The notes beneath the pieces are model-generated. The model was not told the DNA's origin, did no database searches, and saw only the letters and a program-made list of their open reading frames with translations. Positions 1-46,540 of a DNA stretch of 46,540 nucleotides are shown piece by piece. The stretch is from a virus, in the IMG/VR virus record IMGVR_UViG_3300046721_000075, positions 1-46,540 of that record. The stretch is one strand, 5' to 3'. The position numbers were made by a program, and so were the translations under genes. Within the stretch, counting starts at the first letter, position 1. Every line of letters starts with the position of its first letter.

Positions 1-3000
1 CCTTCGACGCCACCTCGACCGCAGCCTCGTGGTCGGCCATCGCCCTGCGTCGGTTGTGGTCGTTGACCATGACCTGCTGAGGCTCGGTGAGGTCAGCTCT
101 CAGACCCTTGTTGACGACCGCATCCGCCCATACTTCACGGCTCGTCAGCCAAGGCTGGTCCGGGTGGTAGGTCTTCTCCCTCAGGAAGTGCCGGTCCCAG
201 GCTGCGACCACGTCACGCTCGACGGCGTCCTGAGCCAACGACAGGTACTCGTCGGTCGACAGGTAGTTCGGAACGTGGCCGACGAAGGACTTCTTGCCAC
301 CGACGTCGTAGTAGACCCTGGTGCCCTTGACCGAGAAGGCGGAGCCCTCCATGCCCTGACCCTTGTAGGTCTCGGTCAGCGGCTCGCCACCCAGCTTGCG
401 GGCTGCACGAATCTTGGCGTCGTTGCGCTTCAGCCTCGCCTGAACTTCACCCCACGAGCCGATTCCCTCGGCAGCGAGATGAGCCTTGGCCCGTTCCAGG
501 GCATCGTGGTACTCCAGCCCGACCCGCTCACGGGTCATGTTCAGGCTCTTGGCGAGGTCGGCCTGCGTGAGCTTGTCGTTGAGCTTCAGCCCGAGGTACA
601 TCTGGTCCTTGGCGGAGAGGGTGGACAGCGCCTGGACGCCCATCGACCTGTCCATGTACTTCAGGAACTCCCCGATGCCACCGCCCTTCGGTGCGAGCGC
701 CTTCCGCAGGACCTCCTCCGAGGTTGCCGCCCGGTTGGAAACGTCGGGAGCGGCGATGTTCTCAGCGATGGATTCCCCTTCCTCCATCGTGGCCCTCGGC
801 GTGTCCAGGAAGTCCGTGAACCTCGCGTACGACTGGTACTTCATCAGGTCGCCCAACAGGTTCTGGTCGGCCTGCTTGTTCCAGTCCAGGCCCATCTCCT
901 GGGCGATTTCGACCATCGTGGGCTCACGCTGAAGCTTCTCGGACAGCGTTCGCTTCGCCTCGGCGTACCTGGGGTTGAGGTTCTCCAGGTAGCGAGGCAT
1001 GTTGATGAACTGCATGTTCTCCTTGGCGTACTTCGTCAGCGCCCGGTCGATGTTCACGGCAGCAAAGCCATGCAGCGAGTTCGGCTCTCCCTCGGCGTTG
1101 AACATCCGGTAGCTACGCATCGACTCCGACATGGTGATGACAGCCTGGTTCATCAGCTCGGTGTCGCTAGCTTCCCGGTCGAACGCACCCTTGTTGTTCC
1201 GTTGCCACTTCTTGACCACGCCCTCGATGAACCGCTGGTTCATCTGGATGAGGCCGTTCCACACCTCAGAGATACCCGAGTCCACCATCACCTTGGCGAA
1301 CAACGCACGCTGAGCGTCCCCAGAATGCTTCGGGACGATGGGCTCCCACTCCGGGTTCACATTCGCACCGAGCTGCTGGCGGTATCTCTCCGGCAGCGTG
1401 CCCTGCCACTGAGCGACCGCACCCTCGTTCATGCCCTTGGTGGAGGTCATTCCGTAGTCGTGTGCCGTATCCCGCGCAGCTTGGAGCAAGGCATCGGCTT
1501 CCTCCGGGTACAGGCTGCGGAGCAGGGCCTCGGAGTGGGTCTCGTCAAGGTTGAACGGGGATGTTCCCTCCGGCAGGTTCCACGCTGAGGCCATGTCGTC
1601 GGGGATGTGGGTGACGTCCCGCATCTGGTTCCGCATCCACTCCATCAACTTCCAGGTGCGGGCCTTCGACCCCCCCGAGACATCCTTCGGGATGTCCTTC
1701 GCGTTGCCGTAGTCGTTGCCTTCGAGAGACGCCCAGTCCCGCTCCCCCTTGCTACCAGGCTCGAACGTCATGCTGCCGGGGAGCATCTTCGTCTCCGACT
1801 TGGGCGCGTACAGCAGCCGCGATTCCTCCAGGCTCTCGGGGAACAGCCCGACCTCGCCGAGCTTCGGCACAGGCAGGAGCCATTGCCTCGCCGGATAGTC
1901 CTTGGGCCACCAGGGACCGCTACGGACCATCCGCGCACCAAGGGACCGCGAGATAGCAGCGTTCCGTTCCTTCAGAACCGCTGCTGACGCTGCGTCCCAC
2001 TCCTTGCCGCCGCCAGCCTCGTACTTCTCGTTCCGCTCATGCCACCGCTTCTGGTCCTTCTTGAACTGAAGGTCCTCGGTGCCCTTGGGGTAGACCCTGC
2101 GACGGAAGCGGTTGAGGGCGTCGGGCTTGGGGTACGGCCCAGGGTAAGGGGGCCGGTCCCGCAACATCGCGTTGACCTTCTGCGTCCACTCAGCCTTGGC
2201 TGCAAGGAAGTCCGGGTCGAGCTGGCCCTCCTTGAACTTCCTCGCGCTCGGAGGCTTGCCGACCAGCCTCGCGGCGGTCGCCCGGTCCTGGTCGGACCAC
2301 TCCAGGGCGGCGCCGCCCCACTTCTCCTCCGGCTCCTTCTGAATGGTGGCCCGTCTGCCGAACTCCGCCCCCTCCCACGTCTCAGGGTTCTGGTCGTTCA
2401 GCGCGTCCACCAGGCTCCGGGTGGTCTGCCGACGGATACGACCTGCCGTCTTATAGGTCTGCGCCTCGGCATCCCTCAACAGCCCCGCTGCCTCATGGAC
2501 ACCGAACTTCTCGTGGATGACCTTCAGCAGGTCGGGAAGGTCCTCCGCTTCACGGATAGCCATGTAGAGACGACCCAGCGACTCCTCCTCGGCGAAGGGT
2601 ACGTACCGCTCTGGCTCTCCCAGGCGCTCCCGAGCCCTCTCGATGGGGGTCTTCTCCTCGTACTTCGAGGGCGGGCGGTTCAGGGAGTACGGTCCCCTCG
2701 CTTCACCCCCCGTCTCCTTGGCTGCCTTCTTAGCAGTTGCCTTCTCCAGAACGAGCGCCCGACCTTCAGGGGTCTGCTCGTAGTACTGGATGGTCCCGAT
2801 GATGTCGTTCTTCTTGACCTCCAGGTCACGGTCTTTCCACTCCGCGACCGGACTAGGAGAGTCTGCGGTGAGGCGAGCGGGCTCGACCTTGCGCTTGACG
2901 AGTGGGGCGAGGTCCATGTCAGGCAGACCATTACGTCGCCAGGTGACACGCAGGCCCGCGTCGTTGGCCTGCGTAATCATGTTCTTCGTCCCCGCCGAGT

Positions 3001-5290
3001 GCTTGACCACGAGGACGCGACCCGTCACAGGGTCCTTCATGACGCGCCCATCGTCGTGCCTCATCGTGCGAGGCTTCCCGCTGAGGTTGTCGTGGAAGGC
3101 GTAGACCTCGTCGGGCTTGCCCTCCTTCAGCATCTGGGTGTTGCGGATGGGACCGGCGGCACCCTTGTACTGGCGCCACTGGGCGGGATACCGCTCGATG
3201 GCGAGACCACGGGCACGAGCCAGGTCCTCGGCGATGGTGTCCAACCCCGGCGCTCCACCCACGATGACCACGGCGTTCTCCGGCAGCGAGTTGATGACCT
3301 CGGCCACCATCGCCTCGTTCTGCCAGTCACGACCCCCCGTGAACAGGACCCTCCTGCCGTTCCCCCCGTAGCGACCGGGCTCCTTGGTGGGCTTCGTGGG
3401 ACGCCCACCAGCCTTGCCGCCCTTCGTCGGCTGGCCCTCGAACAGGCTCTGGTAGAGCGCCTCGTCGGGGGTCAGTTCCCTCGGAGGCCCTTCCTCGGGC
3501 GGGGGCTCCCGCGTCTCGATGGGAGGCTCCTCACCACGAGCGGCTGGCACTCCTTCAGGGAACAGGCTCGCGTAGAGGGCGTCCTCGGGAGTGGCAGCAG
3601 CGGCAGCAGCCGGAGCCACGGTGGTCTCACCGGTGGTCGTGGGAACAGCCTCAGCCGGAGCTTCACCACGCTTGCGGGCCTGCATCTGCTCAGCGATGCG
3701 GTCCATCTCGGCGGTGTCGTCGGCACGCATGGCCTCCATGTAGCGGTCCTCCAGGTCGTCCTTCGCAGGACGTGGCACAGGAGGAGCCACGGGAACCTCA
3801 CGAGGTACGGCGGCGGGGTTGAACCGCTGGACGTCGACGGCGTCGTTACCGAGGAACCTCGTCGCGCCGTCGGCACGCTTGACGATGAAGCCGCGCTTGC
3901 CTGACGTACCGAGACCACCGACCACCGTGACGTCGCCCTCTACCCAGGGGTTCTTCCCGCCCTTCTCCGAGTACCGGACCTTGTCACCACGCTTCAGCGT
4001 GGCCGGGTCCACGGGGTCGAACCGTCGCGCTGCCTCTTGGGTCAGCGGGATACCGGCGTGCGCCTCGGGGTTCACCGTCGGGTCGATGGAGTCCATCCCC
4101 ACCTTCTTCAGGTCGGGCTCACCGAGGGACATGAACATGGCCTTCGCCCTGGCGAACGCATCGGTCAGACCGTGGGCCTTCGCCAGCAGGTTGGCATCAC
4201 GGTTCCACTCCGCCCGCCCCGTCATGTAGGCCATCTGGTGCTTCGAGGCAATCTCGTTCACGCCCCACCGAAGGCGAGCGTTGTAGATGGAGGACCACAC
4301 ACCGTTCGTGCGTTCGATGCGGGGGAGTTCGTAACGCTTCGCCAGCTCGTAGCGGTGCTGGAGGGCGTCAGGCTCGAACCACTTGGCACGGATGCCCTCG
4401 TCCTGGGTGGGGAGCGGGGTCTTGCGAGCCTCCAGGTCGGCGATGGCCTTCTCCAGGTTCGCCAACGGTTCGGTGGCGAAGTAGCGCAACGGCTTCTGGA
4501 TGAGTTCCCGACGCAGGATGGACGGCGAGTACGGCAGCGCGATGGGCTTCTCACCGACGAGCATCTTGTACTCGCCACCGGGGTAGGTCCTGCCGACACC
4601 CGGTTCCAAGGCACGAATCCACTGGGGGATGTTCTGGAGGCTCCGGTTGGCGAGCGCGTTCAGTTCACCCTGACGAGCGAAGTTCCCTGCGGCCATCTCC
4701 TTGCCAGCTTCGAGGAACGCCTGGGACGCGGCGCTGCCGCCGAGCATGTTGCCCGCCGCGACCACGCCCCTCGATGCGACGGCGGAGGCTGAGAAGGCAT
4801 CGAGGACGACCTGGATGGGCTGCTTGTACACGTTCTCCAGGAACTGTGAGGCCGGGGCGCCGCCAGGAAGGAGGGGTCCGTAGTAGTCCTTGTAGAACTT
4901 CAGGATGTCCGGGGCCTGCCGGACGAACTGCGCCGTGTACCAGGGAGAGTCGTTCAGCTTGCCGCCGGAGATGGCCTCCTCCGCGACCTTCGTGAGGTCG
5001 TGGTAGGCCCCACCTATCATGCTGCCGATGCCGGAGGCGAACTGGCTGGCGTTCGACAGGACGTTCTTCAGCAGGCCACCGATGGAGTGCCCCTGCGTGG
5101 CCGGGGGAGGCTGGGCCAGCGGGGAGTACCCCATGTACTGAGCGCCATATGGACTTGGAGCTGAGGGTGGGGCTTGCCAGGCTGCGAGACCGTAAGGCTG
5201 AAGTGAAGCTGGAAGCCCACCGGCAGGAACCCCCGGTGCAGCAGGAGCGGCAGGCGCCTGCGGCACCAGGGACTGGACGGTGATAGCCAC
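1..5290 (-). CDS. Giant polyvalent virion protein, N-terminal part (open at left edge)
   Basis: An uninterrupted reading frame of 1763 codons starts at GTG 5290, 1 base after the stop of the upstream gene, and runs off the window. The N terminus is Pro/Ala/Gly-rich, like the two preceding proteins. A DUF2493/YspA-type SLOG (Rossmann) domain lies at about residues 645-785, with GGRDW, VVIVGGAPGLD and AGPIRN motifs. A sigma-70-like module lies at about 1345-1605: a region-2-like helical segment, a region-3-like REPTMVEIAQEMGL segment, and a region-4-like helix-turn-helix with TQADLAKSLNMTRERV. The linker at 560-620 carries two copies of a D-A-L-Y-x-S-L-F motif. Large multi-domain proteins of this type (polyvalent proteins described by Aravind and colleagues) are believed to be packaged and injected. 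The gene probably continues into 46540-42475. Domain calls are by eye, and activity is unproven. Confidence 0.85.
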   Translation of the reverse strand, partial: MAITVQSLVPQAPAAPAAPGVPAGGLPASLQPYGLAAWQAPPSAPSPYGAQYMGYSPLAQPPPATQGHSIGGLLKNVLSNASQFASGIGSMIGGAYHDLTKVAEEAISGGKLNDSPWYTAQFVRQAPDILKFYKDYYGPLLPGGAPASQFLENVYKQPIQVVLDAFSASAVASRGVVAAGNMLGGSAASQAFLEAGKEMAAGNFARQGELNALANRSLQNIPQWIRALEPGVGRTYPGGEYKMLVGEKPIALPYSPSILRRELIQKPLRYFATEPLANLEKAIADLEARKTPLPTQDEGIRAKWFEPDALQHRYELAKRYELPRIERTNGVWSSIYNARLRWGVNEIASKHQMAYMTGRAEWNRDANLLAKAHGLTDAFARAKAMFMSLGEPDLKKVGMDSIDPTVNPEAHAGIPLTQEAARRFDPVDPATLKRGDKVRYSEKGGKNPWVEGDVTVVGGLGTSGKRGFIVKRADGATRFLGNDAVDVQRFNPAAVPREVPVAPPVPRPAKDDLEDRYMEAMRADDTAEMDRIAEQMQARKRGEAPAEAVPTTTGETTVAPAAAAAATPEDALYASLFPEGVPAARGEEPPIETREPPPEEGPPRELTPDEALYQSLFEGQPTKGGKAGGRPTKPTKEPGRYGGNGRRVLFTGGRDWQNEAMVAEVINSLPENAVVIVGGAPGLDTIAEDLARARGLAIERYPAQWRQYKGAAGPIRNTQMLKEGKPDEVYAFHDNLSGKPRTMRHDDGRVMKDPVTGRVLVVKHSAGTKNMITQANDAGLRVTWRRNGLPDMDLAPLVKRKVEPARLTADSPSPVAEWKDRDLEVKKNDIIGTIQYYEQTPEGRALVLEKATAKKAAKETGGEARGPYSLNRPPSKYEEKTPIERARERLGEPERYVPFAEEESLGRLYMAIREAEDLPDLLKVIHEKFGVHEAAGLLRDAEAQTYKTAGRIRRQTTRSLVDALNDQNPETWEGAEFGRRATIQKEPEEKWGGAALEWSDQDRATAARLVGKPPSARKFKEGQLDPDFLAAKAEWTQKVNAMLRDRPPYPGPYPKPDALNRFRRRVYPKGTEDLQFKKDQKRWHERNEKYEAGGGKEWDAASAAVLKERNAAISRSLGARMVRSGPWWPKDYPARQWLLPVPKLGEVGLFPESLEESRLLYAPKSETKMLPGSMTFEPGSKGERDWASLEGNDYGNAKDIPKDVSGGSKARTWKLMEWMRNQMRDVTHIPDDMASAWNLPEGTSPFNLDETHSEALLRSLYPEEADALLQAARDTAHDYGMTSTKGMNEGAVAQWQGTLPERYRQQLGANVNPEWEPIVPKHSGDAQRALFAKVMVDSGISEVWNGLIQMNQRFIEGVVKKWQRNNKGAFDREASDTELMNQAVITMSESMRSYRMFNAEGEPNSLHGFAAVNIDRALTKYAKENMQFINMPRYLENLNPRYAEAKRTLSEKLQREPTMVEIAQEMGLDWNKQADQNLLGDLMKYQSYARFTDFLDTPRATMEEGESIAENIAAPDVSNRAATSEEVLRKALAPKGGGIGEFLKYMDRSMGVQALSTLSAKDQMYLGLKLNDKLTQADLAKSLNMTRERVGLEYHDALERAKAHLAAEGIGSWGEVQARLKRNDAKIRAARKLGGEPLTETYKGQGMEGSAFSVKGTRVYYDVGGKKSFVGHVPNYLSTDEYLSLAQDAVERDVVAAWDRHFLREKTYHPDQPWLTSREVWADAVVNKGLRADLTEPQQVMVNDHNRRRAMADHEAAVEVASK

Positions 5291-5291
5291 G

Positions 5292-7385
5292 CTAGAACCT
5301 TATGCCAAGTTGCTCCAGGTAGCTCTGCATCAACGGCCACCTCTGGTCGGGAGGCACACTGTTCCACAGGTTCTCCCAGTCCATCGCGGTCTGAGGCATC
5401 GCCGTCGGTCCAACCTGAGGTCCTGCATACGTCTGAGCGAACTGCTCCGGGAACAACTGGGCATACGCCGCATCCTTCTCGGCCTGGCTCATGGGACCGA
5501 GCCCGGCCTGGGGGACTCCTACCGCAGCCTGACCAGCCTGAGCCGCAGCTTGCTCCACGGGAGCAGCCAGGCCGTTGCCAGGTGGGGGACCGTACGGGTT
5601 CGTGTAGCTCTGGGGGTACGGGTAGTACGGGTCCGTCGGCCCGGCATAGCGAGCACCTGTATACGCCGACGACCCATAGTTCGGAACGACCGTTCCTGGC
5701 GGTGCCGCGTAGCCGAACCCTGGTGAGCCGGGAACCATGTTCGGAGCGCCTGCTCCCTCACCGGTGAGCGCCGACTCCAGGCCAGCAGCAGCGGTGCTGG
5801 CAGCCCCAGCAGGACCGGCGCCACCGGCGCCACCAACAGCGGCACCAGCCGCCCCCCGACCCCCAGCCTCAGCGGTCAGACCAGCGATGTACTTCTCCCA
5901 CGCCGCGTTGTCCAACCCCGTGCCGTACCGAGTGAGCAGGTTCTCTGGAATCCCGCCAACCTTGCCCAGACCCGTCGCGGTCTTACCCAGACCCCACAAC
6001 GGAACCTGCCCCAGCCTGTTCATGACACCGCCCGCCTCACCGAGCTGCCCCGCCTTTGCCGTCAAGCCAGCACCGATGCCGGGCATCTTGCCCAACGCAG
6101 CGCCGATGAGGAAGTTCTCTATACCCCCACCGAGACCTGTCATCCCTGCCAGATGATGAGCCGCTGAGGCGGGAGTCTCAGGAGGCAAGGCGGTCTGTCC
6201 GTGTCCAGGAGAGAACCAGTTACGGGCCTCGGTCAACAGCCCACCAAGACCACCACCGATGAGACCACCAGCAAGCGCCCCAGCAGGACCAGCGAACATG
6301 CCGATACCGGCTCCGAGACCCGCGCCCTTCAGGGCGCCCTCACCCATACCTATCATCCGGTCGGTCGACGTCATCTGACGCTCGGTACCCGGCACGGCTC
6401 CCAAGGTCTGTGGACCACCAGCACCGCCACCAGTGGGAGCAGTTCCATAACTCCCCATGAGCTGGGGGATGAGCGTGTCCAGGGTGTTCGGGCTGAGCGC
6501 GAGGGCGGTAGCGAGGGTCGGGTTCCCTGCGGCCTGGGCGACGACCTTGCTCCTCAGCTCATCGGCGGTCATGCCCTCCTTCATGGTCTGCATGACGACC
6601 GTGGCGAGCGGCGCGAGGTAGGGGTTCTTGGTCGGGTCCATCACCGATGCGGCGCCCAACGGTGAGACACGGACCCCCGAGCCAGGAGCACCACCACCGG
6701 GGTAGATGGTGTTGAACGCGCCGTACAGGTCGGGCTGAGCGCCCTGCATGTTGTCGGCCTGGAGGGCCGCGTCCATCATCATCCGCGACTGGGAAGCGGG
6801 GAGGCCCGCGACCGCGTTCGCCTGCAAGGCGTTGACCATCTGCGAGCGGAAATCCTGCTGTGCCTTGGCCTGGTCCATCGCGTACTGCTGGGCCTGCTGG
6901 GTGTAGTTCTGATACCCCTGGTACGCGGCGTAGTTCGCGGCGTTCCGAGCGTCGGCAAGCTGCGCCGATTGCGACCCGCCACCACCCTGGGACAGCGCGT
7001 CGACCAACCTCTGGTCGGCCCCGATGTTGTTCTGGAAGTACGGGTCACTCTTCTGGTAGTTCACGACGTCCGACCCGAGCCAGTTGGCGATGGACGGGTC
7101 TGCGCCTCCTCCGCTGGAGGACTGATTCCTGATAGACGCCATCTGCGTGTTCAACCCGCCGTAGATGCTGGCTCGGTCGGCCATCATGTTCGAGTACGAC
7201 ATCGCCGCTTGCTGGGCGTACGGGTCGGAGATGTTCGGAAGCTGAGGGAGAAGCCCGTTCAGCCCTGGGAAGTAGGGCGTCGGGTTCTGTGCCGCCGTCG
7301 GTGGCAGACCATAGGCACCCCTGACGGCGCCACCCTTGGTGTAGGCCGATGAGTACGGCGAGTACCCCTGGACGTCGAAGGCCAT
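5292..7385 (-). CDS. Putative internal/ejection virion protein with glycine zipper
   Basis: 697 residues, rich in Ala, Gly, Gln and Tyr. The first third is helical and Gln/Ala-rich. Residues about 350-387 form a long glycine-zipper segment (repeated GxGxG in a small-residue helix) typical of proteins that insert into membranes. The rest is Pro/Gly/Tyr-rich linker. A YSPY motif sits at residues 8-11, and an AAYAQLFPE motif near residue 635 resembles motifs in the giant protein downstream. It is the middle of three consecutive genes (7386, 5292, 5290) with similar composition, ordered like the internal core or ejection proteins of short-tailed phages. That role is inferred from composition and order. 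No enzymatic domain was recognised. Confidence 0.75.
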   Translation of the reverse strand: MAFDVQGYSPYSSAYTKGGAVRGAYGLPPTAAQNPTPYFPGLNGLLPQLPNISDPYAQQAAMSYSNMMADRASIYGGLNTQMASIRNQSSSGGGADPSIANWLGSDVVNYQKSDPYFQNNIGADQRLVDALSQGGGGSQSAQLADARNAANYAAYQGYQNYTQQAQQYAMDQAKAQQDFRSQMVNALQANAVAGLPASQSRMMMDAALQADNMQGAQPDLYGAFNTIYPGGGAPGSGVRVSPLGAASVMDPTKNPYLAPLATVVMQTMKEGMTADELRSKVVAQAAGNPTLATALALSPNTLDTLIPQLMGSYGTAPTGGGAGGPQTLGAVPGTERQMTSTDRMIGMGEGALKGAGLGAGIGMFAGPAGALAGGLIGGGLGGLLTEARNWFSPGHGQTALPPETPASAAHHLAGMTGLGGGIENFLIGAALGKMPGIGAGLTAKAGQLGEAGGVMNRLGQVPLWGLGKTATGLGKVGGIPENLLTRYGTGLDNAAWEKYIAGLTAEAGGRGAAGAAVGGAGGAGPAGAASTAAAGLESALTGEGAGAPNMVPGSPGFGYAAPPGTVVPNYGSSAYTGARYAGPTDPYYPYPQSYTNPYGPPPGNGLAAPVEQAAAQAGQAAVGVPQAGLGPMSQAEKDAAYAQLFPEQFAQTYAGPQVGPTAMPQTAMDWENLWNSVPPDQRWPLMQSYLEQLGIRF

Positions 7386-8384
7386 CTACCCATACCTGCG
7401 GTTCGACGGCCCGCCGCCGACCCCGCCCCCGTACAGGGTCCGGTACGAGTTCAGCCAGGAGTTCACGTAGTTCTGGATGCCGGTCCCCGCCCACGGCTGC
7501 TGAGCCTGGGCTCCGTAGCGGAACATCGCCGGGACCCATTCCAGGTTGTTCTGATGCTGAGCCAGGATGGAGTTGACCGCCGCCAGCGCGACCCGGTCCT
7601 GTACCTGCTGGGGCGCCTTCGAGATGGGACCGGTCCCGCCGTACTGCTCCCACATCTTCTGGTCCATGCCATACGCCCCACCCTGGGGGTTCACGTAGTT
7701 GCCCCCAGCCTGCTGACGCAGGGCCTCCAACACGCCGTATCCAGTCGGCACATTCGGTCCACCCTGGTACAGGGGCGGTTGCTCAGACGCACGGAACGCC
7801 AGGTTCTGGGCGTTCAGGTCGGCCATCTGCTGGGAGTTGGTGGCTCGGGCACCAGCCAAGTTCGCGGCCACCTTCGCCAGCACCTGCTCATAGGCGTTCG
7901 TGGCCTGCTGGTTCAACTGCTTGTGAATGCCGGAGAACTCCACACCACGGTTCCCCACGTCCTGAGCGATGGAGTCCAGACCCAAGCCGTACGCCATCTT
8001 CGCCGAGGAGCGGTCGGCCCCGGCCTGAGCCTGAGCCGCCCCCAAACCCTGACCGAAGGCAGCAGACTTCATCTGGAAACCGGGCATGAAGTTCACCACG
8101 CCCGGTGGGGTCGGACCTGGCAGGTACTGACCGACGTTCAGGTCGGAGCCACGGCTCATGGTGCTGGGCTGCGTGTTAGGAGGGATGACGGAGTTCAGCG
8201 CCGCCCACGGCATATTCGGCATCGGAGCGTTCCACGGAGCCGTTTGCTGCTGACCAGGAGCAGGGGGCGTTCCCGGCATCCCCGCTCCGAAACCCCCATA
8301 TGGTGAATACGGAAGGCGATACCGGGGTGCGGCGCCGTACAGACCCCCGGTGTTCGGGAGTGCGAATCCGCTGTCAACCATCAC
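7386..8384 (-). CDS. Virion protein with transglycosylase-like C-terminal domain
   Basis: 332 residues. The N terminus (1-100) is Pro/Gly/Tyr-rich with YSPYG at 26-30. A helical Ala/Gln-rich region covers about 105-200. Residues 214-292 resemble small lytic-transglycosylase (Rpf/SLT-like) folds: a possible catalytic Glu at 220, then GGAYGMDQKMWEQYGG and a VQDRVA segment, as in GAYGxxQ...W...YGG...Q..VA of that group. It could be a virion-associated muralytic protein that opens peptidoglycan during DNA entry. It abuts the next gene with no gap. The hydrolase call is moderate because only the central motif is clear. Confidence 0.75.
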   Translation of the reverse strand: MMVDSGFALPNTGGLYGAAPRYRLPYSPYGGFGAGMPGTPPAPGQQQTAPWNAPMPNMPWAALNSVIPPNTQPSTMSRGSDLNVGQYLPGPTPPGVVNFMPGFQMKSAAFGQGLGAAQAQAGADRSSAKMAYGLGLDSIAQDVGNRGVEFSGIHKQLNQQATNAYEQVLAKVAANLAGARATNSQQMADLNAQNLAFRASEQPPLYQGGPNVPTGYGVLEALRQQAGGNYVNPQGGAYGMDQKMWEQYGGTGPISKAPQQVQDRVALAAVNSILAQHQNNLEWVPAMFRYGAQAQQPWAGTGIQNYVNSWLNSYRTLYGGGVGGGPSNRRYG

Positions 8385-8415
8385 ACCTCACCCCGTCTCG
8401 GTGCATCGTAGTCCT

Positions 8416-9807
8416 CTATGAGTAGCCATGCGTTCGGTGGTTCAGCTCGGTCACGGAGAAGGGAGAGCGGTCCCGGTCCACGCCGTCGATGACCCCGTAC
8501 TGATGGATGTCGTAACGACCAGGCGGCTTGTCGATGCCCACGTAGCTCACCCAGAACCAGTCCTGTCCCCAGTCGTACGGGTAGGGCTTGAACCAGAACG
8601 TGTACACCCCACACAGCAGGTTCTGAGCCTGAACGTGGTTGACGAACGCCCTGCCTTCGGACTCCGGTGTGGTGTAGCCCTGGAATGGTTCCCAGTCGTA
8701 GGCGAGGCCGTGGGCGAACGGGTCCTCCCCGATGGAGGAGATGACGTTCAGGAAGAAGTCGGCCTCGTTCGCCCCGGTATCCCCACCATGACCAGGGCCT
8801 CGACCGAAGTGGTAGAACAGGTACTCCAGGCCGTTGGCAACGCAGTACGGGATGGCCGTGTCGTGCAGCCAGGTCGGCGATGAGATGGACGTTCCGTGTG
8901 ACGCCAGCAGGATGACGAAGCTCTTGGACGGGATGGGCGTCAGGGACTGGACGGCCTGTCGGTCGATGCCCTCGATGGGACCGGTGCCACCGCCACCATC
9001 CCCGCCCCCGATAGGAGGGGTCTGACCCGCGCCGTAGCTCGCGGAGAAGTCCATCAACTCCTGCATCGTCCGGCGGTAGTGGTCGGGGGTGAAACTCTGG
9101 TGAAGCTGCACGGACGGAATCTGCTGGATGTCGGTCACCACGTCCAGGAAGTCGGTCACGTAGCGAAGGGAGAACCGGTACGTGTCCTCCGTGAACTCCC
9201 TGGGCAGGAACAACGGGGTCACGGAGTTGTTCATCCCCAGGTTGGTCGCCACCAGGGTCGACCAGTCCTCGATGTGCCTGATGTTGGCTAGCCACTGGTT
9301 CTTCTCGAATCGCGTGGAGAGCACCAGGGGGATGCCACCGATGCCGCCTCCACCTGGACCCCCTCCGCCTGGGGGTGGAGGTGGGGGCGGCGGCTTACCG
9401 TCATCAGGCAGGGGACGGCGGATGCCCATGACGTTCCCGGTCCAACCCATCGCTGCCAGGGTCGTGTGGGTGACGCCGAGGGTGGGGTTCGTGGCCGTGA
9501 CGATATGGGCTCCGTCACCCTCACAGAGAGCGACGTGGCCGGGACAGTTTGGGGGACAATCGTTCCCGAAGTTGAAGAACACCAGGTCACCGTTGATAGC
9601 TCCCGCGAACCCCACACCAGGGTCGGGAAGGTCGTGGAACTGGGTGAAGGCGTGGTGGACCATGTTGACCCGTCCGTTGGTGACGGTGAGCCAGCAGTAC
9701 CGAGTGAGGCCCGAACAATCGAACGAGTTGGGTCCACTGGCCCCGAACACATAGGGGTCACCGACCTTTGTGAGCGCCAAGGCATACACATCAGCGCCGA
9801 CACTCAT
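8416..9807 (-). CDS. Bifunctional lysin: NlpC/P60 peptidase plus GH25 muramidase
   Basis: 463 residues. Residues 1-130 are an NlpC/P60 cysteine peptidase: FDCSGLT gives catalytic Cys31 and PGHVALCEG gives His91. A polyproline/polyglycine hinge (138-157) follows, then an unrecognised helical domain (about 165-255), a Gly-rich linker, and a GH25-like glycosidase (about 295-450). The latter shows the acidic DWE at 371-373, GVYTFWF, WVSY and a C-terminal HQYGVIDGVDRD, matching the usual WQY...vDGidg.vD end of GH25. It would cut both peptide and glycan bonds of cell wall. Placement among tail genes and away from the amidase/holin pair suggests a tail-associated lysin used at entry, but an endolysin role cannot be excluded. 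Confidence 0.88.
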   Translation of the reverse strand: MSVGADVYALALTKVGDPYVFGASGPNSFDCSGLTRYCWLTVTNGRVNMVHHAFTQFHDLPDPGVGFAGAINGDLVFFNFGNDCPPNCPGHVALCEGDGAHIVTATNPTLGVTHTTLAAMGWTGNVMGIRRPLPDDGKPPPPPPPPGGGGPGGGGIGGIPLVLSTRFEKNQWLANIRHIEDWSTLVATNLGMNNSVTPLFLPREFTEDTYRFSLRYVTDFLDVVTDIQQIPSVQLHQSFTPDHYRRTMQELMDFSASYGAGQTPPIGGGDGGGGTGPIEGIDRQAVQSLTPIPSKSFVILLASHGTSISSPTWLHDTAIPYCVANGLEYLFYHFGRGPGHGGDTGANEADFFLNVISSIGEDPFAHGLAYDWEPFQGYTTPESEGRAFVNHVQAQNLLCGVYTFWFKPYPYDWGQDWFWVSYVGIDKPPGRYDIHQYGVIDGVDRDRSPFSVTELNHRTHGYS

Positions 9808-11553
9808 CTATCTCCACGGGTCCACGTCGACGTCGGCCAGGACTTCCTCGATGGAGTACACCGGGCCGCGTAGCGTGGGACCTGCTCCGGCACCGTGCTT
9901 CATGGTGAAGCCCAGGGACTTGCAGGTCTTCCCGGTAAAGGACCGCCGGGTCCAGGCGACCGTGCCATCCGCTGGAGGGATGTTCAGGTCGTAGCTGATG
10001 TAGTCGGCACCGTCCAAACGCACCGTCACCTGGGGCGCGGTCGGACCGTCCACCGAGCCGTAATCGTGACGCCGCACCCGGAACCAGAGCTGCCGCAAGG
10101 TGACGGGGGCTCGCTCATGCGTGAGCCAGGTATCGGCCATGTCGAGACGGTAGGTCTGGGAGACGCCGGGGATGGCGTCACGGCCTCGTACGCCGTAGGG
10201 CATCTCCCGCCACAGCATGGGACCGACGCGAGACGTGTTCTTCAGCCCGACACCGAGTATCGAACCGGTCCTGCCATCGCAGGACGTGGGACGCTCGTTG
10301 TCCGAACCGGTGTCCTCGGTCACCCAGACCCCGCTGGCTGGGTCGAAGCAGAGCATCGGTGAGTTCCCAGCGAGGGACGTTATCCACACCTTCCCGGCGA
10401 CGTAGGCGCCGAACCGAGCACCACCAGGGTCGATGTTGTACGTGTTCTGGACGGGCATCCCGATACGTGTCGGGTCACCACCGTTCCAGAAGAACACCTC
10501 ATGGTCCCCCAGGATGACCGCCCCACTGGGCGTGGGGATGATGCTCCTGCCCTTCGCACACTGGGTTCCCTCCAGCCTGTTGACGCTGAACGTCTGCAAG
10601 CCGTCACCCGTGAGGATGTAGACCCCAGCAGACTTACCGATGAGGAGGGCTCCCTGGAACGTCTGGAGACACTGGATGGGTGAACCGTCACCCTTGCCGA
10701 TGTCGATGAAGTTGCCGTCAGGCCAGAGCGTCGGGTCGGGGTCATTCTCAGGTGGGTCGGTCAATCCTGAGAAATACAGGCGATACGTGATGTTGTCCAG
10801 GCTCGGCGAGGACCCACCGATGAAGTAGTGGGTCCGGTAGTACGCCGCAGCCCGACCGGGGCGACACTGGGTCTTCGGTCCGTCCCACTGGGTCTGAGGG
10901 ATGGACGTGATGGTGGACGGGATGGTGCCGTCCCAGTACGACACCCGAAGCTGCTCGGGATGGGAGATGAGCAGCCACGCCCCACCAACGCTCGGAGGGG
11001 CAGCCACCGTCTGGAGAGCCACCGGGTAGAAGTCCACGTCATACATGGGGTCACCAGCACGGGTAGACATCTCGGCCACGAAGTTCCACCCATTCGTCAG
11101 GTTCGGAACACCACGGGTCGCCCAGAGCTGGGCCTTCCCGCCCTCGTTACCGTTGTAGATGACCGTGACCCACCACTGACCACCGGCGCTGTCGTTCGGC
11201 CCGTCGCTCAGGTTGGTGTAGTGCAGCCCCGAGGTATGGAACTGGGAGGGGAAGTCGTGACCGTGGTTGTCAGCAGAGGTCCCCTGACGGTTCGTATTCG
11301 TGGCGTTCCAGGCCCACCGAATCCTGACCCCGCCAGCCTGCTCGGGAATCCAGTTCTTACAGGCCGCGACCCATCCCGTAGGGAGCATGGTGCGCTCCAG
11401 GGACTCGTCGATGCCGTGCTTGAAGTCCAGGGGCAGGACCTCGGTACGCGGCATGAGCCGCAGCGGTTCGGCGGGAGGCTGCCACCGAGGGTCGCCCTTG
11501 TCCGTAGCACCCTGAGGGCCGAAGCCCGACGGAACGGTCTTGGTGTTGCTCAC
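9808..11553 (-). CDS. Tail nozzle / stabilisation-like protein
   Basis: 581 residues, mostly beta, with repeated short motifs such as LLIGKSAGVYILTGDG, AVILGDHEVFFWNGGDP and GKVWITSLAGNSPMLCFDP that fit a beta-propeller. This is the pattern of podovirus tail-hub or nozzle proteins (P22 gp10-like, PF11134 type). GTG start 11553 overlaps the upstream adaptor stop (GTGA), so the two are translationally coupled. It probably forms the distal part of a short tail, contacting adaptor and tailspike. Family assignment is by fold pattern and position. Confidence 0.72.
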   Translation of the reverse strand: MSNTKTVPSGFGPQGATDKGDPRWQPPAEPLRLMPRTEVLPLDFKHGIDESLERTMLPTGWVAACKNWIPEQAGGVRIRWAWNATNTNRQGTSADNHGHDFPSQFHTSGLHYTNLSDGPNDSAGGQWWVTVIYNGNEGGKAQLWATRGVPNLTNGWNFVAEMSTRAGDPMYDVDFYPVALQTVAAPPSVGGAWLLISHPEQLRVSYWDGTIPSTITSIPQTQWDGPKTQCRPGRAAAYYRTHYFIGGSSPSLDNITYRLYFSGLTDPPENDPDPTLWPDGNFIDIGKGDGSPIQCLQTFQGALLIGKSAGVYILTGDGLQTFSVNRLEGTQCAKGRSIIPTPSGAVILGDHEVFFWNGGDPTRIGMPVQNTYNIDPGGARFGAYVAGKVWITSLAGNSPMLCFDPASGVWVTEDTGSDNERPTSCDGRTGSILGVGLKNTSRVGPMLWREMPYGVRGRDAIPGVSQTYRLDMADTWLTHERAPVTLRQLWFRVRRHDYGSVDGPTAPQVTVRLDGADYISYDLNIPPADGTVAWTRRSFTGKTCKSLGFTMKHGAGAGPTLRGPVYSIEEVLADVDVDPWR

Positions 11554-12896
11554 AGATGAGCGGTCTCCGGGTCCAGGTCCCAGTAGCCGGGCTGCATGAC
11601 CAGGGTGATAGGACCGGCGATGTTGCGCTCGTTCACCGTGGCCTTCTTCAGCCCAGCCTCGAACGAGGCCATGTAACGGTCGGCTCGTGGCAGGTCGGTC
11701 TGGGAGACCGGAGCGGAGAGGAGCGCCTGGTAACGAGCGTAGTCGATGGCCTTCTGCTGGAGGGGCAGCGGCACCTCGGAACGCTGGGAGAGGTCGGTCA
11801 GAACTGTCGGTGCCGCGATGTAGCGTAGGACGGCGTCCCCTGACGGCACCGGATGAATCTCGATGACGAGGCCCGAGATTCGGGCGATGTAGTGCGCCGG
11901 GACGGAGTTGGCCGAGTCGTAGGTCCAGGTGTCGAAGACGTCGTCGTTGACGAACTCGACGCGGTGCGTCTCATCGGCCCCGGCGACGCTCACCAAGCGG
12001 AGGAACCGGGTCTTCAGGTAATCGACGGGCAACGTGATGACACCCTCGACCGGCGCTGAGGTGTACTCCCGCAGGACGAACTCCTCCCGCCATGCGAGCT
12101 GGAGGAATGCCTCGTTCAGCCAGGCCACGATTTCGTAGTCCTGCACGTCACGCGGTCGGGACGCTTCACCATCGGTCGGACGCACAGCGAGGCCGGGACC
12201 GAGACCCGATTCGTACAGGCTCATGTAGCGGTCGCCGTCGTAGTAGTCCCGCAAGCGCCAGTGAGCGAAAGCACGGGCGTACTGGATGACCTTGCTCTGG
12301 AGGGACACCGGCACATTGCTCAGGTCGGTGCCATCTGGCCCACCGAACGTGATGGGCTGAGCGGTGTAGTACACGGTCCAGGGCGTCCCACTCGCAGGCA
12401 GGGGGAACACCTGGACGGTGTTCTCGACGATGCGCCACAGCCCCTGAGTGGGCTCGGAGTTCGAGTACGCCCAGTCGTTCCACTCCTCGTTGTCATCGGC
12501 CTTGTTCCACGGCACCCCACCGATGTAGACCTCGTTCATCCCCAGGTAATCAACGGGCAGCGGGAGGTACGGGGTTCCGTCGGTGGTCCCGACAGCCGTG
12601 TTCCGCACAGCATGGGTCCGGTCGGACACATCCAACAGGCCCTCGTTCACCCACTGGAGGATTTCGTCGTCGGAGATGAACCGGTCGGAGTCGGCAACAG
12701 CGTCGTCACGCAGGCCGCGCCGAACCCTGGAGATGAACTCCGCCGCCGTGAGTCCCTGCGGTCCCAGGGTGGGGGAGCCGAAGGAGTTGACCCGGCTCGG
12801 CAGAGCCTGACGGACCCGCTCGACCATCTGGCCCAGCGTGTAACCGGTGGCGTAGACCGGCTGCCCGGTGGTGAGGGTGACAACGCTTTCGGTCAT
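11550..12896 (-). CDS. Head-tail adaptor with internal duplication
   Basis: 448 residues from ATG 12896, which overlaps the tailspike stop (ATGA). An upstream in-frame start exists but lacks this coupling. The protein is two versions of one domain: residues about 65-245 and 265-430 each contain a W[VL]NE helix, a LPVDYL segment, a Tyr-rich strand leading to AxP, a SLQ or PLQ-x-KxI-x-YAR helix and a DRYMxx[FY]E-xGL end. Single copies of this helical plus beta arrangement occur in adaptor (connector) proteins of SU10/P22-like phages. The portal and capsid here also look SU10-like. It should sit between portal and nozzle. Confidence 0.72.
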   Translation of the reverse strand: MTESVVTLTTGQPVYATGYTLGQMVERVRQALPSRVNSFGSPTLGPQGLTAAEFISRVRRGLRDDAVADSDRFISDDEILQWVNEGLLDVSDRTHAVRNTAVGTTDGTPYLPLPVDYLGMNEVYIGGVPWNKADDNEEWNDWAYSNSEPTQGLWRIVENTVQVFPLPASGTPWTVYYTAQPITFGGPDGTDLSNVPVSLQSKVIQYARAFAHWRLRDYYDGDRYMSLYESGLGPGLAVRPTDGEASRPRDVQDYEIVAWLNEAFLQLAWREEFVLREYTSAPVEGVITLPVDYLKTRFLRLVSVAGADETHRVEFVNDDVFDTWTYDSANSVPAHYIARISGLVIEIHPVPSGDAVLRYIAAPTVLTDLSQRSEVPLPLQQKAIDYARYQALLSAPVSQTDLPRADRYMASFEAGLKKATVNERNIAGPITLVMQPGYWDLDPETAHL

Positions 12897-14797
12897 GCCA
12901 TGTGCTGCCCTTCCACGAAGCCGTACCACGTCGTTCCGCCGTCATGGGTCATGAAGCGGAAGATGTCAACGTAGCCGTTCGTCGCCGAGAGGGTCGGTGC
13001 CGTGGCAGCGTTCCACTTGACCCCGGTGAACGCAGCGGTGAACCCACCACCGGTCTGGGTGAGCTTCAACCGGAAGATGAGCACCCGTCCGGTGGGAAGC
13101 CCAGAGGGCATGGTGAACGTGGTGTTCGTTCCCACCGTGTAAGGGATGAAGTTGGCATTCGCCAGCGAGATGGCGGTGGTCGAGATGGTCGGAGCCGCAG
13201 TTGCGGAGTTCCCGGAATCCCCACCAGAAGCCGTCATGTACGACGGTCCCTGGCCCACCTGCACGTACTGGTTCAACCCGTAGTCCCAGATGAGCACGTC
13301 GTTGCCCTGGCCCAGGTCGGTGACCGTGGCGTTGCGGGCCACCGAGGTCAACTGGGGCTGAGGACCGATGCGAACCCGGCAGCCCTTGGTGTTCGCTCCC
13401 AGGTAGACCAGGGGCTGGGAGGAGGACGGCGTGTAACCCACGTCGAAGACGGGGTCGAGAAGCTCGCAGCCCTGGGCGTGGTCGATGTAGACCGCAGGGA
13501 TGGTGCCCGTATGGTTCGTGTGGAACCGGGGCCGGATGAAGGAGACCTGCTGGGAGGCCCGCCCGTTGTACGCCACGCCACCAGCGTCGATACGAAGGGC
13601 CGAGAAGTTCTGGGCGCCGCCGGTCTCGAAGTACGTGTCGTACCAGCCCATGCCCTTGCCGCCCCGAATCTCCACCATCGGGGCACCGATACCAGCGTAA
13701 GCCCCCGGTCCCTGAGCCTGGCAGCCGAGGAACAGCAGGTTCTCGCCAGCCTTGTTGGTTCCGGCGGTGGTGTCGGTGGAGTCGTAGAGCCACTGTTGGA
13801 ACTGGTTCCCGTGCCCCTTGCAACCGATGAACAGCAGCCCGTTGGGGGGCTCCACGGTGTTCGAGCCGGTGATACTCCAGCCCACCCCGCCGTTCTCTCG
13901 AATCGTGGTCTGCTCGAACATGTTGCCATCGGAGTTGTTCGTGATGATGTGGACGCCGTCCCCGACGCAACCCTGGATGAGCACATCCCGCATCGAACAA
14001 TGCTCGTTCTGCACCAGGACGGCGAACCCACCGGCGCCACGGTTGGTCATGGCGACCCTCTCCAGATAGGCGCCCGTGCTCAGCTTGACGAGGGCGTCAG
14101 CCGCCACCGAGTCCACAATCCAGGTCATGGCCTTACCGGTGGAGGCATCCTTGTTGTGACCGCTGCCCCTGATACCGGTGCCCGCGCCGGTAAACATCGA
14201 GACTCCACCCACGCCGAACTTCTGGGTCGGCCCAGGCTGGGCGGTGATGTCCGGCATCCGGTCGATGAGGCCCATGGCGGAACCCGCCAGGCGGAACGAA
14301 CCAGCCCGACCACCAGCAGCGTTGGAGTTCCCGTTCAGGACATAGGCGCGTGCCAGCGTCTTGACCGGTGAGGACGCAGAGCCCAGGCCCACGGTGTCAT
14401 CGCCGTAGACCGCATCGACATAGATGTCGAGCATCCCGTCCCCAGCGATGATGCCCTGGGAAACCTCCATGTCCCTGGGGTCACGAGGAACCGTCAAGTT
14501 GAACTGGAGGTTGAAGGGTGCGACGAGCACCCCACCTGGAGTGGTGGCGACGCCGTTGTCGTCGATGGTGATGTAGTAGACGCCCGGCTCAGCCCATGCC
14601 TCGATGACGCCCAGGGCGCTGGAGGTCCGGGGGTTCCCAACCCCCACCGCCCCTGCTCGGAGCGCCTGGTTGTACAGGGTCGCCAGGATGGTGCGGTTCG
14701 TGTCGGTGTAGGCACGAAAGCGGGCGTTCGTCAGCGTGGTGAGCTGGTTGCCGACGAGCCCCTCGCAGTAGTGGCGAAGATGCCCGTAGTACAGCAT
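12893..14797 (-). CDS. Tailspike / tail fibre, right-handed beta-helix
   Basis: 634 residues. The N-terminal 100 residues are helical and probably the virion-binding part. Residues about 140-470 are repetitive short strands with Gly/Asn turns (for example DVLIQGCVGDGVHI, LLFIGCKGHGNQF, LLFLGCQAQGPGA), as in pectate-lyase-type beta-helices. A C-terminal beta domain (500-634) may trimerise or bind sugar. Likely receptor-binding or capsule-degrading tailspike. Enzymatic residues cannot be assigned by eye. Stop overlaps the adaptor start. Confidence 0.75.
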   Translation of the reverse strand: MLYYGHLRHYCEGLVGNQLTTLTNARFRAYTDTNRTILATLYNQALRAGAVGVGNPRTSSALGVIEAWAEPGVYYITIDDNGVATTPGGVLVAPFNLQFNLTVPRDPRDMEVSQGIIAGDGMLDIYVDAVYGDDTVGLGSASSPVKTLARAYVLNGNSNAAGGRAGSFRLAGSAMGLIDRMPDITAQPGPTQKFGVGGVSMFTGAGTGIRGSGHNKDASTGKAMTWIVDSVAADALVKLSTGAYLERVAMTNRGAGGFAVLVQNEHCSMRDVLIQGCVGDGVHIITNNSDGNMFEQTTIRENGGVGWSITGSNTVEPPNGLLFIGCKGHGNQFQQWLYDSTDTTAGTNKAGENLLFLGCQAQGPGAYAGIGAPMVEIRGGKGMGWYDTYFETGGAQNFSALRIDAGGVAYNGRASQQVSFIRPRFHTNHTGTIPAVYIDHAQGCELLDPVFDVGYTPSSSQPLVYLGANTKGCRVRIGPQPQLTSVARNATVTDLGQGNDVLIWDYGLNQYVQVGQGPSYMTASGGDSGNSATAAPTISTTAISLANANFIPYTVGTNTTFTMPSGLPTGRVLIFRLKLTQTGGGFTAAFTGVKWNAATAPTLSATNGYVDIFRFMTHDGGTTWYGFVEGQHMA

Positions 14798-14800
14798 GGC

Positions 14801-15418
14801 TCAGCTCACGCCCATGAAGTACACCTGGGCGCTCTGGGCCATGCTCGATGGCACCAGACCAACGAACGGGGTCGCCGTGTCGGCCACAGCGATGGCACCG
14901 GAACGGCTCAGGGCGGCGACGGACCCGAAGTTCACTTCGGAGTTCGAGGAGTTGCCAGCGAAGGACGCGAACTTCGGGGTGATGAGGGACGAAGTCCCGA
15001 CGTAGAGCAAGCCGAACAGGAAGTCGTTCGCACCGAGCGGAGCGACCGCGAACGGCCCACCAACGAGGGTCATGGGCTTGTAGCCGTTCGTGCCGGTGGA
15101 GTCCCATACGGAGGACTGGTCGGCGGTCATCCCAACGAGAGCACCGGTGGACGTAGCGACCCCGGCGTAGGAGTGGGTCAATGAGCCAGTGGCCTTGGTT
15201 CCCAGGTTCGCCACGACCCTACCGATAGACAGGCCCCGGCTGAACGGAATCTTGGTGAACTGAACCGAAGCCACGACCAACGGCGCACCCGTGCCACCAG
15301 TGACGACCGGGTCTCCCGACCAAGCCAGGATGGCACCGCCGGACGCACCAGACGCGACCGCCGCCGCCATCGCGTCGAAACCCCCCGATGAGACGCCGGG
15401 AATGGTGACCGGATGCAT
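14801..15418 (-). CDS. Virion protein, tail-fibre-like beta-sandwich, unrecognised
   Basis: 205 residues, rich in Ser, Gly, Ala and Val with alternating hydrophobic strands (FSRGLSIGRVVANLG, LVGMTADQSSVW, FLFGLLYVGTS). No Cys-rich or helical part. The pattern fits a jelly-roll or carbohydrate-binding module as found in small receptor-binding or minor tail proteins of actinophages. It stands 3 bases before the tailspike gene and after the 105-residue virion protein. The function is inferred only from position and strand pattern. Confidence 0.65.
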   Translation of the reverse strand: MHPVTIPGVSSGGFDAMAAAVASGASGGAILAWSGDPVVTGGTGAPLVVASVQFTKIPFSRGLSIGRVVANLGTKATGSLTHSYAGVATSTGALVGMTADQSSVWDSTGTNGYKPMTLVGGPFAVAPLGANDFLFGLLYVGTSSLITPKFASFAGNSSNSEVNFGSVAALSRSGAIAVADTATPFVGLVPSSMAQSAQVYFMGVS

Positions 15419-15426
15419 CGACCCTC

Positions 15427-15744
15427 CTACTTGTAGTAGGCCACGTTCAGCTTGGCGCCACCGGCCTCCTGGATGAACCTGATGGCCGAGAGGTCGCCCT
15501 GGTAGAACATGTCCCGGTCCTGGAGCAGCCGCATCCCGATGCCAGCGGTTGGGGCCGTTCCATCGTCACGCCATCGGACGTTCGCTCCCTCGGCCTGGAT
15601 GATGGCGAGCCGGGCCACGCTCTTGGACAACTCCGGCGCGGTCCCGAACATCGGTCCCTTCGGCGTGGTCAGACCTATCGACGCAGCGAGCGACGTCAAC
15701 TGCTCGAAGCCCATCTGCTCCAGGTTGCCGAAGTAGTCCCTCAT
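15427..15744 (-). CDS. Small virion protein, unrecognised
   Basis: 105 residues. The C-terminal 60 residues (ARLAIIQAEGANVRWRDDG, PTAGIGMRL, LSAIRFI, LNVAYYK) have the look of a small beta-sandwich seen in phage structural proteins that sit near tail-fibre genes. The N terminus is helical. The start ATG 15744 follows an AGGAGG-type site. The family resemblance is from memory and has no specific name. Confidence 0.65.
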   Translation of the reverse strand: MRDYFGNLEQMGFEQLTSLAASIGLTTPKGPMFGTAPELSKSVARLAIIQAEGANVRWRDDGTAPTAGIGMRLLQDRDMFYQGDLSAIRFIQEAGGAKLNVAYYK

Positions 15745-15753
15745 GCGTTCCTC

Positions 15754-16194
15754 CTATGCCGGGACGGGCTCGGCTTCCTTCTTCGTCTTGGGCTTCTCCA
15801 GCGAGGACAGCAGCTTGGTGTGCTCCTCGCAGAACACGGTGCCCTCGACCACGGGCTTACCGCACGGCACGCTGTCGTCGCCGATACGCCGGGTGAACCG
15901 GCACTCGGAGTCGTCCCCACGCTGCGTTGCCGTGGGCACGGTCGGCTCCCAGTTCTCGTCAACCACGGTCATGAGGCCGTTGCGGTACGCCATCGTGGTC
16001 TTCAGGTAGACCTCGACCTCGTCCTTCTCCTCGTCGGTCCAGTTCGAGGCGATGGCTGCATCGTCGGAGTCGAACTGCCCACCCAGGAACTTCGCCCGGA
16101 TGGGTCGGGTCTGGAAGATGCGGCCCGCCCTGGTCTCGACGGTCGCCGGGACCACGACGTAGGTGATGTGCTGGTCTCTGGATAGGAACTTCAT
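15754..16194 (-). CDS. Virion-region protein with Cys/His zinc-like motif
   Basis: 146 residues. Residues 1-85 are mixed alpha/beta and acidic. Residues about 97-125 hold C-x(12-13)-C-x(10)-C-x2-H (CRFTRR..., PCGKP, FCEEH), which could bind zinc. The tail is Lys/Glu/Pro-rich. It lies between the decoration-like gene and small tail genes, with 4-9 base gaps, so it is probably co-translated with them. I do not recognise a family. Confidence 0.62.
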   Translation of the reverse strand: MKFLSRDQHITYVVVPATVETRAGRIFQTRPIRAKFLGGQFDSDDAAIASNWTDEEKDEVEVYLKTTMAYRNGLMTVVDENWEPTVPTATQRGDDSECRFTRRIGDDSVPCGKPVVEGTVFCEEHTKLLSSLEKPKTKKEAEPVPA

Positions 16195-16198
16195 GGAC

Positions 16199-16642
16199 TC
16201 ACGCTCCCCAGGCGATGAACCTGACGGTCACGCCTGACTGGTCGGTTGCCGCCGTCGCCTCGGTGCCCAGCGCCGTGAAGACCTGGGCCTTCTTCGTCGC
16301 CTGGTCGATATAGACCTGACGAAGCGCGGTCGCTGGACTGGCGATGGAGGCGAGGTCGGTGAAGGCGATGCCTCGCAGGTCCCAAGCGGTGGCGTTGCGG
16401 TTCAGGTCCCTGGCGGTGGGACGGAACTGCTTCCAGATGAAGCTGATGTCCTCCCCGGTGGTGGCGTAGGCGTTCGAGAAGGTGATAGTGCCGGTCACCA
16501 GCTTCAGCGGGTTCTTGTCGAACTCCGCCATGACTTCCTTGGAGCCGCCCGAACCGGTCGCAGACTGGCCCGTGGCGGCGGTGACGACACCACCGACGAT
16601 GAGCTGGTCTCCAGCGTCGAGCTTGATGGTCGGGTTTCCCAT
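16199..16642 (-). CDS. Capsid decoration / head protein candidate
   Basis: 147 residues from ATG 16642, preceded by an ideal AGGAGG site; the open frame extends further upstream but only into the capsid-gene region. Sequence is beta-rich (GTITFSNAYATTGEDISF, LRQVYIDQATKKAQVF, VTVRFIAWGA). This strand pattern, ending in a predicted value-type strand, is common in small head proteins encoded directly after the major capsid gene. It is separated from the capsid gene by 59 bases holding a stable hairpin. Head-decoration role is inferred from position and size. Confidence 0.68.
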   Translation of the reverse strand: MGNPTIKLDAGDQLIVGGVVTAATGQSATGSGGSKEVMAEFDKNPLKLVTGTITFSNAYATTGEDISFIWKQFRPTARDLNRNATAWDLRGIAFTDLASIASPATALRQVYIDQATKKAQVFTALGTEATAATDQSGVTVRFIAWGA

Positions 16643-16667
16643 GCCTACCTCCTGGTACTCGGAGGGA

Positions 16668-16685
16668 GGGGGCGCGAACGCCCCC
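16668..16685 (-). terminator. Hairpin between capsid and decoration genes
   Basis: GGGGGCG-TTCG-CGCCCCC when read on the minus strand: a perfect 7-bp stem with a UUCG tetraloop, just after the capsid stop and 26 bases before the next start. No strong T tract follows. It may act as a partial terminator or mRNA-stabilising 3' end that keeps capsid message in excess. Confidence 0.55.
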
Positions 16686-16701
16686 CCACTCAGCCGATGG
16701 T

Positions 16702-17937
16702 CTACCCTGTTGCGTTCTTGCCGACCCCGTGGACCTTGGGCAGCTCTAGCTGCCAGCCGCACTCGGTCAGGTACTCGTCCTTGTACCCGTCGTAGTCCGG
16801 CGCCTGGATGTCGGTGTGCAACGACGTGTTCGAGTTCGCCAGGAACCGGTACTTGATACGGGTCATGTCCAGGGCCAGCGCGTACCCGGCGTAACCGGTC
16901 GGCGTGGTCGAGGTCGGGACCGGGTTGTTCTGAAGGAGCCGGTGCTTGACGATGGCGAGGTGGCCGTGGGATGAGATGAGGTTCCGCACCGTGACGCCGA
17001 AGGTCTCGGCCCGGTCGGTGACCTCCAGCCTGCCCTGGGCGAGCTGGTCCAGGATGGACACCCACAGCGGCGAGCAGAACAAGGTGCGGGTGTCTCCGGC
17101 GCCGGTGGCCTCGAAGACGTCCTGCATCCAGTCCTCCATCTCGGGCTCGGTCACGATGCCGCCGAAGTCCTTCTGCTTGGCGGTCGCGGCCAACTCGGTC
17201 AGGAAGTAGAACATCCCGCCGGTGTAGCGCCGGGGGTTGTCGTTCGAGTCCCCACCAGAGGTGGAGATGTTCCGCTCACCGAACAGCGCGGTGCGCTCGA
17301 TGTCAATCTTGTGCTCCACGCCCTTCTCGTAGCGCAGCCGAACGCGGTCGGGACCACCGTAGTTCTGGGTGTTCTGCTCGGAACGGGTGACCGCCAGGGG
17401 CGTGCGGATAATCTGCGTGTAGTTGAAGGGCTGGGTCTCCAGCACCGTCTTCGGCACACCGGACAGCGCACCTTCTGGGTAGGCGTTGCCGATGATGAGC
17501 AGGTCGTCCTTGTCGACGATGGCCGCTGCCTGGAAGCCGTTGGTGCCGTCGTAGCCCACCCCACGAACGATGGTCAGGGTGTTGGTGCCCGTCACGACGG
17601 CGGTGACCAGGATGCGCTCACCGGTTCGCGTGATGACCACCAGGTCTCCGACGGAGAAGAACTTGGCGTTGTTCACGACCACCGAGGTCGCGCCGGAGGC
17701 GTAGCCAGCGCCGTTGTTGATGGCGTCCCAACGAGCCGGAAGCTCCTTCTCAATCCACTCGAACTTCCAGTTGTTGGCGACCTGGGAGTTCGCCCGGCTG
17801 AGGATGACCGTCAGCGGAGCGGAGTCCGGGTCGAGGTAGCTGATGCGGTTCGCCACGTCGCGGATAGCACGACCGGCGAGGACGTTCTTGGTGGACTCCG
17901 GCTGCCCGTAGACCACCGACTGGACGATGCCAGGCAT
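16702..17937 (-). CDS. Major capsid protein (SU10-like, DUF5309 type)
   Basis: 411 residues. N-terminal IRDVANRISYLDPDSAPLTVIL matches the family opening (D...I.yL.P..aPLt). Typical HK97-fold features follow: an E-loop-like region (about 55-110), VRLRYEKGVEHKIDIERTALFG (about 205-225) matching the LxxKxxElkrdiE..llfG signature, and a helical spine with FCSPLWVSILDQLA. The scaffold gene lies immediately before it and a decoration-like gene after it. A good SD (GGGAGG) precedes ATG 17937. It would form the icosahedral shell. Confidence 0.88.
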   Translation of the reverse strand: MPGIVQSVVYGQPESTKNVLAGRAIRDVANRISYLDPDSAPLTVILSRANSQVANNWKFEWIEKELPARWDAINNGAGYASGATSVVVNNAKFFSVGDLVVITRTGERILVTAVVTGTNTLTIVRGVGYDGTNGFQAAAIVDKDDLLIIGNAYPEGALSGVPKTVLETQPFNYTQIIRTPLAVTRSEQNTQNYGGPDRVRLRYEKGVEHKIDIERTALFGERNISTSGGDSNDNPRRYTGGMFYFLTELAATAKQKDFGGIVTEPEMEDWMQDVFEATGAGDTRTLFCSPLWVSILDQLAQGRLEVTDRAETFGVTVRNLISSHGHLAIVKHRLLQNNPVPTSTTPTGYAGYALALDMTRIKYRFLANSNTSLHTDIQAPDYDGYKDEYLTECGWQLELPKVHGVGKNATG

Positions 17938-18006
17938 GGTGGGGGACCTCCCGTACGAGTAGGGACTACCTCGGAGAGGTTCGGGGCCGCAGGGCGCGGG
18001 TGTCCG

Positions 18007-19029
18007 TTACCTCTTGGCGACCCGGAGGCCGAACACCGATGGCTTCGAGTTGTCCAACAGGTCCAGGACCTCGTCGAACGCGTCCTTCTCGCGGCGCTCA
18101 CCAGGAGCGCCAGCCACCGGAGCACCGGTGCCTCCGGTCTCTACGTACGCAGCCACCGGACGGGCTCGCTTTACGCCTCGTCCGGCGGTGGGAGCGGGTC
18201 CTCCGTTGACCGGAGCCGCAAACTGTGGCGCCAGCATGAGCGCCTCGCGGCGACCCTGGGGCGAGGTGGCCCTCACGGGGCTCGCTCTCACAGCATCGCC
18301 GACAGCGGGATTCTGCCAGATTGAGTACGCGAAATCAATCTGCTCCCGGTCCCTGAGGTCCAGGCCGAACTGCTGGATGATGTTCGCCATCTCATCCTCG
18401 ACGGCGGTTCCCGCCACGTCAGGATGGTCGGTACGGAATGACGTGATGGCCTGCTCGGCGGCACCCATGTACTGCTGCTGGGCGGTCTGATACTGCTGGG
18501 CCTGGGATTGCTGCTGCATCTGGTTGAGGATGGGCTGCATCCGCTCGGCAATCTTCGCCTCCAGGAAGGTGTTGAGCTGCTCGGGGTCATCGAAGTCGAC
18601 CTCCTCAGGACGGAGCGTCGGCGTCCCCCCCGGACCCACACCTTGCTGTGCGGCCATGCCCGCCTGGATGTACGGCAGGGCGTTCTGAAGCCCTATCTCC
18701 AACTCGTTGATGCGCTGGGCAGCGGCGCGGTCACGCTCGGCCTGGGACTGGGTGAGCTGGGTGTAACGGGCGTTCAACTCCCGGTAGCCCTGCTCCAACT
18801 GCTGAGGGTCCTCGTACTTCGCCGCCCAGCGGTAGCCCTCCTCACCGGGTCCAGCCGGGGGGGCGAGCGCCTCAGCAGGGGGGCTTTCCGCTGGGGCGGC
18901 GGTCTCGGGAGCCTCGGGTTCGGAAGCCCCGTCATCGGGCTCGAACCCTTCATCCTCGGCGGCAAGGGCGTCGTCGGTGAACTGCTCGACGGCACCGACT
19001 GAGGGGAATCCGAACGGCCCACTACTCAT
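18007..19029 (-). CDS. Scaffolding protein
   Basis: 340 residues. Acidic, Pro/Ala/Glu-rich N terminus (1-70), long Gln/Ala/Glu-rich coiled-coil helices (about 75-190 with LTQSQAERDRAAAQRINELE and MQQQSQAQQYQTAQQQ), and a basic C-terminal tail (about 270-340). This composition and the position directly before the major capsid gene are those of a capsid assembly scaffold. Start ATG 19029 overlaps the end of the 120-residue upstream gene by 8 bases. No protease domain is visible. Confidence 0.78.
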   Translation of the reverse strand: MSSGPFGFPSVGAVEQFTDDALAAEDEGFEPDDGASEPEAPETAAPAESPPAEALAPPAGPGEEGYRWAAKYEDPQQLEQGYRELNARYTQLTQSQAERDRAAAQRINELEIGLQNALPYIQAGMAAQQGVGPGGTPTLRPEEVDFDDPEQLNTFLEAKIAERMQPILNQMQQQSQAQQYQTAQQQYMGAAEQAITSFRTDHPDVAGTAVEDEMANIIQQFGLDLRDREQIDFAYSIWQNPAVGDAVRASPVRATSPQGRREALMLAPQFAAPVNGGPAPTAGRGVKRARPVAAYVETGGTGAPVAGAPGERREKDAFDEVLDLLDNSKPSVFGLRVAKR

Positions 19030-19384
19030 GCTCGGTCACCTCCTCGACCTGGGCAAGGGCCTCCATCTGCGCCCGAGCCTGGTCCATCTTGCGTTCGACC
19101 TGCTCGGGGTACTGGAGGACCCATGCCAACGTGTCCATCCTGCCTCGGATGCGTTCGACCTTCTCCATCGTGTCCGTCCGTGGCATCAGCAGCTCGTTGG
19201 CGAGGGTCTGGTACTGGGTCAGGAAGTCCTCCTTGACCTTCTCCCAGGCTGGGTCGGCGAACAGGCTGTGGCGCTCCGCCGCCGTGAGGTAGTCGAACTC
19301 GGCAGCGGCACGGTCCGTGGTGATTTCGGGGTCGGCCATGACCTCCTCACCGAACGAACGCAGCCGGAACTCCTCGTCGCTCAT
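19022..19384 (-). CDS. Small helical protein between portal and scaffold
   Basis: 120 residues, acidic and almost wholly helical, with heptad-like spacing in residues 50-115. No known motif. It overlaps portal (4 bases, ATGA) and scaffold (8 bases), so all three are coupled. It could be a scaffold partner or assembly chaperone. That is only positional inference. Confidence 0.68.
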   Translation of the reverse strand: MSDEEFRLRSFGEEVMADPEITTDRAAAEFDYLTAAERHSLFADPAWEKVKEDFLTQYQTLANELLMPRTDTMEKVERIRGRMDTLAWVLQYPEQVERKMDQARAQMEALAQVEEVTEHE

Positions 19385-21309
19385 GGATAGGCTCCTTGGG
19401 TCTGGGTCGGTGGCGGGAAGGAGGGCGGCGCTGCGGGGGGCGGTGCTCCTCCTGCTCCGTTCGATGATGGCGTCGGGTTCTGCATCACTTGACCAGGCAT
19501 CATAGGCATCGGGGCGTTCAGGTAGGAGTCGACGTTCTTCTTGCCGAACGCCTGGAGCAGGTCGGCGGAGAGCTGATGCACCGCCTGAGGCTGGTAGTTC
19601 GCCAGGGTGGTCAGCAGGTTCATGGAGTCGGCCCGGCGCTGAGACTCGGTCTGTGCTGAGGACGCCGTCTCGATGTTGAAGTCGAATGCTCCCTCCAGGG
19701 CCTCGGGGTCGAACGTCTGGAACAGGACCTCCCCGGCGGGGCCGAGCATCCTGACCACCCGTTCCTCCGTGGTGAACTGCTGGAGCAGCGAGGCGAACTG
19801 ACGGGCCAGGTGCTTCAGACCCATCAGCTCAGCCAGGCGGGTCTTCAGCCCGAACCGGGTCGCTCCCGCTTCCTGGATGAGGGAGATGCCGGTGGCGGTG
19901 GAGGCGAGGTTCTGGGAATCGGTGCCGAGTTGGTAGGCCGTCACGCCGGAGGTCTTCTCGATGATGGCCTCGGTGGCCTGCGCTTCCTCGAACGCCTGCT
20001 GGGTGACGTTACCCATGTCGATGCGCTGGAAGACCTGCTGCACGGGGATGTCGTCCTTGATGCGGATGACTCCACCAGGGCGGGGGACCACGTCGCGGAT
20101 GTCCTCGATGTACTTGGTGTTCACCGCGAACATCGAGTTCAGCACTAGCCGGACGTTGTCCACGCGCTGGTTGACGATGGCGTTCATCAGGTCCTGGAGA
20201 CCCTCCAGAGGTTCCAGCTCGCCGATGCCCCAGAACTCATGCTCGGCGAGGTAGTCGACGATGCGAACGAAGGGCTTCTCACCGTGGTCGAAGGGGTTCT
20301 GATGCGCTCGGATGATGGCCTTGCGGTTCGCCATCGTGATGACCCGTCCGTCGTCGGTCCAGAACTCCATCAGCTCGACCGGGCGCCGCGTGGGGTCCTG
20401 GTCCTGGGAACCGAGCCCTATCTCCTGGAGGCGCTTCAGGTGAGGGTCGTCGGAGATGTTCGTGACGCTCACCGAGGACATGCCCTTGGGCAGCCGGTAG
20501 ATGCCCTCCTTGATGCGCCGGTTGATATAGCTCATCTCCCGGTACGTCCGGTGGATGACATACCTGGCTGAGTCGATGTCGATGGCCTCCGGTGCAGGCC
20601 AGAAGTTCATGATGTCGATGGCCTCAGCAGCGGGTCCGTCGTAGGCCACGTAGGTCTTGGAGACCCGCTGAGGCTCACCAGGGAGGTAGCCGACCAGGAC
20701 TTCCTTGCTCTCGGTGATGGGTTCGCCGTCGATGTTCAGCATCGGCATCATGGGGTTCTCGGGGTCCATGACCGCCTGCTGACGCTTCATCACCTGGCGC
20801 TTCATCGGCCCCTGCTCGGTGACCATGTGACGGCGCACGTCCTTGCGCTCGTAGGTCTTCAGGATGCCGGTGCCGTACTTCAGGGCGCCCTTGGTCGCCA
20901 TCACGAGCTGGATGTACAGGTCGGATTGCTCCGCCGCCCAGTCCAGCAGTTGCTCCATCAGCAGGGCGGGCGCCACGTCCTCAGGACCCATCGGGAGACA
21001 CTTCATCTTGGGGAGCGAGGCGACGAGACGAGGGGCGATGGCTTCGACCACCCAGAAGGCGATGGGGTAGAAGACCTTGGATTGCCAGTCACCCTGGAGT
21101 CGCTTGCCGGTCGATGAACGGTATTGCCGGTAATACCGCTGCCAACGCCGTTCGTACTCACGTCGAGCCTGGTCACCGGCGGTAAACGCCTGGTTGCACC
21201 AGGACAGCATCTTGCCGTGTTCGGTCTCATCCGCAGGGTAGAAATCCTCTAGCCCTGAGTCCTTCAGGACGAGGCCGAGCGGGTCGATGTCGACGACGCT
21301 AGCGACCAC
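19381..21309 (-). CDS. Portal protein
   Basis: 642 residues from GTG 21309. Features of large P22/SU10-type portals: N-terminal helical wing with WQRYYRQYRSS and WQSKVFYPIAFWVVEAIAPRL, central clip/stem region with GIGELEPLEGLQDLMNAIVNQRVDNVRL (about 365-392) typical of this group, GVTAYQLG and a helical crown ending near 585, then a disordered Pro/Gly/Gln tail. It forms the dodecameric DNA channel at the capsid vertex. It follows terminase across a set of small genes, and overlaps the upstream 55-residue gene by 11 bases. Confidence 0.86.
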   Translation of the reverse strand: MVASVVDIDPLGLVLKDSGLEDFYPADETEHGKMLSWCNQAFTAGDQARREYERRWQRYYRQYRSSTGKRLQGDWQSKVFYPIAFWVVEAIAPRLVASLPKMKCLPMGPEDVAPALLMEQLLDWAAEQSDLYIQLVMATKGALKYGTGILKTYERKDVRRHMVTEQGPMKRQVMKRQQAVMDPENPMMPMLNIDGEPITESKEVLVGYLPGEPQRVSKTYVAYDGPAAEAIDIMNFWPAPEAIDIDSARYVIHRTYREMSYINRRIKEGIYRLPKGMSSVSVTNISDDPHLKRLQEIGLGSQDQDPTRRPVELMEFWTDDGRVITMANRKAIIRAHQNPFDHGEKPFVRIVDYLAEHEFWGIGELEPLEGLQDLMNAIVNQRVDNVRLVLNSMFAVNTKYIEDIRDVVPRPGGVIRIKDDIPVQQVFQRIDMGNVTQQAFEEAQATEAIIEKTSGVTAYQLGTDSQNLASTATGISLIQEAGATRFGLKTRLAELMGLKHLARQFASLLQQFTTEERVVRMLGPAGEVLFQTFDPEALEGAFDFNIETASSAQTESQRRADSMNLLTTLANYQPQAVHQLSADLLQAFGKKNVDSYLNAPMPMMPGQVMQNPTPSSNGAGGAPPPAAPPSFPPPTQTQGAYP

Positions 21310-21466
21310 GAGGCTTCGGCTTCTTCTTCTCCGGGAGTTTGGAGTACGTACCGGAGGGGGTGAACTCCTTGGCCGTCTCCTCCGAGATGCCCATCTTCTT
21401 GCGGAACTTCGGGTCAGACTTAGCCTTGGCGAATAGCCTGAACTGGCCCTTTGAGACGGCTGGCAT
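21299..21466 (-). CDS. Small basic DUF3008-like protein
   Basis: 55 residues starting MPAVSKGQFRLF and ending in a Lys/Pro/Arg tail (LPEKKKPKP), with the EETAKEF stretch in the middle. The layout matches small phage proteins of the DUF3008 type (MPAxSKaQ..., then AKEF, then GLP.K). Start is set by ATG 21466. The last 11 bases overlap the portal start. Role unknown. Its location next to portal suggests an assembly or nucleic-acid-linked part. Confidence 0.68.
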   Translation of the reverse strand: MPAVSKGQFRLFAKAKSDPKFRKKMGISEETAKEFTPSGTYSKLPEKKKPKPRGR

Positions 21467-21468
21467 CC

Positions 21469-21666
21469 TTACCCCTGCTTCTTCCGGGGACTCCAGAACA
21501 GCGGCATCGCGGCACCGAACAGCAGCGCCAAGAGGAAGAACATCAGGCCGAGCGGAACCAGCAGTAGCTCCAACCCGTCGCCCCCACCGAGATGGGCACT
21601 CGGGTCGATGAAGGCAGCCCAGAACTCACAGAACGTGGCAAGGATGAGCAGGATGGCGCCGACCAT
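21469..21666 (-). CDS. Two-span membrane protein
   Basis: 65 residues with two hydrophobic segments (about 2-20 and 34-58) separated by a short polar loop (DPSAHLGGGDGLE), ending in a basic tail SPRKKQG. Size and topology resemble small holins or membrane anchors, yet it is far from the amidase gene and sits in the packaging cluster. ATG 21666 follows the stop of the next upstream gene by one base. Either a second holin-like protein or a head-region membrane protein. Confidence 0.65.
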   Translation of the reverse strand: MVGAILLILATFCEFWAAFIDPSAHLGGGDGLELLLVPLGLMFFLLALLFGAAMPLFWSPRKKQG

Positions 21667-21667
21667 G

Positions 21668-21817
21668 TCAGTACCCCACAGGCTTCGGTTTGGGCTTCGG
21701 CTTACCCTTGGGCTTCGTCTTGATGACGCTCACCCCGCTGCGGCCCACCGCCCGTACGGTTCGTGAAGCCGGAGTGTTCTTCGTTGACTCCGAGCCACTC
21801 ACCACACCCTGGCTCAC
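21668..21817 (-). CDS. Small basic protein with Lys-Pro repeat tail
   Basis: 49 residues. GTG 21817 overlaps the stop of the 82-residue gene (GTGA), and the TGA stop is one base from the next start. The N-terminal half is Ser/Thr/Val-rich. The C terminus is a KPKGKPKPKPKP run. The coupling at both ends supports expression. The upstream 82-residue protein also ends in a Lys-rich run. Function unknown; the tail could bind nucleic acid or an acidic virion surface. Confidence 0.55.
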   Translation of the reverse strand: MSQGVVSGSESTKNTPASRTVRAVGRSGVSVIKTKPKGKPKPKPKPVGY

Positions 21818-22062
21818 TTCTTGGCCTTCGCGGTCGCCTTGGGAGCCTTGGCCTTCGGGGCCTCGGCCTCATCGCCCTCGGGCTCGTCTTCCTCCTGGGG
21901 CTCATCGCCCTGCTCCTCCTCGGGAGCTGGCTCGGGCTCCGTGGTCTCCGCCACCACCCAACGCACGGTACTTCCGTCGACTACCCACTCACCAGGAGCG
22001 GCGAGGTGCCCCTCGAACACGGGCATTTCCTGGTCCAGGACCTGTACGAAGGTGCCCATCAC
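21814..22062 (-). CDS. Small protein with acidic then Lys/Ala-rich tail
   Basis: 82 residues. Residues 1-42 look folded (FVQVLDQEMPVFEG, WVVDGSTVRWVV, a small beta unit). Residues 43-70 are Glu/Asp/Pro-rich, and 70-82 are repeated KAKAPKA, similar to histone-H1-like tails. Overlaps the 105-residue gene (ATGA) upstream and the 49-residue gene (GTGA) downstream. Function unknown. Confidence 0.62.
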   Translation of the reverse strand: MMGTFVQVLDQEMPVFEGHLAAPGEWVVDGSTVRWVVAETTEPEPAPEEEQGDEPQEEDEPEGDEAEAPKAKAPKATAKAKK

Positions 22063-22376
22063 ATCGCTCCCATCCGGCCCCGAGCCATCAACAGGGCCAT
22101 GATGCGAGGGTCGACGCCGCCACCAGCACCCGGCGGCATCCCTCCTGCTGGTCCCATCGGTGAAGGCTGTGGGGGCGCCATCGGCCCGTTGTTCCGCATC
22201 TGGCTCATGAGCATCCCGGTCAGACCGTCGCCAGCACCCTGAGGGGGCTGAGGTCCACCCGGGGTCATCATGGAGGGACCTGCCGACGGGGCTCTGGCTC
22301 GCTTCGCCTTGGCCCTCGCCACCTTGCCCTTGGACTTCGACTTCCGGCCTGGCGCGGCACGAAGGGCCATCGACAT
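22059..22376 (-). CDS. Gly/Pro/Met-rich basic protein
   Basis: 105 residues. A strongly basic N terminus (GRKSKSKGKVARAKAKRARA) is followed by a Gly/Pro/Met-rich low-complexity body and a short C-terminal helix (RIMALLMARGR). Such proteins often lie between terminase and portal in SU10-like phages. Stop overlaps the next start by ATGA. No enzymatic motif. A role in DNA or portal binding is a guess. Confidence 0.6.
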   Translation of the reverse strand: MSMALRAAPGRKSKSKGKVARAKAKRARAPSAGPSMMTPGGPQPPQGAGDGLTGMLMSQMRNNGPMAPPQPSPMGPAGGMPPGAGGGVDPRIMALLMARGRMGAM

Positions 22377-22410
22377 ACCTCCTCGCGGCGAAGTGTACGT
22401 CCGTCGACGC

Positions 22411-24210
22411 TCAGTTGTAAACGAACAGGCCGGTGGGGGAGTCCGAGGTCATGCGCTCCTCGATGATGCCCTTGGCGACTTCGGGGGCGTACCGGGCCAT
22501 CTGCAAGCACCCGGCGGCGGAGATGACCCGGTCATCGTGGCAGCCACTCATGCCCTTGGCCTTCCCATCGGAGCCTCGAACGAACGTGAAGCACTCCTCG
22601 ATGGTGTCAAGGTCCGGGAGGTCAACCTCGTGCATCCGTATCGCAGCAGCGAACTCGTCGAGCAGGATGGGGCGGGTGGAGACGTTGGTATGCCAACCGA
22701 GCACGGTGGTTACGGAGTTGGTCCGGTGGTTCACCTCACGCTGATAGAACAGGTTCGGGTAACGAAGCTCCACCTGGAGGACGCGCAGCACCGTCTCACC
22801 TGAGCCCTGGGACTCCACGCCGATGAAGGCAGGACGGCGGATGTTCCCTTCATCGGCTCGACCGGGAGACGAGTAGTAGTACCCCAGGCCCTCCAGGTAC
22901 TCGGCCAGGCTCTCGGGGGGCATCCGCCCATGCAGGGCGGCAACGTAGCGTTTGCGCCCAAGCTCGTAGACATGGGCGGAGGAGAAGTCCCTGCCTCCAC
23001 GTTCGCTCTCGGGGTCGCCGAAGGAACCCCTGGCAGAGGCCACGGCCTTGCCGTGAGCAGGGTCGGCGAAGATGACGTAGCGACCGTCCCGTCGAGGCTG
23101 CTCCCAGACCTTGACGTAACCCCGTTCGTTGGGGCGGAGCATCACGCCACCAGCAGCGACGAACACGTCGCCTCGCAGGGACTCCTTGGAGGAGTGAGCC
23201 TCGTAGGAACGCAGGGCTTCCTCATCGAAGAAGCAGGAACCGGAGACGAGGAAGGCTTCTCGGGGGGTCGTGGGGTACTCCTGGCGGAAAGCTCGAAGGT
23301 CGCCACGGAGCTTGTTACGGATGGTCCGGCGGCGCCAGGCGAGTTGCTCGGCGGAGAGCTTGACCATGTCGTAGTCGAAGGCGAAGCCCCGGTCCTGAGC
23401 CTCACGCTCGTAGGGGTCGGAGGAGTTCTCGATGTCCTCCCGCTCGTCGACCCCGATGGTGGCGACGTACTCACGCTCCAGGAACCACGGCAGGAAGATG
23501 GGGATGAAGTCGTTCTCACCCTGCTCAGCCTGGGTCCACAGCTCGTAGAACAGCCCGCCCACGCCGTTGGCGGTGGACTCCACGATGACTTCGGAATCGT
23601 CGTCAGGGACGGCCTGCATGATGGCGACCCACACTTCCTCCGCGTTCGGCCAGAACGCAAGCTCGGAGGCGTGGAGCATCTGGATGGTGGCGCCCCGACC
23701 GGCGGCTGAGTCCCCTGCGGTCTCCACCTGGATTTCGGAGCCGAGCCCACCCTGGGCAGCGTCGTAGACCAGGTGACGACCTCGTTGCGAGGCGCGGGTG
23801 TGGGGTCGTAGCTCGCTCGGGAGGTTGCGGTCGAAGCGTTCGTAGATGCCGAACAGCAGACCGGCGCGGTCCTTCTTGTCGGCGAGGATGACGGCGCGTT
23901 GCTGAGGGGTGAGGTGGCAACGACGGAAGAACCTCCCTGCGACCTGGGTGGACATGCCGAGTTGTCGGGACTTCAGGATGAGCGCACGGACCCGGCCTTC
24001 ACGTTTGCGCTGCTCGGAGAGCAGGCGGTGGACGTAGACCTGGGCGGGTTTGAGGGTGAAGGGGATGAGACTGGCCTGCTTGGAGCGGATGAACAGACAC
24101 TCCGAGGTGTATGTGGGGAAGGACCCCAGGTAGCGTTCGATACGCTCGTAGGCGTCCTCCCCCACATCGGTCGAACCAGGCAGATATGCGCTGCCTGTAT
24201 ACCCCGCCAT
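22411..24210 (-). CDS. terL: Terminase large subunit
   Basis: 599 residues. The ATPase has a phage-type Walker A at about 79-88 (LKSRQLGMST), Walker B ending in the MLHASE segment (178-183), and the coupling motif ESTAN at 211-215. The nuclease carries RNase H-like acidic residues at D383 (VIFADPAHGK), E466 (IGVESQGSG) and D559/D560 (GCHDDRVISA). Length is normal for a two-domain packaging motor. It docks on the portal to pump and cut concatemeric DNA. The candidate small subunit is not adjacent; it lies at 29879-30496 on the other side of the plus-strand module. Confidence 0.93.
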   Translation of the reverse strand: MAGYTGSAYLPGSTDVGEDAYERIERYLGSFPTYTSECLFIRSKQASLIPFTLKPAQVYVHRLLSEQRKREGRVRALILKSRQLGMSTQVAGRFFRRCHLTPQQRAVILADKKDRAGLLFGIYERFDRNLPSELRPHTRASQRGRHLVYDAAQGGLGSEIQVETAGDSAAGRGATIQMLHASELAFWPNAEEVWVAIMQAVPDDDSEVIVESTANGVGGLFYELWTQAEQGENDFIPIFLPWFLEREYVATIGVDEREDIENSSDPYEREAQDRGFAFDYDMVKLSAEQLAWRRRTIRNKLRGDLRAFRQEYPTTPREAFLVSGSCFFDEEALRSYEAHSSKESLRGDVFVAAGGVMLRPNERGYVKVWEQPRRDGRYVIFADPAHGKAVASARGSFGDPESERGGRDFSSAHVYELGRKRYVAALHGRMPPESLAEYLEGLGYYYSSPGRADEGNIRRPAFIGVESQGSGETVLRVLQVELRYPNLFYQREVNHRTNSVTTVLGWHTNVSTRPILLDEFAAAIRMHEVDLPDLDTIEECFTFVRGSDGKAKGMSGCHDDRVISAAGCLQMARYAPEVAKGIIEERMTSDSPTGLFVYN

Positions 24211-24219
24211 GCGCGGAGC

Positions 24220-24330
24220 TTACTCCTCGTCGCCGCGTCCCTTCGCCAGGGTGATGCCGAGGACGATGAGTCCTATCAGGACTCCCACCGGCACCAGCGC
24301 GATAACGAGGGCTCCCCACACGTCACCCAC
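24220..24330 (-). CDS. Tiny single-span membrane protein
   Basis: 36 residues from GTG 24330, which overlaps the stop of the secreted-protein gene (TAGTG). One hydrophobic helix (LVIALVPVGVLIGLIVLGITL) is followed by a charged KGRGDEE tail. Its stop lies 9 bases before the terminase start. Translational coupling and a clear membrane span support it as a gene. Function unknown. Confidence 0.55.
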   Translation of the reverse strand: MGDVWGALVIALVPVGVLIGLIVLGITLAKGRGDEE

Positions 24331-24821
24331 TACGAACCACCCCCAGACTGGTCGATGGCCGAGTTACCGTGGATGACCTGCTTGACCCACAGGTCCCCGG
24401 TGTCGGAGTACCCGTACTGCGACACCTTGAAGTGTCCGGTGCCGATACGCGACCACCAGAAGTAGTGGCCGTTCTCGCTACCCGAGCTGTGGATGGGCGC
24501 CGGGACACTCTGAGAGGTCATCTCCCATCCCCACCGTCCATCCCACGAGGTCGAGAACGAGTGCGACGTGACGCCGAACCCGTCGTAGCACCAGTTCGCC
24601 GTACCGGTGTACTTGAACAGCCACCAGCCGAAGATGTCACGAGCCACTTGGGTCCATTGCACGTTGTACCGGCAGCCATCCACCACGTACCCACCGTCGG
24701 ACGTGACGTCCATCGTGGTCGGTGTGAGCTGGTCAGACTGTGTATCCGCGTTCGCTGATGGCACTCCGAGAACCGTTGCGAACAACAGCACTCCGAGCAT
24801 CAGCCTGATGCCCTGACGCAT
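24330..24821 (-). CDS. Secreted protein, Trp/Tyr-rich, unknown function
   Basis: 163 residues with a classical signal peptide: MRQGIR, a hydrophobic core LMLGVLLFATVLGV, and a PSANA|DT cleavage site near residue 26. The mature part is rich in Trp, Tyr, Ser and Gly with at least two Cys (GCRYN, NWCYDG) that may form a disulfide. A strong GGAAGGAG site precedes ATG 24821. Exported phage proteins in a late operon may modify the host surface or block superinfection, but nothing in the sequence shows which. It resembles secreted hypothetical proteins of actinobacteria in composition. Confidence 0.72.
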   Translation of the reverse strand: MRQGIRLMLGVLLFATVLGVPSANADTQSDQLTPTTMDVTSDGGYVVDGCRYNVQWTQVARDIFGWWLFKYTGTANWCYDGFGVTSHSFSTSWDGRWGWEMTSQSVPAPIHSSGSENGHYFWWSRIGTGHFKVSQYGYSDTGDLWVKQVIHGNSAIDQSGGGS

Positions 24822-24856
24822 CTATGCTCCTTCCTTCGTAGACGAACGGATTCCCC

Positions 24857-25555
24857 TTACTCCTCCTCTCCTTCGTCGTCGGGGGGTGGGCTAGCCGAGT
24901 ACCACACCCACTGGGACAGGCTCTGGTTCCAGAGGTACCAGACGCTCGGGTAGTGGATGGTCGTCCGGCCCACCGGGAATACTTGCAGGCTCGGTGATGG
25001 GCTCGACGATGATGGTGGTGCGTTCTTCTCCGATGTCCACGGTTCCTCCTTGTACAGGGTCTTGGGGTCGGTAAGGGTTGGCAGGTGGTCCATCCGTTCG
25101 GCGTCGTAACGCTGAGCGAGCTGAGCGAAGGCGATGTCGGGAAGGACCGGCGTGTTCAGCAGGCCGACGACCTTGGCCTTCTGGGCTCGATAGCCCCGGT
25201 CTCCCACGATGACCTTGCCGCTCAACTCCACGACCGCCCAGATGCTGCGTTCGCCCCATATCCACATGGCGTTGTTCAGGGCGTAGAAGCCGCAGGTACA
25301 GCCCTCCACGGGAGCATCCTGTCCTCGGTGGAACTCCACCGAGCGGTCGGTAGGATTCAACACGGCCTGCTGGTATGTGACGGTCCACGGACCCGTGATG
25401 TCCAGTCGGAAACACTCCGCCGTCTGGATGCCGGGGACCCAGGTGTACTTGAAACTGAGCGAGGACAGGGCGGGCAGCGTCCGGTCGGAGGCGTCCTCGG
25501 TCAACGCGAACTGCCGCACCGCCAGGATGGGTTCGATGGTGTCGGGGATGGTCAT
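24857..25555 (-). CDS. Hypothetical protein with CTCGFYAL motif
   Basis: 232 residues. A central module shows GCTCGFYALN, AVVELSGKVIVGDRGYRAQKAKVVGL, a pattern I know from uncharacterised actinobacterial and actinophage proteins (a Cys-x-Cys pair and a strand-rich GxGxRAxxA core). A Ser/Pro linker (about 175-192) precedes a Trp-rich C terminus and an acidic end. The start overlaps the 60-residue upstream gene (ATGA). No catalytic assignment. Confidence 0.68.
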   Translation of the reverse strand: MTIPDTIEPILAVRQFALTEDASDRTLPALSSLSFKYTWVPGIQTAECFRLDITGPWTVTYQQAVLNPTDRSVEFHRGQDAPVEGCTCGFYALNNAMWIWGERSIWAVVELSGKVIVGDRGYRAQKAKVVGLLNTPVLPDIAFAQLAQRYDAERMDHLPTLTDPKTLYKEEPWTSEKNAPPSSSSPSPSLQVFPVGRTTIHYPSVWYLWNQSLSQWVWYSASPPPDDEGEEE

Positions 25556-25734
25556 GGCTTGCTCGCTTCCAGGCGGTCGATACGCTCCTGAAGCGCAGCG
25601 ACGACGTTCGTGGAGGACTCGAAGGAAGCCCTGTAGTGGTCCCGCTCGGTCTTCAGCACCGCGTTCTCGTCGACCAGGGAACGGATGAGACTCCCGACCG
25701 GCGTGTCGTCCAGGTGAACCCGTTCACATTCCAT
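25552..25734 (-). CDS. Short coiled-coil protein
   Basis: 60 residues from ATG 25734, which lies inside the end of the upstream gene; an upstream in-frame start at 25779 would overlap that gene much more. Residues 15-58 are heptad-like (LIRSLVDENAVLKTERDHY, VVAALQERIDRLEAS), so a dimeric coiled coil is likely. Function unknown. Confidence 0.6.
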   Translation of the reverse strand: MECERVHLDDTPVGSLIRSLVDENAVLKTERDHYRASFESSTNVVAALQERIDRLEASKP

Positions 25735-26386
25735 GTTCCTGACGCTCCTTCCGTATCCGGTTCCGCTCCACCTTGGCAAGTCCCCGGTACTCGTCCTTAT
25801 GCACCCTGACCAGCGCCGCCACCGCCTCGCTGTACACCCGTGAGTTCTCGAAGCCCATCACCTTGGCGATGTCGATGAACCCCCGGTACTGCTCGGGATA
25901 CCTCGACCGCAACTCCTTGCGAGCGATGCTGTACGAGGCGTTGTAGATGTCTTGTCGCTCCCTCGGCGTCTCAACTGGGACCCGGTTCGCCCACGTTCCC
26001 TTCGGTGGAAGCTCCTCGGCCAGCACCCGAGCGATGAGCAGCTGCATCCCCCGGTCGGCCTCAGGGACCAAGGGTCGTGGGTAGCCGAACAGGTCCAGGA
26101 CGTCGTCGTGGTGCAGCTTGCCTGCGATGGCGGCGTCCAGGCATATCTCCTGGGTGGCAACCGTCACCTGAACCCGAGTCTCGGTCCAGTTCGCATCCAC
26201 CCAGGCGTAGCGGTTGACGAAGCTCTGGATGTGCTGCTCGCTCGACAGCTCCCTGCGCTTCTGACAGAGGACACAGCGCATCTGCCTGCCGGGCGAGCCT
26301 GTAGCGAAGTCTTTCCCGCACTCCACACAGACCTTCAGCCTGCGACGCCAGACGTACCCTCCGGTCTGCCTCTGGCGTCTAGGCAT
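25724..26386 (-). CDS. Zinc-ribbon helical protein, possible regulator
   Basis: 220 residues from ATG 26386 (overlaps the upstream stop by 8 bases). A basic start (MPRRQRQ) leads to C-x2-C-x(n)-C-x2-C at about 20-39 (CVECGKDF, RCVLC), a zinc ribbon. The rest is helical, with DIYNASYSIARKELRSRYPEQY and ENSRVYSEAVAALVRVH possibly forming a DNA-binding region. It sits near the start of the late operon, so a regulator or packaging-related factor is possible. No family named. Confidence 0.65.
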   Translation of the reverse strand: MPRRQRQTGGYVWRRRLKVCVECGKDFATGSPGRQMRCVLCQKRRELSSEQHIQSFVNRYAWVDANWTETRVQVTVATQEICLDAAIAGKLHHDDVLDLFGYPRPLVPEADRGMQLLIARVLAEELPPKGTWANRVPVETPRERQDIYNASYSIARKELRSRYPEQYRGFIDIAKVMGFENSRVYSEAVAALVRVHKDEYRGLAKVERNRIRKERQEHGM

Positions 26387-26672
26387 CGGAGGATTCCTTG
26401 CGAGCCGACCCGTACGCCGTGTAGTACAGGCCGTTCCCTGACTCCCCCGGTGTGAGCACCAGGGGGCGGAACCCTCCACAGTGACGAATCCACTCCCGAG
26501 CGAAGGCTGCATACATCGCTCGAAGCGTGCGCTTCTTGATGGTGGCGAGGCGGATGTCAGGCGAGACCGAGTTCTCCTTGCCCATCGCCTTCTGGACCCG
26601 CTTGCCGACCTCCAGGTCCTGGGTCGCCATCGCCACGGCGAACGCTTCCTTGCTCGGGTAGCTGTACCTCAT
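26379..26672 (-). CDS. Small basic protein, unrecognised
   Basis: 97 residues from ATG 26672 (MRYSYPSKEAF). Helical N-terminal half with a conserved-looking RLATIKKRTLRAMYAAFAREWIRHCGG. Compact, basic, no motif. It overlaps the preceding reading frame by 116 bases in the current sequence. A single frameshift in that gene would turn this into a standard ATGA overlap (see findings). Codon use favours this frame in the shared stretch. Confidence 0.62.
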   Translation of the reverse strand: MRYSYPSKEAFAVAMATQDLEVGKRVQKAMGKENSVSPDIRLATIKKRTLRAMYAAFAREWIRHCGGFRPLVLTPGESGNGLYYTAYGSARKESSDA

Positions 26673-26898
26673 CTGAGGCCCCTTCCTCGAAGAACCATCC
26701 GGGCTCGTACAGCACGAGTTCCCCGGCCTTGGCACGAGCCAGTACCGTGTCACGGAGCCGGACCTCGAACGTCCCTGCATGGGACGCCGACATCCTCACC
26801 GCTGCCCACAGGGCCACATGCGGGTCCTGATAGGCGAACTCCGACCCCTGAGGAGACTCATCCCCCAGGTAGTCGACCCTGACAACGTTCAGCACCAC
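26557..26898 (-). CDS. First gene of late operon, possibly frameshifted at its end
   Basis: 113 residues from GTG 26898 (or 26895), preceded by GGAAAGGTGGG. Residues 1-72 look like a small folded domain (LNVVRVDYLGDESP, HVALWAAVRMSASHAGTFEVRLRD, LVLYEPGWFFEE). The last 40 residues are Gly/Pro/Arg/Glu-rich and look like an out-of-frame reading of the next gene. A shift after FFEE would end at a TGA overlapping the next ATG. True C terminus uncertain. It is the first gene after promoter 27092-27121. Confidence 0.5.
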   Translation of the reverse strand: MVLNVVRVDYLGDESPQGSEFAYQDPHVALWAAVRMSASHAGTFEVRLRDTVLARAKAGELVLYEPGWFFEEGASDEVQLPEQGSVRRGDGDPGPGGRQAGPEGDGQGELGLA

Positions 26899-27066
26899 AT
26901 CCCACCTTTCCGGCCCCAGGAACCCGCGTGACCTGCACCCGACCTCCCCTTCCAACGGGCCGGGCCTACCTGAGACACCCGGCCCCCTGGGGCCAAACCA
27001 CCCATCTGACCTGCGACTTGCTGTCCTCCCCAGAACAACCCTCAGCTCACAGGGATAGATGGGACC

Positions 27067-27083
27067 GTCGGGACCGTCCCGAC
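27067..27083. promoter_or_regulatory. Operator-like dyad at late promoter start
   Basis: GTCGGGA-CCG-TCCCGAC, a perfect 7-bp inverted repeat with a 3-base centre, beginning 8 bases downstream of the minus-strand -10 element, that is over the expected transcription start. A repressor or activator bound here would control the late operon. Confidence 0.5.
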
Positions 27084-27091
27084 TCCCCTCG

Positions 27092-27121
27092 TATATGCCC
27101 CGAATCCGAACCCGGTGTCAA
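27092..27121 (-). promoter_or_regulatory. Late-operon promoter (family element D)
   Basis: Minus strand: perfect -35 TTGACA (27121-27116), 18-base spacer with TTCGGATTCGGGG, then CATATA (27097-27092). It shares spacing and spacer core with three other elements in the window. About 190 bases of leader would precede GTG 26898. No other good promoter is seen before the virion genes. Confidence 0.6.
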
Positions 27122-27165
27122 ACCCACACCCTTCGCGTGTAACTTACGGTTCACCACCAGGGCGT

Positions 27166-27195
27166 TTGCGTAACGAGGGAGAGAGGCGTACGGTC
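27166..27195 (+). promoter_or_regulatory. Possible plus-strand promoter for the 27204 gene
   Basis: TTGCGT, 17-base spacer, TACGGT (fits TANNNT), ending 8 bases before ATG 27204. If used, the transcript would be nearly leaderless, a common arrangement in actinobacteria. No clear Shine-Dalgarno lies in front of that ATG, which agrees. Weak motif evidence only. Confidence 0.3.
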
Positions 27196-27203
27196 CATAT
27201 CTC

Positions 27204-27491
27204 ATGCCGGTCAGGCCGTTCCGAGCGAAGTATCCGGGGACCTGCTCAGCGTGCAGACGTCCCATCGCCCCGAAAGACCTCCTGACCGGCGAGAAGAAGA
27301 ACTACCGGCACTTCGCGTGCCCCATCGACCAGGAGCGGGCGATGCTCGACGTTCCCGAGGCCATCTTCATCGCCACCTACGAACTACCCATCGAGCGACG
27401 GGCATCCTTCCTGCAAGCGCACGGCTACTACCCCGACGGCCCCAGACCCTGGGCGAAGCTCGTCCCCAGGGTCCCAGGAGTCAAGGTATGA
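27204..27491 (+). CDS. Small zinc-finger protein
   Basis: 95 residues. C-x2-C near the N terminus (TCSACRRPI) and H-x2-C (YRHFACP) form a likely zinc site in the first 40 residues, preceded by FRAKYPG and followed by KKNY. A similar CxxCxxxI...H..C unit is found in many small actinophage proteins. The C-terminal half is helical. It overlaps the next gene (ATGA). A nucleic-acid-binding role is plausible but unproven. Confidence 0.68.
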   Translation: MPVRPFRAKYPGTCSACRRPIAPKDLLTGEKKNYRHFACPIDQERAMLDVPEAIFIATYELPIERRASFLQAHGYYPDGPRPWAKLVPRVPGVKV

Positions 27492-27751
27492 ACATCATCA
27501 GGACCCGCCAGTTCCGCCGAGCCGCTACGAAGGCCGGACCCCTGCGGGTCGTCGACGCCACCACCGGCGAACTGCTGGAGGAACGCCCCGCCTACAAACC
27601 GATGGAGGTTCGAGCGGTCGTTCATTCTGGGGGCAAGCGGAACCCAGGAGGGGTCTGTCACAACTGCGGTTGCCCCGGTCTCACCTGGGTCACAACCTCG
27701 ACCGGCAAACAGCTCCACAGCCCCGAAGGCAGGAGACACTTCTGCCCATAG
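27488..27751 (+). CDS. Small protein with C-terminal Cys/His cluster
   Basis: 87 residues from ATG 27488, overlapping the upstream stop. A basic N terminus (MNIIRTRQFRRAATKAG), a short beta part, then C-x2-C-x2 (VCHNCGCPG) followed by LHSPEGRRHFCP, giving a Cys/His set for one zinc. A hairpin lies directly after the stop. Function unknown; partner of the preceding zinc protein by coupling. Confidence 0.62.
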   Translation: MNIIRTRQFRRAATKAGPLRVVDATTGELLEERPAYKPMEVRAVVHSGGKRNPGGVCHNCGCPGLTWVTTSTGKQLHSPEGRRHFCP

Positions 27752-28303
27752 CCCAGATGCATCGACCCCCTCGCCTTCAGCCCTTCGACGAGAGGCCCCG
27801 AACATCTGGAGATTCACAATCGCACAAGCTCGGGTGCGAAGGAAGGACCTGTGCCCAGATAACGCCCCTCTCCTTCCTGCCGGAGGCGGAACACCGCACG
27901 GAGAGTGAGCTACCACCCACCCCCAGATTCAACCCCCCTTCGGGGGGTGGGGGGGGGTAGAGGAGAGATAGATAGGCCCCAACAGCTCAACCTCCACCTT
28001 AGGTACAGGGTTCGCTCCCGTGGTTGTCTAGATGGATGACAACACTAGGGGTGTCAGGCAGACACCCTGCTCAGCCCGATAACGCAGCAGGGCTACGAAG
28101 GCATCAGAGTAGTTTGACCCTCACACCGAACTGAGGGGTGGGTCTCTTGGTTGGGTTGATGCCTTGCACTGGATGGGATGGTGCTTGACCCAGCAGCCTT
28201 AGAACCGCTGCTCCTGACCCTAGGGTAGACCTAGAGCCAAAGCCTCTACCTAGCAACGGTAGCGGCCCGAACCGGGCCATCCTCTCCCCCTTCGGGGGAG
28301 AGG
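27752..28303 (+). ncRNA. Candidate structured non-coding RNA region
   Basis: About 550 bases without a convincing gene but with a chain of perfect inverted repeats: 27753-27809 (CCAGATG/CATCTGG), 27820-27839 (TCGCAC/GTGCGA), the hairpin ACCCCCC-TTC-GGGGGGT near 27932-27948 followed by nine G, 28023-28043 (GTTGTC/GACAAC), 28049-28067 (GGGTGTC/GACACCC), 28065-28092 (CCCTGCT/AGCAGGG, sharing CCC with the previous stem), 28098-28165 (AAGGCATCA/TGATGCCTT, 9 bp, enclosing CCCTCA/TGAGGG), 28192-28212, 28224-28250, 28264-28278 and 28281-28303 (10-bp stem, loop TTC). Strand is assumed from neighbouring genes. No known RNA family was recognised; no tRNA fits. Confidence 0.4.
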
Positions 28304-28309
28304 TATGTC

Positions 28310-28339
28310 CCGACAGCGGCTTCCGGATCGGGGCAGATT
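28310..28339 (+). promoter_or_regulatory. Promoter-like element A before the 128-residue gene
   Basis: CCGACA (28310-28315), 18-base spacer with TTCCGGATCGGGG, CAGATT (28334-28339). Same design as the elements at 27092, 38618 and 38715. The ATG is 60 bases further on. The leader holds a short hairpin (GGAACG/CGTTCC). Confidence 0.55.
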
Positions 28340-28398
28340 GGAAGTGTCGGAACGGCGACGGGTCGTTCCACGTTCCCTGAAAGGGGGGTTAGCCAGAT

Positions 28399-28785
28399 AT
28401 GGCTGACAAGACGCAGCACTACACCCAGGAGGTCTGGGACTCGCTCCCAGAGTCCACCCAGCTCGACCTCACCTCCACCCTGGAGGCTTCAGGCATCAAG
28501 CTGGTCATCGACCAGCCCAAGGAGTCGGTGGAACTGGTGGATGACATCACCACGTTCCTGGTCCAGAACTCCGTCAAGACCCGGAACAAGTTCCAGGTCG
28601 CTGGTCTCCTGGAAGGCAAGCCGGTGGAACTGGCTGGCAGCAACGGGCTGCTCATCAACGCCATCCACCTGGACAAGGACCAGGCTGCAACCCTGAAGGG
28701 GTTCACCAAGGACGGCAAGGCTGCCTTCAAGGTGGTCGTCACCGCTGTCAGCCTGGTGGAGGCCATCACCGGCTCCAAGTCCTGA
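28399..28785 (+). CDS. Monocistronic small protein, unknown function
   Basis: 128 residues, mildly acidic, mixed alpha/beta, with no Cys and no known motif. N-terminal helices (EVWDSLPESTQLDLTSTLEA) are followed by strands (IKLVIDQP, KFQVAGLLEGKPVELAG) and a C-terminal AFKVVVTAVSLVEAI. It has its own promoter-like element, an AAAGGGGGG ribosome site 9-14 bases upstream and a strong terminator right after the stop, so it is probably expressed alone and at high level. Not recognised. Confidence 0.72.
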   Translation: MADKTQHYTQEVWDSLPESTQLDLTSTLEASGIKLVIDQPKESVELVDDITTFLVQNSVKTRNKFQVAGLLEGKPVELAGSNGLLINAIHLDKDQAATLKGFTKDGKAAFKVVVTAVSLVEAITGSKS

Positions 28786-28791
28786 AGGACA

Positions 28792-28832
28792 GGGAGGGAG
28801 AGGGCCTGAGTGCCTTCTCCCTCCCTTCTTTC
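28792..28832 (+). terminator. Rho-independent terminator after the 128-residue gene
   Basis: GGGAGGGAGA (28792-28801) pairs perfectly with TCTCCCTCCC (28816-28825), with an inner GGC/GCC, followed by a TTCTTTCGTT tail. Starts 7 bases after the stop. Confidence 0.8.
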
Positions 28833-28886
28833 GTTCCTGTAAGGGCTGGAGGGTCCAGCCAAGAACACCGAGCAAGGGAGGCCATC

Positions 28887-29072
28887 ATGGTCACCGAACG
28901 TTGTCCAGCTTGCGCCATCATCGGTTGGCAGGGAGCCTCGCACCTTGAAGCCTGCCCCAACAAGCCTGCTGTCGAGGCTGAGGCTGTGCCGACACCAGCC
29001 AAGAAGCGCCCCAAGAAGGCCACCAAGAAGGTGGCTGTCCAGAACCTGTACGACAGCCTGTGGCAACGCTGA
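28887..29072 (+). CDS. Small zinc-ribbon protein with basic tail
   Basis: 61 residues. C-x2-C (ERCPACAI) and H-x3-C (HLEACPN) in the first 24 residues suggest one zinc. The tail is Ala/Pro/Lys-rich (KKRPKKATKK) and ends in NLYDSLWQR. A GCAAGGGAGG site precedes ATG 28887. Such short Cys-plus-Lys-tail proteins are frequent in actinophages; function unknown. Confidence 0.62.
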   Translation: MVTERCPACAIIGWQGASHLEACPNKPAVEAEAVPTPAKKRPKKATKKVAVQNLYDSLWQR

Positions 29073-29083
29073 AGCTGCACGCT

Positions 29084-29226
29084 TCAGCAGGGAGAGTGAG
29101 CCAGCCAGTAGGGCCGGGCATCAGGAGCGGCATGGCACGTTCACTCTCCCTGCTGAGCCGTGGAGCAGGAGAACGTCGGGGGGTCCTGTTCCACGGCTCT
29201 TATCCGTACCAGCGTTGGGTTGGTAC
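29084..29226 (+). other. Three-hairpin leader upstream of the 84-residue gene
   Basis: Within 185 untranslated bases there are a perfect 16-bp inverted repeat (29084-29099 with 29141-29156, TCAGCAGGGAGAGTGA and its complement, 41-base spacer), a 13-bp stem with one G-T pair (29158-29170 with 29184-29196), and GTACCA/TGGTAC (29206-29226). The last ends 17 bases before GAGGAGGTG of the next gene. None has a strong T tract, so a regulatory leader is more likely than three terminators, though the first may be a 3' end for the upstream gene. Confidence 0.5.
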
Positions 29227-29257
29227 GACAAGCACGGACACCGAGGAGGTGTTGGGA

Positions 29258-29512
29258 ATGATGAACCGGGTCGATGTCATCGTCGCTGCTCAGGGCGCTG
29301 ATGTTGGGGTCTTCGCTCATGGTGACCCTGCCGTCGTCGAAGCGTTCTCCCAGCTTCGCAGCGTCGTGTACCTCTCAGGTGCTCCAGCAGCGGTGCTGCA
29401 CCTGAACGTGCCGGTGGAGCGCTCCAAGCCATCGTTCATCGTCCTGTACGACCAGGACACCGAGGCCACGCCCATCCCAAGCTGCAACCGGTTCCACGAG
29501 GACGAGTCATGA
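29258..29512 (+). CDS. Small alpha/beta protein, unrecognised
   Basis: 84 residues. ATG 29258 is chosen because GAGGAGGTG lies 6 bases upstream; the longer open frame starting at 29060 would be translated through the hairpins. Sequence alternates strands and helices (RVDVIVAAQGADVGVFAH, VVEAFSQLRSVVYLSG, PSFIVLYDQD). No motif. Stop overlaps a 10-codon reading frame leading to the next gene. Confidence 0.62.
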   Translation: MMNRVDVIVAAQGADVGVFAHGDPAVVEAFSQLRSVVYLSGAPAAVLHLNVPVERSKPSFIVLYDQDTEATPIPSCNRFHEDES

Positions 29513-29540
29513 AGGCGTTCAAGCTGAGGTGGCTGCTGTG

Positions 29541-29744
29541 ATGACGTTCCGGTTCGACATCAGGGAGAACCCCGACGACCCTGGACACGCTGAGCTGTCC
29601 ATCTCCAAGGAGTGGGGAACGCTGCCGGGGATGCTAGAGGAGGTCGGCACGTTCCCCTTCAGGGACCTCGACTTCATCAAGTTCACGGCTAGGACGGTCA
29701 CGCTGCTCGCTGAGCTGGCCGGTCCCATGCTGGAGGAGCACTAG
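29541..29744 (+). CDS. Small protein, last gene of plus module
   Basis: 67 residues from ATG 29541; GTG 29529 is an alternative. Strands in the first part (FRFDIRENP, HAELSISKEWG) and a C-terminal helix (FIKFTARTVTLLAELAGPM). The convergent terminator begins 2 bases after the stop. Function unknown. Confidence 0.6.
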   Translation: MTFRFDIRENPDDPGHAELSISKEWGTLPGMLEEVGTFPFRDLDFIKFTARTVTLLAELAGPMLEEH

Positions 29745-29745
29745 G

Positions 29746-29838
29746 CTTCACCGCTACGCCCGCCCCCAAGACAGGGAATGGCGGTGAAGAAGGGGAGCCT
29801 TCCAGGCACATGCGGGTCCTGGGAGGCTCCCCCCTTTT
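29746..29838. terminator. Convergent double-hairpin terminator
   Basis: CTTCACCGC (29746-29754) pairs with GCGGTGAAG (29781-29789), then GGGGAGCCTTCCAGG (29792-29806) pairs with CCTGGGAGGCTCCCC (29818-29832), followed by CCTTTTC. It separates the plus module from the minus-strand small-terminase candidate whose stop is at 29879. The second hairpin can also serve minus-strand transcripts. Confidence 0.82.
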
Positions 29839-29878
29839 CAAACCGCTAGCTTCCGCCCAGCCTGACGACCACGCTCAC

Positions 29879-30496
29879 CTAGTCGGTGACGGAACGACCC
29901 TCACGCTTCCTAGCGATGGCGACCACCACGGTCTCCAAGGCACCGTCACTCATCCCTGATGGCGTCGCCTCGACGACCTTCCCAACATCGCCCAACTTCA
30001 CCGAGGAATCGCTCAGCTTGGTGAGGCTCGGCACGCTCAGTTCCTCACCCTTCAAGGTCTCCATCCCGTCGCTCACCACGTTGACCATCTGGCGGGCCGT
30101 GGACAGCCGCTTGCGGTGCAGTTCAAGGACCATGTCCTCCAGCCTGGTGCGGGCCAACGAATCCAGATGCCGGTCCCATGCACCGACACGCTCGACCCAT
30201 CTCCACTTGATGGACCACCTGCCGAACAGAGATGAATCGTGACCACGGGCCTCAGACAGGCGCCTCAGGCTGCGATGCTGGCGTTCATCCCCCTCGTAGG
30301 CCATCCTCAGGTAGCCATCGAAAGCGGAGAACGCCTGCCTGGATTCGCCCTTCTGCCGCTCCCACAGTTCTCGTCCAGGTGAGAAATCTTCGATGGGTGT
30401 CCAGTTCCGTTTCTTGTACGAACCGACGCTCATCCCAGGCAGAACGCCCTCTCCCACGCTCACGATGGAGGTCGGTTCAGACGGCACGGCTGACAC
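29879..30496 (-). CDS. Terminase small subunit candidate
   Basis: 205 residues from GTG 30496. The core RSLRRLSEARGHDSSLFGRWSIKWRWVERVGAWDRHLD has the arrangement of a helix-turn-helix-like family found in actinophages, often labelled small terminase or terminase-associated (YLxxGxxRSLrxxAe......rWs.kw.WveRa.aWD). A long basic helix (LEDMVLELHRKRLSTARQMVNVV) and a polar C terminus follow. A small subunit would bind the packaging site and feed TerL. It is not adjacent to terL, which lowers certainty. Confidence 0.58.
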   Translation of the reverse strand: MSAVPSEPTSIVSVGEGVLPGMSVGSYKKRNWTPIEDFSPGRELWERQKGESRQAFSAFDGYLRMAYEGDERQHRSLRRLSEARGHDSSLFGRWSIKWRWVERVGAWDRHLDSLARTRLEDMVLELHRKRLSTARQMVNVVSDGMETLKGEELSVPSLTKLSDSSVKLGDVGKVVEATPSGMSDGALETVVVAIARKREGRSVTD

Positions 30497-30671
30497 CCTC
30501 GGCCTTCACAGCAGGGATGCGATACCCCGTCTCCCCACATGCAGCGCACTCGAAGTAGGCGGCGTCCGGTGCCCAGTGTGCCTCTCCAGGCCGGGTCACG
30601 GGATGCTTCCACGCTAGGGGCACCCTCACCCAGATGTGCATGTGCCATCCGTCCTCAGGCTTGTCCTCCAC
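30477..30671 (-). CDS. Small CxxC protein
   Basis: 64 residues, with FECAACGETGYRIP in the second half (one CxxC pair) and a Trp/His-rich N terminus. Overlaps the genes on both sides by about 20 bases. Function unknown. Confidence 0.55.
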   Translation of the reverse strand: MEDKPEDGWHMHIWVRVPLAWKHPVTRPGEAHWAPDAAYFECAACGETGYRIPAVKAEGVSRAV

Positions 30672-30912
30672 GGTGGCTCACCTCCGGTACGGTCTCGGGG
30701 TAGGTCATGTAGGTCAGAGCCTGGGTGAGGAGCCCGAGGATGGCGAGGAGGTCGCGGCGGGTGAAACGCTCGGTCTCATCCAGGTCCAGTTCTGCGTAGT
30801 CCTTACCCTCGGTCAGCCTCAGGGTGAACGGACCGGCGTGCCAGGTCTTGGTATGCACCAGCATCACGGTCACGTCCTCGAAGCGGTCCACAATCTCAGG
30901 GACCTCACTCAT
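30655..30912 (-). CDS. Small acidic protein
   Basis: 85 residues from ATG 30912, which has GGAGGGTGG upstream; the longer open frame to 31014 would overlap the previous gene. Strand-rich start (VTVMLVHTKTWHAGPFTLRLTEGKDYAELDL) and a helical FTRRDLLAILGLLTQALTYM. Looks like one compact domain, not recognised. Confidence 0.6.
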   Translation of the reverse strand: MSEVPEIVDRFEDVTVMLVHTKTWHAGPFTLRLTEGKDYAELDLDETERFTRRDLLAILGLLTQALTYMTYPETVPEVSHRGGQA

Positions 30913-30932
30913 GCGCCCACCCTCCTGACTAC

Positions 30933-31265
30933 TCATCCGGGTCCTCCAACAGCTCCGAGTGCCTGCTTCTCCGTGAGCTGCTCTACCTCGCCGGTCTTGC
31001 GGTCCTTGTGCCACAAACGTCCCTGAGCATCGGACTGCACATGACCCAAGCCATCCGTGTCTGACAGGTACTGCTCACGTCTGGACTTGGGGTCCCCCCC
31101 AAACTGCTTGTTGATGACCTCGTCATCCCAGTACCTCGACCTGGTGCGATTCGGCATCGCTGCCTGAGCGATGGACAGGCCCGCCACCTTGTCTTTGAAG
31201 GTGATGTGGCAGGCACAGCCGATTCCACGACCACAGCGAGGACAGGTCACGCAGCCACGGTACAT
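30933..31265 (-). CDS. Small Cys/His protein
   Basis: 110 residues. N-terminal CVTCPRCGRGIGCACH gives a dense zinc site (CPxCGRGIxCxCH), then a helical basic region and a polar C terminus with GRLWHKDRKTGEVEQLTEKQ. No good ribosome site before ATG 31265. No function assigned. Confidence 0.58.
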   Translation of the reverse strand: MYRGCVTCPRCGRGIGCACHITFKDKVAGLSIAQAAMPNRTRSRYWDDEVINKQFGGDPKSRREQYLSDTDGLGHVQSDAQGRLWHKDRKTGEVEQLTEKQALGAVGGPG

Positions 31266-31303
31266 CAGGGGTCCAGCAGGCGCAAGTTGGAGAGGGCAAA
31301 GGG

Positions 31304-31342
31304 GGGGACCGTGAGCAGGGAAGTCCTGTACTCACGGTCCCC
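31304..31342 (-). terminator. Terminator after excisionase-like gene
   Basis: A 12-bp perfect stem GGGGACCGTGAG/CTCACGGTCCCC with an inner CAGG/CCTG stem, 10 bases past the stop at 31353. Read leftwards it is followed by CCCTTTGCC. It could end the transcript carrying the HTH gene. Confidence 0.7.
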
Positions 31343-31352
31343 TGGGTGGGGC

Positions 31353-31559
31353 CTATAGCTCGGCGGGTTCGCCGATGGTGTCCAGCGCCCAGCCTTTCAG
31401 TTCAGGCATGGACCACAGCAGGTTGCGCCCCATTTTATAGAGAGGCTTGGGGAAGGTTGTGTATCGACGACGCCAGCCATAGACACGCTTCACGGAGACC
31501 CCGTAATCCAACGCCAGGTCCCGCGCTGTCCACAAGTCGGTGCCGTTGAAGTCCTGCAT
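31353..31559 (-). CDS. Excisionase/AlpA-like HTH protein
   Basis: 68 residues of winged-helix MerR-like type: LWTARDLALDYGVSVKRVYGWRRRYTTFPKPLYKMGRNLLWSMPELKGWA. The T-x2-DLA-x2-GVS helix-turn-helix and FPxPxxxxGR..lW wing are standard for phage excisionase and small regulators. It has a terminator after it and no integrase nearby, so a transcriptional role is more likely than excision. The AAAGGAGG site is about 15 bases from the ATG, further than usual. Confidence 0.8.
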   Translation of the reverse strand: MQDFNGTDLWTARDLALDYGVSVKRVYGWRRRYTTFPKPLYKMGRNLLWSMPELKGWALDTIGEPAEL

Positions 31560-31635
31560 GGTGTTCTAGCTTAGCCTCCTTTCTCGGATGGGGATAGGTC
31601 GGATAGGGCGTCCAGGGCGGCTACGAGGTCCTTAC

Positions 31636-32091
31636 TTAGGCATGCGGTGTCGGCTCCCCACCAGGCGTGTCCTGTCCCCGAGAGCGGGTGGCCCATGCTT
31701 CAAGGTCGTCGAATCGAGTAGCCACATCCGCAGCAGCTTCGCCAGCGTCGAGCATGACCGCTGTGTCCAGGTCGGAGCCGTCAGGACCGCCGCTCGACAT
31801 CATCACGAAGTACCAGTAGAGCGGCTCCAACGCCGCCAGTAGGTCACGCTCGCTGACCCGCAACCGCTCGATCTCGGCCCGCATGATGCGCTCTGCGTTG
31901 GCTCGCAGCGTGTGTAGCTGCCGCTCGCCTTCCAGCGCGGTACGTGCGTCACGCTCGCTGGCGAGGATGGCGGCACGGTCACGGATGAAACGGTGAAGCC
32001 AGGCGGCGGGAGCATCGAACGAGAAGTCCTCGTTCGAGTCGGCCCATTCCGAGGCCGTGAGCACGTCTTCGTCCGTCAGTCGGTCGCTCAC
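31636..32091 (-). CDS. Coiled-coil acidic protein
   Basis: 151 residues, Ala/Arg/Glu-rich, with a long helix (about 30-95: RDRAAILASERDARTALEGERQLHTLRANAERIMRAEIERLR, heptad-like) and a PLYWYFVMMSSGG segment. No catalytic motif. Stop of the upstream gene overlaps by ATGA. Confidence 0.6.
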   Translation of the reverse strand: MSDRLTDEDVLTASEWADSNEDFSFDAPAAWLHRFIRDRAAILASERDARTALEGERQLHTLRANAERIMRAEIERLRVSERDLLAALEPLYWYFVMMSSGGPDGSDLDTAVMLDAGEAAADVATRFDDLEAWATRSRGQDTPGGEPTPHA

Positions 32092-32546
32092 GATGCGTCC
32101 TCCGGTGTCGGGTCGGAACGGAGGATGAAGTCGCTCCGCTCATGCGGACGATGCTTCGCGCAGAACCCCCGCCACCCTTGGCCGGTCATCCACACCACGC
32201 CAACGGAGGGCTCCTTGCAGTAGTGACCATCATGTTCGAGGTCGGCGTCCAACGAGCGCCAGACATCCCCGTCCTCGTTCAGAACCCGGCGACAGGTGCG
32301 CTGCATCCCGTGTCGGAACAGCGCCGCCACGAGCCGTGCGTTCTCCTCCTGGGCGGTGCGGAGTTGGTCGCGTAGCTTCGATGCGACCTGCCACTCGAAC
32401 GGCCAGCCTTCGAGCGCATGACCGTTCTCGGTGGGACCACCGCATGTCGGGCACTCCACGTCATACCGTCCCGGCTCCTGCCCGGTGTCGTCAGCCATGT
32501 CTACCGGCATGGGACGGACACCCTCGGGCCAGTCCTCATAGCCCAT
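32088..32546 (-). CDS. Hypothetical protein with CxxC and C-terminal Cys/His
   Basis: 152 residues from ATG 32546 (TGATG overlap with the upstream stop); an upstream in-frame start is ignored. A CPTCGG pair at about 32-36 and a later Cys/His group (HYCKEP, FCAKHRPH) may bind zinc; a Gln/Glu-rich helix lies between. Function unknown. Confidence 0.6.
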   Translation of the reverse strand: MGYEDWPEGVRPMPVDMADDTGQEPGRYDVECPTCGGPTENGHALEGWPFEWQVASKLRDQLRTAQEENARLVAALFRHGMQRTCRRVLNEDGDVWRSLDADLEHDGHYCKEPSVGVVWMTGQGWRGFCAKHRPHERSDFILRSDPTPEDAS

Positions 32547-32809
32547 CAGTTCAGCCTCCGTCCGTGCTCCTGGTCGTTGATGGCCTCTAGCTCGTAGAAC
32601 TTCTGCCACTGGCCGTCCATCGCTGCGACGCAGACCATCAGCAGATGTTCGTAGTCGTCGGACCGTGCATCGTCCAGCACAGCCTGAACGTACTGGCCGT
32701 CAGCACCCGCTTTCAGCAGGTGACGCTCCACCGCCCCCATCACAGCGAAGGCATTGCCGTTCACGCCGACCAGCAGGTCTGAGCCTGGTGCGAAGTCCGG
32801 CGGCTTCAT
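32546..32809 (-). CDS. Small helical protein
   Basis: 87 residues from ATG 32809, which overlaps the stop of a 37-residue gene (ATGA). One compact helical domain (NAFAVMGAVERHLLKAGADGQYVQAVLDDARSDDYEHLLMVC). Similar small proteins with an FAxxGAVxrAL...A pattern occur in actinophages. Function not known. Confidence 0.6.
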   Translation of the reverse strand: MKPPDFAPGSDLLVGVNGNAFAVMGAVERHLLKAGADGQYVQAVLDDARSDDYEHLLMVCVAAMDGQWQKFYELEAINDQEHGRRLN

Positions 32810-32919
32810 GGTGCCGTCGCCTTCTGCGCCGCCCACCTGCACAGCAGGCATTGAGGGTCGGGCTTGTTCCGATGCCACCCTGCGACGTGGCGTGCAGCAC
32901 GGTCGGACGCTGTGAGCAT
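32806..32919 (-). CDS. Very small CxxC protein
   Basis: 37 residues starting ATG 32919 with GGAAGGGAC upstream; its TGA overlaps the next ATG. Sequence has RHVAGWHRNKPDPQCLLCRW: one CxxC and two His. The coupling supports expression. Function unknown. Confidence 0.42.
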   Translation of the reverse strand: MLTASDRAARHVAGWHRNKPDPQCLLCRWAAQKATAP

Positions 32920-32948
32920 CGGGATGCGTCCCTTCCAGGTCGCCCGGT

Positions 32949-33332
32949 TCACTCGGCGACCTCAGCGTGGGTGATGGTGTGGTCCAGCAGGATAAGCACG
33001 TCGGCCAGGTCGGTCGCGGCGTTGTCGTTGAAGGACTCCGAGGTGAGGTACTTGCCGTCGAACTTGGTGCTCACCGTGACCGACAGCCAGTCCTCGGCCT
33101 CGCTGATGATGGACTCACGGTGGGAGTCGTAGGGCTTGGTGCCACAGAGGTACAGCCCTGCCAACTCGACGGCGCCGACGAGGCAGTAGTGAGCGACCTC
33201 CTCCACAGCGACCACCCCTGACCGGAACGGGACCTCCTCGAAGTCGGCGTTCTTGAAGTACTCCCCCTTCATCCAGGCGCCATCGACTTCCAGCAGGTCG
33301 TGAGCCTTCCTGAGCACGTCGACTGAGTTCAC
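32949..33332 (-). CDS. DUF6197-like protein
   Basis: 127 residues from GTG 33332 (GTGA overlap). The order W-x-KGEYF, VAHYCLVGAVELAG, SFNDNAATDLADVLILLDHTI fits DUF6197, a small family common in actinobacteria and their phages (W.qg......CaiGAl..A......wND...t..eVl.lld.Ai). Molecular role unknown. Confidence 0.62.
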   Translation of the reverse strand: MNSVDVLRKAHDLLEVDGAWMKGEYFKNADFEEVPFRSGVVAVEEVAHYCLVGAVELAGLYLCGTKPYDSHRESIISEAEDWLSVTVSTKFDGKYLTSESFNDNAATDLADVLILLDHTITHAEVAE

Positions 33333-33970
33333 TTCTCCATCCCTTCCCATAGACGCCGAGCCTGGTCCCGCATCTGCTTGCGCTCGGCCTTCACCTGACG
33401 GTCCATGACGAAGCGAAGCTCACGCGCTACCACGGTGAGGTTGTCTTCGACGTTCCTGAGCACCTCTCGCTGCACGTTCAGCTCGGTGAGGATGTCCTCC
33501 ACACTGCCGTACCGTGGAGCCCTCGGCTTGGCAGGCGGTGGACGTGAGCCGTTCTCCTGGGGCGGCACGTTCTGAGCCACCACCACCAGCCAGGTCCTGA
33601 ACGCCTCGGTGGGGATGCGGTAGTTCTTGTGCGGTCCCCGACCCTTGAACTCCTCAGAGGGCAGCACGCCAGCGTTCATCGCTGCCTTGACCTCGTTCGA
33701 CGTGACACCGACCTCGGCAGCCTTGATGTACGCCTGGTTCTGCGAGAGGAACTCGCCGTCCTCCTTCACCAACGGCCCACCACGCTGCTCCTTCAGGGTC
33801 TCGATGTCTGAACGGCGGTACAGGGCGACACGGATGTCACCCTTCCAGGCCATCGTCCGTGGCACCTTGCCGTCCACGGCCCACTTGTTCAGCGTGCTCT
33901 GACCCACGCCGAGCAGCTCCGCTGCCTCGACGGTGGTCAGCATGGCGTCAGTCCCCGTTCGCGTGGTCAT
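33329..33970 (-). CDS. HTH (MerR/excisionase-like) regulator with coiled coil
   Basis: 213 residues from ATG 33970. Residues 9-50 are a DNA-binding module (MLTTVEAAELLGVGQSTLNKWAVDGKVPRT, then LYRRSDIE). A second helix-turn-helix-like segment (IKAAEVGVTSNEVKAAMNAGVLPSEEFKGRGPHKNYRIP) follows. The C-terminal part (about 150-213) is helical, basic and probably multimeric. Two DNA-binding units plus an oligomerisation helix suggest a regulator or small DNA-bridging protein. It overlaps both neighbours. Confidence 0.72.
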   Translation of the reverse strand: MTTRTGTDAMLTTVEAAELLGVGQSTLNKWAVDGKVPRTMAWKGDIRVALYRRSDIETLKEQRGGPLVKEDGEFLSQNQAYIKAAEVGVTSNEVKAAMNAGVLPSEEFKGRGPHKNYRIPTEAFRTWLVVVAQNVPPQENGSRPPPAKPRAPRYGSVEDILTELNVQREVLRNVEDNLTVVARELRFVMDRQVKAERKQMRDQARRLWEGMEK

Positions 33971-34187
33971 TCCGATGCCGTCCCTTCTCTCTGGTGGATG
34001 CAGCCCTGGCTGCTGCCACGAACACGACCGCCAAGCACGTCGCTCCCAGGACCAGGTCGGCGATACCAACGACGTACATAGCCGCCGTCATGGTGTGCTT
34101 GGGTCCCCACATCGGGGCCTCCCATACCATCAGCAGCCCGATGCTGCCGAACACCAAGGCGTAGATGAGCAGCCAGCGGTACTTCAC
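33948..34187 (-). CDS. Two-span membrane protein
   Basis: 79 residues with hydrophobic helices at about 5-22 (LLIYALVFGSIGLLMVW) and 38-62 (YVVGIADLVLGATCLAVVFVAAA) and a basic C terminus. Coupled to the zinc-protein gene (ATGA) and overlapping the HTH gene. Function unknown. Confidence 0.65.
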   Translation of the reverse strand: MKYRWLLIYALVFGSIGLLMVWEAPMWGPKHTMTAAMYVVGIADLVLGATCLAVVFVAAARAASTREKGRHRNDHANGD

Positions 34188-34528
34188 CGGCGCCGCTTCC
34201 TCGGTGTGCCGAGGTCACGTTCGATAGCCTCGACACGGATGGTGTTCTTGTAGATGCGCCCTGCGATGGACAGGAATCCAGCAGGGTGCTTATAGCCCCG
34301 CCGTAGTACCTCACCGCTTCTTCTCACGATGGTCTCGGAACGCACACAGGTGCAGCGTCCACACCACCATGTCCTGGTGACGAAACGCTCGTCGGCATCC
34401 ACGTTGATAACGTGGCGGTCCCAGAAGTGCCCTACATCACGGCACTTCAAGAAGTGGTCGGGCCACTTCTGCGCCTGCTGCTCAGGAGTCAATGCTGACG
34501 GCTGAGGTTCTGGCGGTGTCGCTGCCAC
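34184..34528 (-). CDS. Actinophage-type zinc protein
   Basis: 114 residues. FLKCRDVGHFWDRH, then RTWWCGRCTCVRSETIVRRSGEVLRRGYKHPAGFL, matches a widespread uncharacterised actinobacterial and actinophage family (CRDxGHxW...C..C...R......G....YxYPxGYL). The Cys/His set likely binds zinc; the C terminus is basic. GTG 34528 is the start, with GAAGGGAG upstream. It is the first gene after the terminator of the ubiquitin-like cassette. Confidence 0.7.
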   Translation of the reverse strand: MAATPPEPQPSALTPEQQAQKWPDHFLKCRDVGHFWDRHVINVDADERFVTRTWWCGRCTCVRSETIVRRSGEVLRRGYKHPAGFLSIAGRIYKNTIRVEAIERDLGTPRKRRR

Positions 34529-34560
34529 CTGACGCTCCCTTCTGACGTCGGCCCAAACAG

Positions 34561-34593
34561 GACCAGGGGGGTGAACGTAACACCCCCCTGGTC
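34561..34593 (-). terminator. Terminator of the ubiquitin-like cassette
   Basis: GACCAGGGGGGTG (34561-34573) and CACCCCCCTGGTC (34581-34593) form a perfect 13-bp stem with loop of 7. Read leftwards it is followed by CTGTTTGGG. It lies 22 bases after the stop of the beta-grasp gene and closes the cassette. Confidence 0.8.
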
Positions 34594-34614
34594 ACTGTGT
34601 CTAGGAGGCAGGTT

Positions 34615-34839
34615 CTAGTTGGAGCCCGCCTTGATGTCGCCGGTGATGGAGATGAAGTCACCGTTGCGGAGCGGCCTGTTGAACTCGGCCAACAGGATGC
34701 CGTTCACCTTGATGGTGCCCCGCGTGGTCTCGAACCCGGCCCTCTCCACCAGGTCCTCGACCGTCTCTCCGTCCGACAGCGCGAACTCCTGGACGGGGGC
34801 GCCACCGAGCTTGCCGACCTTCACGAACTGGACGTCCAT
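34615..34839 (-). CDS. Ubiquitin-like beta-grasp protein (ThiS/MoaD-like)
   Basis: 74 residues with the ThiS/MoaD/ubiquitin order: strand (VQFVKVG), strand (VQEFALSDG), helix (TVEDLVERAGF), strand (TIKVNGILLAEF), and the ending LRNGDFISITGDIKAGSN, where NGDxIxIxxxIKxG is typical of sulfur-carrier and ubiquitin-like folds. The terminus is AGSN, not GG, so it would need trimming (for example by the JAB enzyme) to expose a glycine, or act without conjugation. GGAAGGAGAG lies 8 bases before the ATG. It is the last gene of the cassette with E1-, JAB- and E2-like genes. Confidence 0.75.
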   Translation of the reverse strand: MDVQFVKVGKLGGAPVQEFALSDGETVEDLVERAGFETTRGTIKVNGILLAEFNRPLRNGDFISITGDIKAGSN

Positions 34840-34881
34840 GTTGCGACTCTCCTTCCGTTCCCTTGGGTGGTTGCTAGCAAC

Positions 34882-35583
34882 TCAGGTCAGGTGAATCCTC
34901 AGGACGAAGTCGAACGTCTCGTCGAACAAGACGTCCTCCCCCGTCGCCAGCTTCTTCACGTTGTCGCAGATGAGGGCAGCGGTGAGCATCGGCGTGTAGA
35001 CGATGCTGCGCTCTGTACAGGGCGCTTCCTCCGCTCCCTCATCATCGAACAGCGTGTCCTCGTACCTCTGCTGCTGCGTGACGTCCTGAACCTCCACGGT
35101 GAAGATTCTCAGGACCCGTGCTCCCATCCTGGCGTCGATGTAGTGGCGAGCCTCCGAGGACTTGACCAACTCCCAGATGGCTTTCCGGGCCTTCATCGAG
35201 TCCACGCCACTCACCACGACCGATGCCGTGATGGGCCTGTTGTGTACGAACGGCCTCACCTCCTCGGTCAACCCCGTGACCATGCACGTACCGGCCAACA
35301 GGTCGACCACTTGGCTGAGGGCTTCCACCTTCAGCATCCCGATGTGAGCCTCCCCATAGAGCTGGTTCGGCTGGTTATGAACCTCGACGGAATCGAAGTC
35401 CATCACCGTCAAGCTGGGAAGGCCCATCTTCGCCAGGCCCAAGCCCGTCCATGAGCCGATGCCTCCGGCTCCTATCAGCAGCACACCACCAAGGGCCTCC
35501 AACTCCTTGGGGTGGCACAGGTGCAACTGACGGGCGAAGATGGCGTCCACCTGCTCATCGGTGGCTCCGACCAGCGTGGTCAT
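34882..35583 (-). CDS. E1-like (ThiF/MoeB) adenylating enzyme
   Basis: 233 residues, a single-domain ThiF/HesA/MoeB protein. ATP-binding GAGGIGS at 38-44, the acidic DFDSVEVHN at 62-70 with NQ in place of the usual RQ, Lys85, DSM (128-130), IDARMG (149-154), and a candidate catalytic Cys189 (APCTERS) followed by TPMLTAALICDNVKKL. It would adenylate and thioesterify the C terminus of the beta-grasp protein. No C-terminal ubiquitin-fold domain or CxxC zinc pair. Coupled to the JAB gene by ATGA. It could in principle serve a ThiS/MoaD-type sulfur transfer, but the JAB and E2-like neighbours argue for conjugation. Confidence 0.86.
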   Translation of the reverse strand: MTTLVGATDEQVDAIFARQLHLCHPKELEALGGVLLIGAGGIGSWTGLGLAKMGLPSLTVMDFDSVEVHNQPNQLYGEAHIGMLKVEALSQVVDLLAGTCMVTGLTEEVRPFVHNRPITASVVVSGVDSMKARKAIWELVKSSEARHYIDARMGARVLRIFTVEVQDVTQQQRYEDTLFDDEGAEEAPCTERSIVYTPMLTAALICDNVKKLATGEDVLFDETFDFVLRIHLT

Positions 35584-36773
35584 ACGCCATCGTCCAGGGC
35601 GACCTCGCTGTCCTGCTGCTCCAGGAACGCCTTGGCTGCCTCCTCAGGGATGAGCAGTTCCACGAACGCCTCCAACGAGGTCACTTCGGCCTTGTTCAGC
35701 CCCAGGAACTCGGTCAGGTACTCGATGTCACCCTCCAACCGCGAGGTCAGTCCTTCGAGGTCGAGGGACCAGCCAGCAAGCTCAGGGTCCTCCATGTCCC
35801 TGCCGACGTCGGCCTTGGTGTCCAGGTCCCTCGCCAGGAGGAGCAGGGCTTCATCGGCGTCCAGCTCGGTTGACGCTGATGCCGTCAGCGGCACGTAGCC
35901 GTACATCTCCGACCAACTCATCTCCCCCATGTCCAGGGGGCTCGAAGCCATCTGATGTTCGGTCGGCTTCGACGTACTGACGACGACGCCACTGGTAGGG
36001 ATGGGGTCCCACCGCCCCTTCTGGGCGTTCCAACGAAAGGGACGGTCTCGCAGGGTGGCCGTGTCCTTCTTGGCGAAGTCCTTGCCTCGGCTCCACTCCT
36101 GCTCCCGCTCGTACCAGCGCCACCACACGCCGTTCTCCCAGCGTTCCATGCCCTCCCGCAGCCCCTTCTCGGACGGCGGCAGGCCGGTCTTGGCGTCCCA
36201 GGCGCCACCGTAATGACCCGGCCCAGTCAGCGTTGGCTGATACGAGTTGAACTTGCACCGCTCGGCGATGAGTTGCCGGACCTCGTCGACGTCACCCTGG
36301 GTGGTTGGGACAAAGAGCACAACGTCCAGTTCCTCGTGCATCCACCAGGGGTCGTAGGTGTTCAGCCAACATTGCATGTCACCGGCGGCGTTCAGCACGA
36401 GCGCCACCATCCAACTCCCACCGACCCAGGTACGGATGGTGTTGTCGTCGGTGGCGGAGAAGAACGCTGGCAGCGTTCCGTGGGAGTGACCCCACAGCTT
36501 GATGTCGGCGACCTCGTCGCCTCGGCCCTCGTTGGACAGGGCCATCATCAGGTTCGTCGTGGCGTTGTCGTCGAAGTCCGAGTGCCCGGCGCTGTTGTCC
36601 TGGTCCACCAGGAACACCTCGCTGAGCAGCATGTCCTCGCCGAACAACTTGACCGTGCCCAGCCACGAGATTTCCTGCAAGCTCCCGTTCACCGACGCAC
36701 GAGCGTTCTTCACGAACAGCCACATCGTCTTCCATGCCTGTGGCGTCACCAACAGCCTGCGGTTGTCGCTCAT
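35580..36773 (-). CDS. JAMM/JAB metallo-isopeptidase
   Basis: 397 residues. The N-terminal MPN/JAB domain (1-165) has the complete JAMM set: E34 (LQEISWLG), H96-S-H98, S106 and D109 (GHSHGTLPAFFSATDD), with spacing H-x-H-x7-S-x2-D. Residues 165-265 are Trp/Gly-rich, unrecognised; 300-397 are acidic and helical and may bind partners. JAB enzymes in prokaryotic ubiquitin-like systems trim or remove the modifier. ATG 36773 has AAGGGGAGG upstream. The stop is coupled to the E1 start. Zinc binding is inferred from the motif. Confidence 0.87.
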   Translation of the reverse strand: MSDNRRLLVTPQAWKTMWLFVKNARASVNGSLQEISWLGTVKLFGEDMLLSEVFLVDQDNSAGHSDFDDNATTNLMMALSNEGRGDEVADIKLWGHSHGTLPAFFSATDDNTIRTWVGGSWMVALVLNAAGDMQCWLNTYDPWWMHEELDVVLFVPTTQGDVDEVRQLIAERCKFNSYQPTLTGPGHYGGAWDAKTGLPPSEKGLREGMERWENGVWWRWYEREQEWSRGKDFAKKDTATLRDRPFRWNAQKGRWDPIPTSGVVVSTSKPTEHQMASSPLDMGEMSWSEMYGYVPLTASASTELDADEALLLLARDLDTKADVGRDMEDPELAGWSLDLEGLTSRLEGDIEYLTEFLGLNKAEVTSLEAFVELLIPEEAAKAFLEQQDSEVALDDGV

Positions 36774-36836
36774 CGTCCTCCCCTTGGGTGGTAGGGTCTA
36801 GCACCTACGTACGTGGACCAGGTCGGTTTCTATCGC

Positions 36837-38387
36837 TCAGTTCGAGGGGGCATCACCGACCAGGATGTTGAAGCCGACGATGAGGCCCTCGTTGACCTCG
36901 AAGGCCGCGTTCGTCGCCAGTTCCAGCAGCATCGACCTGAGCTGACCCCAGCTCTCCCGCTCGTGCGGCGCCGTCTGCATCAGGATGGTGTTGGTGGGGC
37001 CATCGTTGGCAGCGGTGAGCACCTGACAAGGCGGGCAAGGCTCACCCCGATGTAGGTGATTGTCCCGCTGGACCACCAACAGATGCTGCCGGAACTGCTC
37101 CGACATGGCGGCGATGGTCTCGCCGGTCAGCCCGTCACCCAGGTCGGTGTAGTTAGCCCAGTCCTCGTAGCCCTCGTTGCCCAGCAGCCGCATCAGGACA
37201 TGGGACTGGCTGCCCACATATCCAGCGACAGCGTGACGGCACAGGTCCTCCATCATGAACGACTCGGGGCTCTCCTGAGGACCACAGACCGGGCAGTTGT
37301 ACCCACCGTGACTGTCGTTCGTGCAGTACGACCACATGCCGGTGTTCAGCATCCGCTCGTCGCAGAAGGGACAGAAGATGCAGCCACAGTCCCCGGCGTC
37401 CTCGTTCTCCCCGCAAACATCACAGAACGAGCAGGAGCACGCACTCTCCCTGTTCCCACACTGACCACAGCGGTTGCACTCGCACTCGTCCATGACGTAA
37501 CCACAGTCACCACAGGGAGCTGGTGCTAGTGCGTAACTCAGCACCGGGGAGTTCTCAGCGATGCGCCAGGTCGTGTAGTACTGCCCGTAGGCATCCTCCT
37601 CATGCACCTCAGGCAGGTAGTCCAGCACGTAGAAGATGCAGGTGTCCCACGCTCCGTCGCTGAGCATCCTGGCGATGTCACCGTCGATGTTGCCGAAGCA
37701 CGGCAGCCCGTCAGCATCCACATGCGGATGGGTGAAGTCGGAGTGCGGGTAGTCCTCACCACGGATAACCTCAGCCCGAGGCGTCAGCCTGTGGATGGTG
37801 ACCGTCGGCCTGACCAGGGAGAGCTGGATGCAGAACTGGCCGAGCCTGCGGATGGTCCCGTCGTTCAGTAGCTTGGTGGTCATGTAGTTGGTGAACACGT
37901 ACAGCGCAGGGAAGGTCACGCTGTCACGGATGCGGGTTCCATCCGCCCTCCTGAGAGGCTCGACGATGTCGGTCCCATCGATGAAACGACGCAGCATCAC
38001 CGTCTGAACCTCAGGACGACGCAGGATGCTCGCCAAGCGCGGCTCCACGTCCTTGGCAGCAGGACTATCAGCCGCTTCAATCTGCTTCATGCGCTGCTGG
38101 AGCGTGAACATGGTATCTATCTGCGCACGCAGCGCCGAGCGGTACTGCTGAGCCTGAGATTCAGCCCTGCGTACCTGGTCCTTCAGGGAGTCGTAGTCGG
38201 AGTTGCCCACCGCCGTCCATGAATCGACGTTGCCCTCCACCAGGCGCTTGACCTTGTCGTCGTCCATGCTCGGAGCGACGACCTGGGTAGACTGAGGAAA
38301 CGCCTTCAACTCCAGGCGTACCTGGGCCTCCATCAGCGCAGCCTCGTGAAGCTCCGCCATCATGACCGCTGATATATCGAGTACCAC
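36837..38387 (-). CDS. E2-like protein fused to Cys-rich (possible RING-like) region
   Basis: 516 residues. N-terminal helices with a coiled coil (about 65-105), a helical part, then residues 185-265 shaped like a ubiquitin-conjugating fold: PTVTIHRLTP, THPHVDADGLPCFGN with HPH 220-222 and candidate catalytic C230, then two helices. This mirrors HPN...G.icL in E2 enzymes. Residues 292-368 hold about 18 Cys in CxxC and CxC pairs (PCGDCG, CNRCGQCG, FCDVCG, FCPFCDE, NCPVCGP), enough for several zincs and possibly RING-type. A last CPPC is at 451-454. Context supports E2 or E2-E3 activity; the fold call is by eye and needs checking. Confidence 0.6.
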   Translation of the reverse strand: MVLDISAVMMAELHEAALMEAQVRLELKAFPQSTQVVAPSMDDDKVKRLVEGNVDSWTAVGNSDYDSLKDQVRRAESQAQQYRSALRAQIDTMFTLQQRMKQIEAADSPAAKDVEPRLASILRRPEVQTVMLRRFIDGTDIVEPLRRADGTRIRDSVTFPALYVFTNYMTTKLLNDGTIRRLGQFCIQLSLVRPTVTIHRLTPRAEVIRGEDYPHSDFTHPHVDADGLPCFGNIDGDIARMLSDGAWDTCIFYVLDYLPEVHEEDAYGQYYTTWRIAENSPVLSYALAPAPCGDCGYVMDECECNRCGQCGNRESACSCSFCDVCGENEDAGDCGCIFCPFCDERMLNTGMWSYCTNDSHGGYNCPVCGPQESPESFMMEDLCRHAVAGYVGSQSHVLMRLLGNEGYEDWANYTDLGDGLTGETIAAMSEQFRQHLLVVQRDNHLHRGEPCPPCQVLTAANDGPTNTILMQTAPHERESWGQLRSMLLELATNAAFEVNEGLIVGFNILVGDAPSN

Positions 38388-38392
38388 GTTCC

Positions 38393-38569
38393 TTACCTCC
38401 CTTCCTCCGCTCGCTTCATACGGTCCAGGTGGTAGTCCTTCAGCGCGGCCTCCTCATAGATGTCGAAGGTGATTACCCTCCAGCCACAGGTGCAGCGGAG
38501 GTCATACCTGGTAGTAACCGTCGTCTTTATCTCGTGCTTGACCGATTCTCCTGAGCGACGACGCGCCAC
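38393..38569 (-). CDS. Small basic protein with CxC pair, first cassette gene
   Basis: 58 residues from GTG 38569 with an excellent AGGAGGAAGGA site. Basic start (MARRRSGESVKHEIKTT), then LRCTCGWRVITFDIYEEAALKDYHLDRMKRAEE: a single CxC and a helical end. It is short of the ligands for a normal zinc finger. Its stop lies 6 bases before the next start. Unrecognised. Confidence 0.6.
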   Translation of the reverse strand: MARRRSGESVKHEIKTTVTTRYDLRCTCGWRVITFDIYEEAALKDYHLDRMKRAEEGR

Positions 38570-38582
38570 TCCTTCCTCCTTC

Positions 38583-38621
38583 CATTGATAGGGGTTCCGG
38601 TCGGGTCGGTCGCTATCAATG
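38583..38621. promoter_or_regulatory. Operator-like inverted repeat at cassette promoter C
   Basis: CATTGATAG (38583-38591) and CTATCAATG (38613-38621) are perfect 9-bp arms 21 bases apart, one overlapping the -10 of promoter C and the other next to the ribosome site of the 58-residue gene. Transcripts from promoter B would contain both arms as a hairpin; those from C would not. Confidence 0.5.
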
Positions 38622-38647
38622 TGTCCCGATTCCCGATGCCGTGTCGG
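38618..38647 (-). promoter_or_regulatory. Cassette promoter C
   Basis: Minus strand: CCGACA (38647-38642), 18-base spacer with ATCGGGAATCGGGA, CACATT (38623-38618). The spacer and -35 also form GTCCCGA/TCGGGA, an operator-like dyad. Start expected near 38611, giving a leader of about 40 bases to GTG 38569. Confidence 0.55.
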
Positions 38648-38714
38648 GACCCCTGCTTCGTGCGTAGGAGGAAGACGTTCTCCTTACGGAAGCGGTCGGT
38701 TCCGGGTCCCCTTC

Positions 38715-38744
38715 AATGTGCCCGGATTCCGATGCGTCTGTCGG
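38715..38744 (-). promoter_or_regulatory. Cassette promoter B
   Basis: Minus strand: CCGACA (38744-38739), 18-base spacer with ATCGGAATCCGGG, CACATT (38720-38715). A perfect dyad GGATTCCGA-N8-TCGGAATCC covers the -35 and spacer. It is a diverged copy of promoter C at a 97-base distance. Confidence 0.55.
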
Positions 38745-38771
38745 AATCCCTACCTGGGGACCCCAGAAGGG

Positions 38772-39149
38772 CTACGCCCGGCGGTACTCAGCAGCACGTC
38801 GACGTGCCCCTTCGTTGGAACAGGTCGGACACTGTCGAGCAGTACGCCCAAACTGAGAGTGACCTCGTGAGCAGACCAACTTGCGCGACCGACGTAGGTT
38901 CTCGGCATGAGTCACCGGTTCCAGGTGGTCGGGGTTCACGCACCTTGGGAACCGACACCGATGGTCCAGCTCTAGGCCCTCAGGGATAGGACCCACAACC
39001 AGTTCATACGCCGTTCGGTGGGCGCTGTGCATCTCACCCGTATGCCAGAACGACCCGTAACCCAGCGCCTGGTGAGCGCCCAGCCACCACCAACACTCCG
39101 TCTCTGGGTCACGAACGACCTTCACCCAGAAGCGCCGCTGCCAAGTCAC
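38772..39149 (-). CDS. HNH endonuclease
   Basis: 125 residues from GTG 39149 (GTGA overlap). WVKV....ECWWWLGAHQALGYGSFW, AHRTAYEL, and LDHRCRFPRCVNPDHLEPVTHAEN give a full HNH_3-type motif (DH...C....CVNPdHLe.vT..eN). A second Cys/His set (LVCSRGHSQ, RQCPTCS) follows. Such proteins are free-standing homing or packaging-associated endonucleases. It lies before the cassette promoters and may be a recent insertion, but its overlap with the upstream gene argues for long residence. Confidence 0.86.
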   Translation of the reverse strand: MTWQRRFWVKVVRDPETECWWWLGAHQALGYGSFWHTGEMHSAHRTAYELVVGPIPEGLELDHRCRFPRCVNPDHLEPVTHAENLRRSRKLVCSRGHSQFGRTARQCPTCSNEGARRRAAEYRRA

Positions 39150-39532
39150 CGGAGCAGACGCTCCATCTCATCGAGTTGCTTCCTCATCTGCCTGATGGTC
39201 GCCTTCAACTCCTGTTGGCGAGGGGCTTCGGCCAGCGCCTCAACGAAGGTTCGGATGTCATCCCAGTACCAGCAGACCACGGTGCGTCCGTGGTCCTCAC
39301 GCATCGCCACCGCTGGACACCGCACGCTGCCGATGGGCAGCGCCGCCTGTGCCTGGTCCAGCGCCTTGGTCACGAACACCGGCATCCGTGCTGGCCGCTT
39401 GCACTCCCACCCGAACGCCGACCACAGGGAGTCCGGCTCGAAGCTGATGTCGTTACCACCTGCCCCACCTGAGAGCGGGGTGCGCTTGGCCCCAGCCATC
39501 GAGCGGGCGAACTCACGCTCGAAACGAGCCAC
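39146..39532 (-). CDS. PD-(D/E)XK-like nuclease, resolvase type
   Basis: 128 residues from GTG 39532 (GTG 39556 is another choice). RFEREFARSMAGAKRTPLSGGAGGNDI ... GWECKRPARMPVFVTKALDQAQ fits small Holliday-junction-resolvase-like nucleases: an early Glu, RTPLSGG, a DI acidic strand, ECK and a QA helix. A basic coiled-coil tail ends the protein. It would process DNA branches before packaging. It overlaps a 17-residue reading frame and the HNH start. Confidence 0.7.
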   Translation of the reverse strand: MARFEREFARSMAGAKRTPLSGGAGGNDISFEPDSLWSAFGWECKRPARMPVFVTKALDQAQAALPIGSVRCPAVAMREDHGRTVVCWYWDDIRTFVEALAEAPRQQELKATIRQMRKQLDEMERLLR

Positions 39533-39566
39533 CCTTGTTACGAGCGGCGCTGCCACCCCGAGGCAT
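39513..39566 (-). CDS. Microprotein, PRGGS-ARNKGG type, copy 2
   Basis: 17 residues (MPRGGSAARNKGGSFRA) with an ideal AGGAAGGAG site before ATG 39566. It begins just after its paralogue's stop, and overlaps the nuclease start, so it may be a leader peptide. Supported by duplication and ribosome site only. Confidence 0.35.
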   Translation of the reverse strand: MPRGGSAARNKGGSFRA

Positions 39567-39579
39567 CAGGACTCCTTCC

Positions 39580-39630
39580 TCATCTTCCACCGCCCTTGTT
39601 ACGGGCGCCGGAGCCACCCCTAGGTGACAT
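39580..39630 (-). CDS. Microprotein, PRGGS-ARNKGG type, copy 1
   Basis: 16 residues (MSPRGGSGARNKGGGR). Its ATG at 39630 overlaps the end of the 84-residue gene. The peptide is nearly the same as that of the next reading frame, RGG-rich and basic. Too short for any family assignment. Confidence 0.35.
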   Translation of the reverse strand: MSPRGGSGARNKGGGR

Positions 39631-39874
39631 CGTCGAACAGGCTCGCCGTGCCGAGCGGGTCGACAGGGCGGGGGCGGCGAGGGGCGAGCTGACGGATGGC
39701 TTCGAGGGCATGGGACTTGCACATGTCCTCGACCGCCACCTGAGCGGCACGACGCTTGCCGTCCCTGCTCTTGGCCGCAACCTCCAGCACGTACTGGTCC
39801 AACGGGTTAGCGACGATGGGGTTCAGTCCATCAGCTCGGCATCGCAGACAGATGAACGGGGCGTGTCTTGACAT
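39620..39874 (-). CDS. Small CxxC helical protein
   Basis: 84 residues from ATG 39874 with GAGGAGGAGGAGGG just upstream. N-terminal FICLRCRADGLNPIVANPLDQYVLE and a helical AAQVAVEDMCKSHALEAIRQLA. One CxxC plus a C-x2-H type pair could bind a metal. It overlaps the preceding frame by 52 bases. Function unknown. Confidence 0.6.
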   Translation of the reverse strand: MSRHAPFICLRCRADGLNPIVANPLDQYVLEVAAKSRDGKRRAAQVAVEDMCKSHALEAIRQLAPRRPRPVDPLGTASLFDDVT

Positions 39875-40026
39875 CCCTCCTCCTCCTCGGGGAGACTCTC
39901 TTGGAGCCACCGTTCCCGGTTGAATGGCCCCAGGCCGTACAGGTCTTCGGGAGCGAGCGGTTCGCGGCCCTTGGGTGGGCTGTGAGAGGCCCCGTGACCT
40001 GACGCACGGGGCCTCTTGCTACCCAT
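39823..40026 (-). CDS. Small hypothetical protein overlapping a hairpin
   Basis: 67 residues. ATG 40026 overlaps the upstream stop (TGATG). A strong hairpin is encoded in its first 15 codons. Residues 25-50 (EPLAPEDLYGLGPFNRERWLQE) look protein-like. The overlap with the next gene and the hairpin lower the certainty that it is expressed. Confidence 0.45.
   Translation of the reverse strand: MGSKRPRASGHGASHSPPKGREPLAPEDLYGLGPFNRERWLQESLPEEEEGCQDTPRSSVCDAELMD
39985..40016 (-). terminator. Strong hairpin at the start of the 67-residue frame
   Basis: AGAGGCCCCGTG (39985-39996) and CACGGGGCCTCT (40005-40016), a perfect 12-bp stem with loop of 8, 10 bases beyond the stop of the OB-fold-like gene. 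It could be a terminator or attenuator, although no T tract follows on the minus strand. Confidence 0.5.
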
Positions 40027-40733
40027 CAGAACGACGGGGCCAGGGACACGTCGTACTCGATGAGCCAGGCCAACATGCCCTGCATCATGCTCTCCGACGC
40101 CGTCTCCTTAGCGATGGGATAGGTCCATCCATTCTGCTCACACAGCGGCTGGAGCACCCGACGCTGGAACCCGATGCTGTCCAGGTCTTCGACCCGCTCC
40201 TGATAGGTGGCGAGCACGCTCTTGTAGATGGCGATGAAGTGGTCCCAGGTCTCATTCGTCACACCGGTCCCTGCCACGGACAGGTTCGGAGGGTAAGGGT
40301 GAGGTTGAGCGTTGGTCTCGCTGATGCGGAGCCAGATGAGGAACCGCTCGGCCCGTGCCATCGTGGCTTCCGGCGGCTCACCAGGCAGCGCAGCCATGCC
40401 TGCCGCGTTCAAAGCGTTGCCCCGCTGGATGGAGGCCACACGCTCCGGGGACATGGTGTTCTGAGGACCACCGCCACCGCCGTAGGTGTAACCGGGACAT
40501 GCCTGCACCTTGAACTGCTTGCGGCCCTGGAACTCCGCCCGCTCCTCCAGGTCGATGGCCTGTGGTCCCTTGCCGATGAGCAGACGCAGGGCATCGGCGC
40601 ACTTGTCCGACAGCGTCTGGATGTCACCGTTGAAGTCCTCGGCCACGATGACGTCGTACACGGTGGAGTTGTTCTGCCCCACCCTTCGGCCCGTGTCCTG
40701 CACCTTCAGGATGTTCAACTGATGCGTGGTCAT
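40026..40733 (-). CDS. OB-fold-like DNA-binding candidate
   Basis: 235 residues from ATG 40733 (ATGA overlap). Residues 1-100 resemble a single-strand-binding OB fold: LNILKVQDTGRRVGQNNSTVYDVIVAEDFNG, LRLLIGKG, EFQGRKQFKVQACPGYTYGGGG. The rest is helical, with RAERFLIWLRISE and a Trp-rich end. It could bind single strands in recombination or host-driven replication. Fold assignment is tentative. Confidence 0.55.
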   Translation of the reverse strand: MTTHQLNILKVQDTGRRVGQNNSTVYDVIVAEDFNGDIQTLSDKCADALRLLIGKGPQAIDLEERAEFQGRKQFKVQACPGYTYGGGGGPQNTMSPERVASIQRGNALNAAGMAALPGEPPEATMARAERFLIWLRISETNAQPHPYPPNLSVAGTGVTNETWDHFIAIYKSVLATYQERVEDLDSIGFQRRVLQPLCEQNGWTYPIAKETASESMMQGMLAWLIEYDVSLAPSF

Positions 40734-41209
40734 TGCCACCCCTTCTCCTCTAGCGCCTCTGTCTGGGCGTCCAAGCTCCCGCCACGCAGCCCGATGACTC
40801 GCAGCCATGTGTCCTCGCAGACCTCGCACTCATGCGTCGGTCCGTGATGGGTCTTCCAACAGTTCCTGCACTCATCCCCACTCGGATGAGGGGGGTGGGG
40901 CAGGGGGATGCCAGGGTCCGGCACCACCTCCAGGTGCTGAACCGCTCGTATCAGCTTCGGGAAGAACGCGACCTGCTCGGTGCCCTCACGCAGGGCCTTG
41001 TAACAGGTCCAGCAGTAGCGAGTGGCGATGTCTTTGCCCTGCCCACAGGAGCACCGGCTCCCCATGTACTGCCCTGGCAGACGGGGGAAGTGGTCGTAGT
41101 CTCCGTCCCCCAGGTGACGCCACAGACGCTTGCCGTGCTGGTAGGCGATGGGCATCTTGCACGCCGACTTCTCGCAGGCGAAGACCTTGTTGGTGTCCCA
41201 ACCCTTCAT
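40730..41209 (-). CDS. Cys-rich zinc protein
   Basis: 159 residues with four or more Cys pairs: FACEKSACK, SRCSCGQG, RYCWTCYKA, DECRNCWKTHH, HECEVCE. The start is basic and Trp-rich. Such multi-zinc proteins in phages act in nucleic-acid binding, but no family is recognised. Coupled to the OB-like gene. Confidence 0.6.
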   Translation of the reverse strand: MKGWDTNKVFACEKSACKMPIAYQHGKRLWRHLGDGDYDHFPRLPGQYMGSRCSCGQGKDIATRYCWTCYKALREGTEQVAFFPKLIRAVQHLEVVPDPGIPLPHPPHPSGDECRNCWKTHHGPTHECEVCEDTWLRVIGLRGGSLDAQTEALEEKGWQ

Positions 41210-41212
41210 GAC

Positions 41213-41440
41213 TCACGCTCCTGACGAGTCTTGCTTCCGGTCCCGGACGTACTCCTCAGGCTCGACCCCGAGCAGGTCCCTGATGGCCTGAGCAACTTTG
41301 GGTGAGGCGGGCTTCACACCCTGGGAGACCTTCGCCACGAAGGAGTAGCTGACCCCAGCCCTGACGGCGATGTCCCGCAAGGTCACCTTCGGTTCGACGA
41401 GGCGACCGAGGGGCGTGGTGTACTGCTTGGTGTCCGGCAT
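41213..41440 (-). CDS. XRE-type HTH regulator
   Basis: 75 residues. TLRDIAVRAGVSYSFVAKVSQGVKPASPKVAQAIRDLLGVEPEEY is a full Cro/C1 (XRE) helix-turn-helix. It follows the holin candidate by 32 bases and lies before the early-type genes. It is the natural candidate to bind the operator-like dyads at the phage promoters, but this is inference. Confidence 0.82.
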   Translation of the reverse strand: MPDTKQYTTPLGRLVEPKVTLRDIAVRAGVSYSFVAKVSQGVKPASPKVAQAIRDLLGVEPEEYVRDRKQDSSGA

Positions 41441-41472
41441 GGTGTCACGTTAGCGCACCTTGCCGAGAATGT

Positions 41473-41706
41473 CTAGGTCGAAGTCCCGTTGCTCTTGCCG
41501 CTCTTACGGGTCACCCCGATGTACGCGGCCAAGGCTCCGATGACGGAGCCCAGGATGATGGTGAAGAACCGTGCGGTGTTCTCACCCAACGTCCTGTGAC
41601 CCCACACCACAGCCAGAAGCGCGGTGAAGGCAACGATAACCAGGACCGTCCCGACGGCGAGCGCCAGGATGTAGGCCACACGGCTCCGGTCCCCGTTCGT
41701 GGTCAT
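41473..41706 (-). CDS. Holin candidate (two spans)
   Basis: 77 residues from ATG 41706, overlapping the amidase stop (ATGA). Two hydrophobic helices (about 10-34, VAYILALAVGTVLVIVAFTALLAVV, and 46-64, FFTIILGSVIGALAAYIGV) and a basic SGKSNG tail. Position after the amidase and topology fit a class-II-like holin that releases the endolysin. Confidence 0.72.
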   Translation of the reverse strand: MTTNGDRSRVAYILALAVGTVLVIVAFTALLAVVWGHRTLGENTARFFTIILGSVIGALAAYIGVTRKSGKSNGTST

Positions 41707-42467
41707 GGGTTCAGCGTGGCCTTCGTCTTGTCGTACTGGATGTAGTACGCCTGGTCCTGACCCGTCTGCTTGTCCCGCCCACCAAGCACATCGGAGACGG
41801 CCTTGGCCCGTTGTTCCTGGGTACGCCATGAGCCAACGTCTGAGTAACCAAGCTGCTTGGCATCGTCGTCTGTAAGCACGTCCCCTCCCGTCGGTGGTTT
41901 CGTCGGCATGTACGACGTGACCGAATCAAGGTACGCCCGTGCGGTCCAAGGGGACCGCTTCAGCCCTGCGTACTGCTGGGTCCACGGGGTATCGGGCTGC
42001 CAGATGCCGTCCCAGTGACCCTTCGGGTCCCAGGTGTTGTGCCCAGGTTCGAGCCCATCGTTGTGCGCCTTCAACCCAGGCTTCAGGGCGGCGCCAGGTG
42101 AACGCACGACGGGGATGCCGAAGTTCCGGCAGACCCAAGCGTTGAGCTTGGCTGAGGCTTGAAGCTGAGGGACGGTGAGGTTGCAGGTGTCCGGCATACA
42201 GACGTGCTCGATACCCAGGAACACCCTCGATGCTGAGTAGGCGTGCCAGCACCACTCATCCGCCGACACGTACTGATGCACGCTGCCGTCACGGAACACC
42301 GCGAACTGAACCGCCAAGCCACGGTCCTCCAAGGCGTTGAACGGGTCGCCGCACCCTGCGGTGAAGTGGTCGATGATGCCGATGGGCTTGCCGCCAGCCC
42401 AGGGTCCGTTGTTGTGCGCCGACGGCCTGTTGGTGGCGCCGGGGTACTGCATGTGGAAGGTCGCCAT
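41703..42467 (-). CDS. Endolysin: N-acetylmuramoyl-L-alanine amidase
   Basis: 254 residues from ATG 42467 (GTG 42473 possible). An Amidase_2 fold: IIDHFTAG with His36 (numbering from GTG), WCWHAYS, LGIEHV, and a C-terminal zinc set in AHNDGLEPGHNTWDPKGHWDG (His137/145, Asp149). The C-terminal 90 residues are a polar wall-binding candidate. It cuts the bond between muramic acid and the peptide. It follows the giant gene by 7 bases and precedes the holin candidate. Confidence 0.88.
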   Translation of the reverse strand: MATFHMQYPGATNRPSAHNNGPWAGGKPIGIIDHFTAGCGDPFNALEDRGLAVQFAVFRDGSVHQYVSADEWCWHAYSASRVFLGIEHVCMPDTCNLTVPQLQASAKLNAWVCRNFGIPVVRSPGAALKPGLKAHNDGLEPGHNTWDPKGHWDGIWQPDTPWTQQYAGLKRSPWTARAYLDSVTSYMPTKPPTGGDVLTDDDAKQLGYSDVGSWRTQEQRAKAVSDVLGGRDKQTGQDQAYYIQYDKTKATLNP

Positions 42468-42474
42468 GCTCACC

Positions 42475-45400
42475 TCATCCCATGTAGGTGATACCGGGTG
42501 TCGTCGCAGCAGCCGCAGCCTGCTGACCGGCAGGCGGAGCGATGCCGAGGCGACGCAGGTACTCCAGGATGGCAGCCGAGGACTCGGTCGCCAGGCTCTG
42601 CTGGTACGGCGGCACCGTGTAGTCCAGGGTGGAGATGCCGGTCTGCTTCAGCAGCTTCTCCGGCAAGCTGAACGGGTACTGGGGTACGCCAGGATTCGCA
42701 GGGTCGGTGATGACCGCGCCCGCGTTGGGATACCCCTGAAGCCTGGACTTCAGGATGTCGAGCAGCGAAGACGTGGAGTAGTACTGGCCCCCAGCCACGA
42801 CGTCCTTCGCCGTCTGGTACTGGGGGAACTGACTGAGCAACTCCTCGAAGATGCCCGGCGTGGCGCCACGGCTGAGCTGGGACACGTTGCCCTGGGCGTC
42901 GACCTTGTACTGGTTCTCCGAACCGAAGGGAGAGATGACGTCGGGCGAGGTGAAGTGCTTGGAGAAGTTGGAGTACGCGGTGCGTCCCGTAATCTGCTCC
43001 ATCGCCGTCTTGATGGCGGGGTGCAGCAGGGACATGGGGGTCTGGAACACGGCGTTGAACGGGTTGGGTCCCGTGGTGGACAGGAACTTCGTGGACCCCG
43101 GCGTGTCCGACGGTCCCCACACCACGCCACCACGCAGGAAGTCCGGCAGCGCACCGTAGCCCTGGGTCAGCTCGTTCGACACGTCCGTCAGTTGCTTGCC
43201 GATGTTCGCGGAGACCGGGTGCTCCAAGGGCATGGTCAGCAGCAGCTTGCCGACGTGTCGGTAGAAGCTCCAGAAGGGGAACAGGAAGGGCTTGACGTAG
43301 TTCCTGACCAGCGGAGACATCTTGGAGTAGTCGTTCATCCAGTAGTTCATGCCCGCCTCAGCACGCTTGATGTCCTGAGGACGCAGGCCCTTGGTGAACA
43401 TCTCCTCCAGGTCGTTCTTCGAGGACATGAACGCCTTCAGCACGGAGGTCCCTGAACGCAGGGCGTAGGACTTCTCCGCCTCGGTCAGGAATGAGCCCTG
43501 CCGGTACGCACTCTCGATGGCGGAGTTGAAGTTCTGGACCCAGTTCCCCACGGCAGCCAGGCCCCTGACCGGCTTCGACGCGGCCATACGCTGGGAGATG
43601 TCCTCAATCATGGAGTTGATGCCAGCGTCCCCGGACTGGATGCGGTACTGCTCGCCGGTCTCGTGGAAGAACCCCTGGTTGACGTTCGGTGTGAACACCT
43701 CGGTCCCTGCCTCGTGCAGGTCCTCAACCATCTTCTTGAACCGGGGCGTTGCCGCCCTGATGGTGTTCGCCAGCCCGACGGGACCAGCCTGAAGGGCGGT
43801 GAACACGGTGTTGCCGACCACGTTGTTGACAATCCAGCGCGGGGACAGCGACAGCACCGCCGAGCGCCACACGTTCGACGGCTTCGTCCAGAACAGCCGG
43901 ACACCGCGACCCACCAGGAAGTCCCGCTGCACCATCTTGTTGAGCTGGGACCCCACGACCTTCGGGATGGCGTAGAGCCTCGCCCCCTTGGTGGTGGCGC
44001 TGAGCATCTCCTTCACATGCCCCTCGGCGTAGGGCATGACGACGTCAAGCGCCTCCTTCAGGGCTTCGTCGGTCTCGGCCAGGCCGGATAGGGAGTGGTC
44101 CAGGAAGTCCGTCAGGTGAATCTGCTGGTTGAAGAACCGGAGCATGTTCTGAGGTGACCACAGCATCTCCGAGGCGCGGGAGAAGTCCGACACCTTCTTG
44201 CCGTCCTCATCGAACAGGGGCCGACCGTAGGTCTCGGTGATTTCCTTCGCCATGTCCCATGCCTCAGCCATCCGTAGGGCCTGGGAAGCGCGGCGAGCGA
44301 ACACCTGGGTCGGGTCCACCACGTACTGGCCGTTCGACAGCAGGTAACCCTTGACGGGCTTCAGGTACTTGCCCGCTGAACGGGTCACCATGTTGCCGCC
44401 CTTCGGCAGGGCGAAGTCCGACGGCTTGATGTCGTAGATGCGCTGGAACGGGAAGTAGATAGGGGTGCGCTGCATCGTGGCCTGACGCTGGTTGTGCAGC
44501 ATCATCTCGTCGGTCCCACCCACGAAGTCCCGCACCAAGGCGCCCTCGGCGTCCCTCTCGACCCACTTCGCTCCGCTCGCCATCTTCAGGGGCAGGTACT
44601 GGCGGCGGAACAGAGTGACCATACCGTTGTCGTACTTCTTGTAGGTCCTCTCCCAGAGCTGGTTGGTGATGCGCTCCAACGTCAGCAGGCGCAGCCCTTC
44701 GACGTACTTCTCCGTCGGCGTCATCATCTCGCCGTCGATGCTCTCCCTGAGCTGATGCACCACGGGCTCGAACACCGACCGGACCCACGCCGTCTCCTCA
44801 GGCAGGTTCTTCGACAGCGCCGCGTACAGCTCACCCTGCTCTACCGTCAGCTCCTTGCCCTGGGCCAGGTCGTTCCTGAACCTCTGGAGCTGGCCCTGGT
44901 GGTCGCTCAACTGCTGGGCGTAAGGCGCCGCAGCACGGGCAGCGCGGTAGGAGTCGGGCGTGTGGATACGGAACTGGACGATGTGGCCTTCCGGGGTGCG
45001 AACGTCGATGTGGAACCCCCGGTAGCCAGCATTGTTCGTCCGACCCAGGTAGTCATGCACGTCGACGACGTCACCGAGCTGACGCAGCATGTCGGCCACG
45101 TTCGGAATCTGCTTGAAGTCTCCGATGCGTACATCGGTGACGGCGTGAGCCTGAGGCTGGTCGTCCCAGATGTCCCTCGCCACACGCTTGCCTTCGGAGT
45201 CGACCCCTATCTCGGTCCACCCCGTCGCCGGGTTGCCCTTCCTGCGAGCGACGGAGGGCGTGAGCTTGCTGGACATGGGCTCGAACATGGCCCGGACCTT
45301 GTCACGCAGACCGTTGAGCGACCCCGGTGTCGCAGCCTGGAAGACCGTCGTGGGGTCGATGCTCCCCGTCTTCGCAACCTGGGGCACCGCGAACCCACGG

Positions 45401-46540
45401 CCTGCGAGCTGCTGCTCGTAGGGAACGTGCAGGTTCGACGGGTCAGGCTCAGGCGGCACGTCCGAGGAGTGCCCACGGTCATAGATGTCGTTCAGCATCG
45501 TCGGCGTATCGGTCGGCAACGGCTTCTCCCTAGCCGGATACGTCGACAGCAGGTCGGCACGCTCGGAGGGCTTCAGCTTGCGGAGCTGCCCCATCTCGTT
45601 GGAGTCCTTCGTCAGCCCCTGACCCAGGGTGATGCGAGCAGCAGCGTGCCTCGCTTCCTCCATCGAGTTGAACCCGGCTGCCCACACCTTCTCGTTGATG
45701 GTGGGCTGCGCGTCCACGTTGAAGATGCGGTCGAACACCTGCTTGACATCGGCCCGCAGCGGCTCCTGGGCGTAGGAACGCAGGCGGTTCCAGATGCGCC
45801 GCATCGTGTCCTTGATGATGTTGAACGGCGTGTGCAGAGCCGGGTTGTCGGGCATATGCCCATCCACCAGGTACTTCACGAAGTCATCGGCGAACTGCTC
45901 GTGCATCTGGCTCGTCCAGATAGGAGCGGCTCCCGCTCTCGGCGCGTTGAACCTGACCGCTTCCTCGCCCCCGTACGCACGGACCATCTGGGTGCGTAGC
46001 TCCTCAGGCAGGAACCCCGCGATGACATGACCCCACTCATGCAGAGCGGTGTGCAGGTCGGCAGCCTCATAGCCGAACGACTTGGGGAACAGGCTGACCA
46101 TGACCTTCTCCCCACGCAAGGCAGGGACCACGCCCGTCGAGTAACCCGTCCCCTTCGAGGTCTTGCGGGCGGTCAAGCCCTTCATGCCCTTCGCTGTCTC
46201 CAACGCCGTCGGCTCGGAGAGACCCCTCGTGGATGCAATCTGGTCCTGGTAGAACCCCCGGTCTCCCATCTGGTGATGCACGGCCTGGTAGAAGCTCGCC
46301 ACGTCGGGATACAGGTCGGGAGCCATCCGCACCGCCGACTCAGCCACCTTGTCGTAGACGGCGAGGGCGGCGAAGGCGTCAGCAGGGGTGATGTCGGTCC
46401 AGTGGAAGTTCCCCGACTCCCTCTGACCCCATCGAGTGATGCCCGTGGCGTCGAGGAACTCCTGCTGAGCCACCGCCCTGGGGTACTCAGGAAGCTGGGG
46501 GTAGTCCTTCGCCACGTAGTAGGGGATGGGCTCCTTCGCC
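42475..46540 (-). CDS. Giant polyvalent virion protein, C-terminal part (open at right edge)
   Basis: 1354 residues visible. Counting from GTG 46515, a zincin metallopeptidase domain lies at about 130-220 (LHTALHEWGH with H159, E160, H163, and HEQFADDF giving a third ligand). A RelA/SpoT-like nucleotidyltransferase domain lies at about 450-525 (DVRIGDFKQI, GYRGFHIDV, IVQFRIHT); the usual Glu of the VEIQIRT motif is Gln here. Helical regions follow, then a hydrophobic stretch (about 885-920, PRWIVNNVVGNTVF) and NYVKPFLFPFWSFYRHV (1073-1089). Frame is open at the edge without a clear start, so it almost certainly continues. Joined to the 1-5290 part it gives about 3117 residues. Confidence 0.85.
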   Translation of the reverse strand, partial: AKEPIPYYVAKDYPQLPEYPRAVAQQEFLDATGITRWGQRESGNFHWTDITPADAFAALAVYDKVAESAVRMAPDLYPDVASFYQAVHHQMGDRGFYQDQIASTRGLSEPTALETAKGMKGLTARKTSKGTGYSTGVVPALRGEKVMVSLFPKSFGYEAADLHTALHEWGHVIAGFLPEELRTQMVRAYGGEEAVRFNAPRAGAAPIWTSQMHEQFADDFVKYLVDGHMPDNPALHTPFNIIKDTMRRIWNRLRSYAQEPLRADVKQVFDRIFNVDAQPTINEKVWAAGFNSMEEARHAAARITLGQGLTKDSNEMGQLRKLKPSERADLLSTYPAREKPLPTDTPTMLNDIYDRGHSSDVPPEPDPSNLHVPYEQQLAGRGFAVPQVAKTGSIDPTTVFQAATPGSLNGLRDKVRAMFEPMSSKLTPSVARRKGNPATGWTEIGVDSEGKRVARDIWDDQPQAHAVTDVRIGDFKQIPNVADMLRQLGDVVDVHDYLGRTNNAGYRGFHIDVRTPEGHIVQFRIHTPDSYRAARAAAPYAQQLSDHQGQLQRFRNDLAQGKELTVEQGELYAALSKNLPEETAWVRSVFEPVVHQLRESIDGEMMTPTEKYVEGLRLLTLERITNQLWERTYKKYDNGMVTLFRRQYLPLKMASGAKWVERDAEGALVRDFVGGTDEMMLHNQRQATMQRTPIYFPFQRIYDIKPSDFALPKGGNMVTRSAGKYLKPVKGYLLSNGQYVVDPTQVFARRASQALRMAEAWDMAKEITETYGRPLFDEDGKKVSDFSRASEMLWSPQNMLRFFNQQIHLTDFLDHSLSGLAETDEALKEALDVVMPYAEGHVKEMLSATTKGARLYAIPKVVGSQLNKMVQRDFLVGRGVRLFWTKPSNVWRSAVLSLSPRWIVNNVVGNTVFTALQAGPVGLANTIRAATPRFKKMVEDLHEAGTEVFTPNVNQGFFHETGEQYRIQSGDAGINSMIEDISQRMAASKPVRGLAAVGNWVQNFNSAIESAYRQGSFLTEAEKSYALRSGTSVLKAFMSSKNDLEEMFTKGLRPQDIKRAEAGMNYWMNDYSKMSPLVRNYVKPFLFPFWSFYRHVGKLLLTMPLEHPVSANIGKQLTDVSNELTQGYGALPDFLRGGVVWGPSDTPGSTKFLSTTGPNPFNAVFQTPMSLLHPAIKTAMEQITGRTAYSNFSKHFTSPDVISPFGSENQYKVDAQGNVSQLSRGATPGIFEELLSQFPQYQTAKDVVAGGQYYSTSSLLDILKSRLQGYPNAGAVITDPANPGVPQYPFSLPEKLLKQTGISTLDYTVPPYQQSLATESSAAILEYLRRLGIAPPAGQQAAAAATTPGITYMG

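Follow-up and report, generated by a model that had tools for sequence, protein, structure and literature searches.

A ubiquitin-like gene cassette on the minus strand

The window, by which we mean the whole stretch of 46,540 nucleotides analysed from virus record IMGVR_UViG_3300046721_000075, carries on its minus strand a run of four genes encoding an E2-like protein, a JAB/JAMM metallopeptidase, an E1-like enzyme and a ubiquitin-like modifier (Table 1). The E2 and JAB genes are separated by 63 nt, JAB and E1 overlap by 4 nt (ATGA), E1 and the modifier are 42 nt apart, and a Shine-Dalgarno-like sequence is found 5' of the E2, JAB and modifier genes. According to the window ORF list, all four ORFs are intact and have their catalytic residues. 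When family profiles were built without the window and then matched to its proteins (leave-one-out profiles), all four proteins were recovered, and in control searches with these profiles none of 100 shuffles per protein and 369 window ORFs scored better than E = 1.6. The four proteins had been proposed in a sequence-only reading of this DNA, and their presence, positions and motifs are hereby confirmed.

Table 1. Features of the cassette region; coordinates are those of the window.
Feature	Position	Strand	Basis or remark
Perfect 13-bp hairpin, candidate transcript end	34562..34594	(-)	3' of modifier gene
Beta-grasp ubiquitin-like modifier, 74 aa	34615..34839	(-)	leave-one-out 6.5e-15; C-terminal comparison
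Minimal E1-like (ThiF-fold) enzyme, 233 aa	34882..35583	(-)	Pfam ThiF 1.1e-19; leave-one-out 5e-67
JAB/JAMM metallopeptidase, 397 aa	35580..36773	(-)	Pfam Prok-JAB 1.1e-5; leave-one-out 1.2e-28
E2-like protein, 516 aa	36837..38387	(-)	leave-one-out profile 1.6e-19
E2-like protein, N-terminal helical/coiled-coil region	about residues 1-160		
E2-like protein, UBC core	about residues 160-290		H220-P-H and C230
E2-like protein, Cys-rich zinc-type tail	Cys 292-383		Cys positions
58-aa ORF	38393..38569	(-)	5 nt upstream of E2; ORF list, gaps
Upstream element containing CACATTGANRGNGACC, two copies; candidate control region	38605..38760	(-)	

The 58-aa ORF has no Pfam match and is probably on the same transcript as the E2 gene. 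The cassette had also been credited with its own control region and a terminator, and both claims hold only in part. The upstream element is indeed present twice, with the only exact matches to CACATTGANRGNGACC in the window at 38608-38623 and 38705-38720, but no sigma-70-like promoter or consensus was found there. Similarly, the hairpin is real, and the 70-nt stretch containing it has an RNA fold of -38.1 kcal/mol (z = -4.5), but it lacks a T run. Neighbouring ORFs of the window with matches are HNH, RusA and HTH.

Four protein families

The E1-like enzyme consists of a single adenylation domain, in which the catalytic C189 is invariant among relatives and the ATP-site residues are conserved. 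The best match of its profile in the PDB is UBA5 (4e-16). In the peptidase, the JAMM motif already recognised from the sequence (H96-S-H98-x7-S106-x2-D109) is joined by a catalytic Glu, E34, within 'EISWLG', which aligns with 'EVGWLG/EVSGLG' of relatives. The JAMM/MPN+ criterion E...HxHx7Sx2D is met in full, and it is kept in 150 of the 158 JABs from relatives' loci; the family profile has JAMM1 and CSN5 as its best PDB matches.

The E2-like HPH...C core was the doubtful part of the sequence-only reading, which would have been refuted had the protein folded as something else and formed no conjugates. A different fold was not the outcome at the family level, where the core passes both profile and fold tests. 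The E2 family profile (A9) finds human UBE2L3 in the PDB at 5.2e-5, nearly all listed matches being eukaryotic E2s, and an AlphaFold2 model of the UBC core of a relative (L089; pLDDT 91.5, pTM 0.85) gave 13 best Foldseek matches that were all UbcH7/UbcH8. The family motif is HP[HN][IV]xxxGxxC[FWL]G; L126 and L131 have the canonical HPN, and across 38 diverse E2 cores the H, P and C of HPH...C are invariant or nearly so. The corresponding active-site stretch of the window protein is HPHVDADGLPCFGN, which includes C230. The full-length AlphaFold2 model of the window E2 has a pLDDT of only 43.8 (about 70 in the core) and found no useful Foldseek match. Since this model is poor, the UBC fold of the window protein rests on family membership, the fold having been modelled on a relative to which the window is linked by the leave-one-out profile; on this basis it is assigned to the UBC-fold family. 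The E2 and the modifier are almost invisible to single-sequence searches, and the crAss-type E2 profile alone misses the window E2 (E = 11). Profile-profile comparison of the crAss-type and window-type E2s gave 91% probability (9.4e-7), and it is on this comparison, together with gene order, that the link between the two types rests.

The single-sequence Pfam match of the modifier is weak (ThiS, 0.006). The modifier family profile reaches SAMP2 at 1.1e-6 as well as MoaD-type chains, and the modifier and JAB profiles find their best matches in a single archaeal entry, the JAMM1-SAMP2 structure 5lda, one in each of its two chains. A glycine lies within the last six residues of 66 of 68 modifiers, compared with 28% of background ORFs, and most modifiers carry a short tail of residues past it. 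The window modifier ends in IKAG followed by SN, and its mature end is predicted to be G72 with SN as a two-residue tail. Modifiers of the crAss-like group all keep the Gly of [KR][SA]G, after which the tail ranges from one residue to a whole domain. Tandem, polyubiquitin-like modifiers occur in L008, L116 and L158. The link between crAss-type and window-type modifiers (68%, 4.9e-5) is weaker than that between the E2s, and the crAss-type modifier profile matched no PDB beta-grasp chain. Two modifiers (L088 and L089) end in GG at loci without a detected JAB; the idea that a GG ending explains JAB loss was rejected, as L104 has both GG and a JAB.

Occurrence in phages and comparison with known systems

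Relatives' loci were collected from the E1 alone, which yielded 170 loci, some of them near-identical. A neighbourhood search for JAB-E1-Ubl in related phages had been suggested as a check; of the loci collected here, 158 have a JAB and 129 have both E2 and JAB. In 111 of these 129 the genes are packed in the order E2-JAB-E1, usually overlapping (median gaps -53 and -4 nt). No fewer than 66 of the loci have, beside these genes, a modifier whose glycine lies close to its C-terminus; in L017, L019 and L034 the modifier is upstream, which gives the order modifier-E2-JAB-E1. The tight linkage of the genes across phages is observed rather than presumed. The same unit is carried by crAss-like phages, Flavobacterium phages and a few bacterial chromosomes, Flavobacterium phage Fpv3 and Kolpuevirus being examples of carriers in culture, and chromosomal-looking loci of the same family occur in Saccharibacteria and Methylomirabilota. 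The phage-borne unit that had been singled out as deserving study is real, but its commonness was underestimated, as it belongs to a large phage family rather than being a single oddity. The pairwise distances of E1, JAB and E2 correlate at 0.82-0.85, which may reflect only shared phage ancestry.

Single-sequence scans of IMG/VR revealed no close relatives of the window E2, E1 or JAB, a DNA search of phage records found no relative of the window, and among 72,556 plasmids there was no E1 relative at 1e-3. Searches of open-licence literature found no description of phage-encoded E1/E2/JAB sets, nor of crAss-like phages with ThiF or ubiquitin; earlier mention elsewhere is possible in both cases.

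Known bacterial ubiquitin-like systems are mostly anti-phage or plasmid-borne. In the anti-phage defence system Bil, BilABCD represent the modifier, the E2, a modifier-maturing JAB and the E1, where BilA has two Ub domains, BilB a CEHH motif (C, E at +6, H at +8 and +13) and BilD inactive and active adenylation domains plus a Cys domain (PMC11354881). The window likewise has all four in one operon, and the upstream-modifier order in relatives equals BilA-B-C-D. However, the window modifier is a single domain, its E2 carries HPH ahead of C230 and lacks E/H/H at the CEHH positions that follow, and its E1 is a single adenylation domain rather than multi-domain. PADLOC Bil models did not match the window JAB, E2 or modifier, and none was among the 25 matches listed for the E1.

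Operon type 6d of Iyer, Burroughs and Aravind (2006) has a stand-alone modifier with a C-terminal Gly and separate E1, E2 and JAB (PMC1779556), as in the window. The His of the 6d E2, however, lies downstream instead of upstream, whereas H220-P-H precedes C230 in the window and such a motif does so in relatives. We take type 6d to be the PRTRC plasmid system, which includes an accessory helical protein and is borne on plasmids or ICEs, unlike the window, a virus record whose E1 has no plasmid match; the NCBIfam PRTRC models also remained far below cut-off (ThiF 37.0 of 144.75 bits, A 15.8 of 101.8 bits). Type II CBASS Cap2/Cap3 and types 6a/6b share the E1, E2 and JAB chemistry, and PADLOC E1-E2 models recognise the adenylation domain of the window E1 (2.7e-15), but their E1 and E2 are fused whereas the window has separate genes and a dedicated modifier. 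A further mark of CBASS operons is a CD-NTase. From its defining features, the cassette is not Bil, PRTRC, CBASS or ThiS/ThiF. The archaeal SAMP/JAMM1 system resembles it in the modifier and JAB profile matches, yet SAMP conjugation needs no E2 (PMC11354881), which the cassette encodes. The phage tail assembly proteins TAPI/TAPK (lambda I/K) also pair a beta-grasp protein with a JAB (PMC1779556), but without E1 or E2 and with the JAB joined to NlpC/P60. Among eukaryotic proteins, the E1 profile is nearest to UBA5, and the E2 resembles UBE2L3/UBE2N-type enzymes in its UBC fold, HP-x motif, active Cys and downstream helix, differing in having HPH instead of HPN and in combining the core with a long helical N-terminal region and a Cys-rich tail on one polypeptide.

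A proposed conjugation pathway and its alternatives

We consider it probable, in the absence of biochemistry, that with this cassette the phage produces a ubiquitin-like conjugation pathway that is both self-contained and reversible. In the proposed scheme, the JAB would trim the precursor modifier after its conserved glycine, and the E1 would adenylate this glycine with ATP and then hold it as a thioester on C189. The modifier would move to C230 of the E2, which would attach it to target proteins, its helical N-terminal and Cys-rich C-terminal parts probably taking the place of a separate E3, and the JAB would later take the tag off. The individual reactions, the sequence in which the modifier is handed on and its target are all inferred, including the acceptance of the modifier thioester from E1 by the E2.

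E1-type chemistry alone also serves sulphur transfer and peptide modification. The modifier could be a ThiS/MoaD-like carrier on which the E1 makes a thiocarboxylate for cofactor, tRNA or DNA modification, consistent with ThiS and ThiF being the single best database names and with the modifier profile matches to archaeal SAMP2 and MoaD-type chains. We nevertheless regard such a sulphur relay as very unlikely, since most relatives have, next to the E1, a JAB and an E2 of UBC fold whose Cys is conserved, and the glycine of most modifiers is not terminal. ThiF and MoeB carry zinc CxxC pairs; the window E1 sequence has no such pair and falls far short of the equivalog cut-offs (63 against 159 and 47 against 266 with the ThiF/MoeB models), which also distinguishes it from a ThiS/ThiF pair. 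Homologues acting in sulphur transfer would have refuted the sequence-only reading, but the genes checked included no recognisable rhodanese, desulphurase or thiamine/molybdopterin gene. With values of about 1e-14, the E1 profile also matches structures of MccB and PaaA. An alternative is accordingly that the E2-like protein is no conjugating enzyme and that the substrate of the E1 is a peptide or small molecule, as it is for MccB and ThiF-like RiPP enzymes; this seems highly improbable given the UBC fold of the E2 family, its nearly invariant HPH...C residues and the modifier, which has a beta-grasp fold and is no short peptide. The poor visibility of the modifier and E2 to single-sequence searches would fit a set of ThiF, JAB and small ORFs that is decaying or came together by chance and has no function in common. 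We give this reading scarcely any credence, since the four ORFs are intact with their catalytic residues, the same gene set with the same packing recurs across scores of diverse phages, and in relatives the cassette genes are under purifying selection (dN/dS mostly 0.04-0.5), with no frequent stops or lost active sites seen in close relatives.

The conjugation chemistry may also be kept while its purpose is defence against competing phages, as a phage-borne counterpart of Bil. The four activities are identical to those of BilABCD (PMC11354881), three relatives have the Bil gene order, and E2 diverges faster than E1 (dN 0.46 vs 0.03 in L075/L080). We think this unlikely, as the PADLOC Bil models miss the JAB, E2 and modifier and the genes adjoining the cassette in annotated relatives are not defence genes but replication or early genes (primase, uracil-DNA glycosylase, exonuclease and topoisomerase). 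From these neighbours, together with RusA and HNH in the window, we infer an early-infection role for the conjugation pathway, and our guess, with about an even chance of being right, is that it acts early on host or phage proteins, in takeover or counter-defence, and not in the virion.

We lean towards the view that a distinct class of viral ubiquitin-like pathway is common to very different tailed phages, among them the podovirus-like uncultivated phage of the window, jumbo phages and the crAss-like phages of the gut, with modifiers capable of polyubiquitin-like arrangement, a minimal E1 and all-in-one E2s (often with a RING-like zinc region in one branch), and that it would serve to tag proteins of the host or the virus in the course of infection. 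Here the full set of genes is found in the phages themselves, as a compact and testable system with E2s that are recognisably eukaryote-like. Since the family also includes loci of Saccharibacteria and Methylomirabilota that look chromosomal, it bears on the origin of E1-E2-JAB pathways. If the pathway works, phages would mark or stabilise cell proteins as eukaryotes do, and crAss-like gut phages would do so with genes that have so far been labelled 'hypothetical protein' or 'thiamine biosynthesis'.

Layout of the locus and its surroundings

The record is one entire virus of 46,540 bases encoding terminase, portal, tail proteins and an amidase-type endolysin. The closest known portals, several of them from podoviruses, share only about 22-26% identity with its own, so the phage is distant from cultured relatives. 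As proposed in the sequence-only reading, a closely packed minus-strand cassette of four genes is present, with gaps of 63 nt (E2-JAB), -4 nt (JAB-E1) and 42 nt (E1-modifier), and a 58-aa ORF lies 5 nt upstream of it.

Genes of the predicted conjugation cassette
Gene	Position	Strand	State
E2	38387-36837	minus	intact
JAB	36773-35580	minus	intact
E1	35583-34882	minus	intact
Modifier	34839-34615	minus	intact

The tandem promoters and terminator also proposed were upheld in part: there is an upstream element in two copies that is specific to this spot and a strong hairpin 3' of the modifier gene, and neither matched a promoter or terminator consensus. Just upstream of the repeated element lies an HNH endonuclease gene (38772-39149; HNH_3, 2.4e-14). 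Elsewhere, two similar 35-nt direct repeats (39529-39624, 83% identical) lie inside short ORFs and translate on the minus strand as RGGSAARNKGG and RGGSGARNKGG, and a 1346-aa protein (42475-46515) is without a Pfam match and has a single PHROG match, of unknown function.

Identity of the four proteins

Direct Pfam searches identified the E1 (ThiF, 1.1e-19) and JAB (Prok-JAB, 1.1e-5), matched the modifier weakly to ThiS (0.006) and gave no useful match for the E2. Profiles made from relatives, with the window sequences excluded, recovered all four proteins (E1 5e-67, JAB 1.2e-28, modifier 6.5e-15, E2 1.6e-19), while the shuffled copies and the other window ORFs all stayed at E = 1.6 or above. 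This recovery, together with a UBC-type fold modelled for a relative's E2, bears out the claim that the phage-borne ubiquitin-like cassette is real.

The relatives' E2s share HP[HN][IV]xxxGxxC[FWL]G; its H, P, C and G do not vary across 38 diverse cores, and two relatives carry the canonical HPN. A first, small profile weakly favoured UBE2N; the larger family profile matched UBE2L3 at 5.2e-5, in an alignment that starts at the first helix and reaches the active Cys. The full-length model of the window's own E2 was poor. For the core from L089, a close E1 relative, AlphaFold2 gave a pLDDT of 91.5, and its 13 best PDB matches were all UbcH7/UbcH8 (E from 2.4e-3, TM about 0.5). One of 38 family members reaches Pfam UQ_con, at 0.006; Pfam hardly detects members taken singly, and this may be why the family is still unnamed.

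Thirteen of the 41 HP-type E2s, the window's among them (Cys 292-383), carry after the core a Cys-rich stretch that looks like zinc modules; an E3 function for it is inferred only. Between related phages the E2 usually diverges more than the E1, as expected of a target-choosing part, which is not proof. Apart from the near-identical pair L039/L040, dN/dS stays under 1. In L034 (3868-4722) a gene of its own between modifier and E2 is Cys-rich, looks RING-like and has no Pfam match; it is possibly a stand-alone E3 or adaptor. In the jumbo-phage loci L003 (3214-5892) and L050 (2981-6928), proteins of 892 aa and 1315 aa stand in the E2 position beside the E1, and no JAB was found near them.

Glycine was among the last six residues in 66 of 68 modifiers adjoining cassettes, against 28% of background ORFs, and terminal [KR][GASN][GNAE]x0-3 in 42 of 68, against 4%. 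Examples, with inferred cut points, are VKGG|R, LKG|AR, MKAG|LVA and the window's IKAG|SN. The crAss-like group has an N-terminal beta-grasp-like protein in which the Gly of KVKSG or KIRSG never varies; after it comes either a single residue (L053) or an entire domain. Tandem, polyubiquitin-like modifiers occur with two domains in L008 (7882-8292) and L116 (8118-8591) and three in L158 (2264-2896). Such tails and tandems require a protease, and the JAB gene adjoins. The modifier and JAB profiles led to SAMP2 and JAMM1, both chains of archaeal entry 5lda. In Methylomirabilota, no JAB was detected at L088 (449-1891) or L089 (5718-7907), which have E2, E1 and a modifier whose last two residues are GG.

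Distribution and relation to known systems

With the window E1 as query, 47 phage records were found. They include Flavobacterium Fpv phages, Xanthomonas/Erwinia jumbo phages and crAss-like phages, where the existing labels read 'thiamine biosynthesis' or 'hypothetical'; profile scans added 163 loci. JAB was present in 158 of 170 loci and all three enzymes in 129, ordered E2-JAB-E1 in 123 of these and packed in 111. The counts are not corrected for redundancy and some contigs are incomplete. Since E1 was the sole bait, the neighbouring genes are independent evidence. A strongly supported branch of the E1 tree splits the crAss/Bacteroidetes-phage side, with HSH...C E2s, from the window's side, with HP-x...C; profile-profile comparison relates the two types (91%, 9.4e-7). 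Bacterial assemblies also hold loci of this E1 family, which is not purely viral because some have cellular neighbours (L098 GAPDH and PfkB; L101 EngA and a histidine kinase; L089 RNase E/G). Chromosomal-looking cassettes occur in Saccharibacteria (L097-L102, L093, L094; L101 at 4103-7684), their modifiers mostly ending NG.

The known Bil system (PMC11354881) has the same activities, and relatives whose modifier lies upstream share its gene order, but the window departs from it in how the modifier and the E1 are built, in the E2 motif and in model match. Hence, by analogy, the cassette would work like Bil without being a member. PRTRC models score far below cut-off on the window, CBASS differs in its fused E1 and E2, and tail-assembly I/K lacks both enzymes. 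No description of such a phage unit was found in the open-access literature searched.

We judge this phage ubiquitin-like conjugation cassette to be genuine, widespread and for the most part unrecognised. We hold with considerable confidence that its predicted conjugation mechanism is well supported by sequence and fold; its biological role is not settled. The same gene set, annotated 'thiamine biosynthesis protein' and 'hypothetical', occurs in complete gut crAss-like phages (L004, 2737-6612; L005; L007) and the cultured Flavobacterium phage Fpv3 (L002), which are practical bench models.
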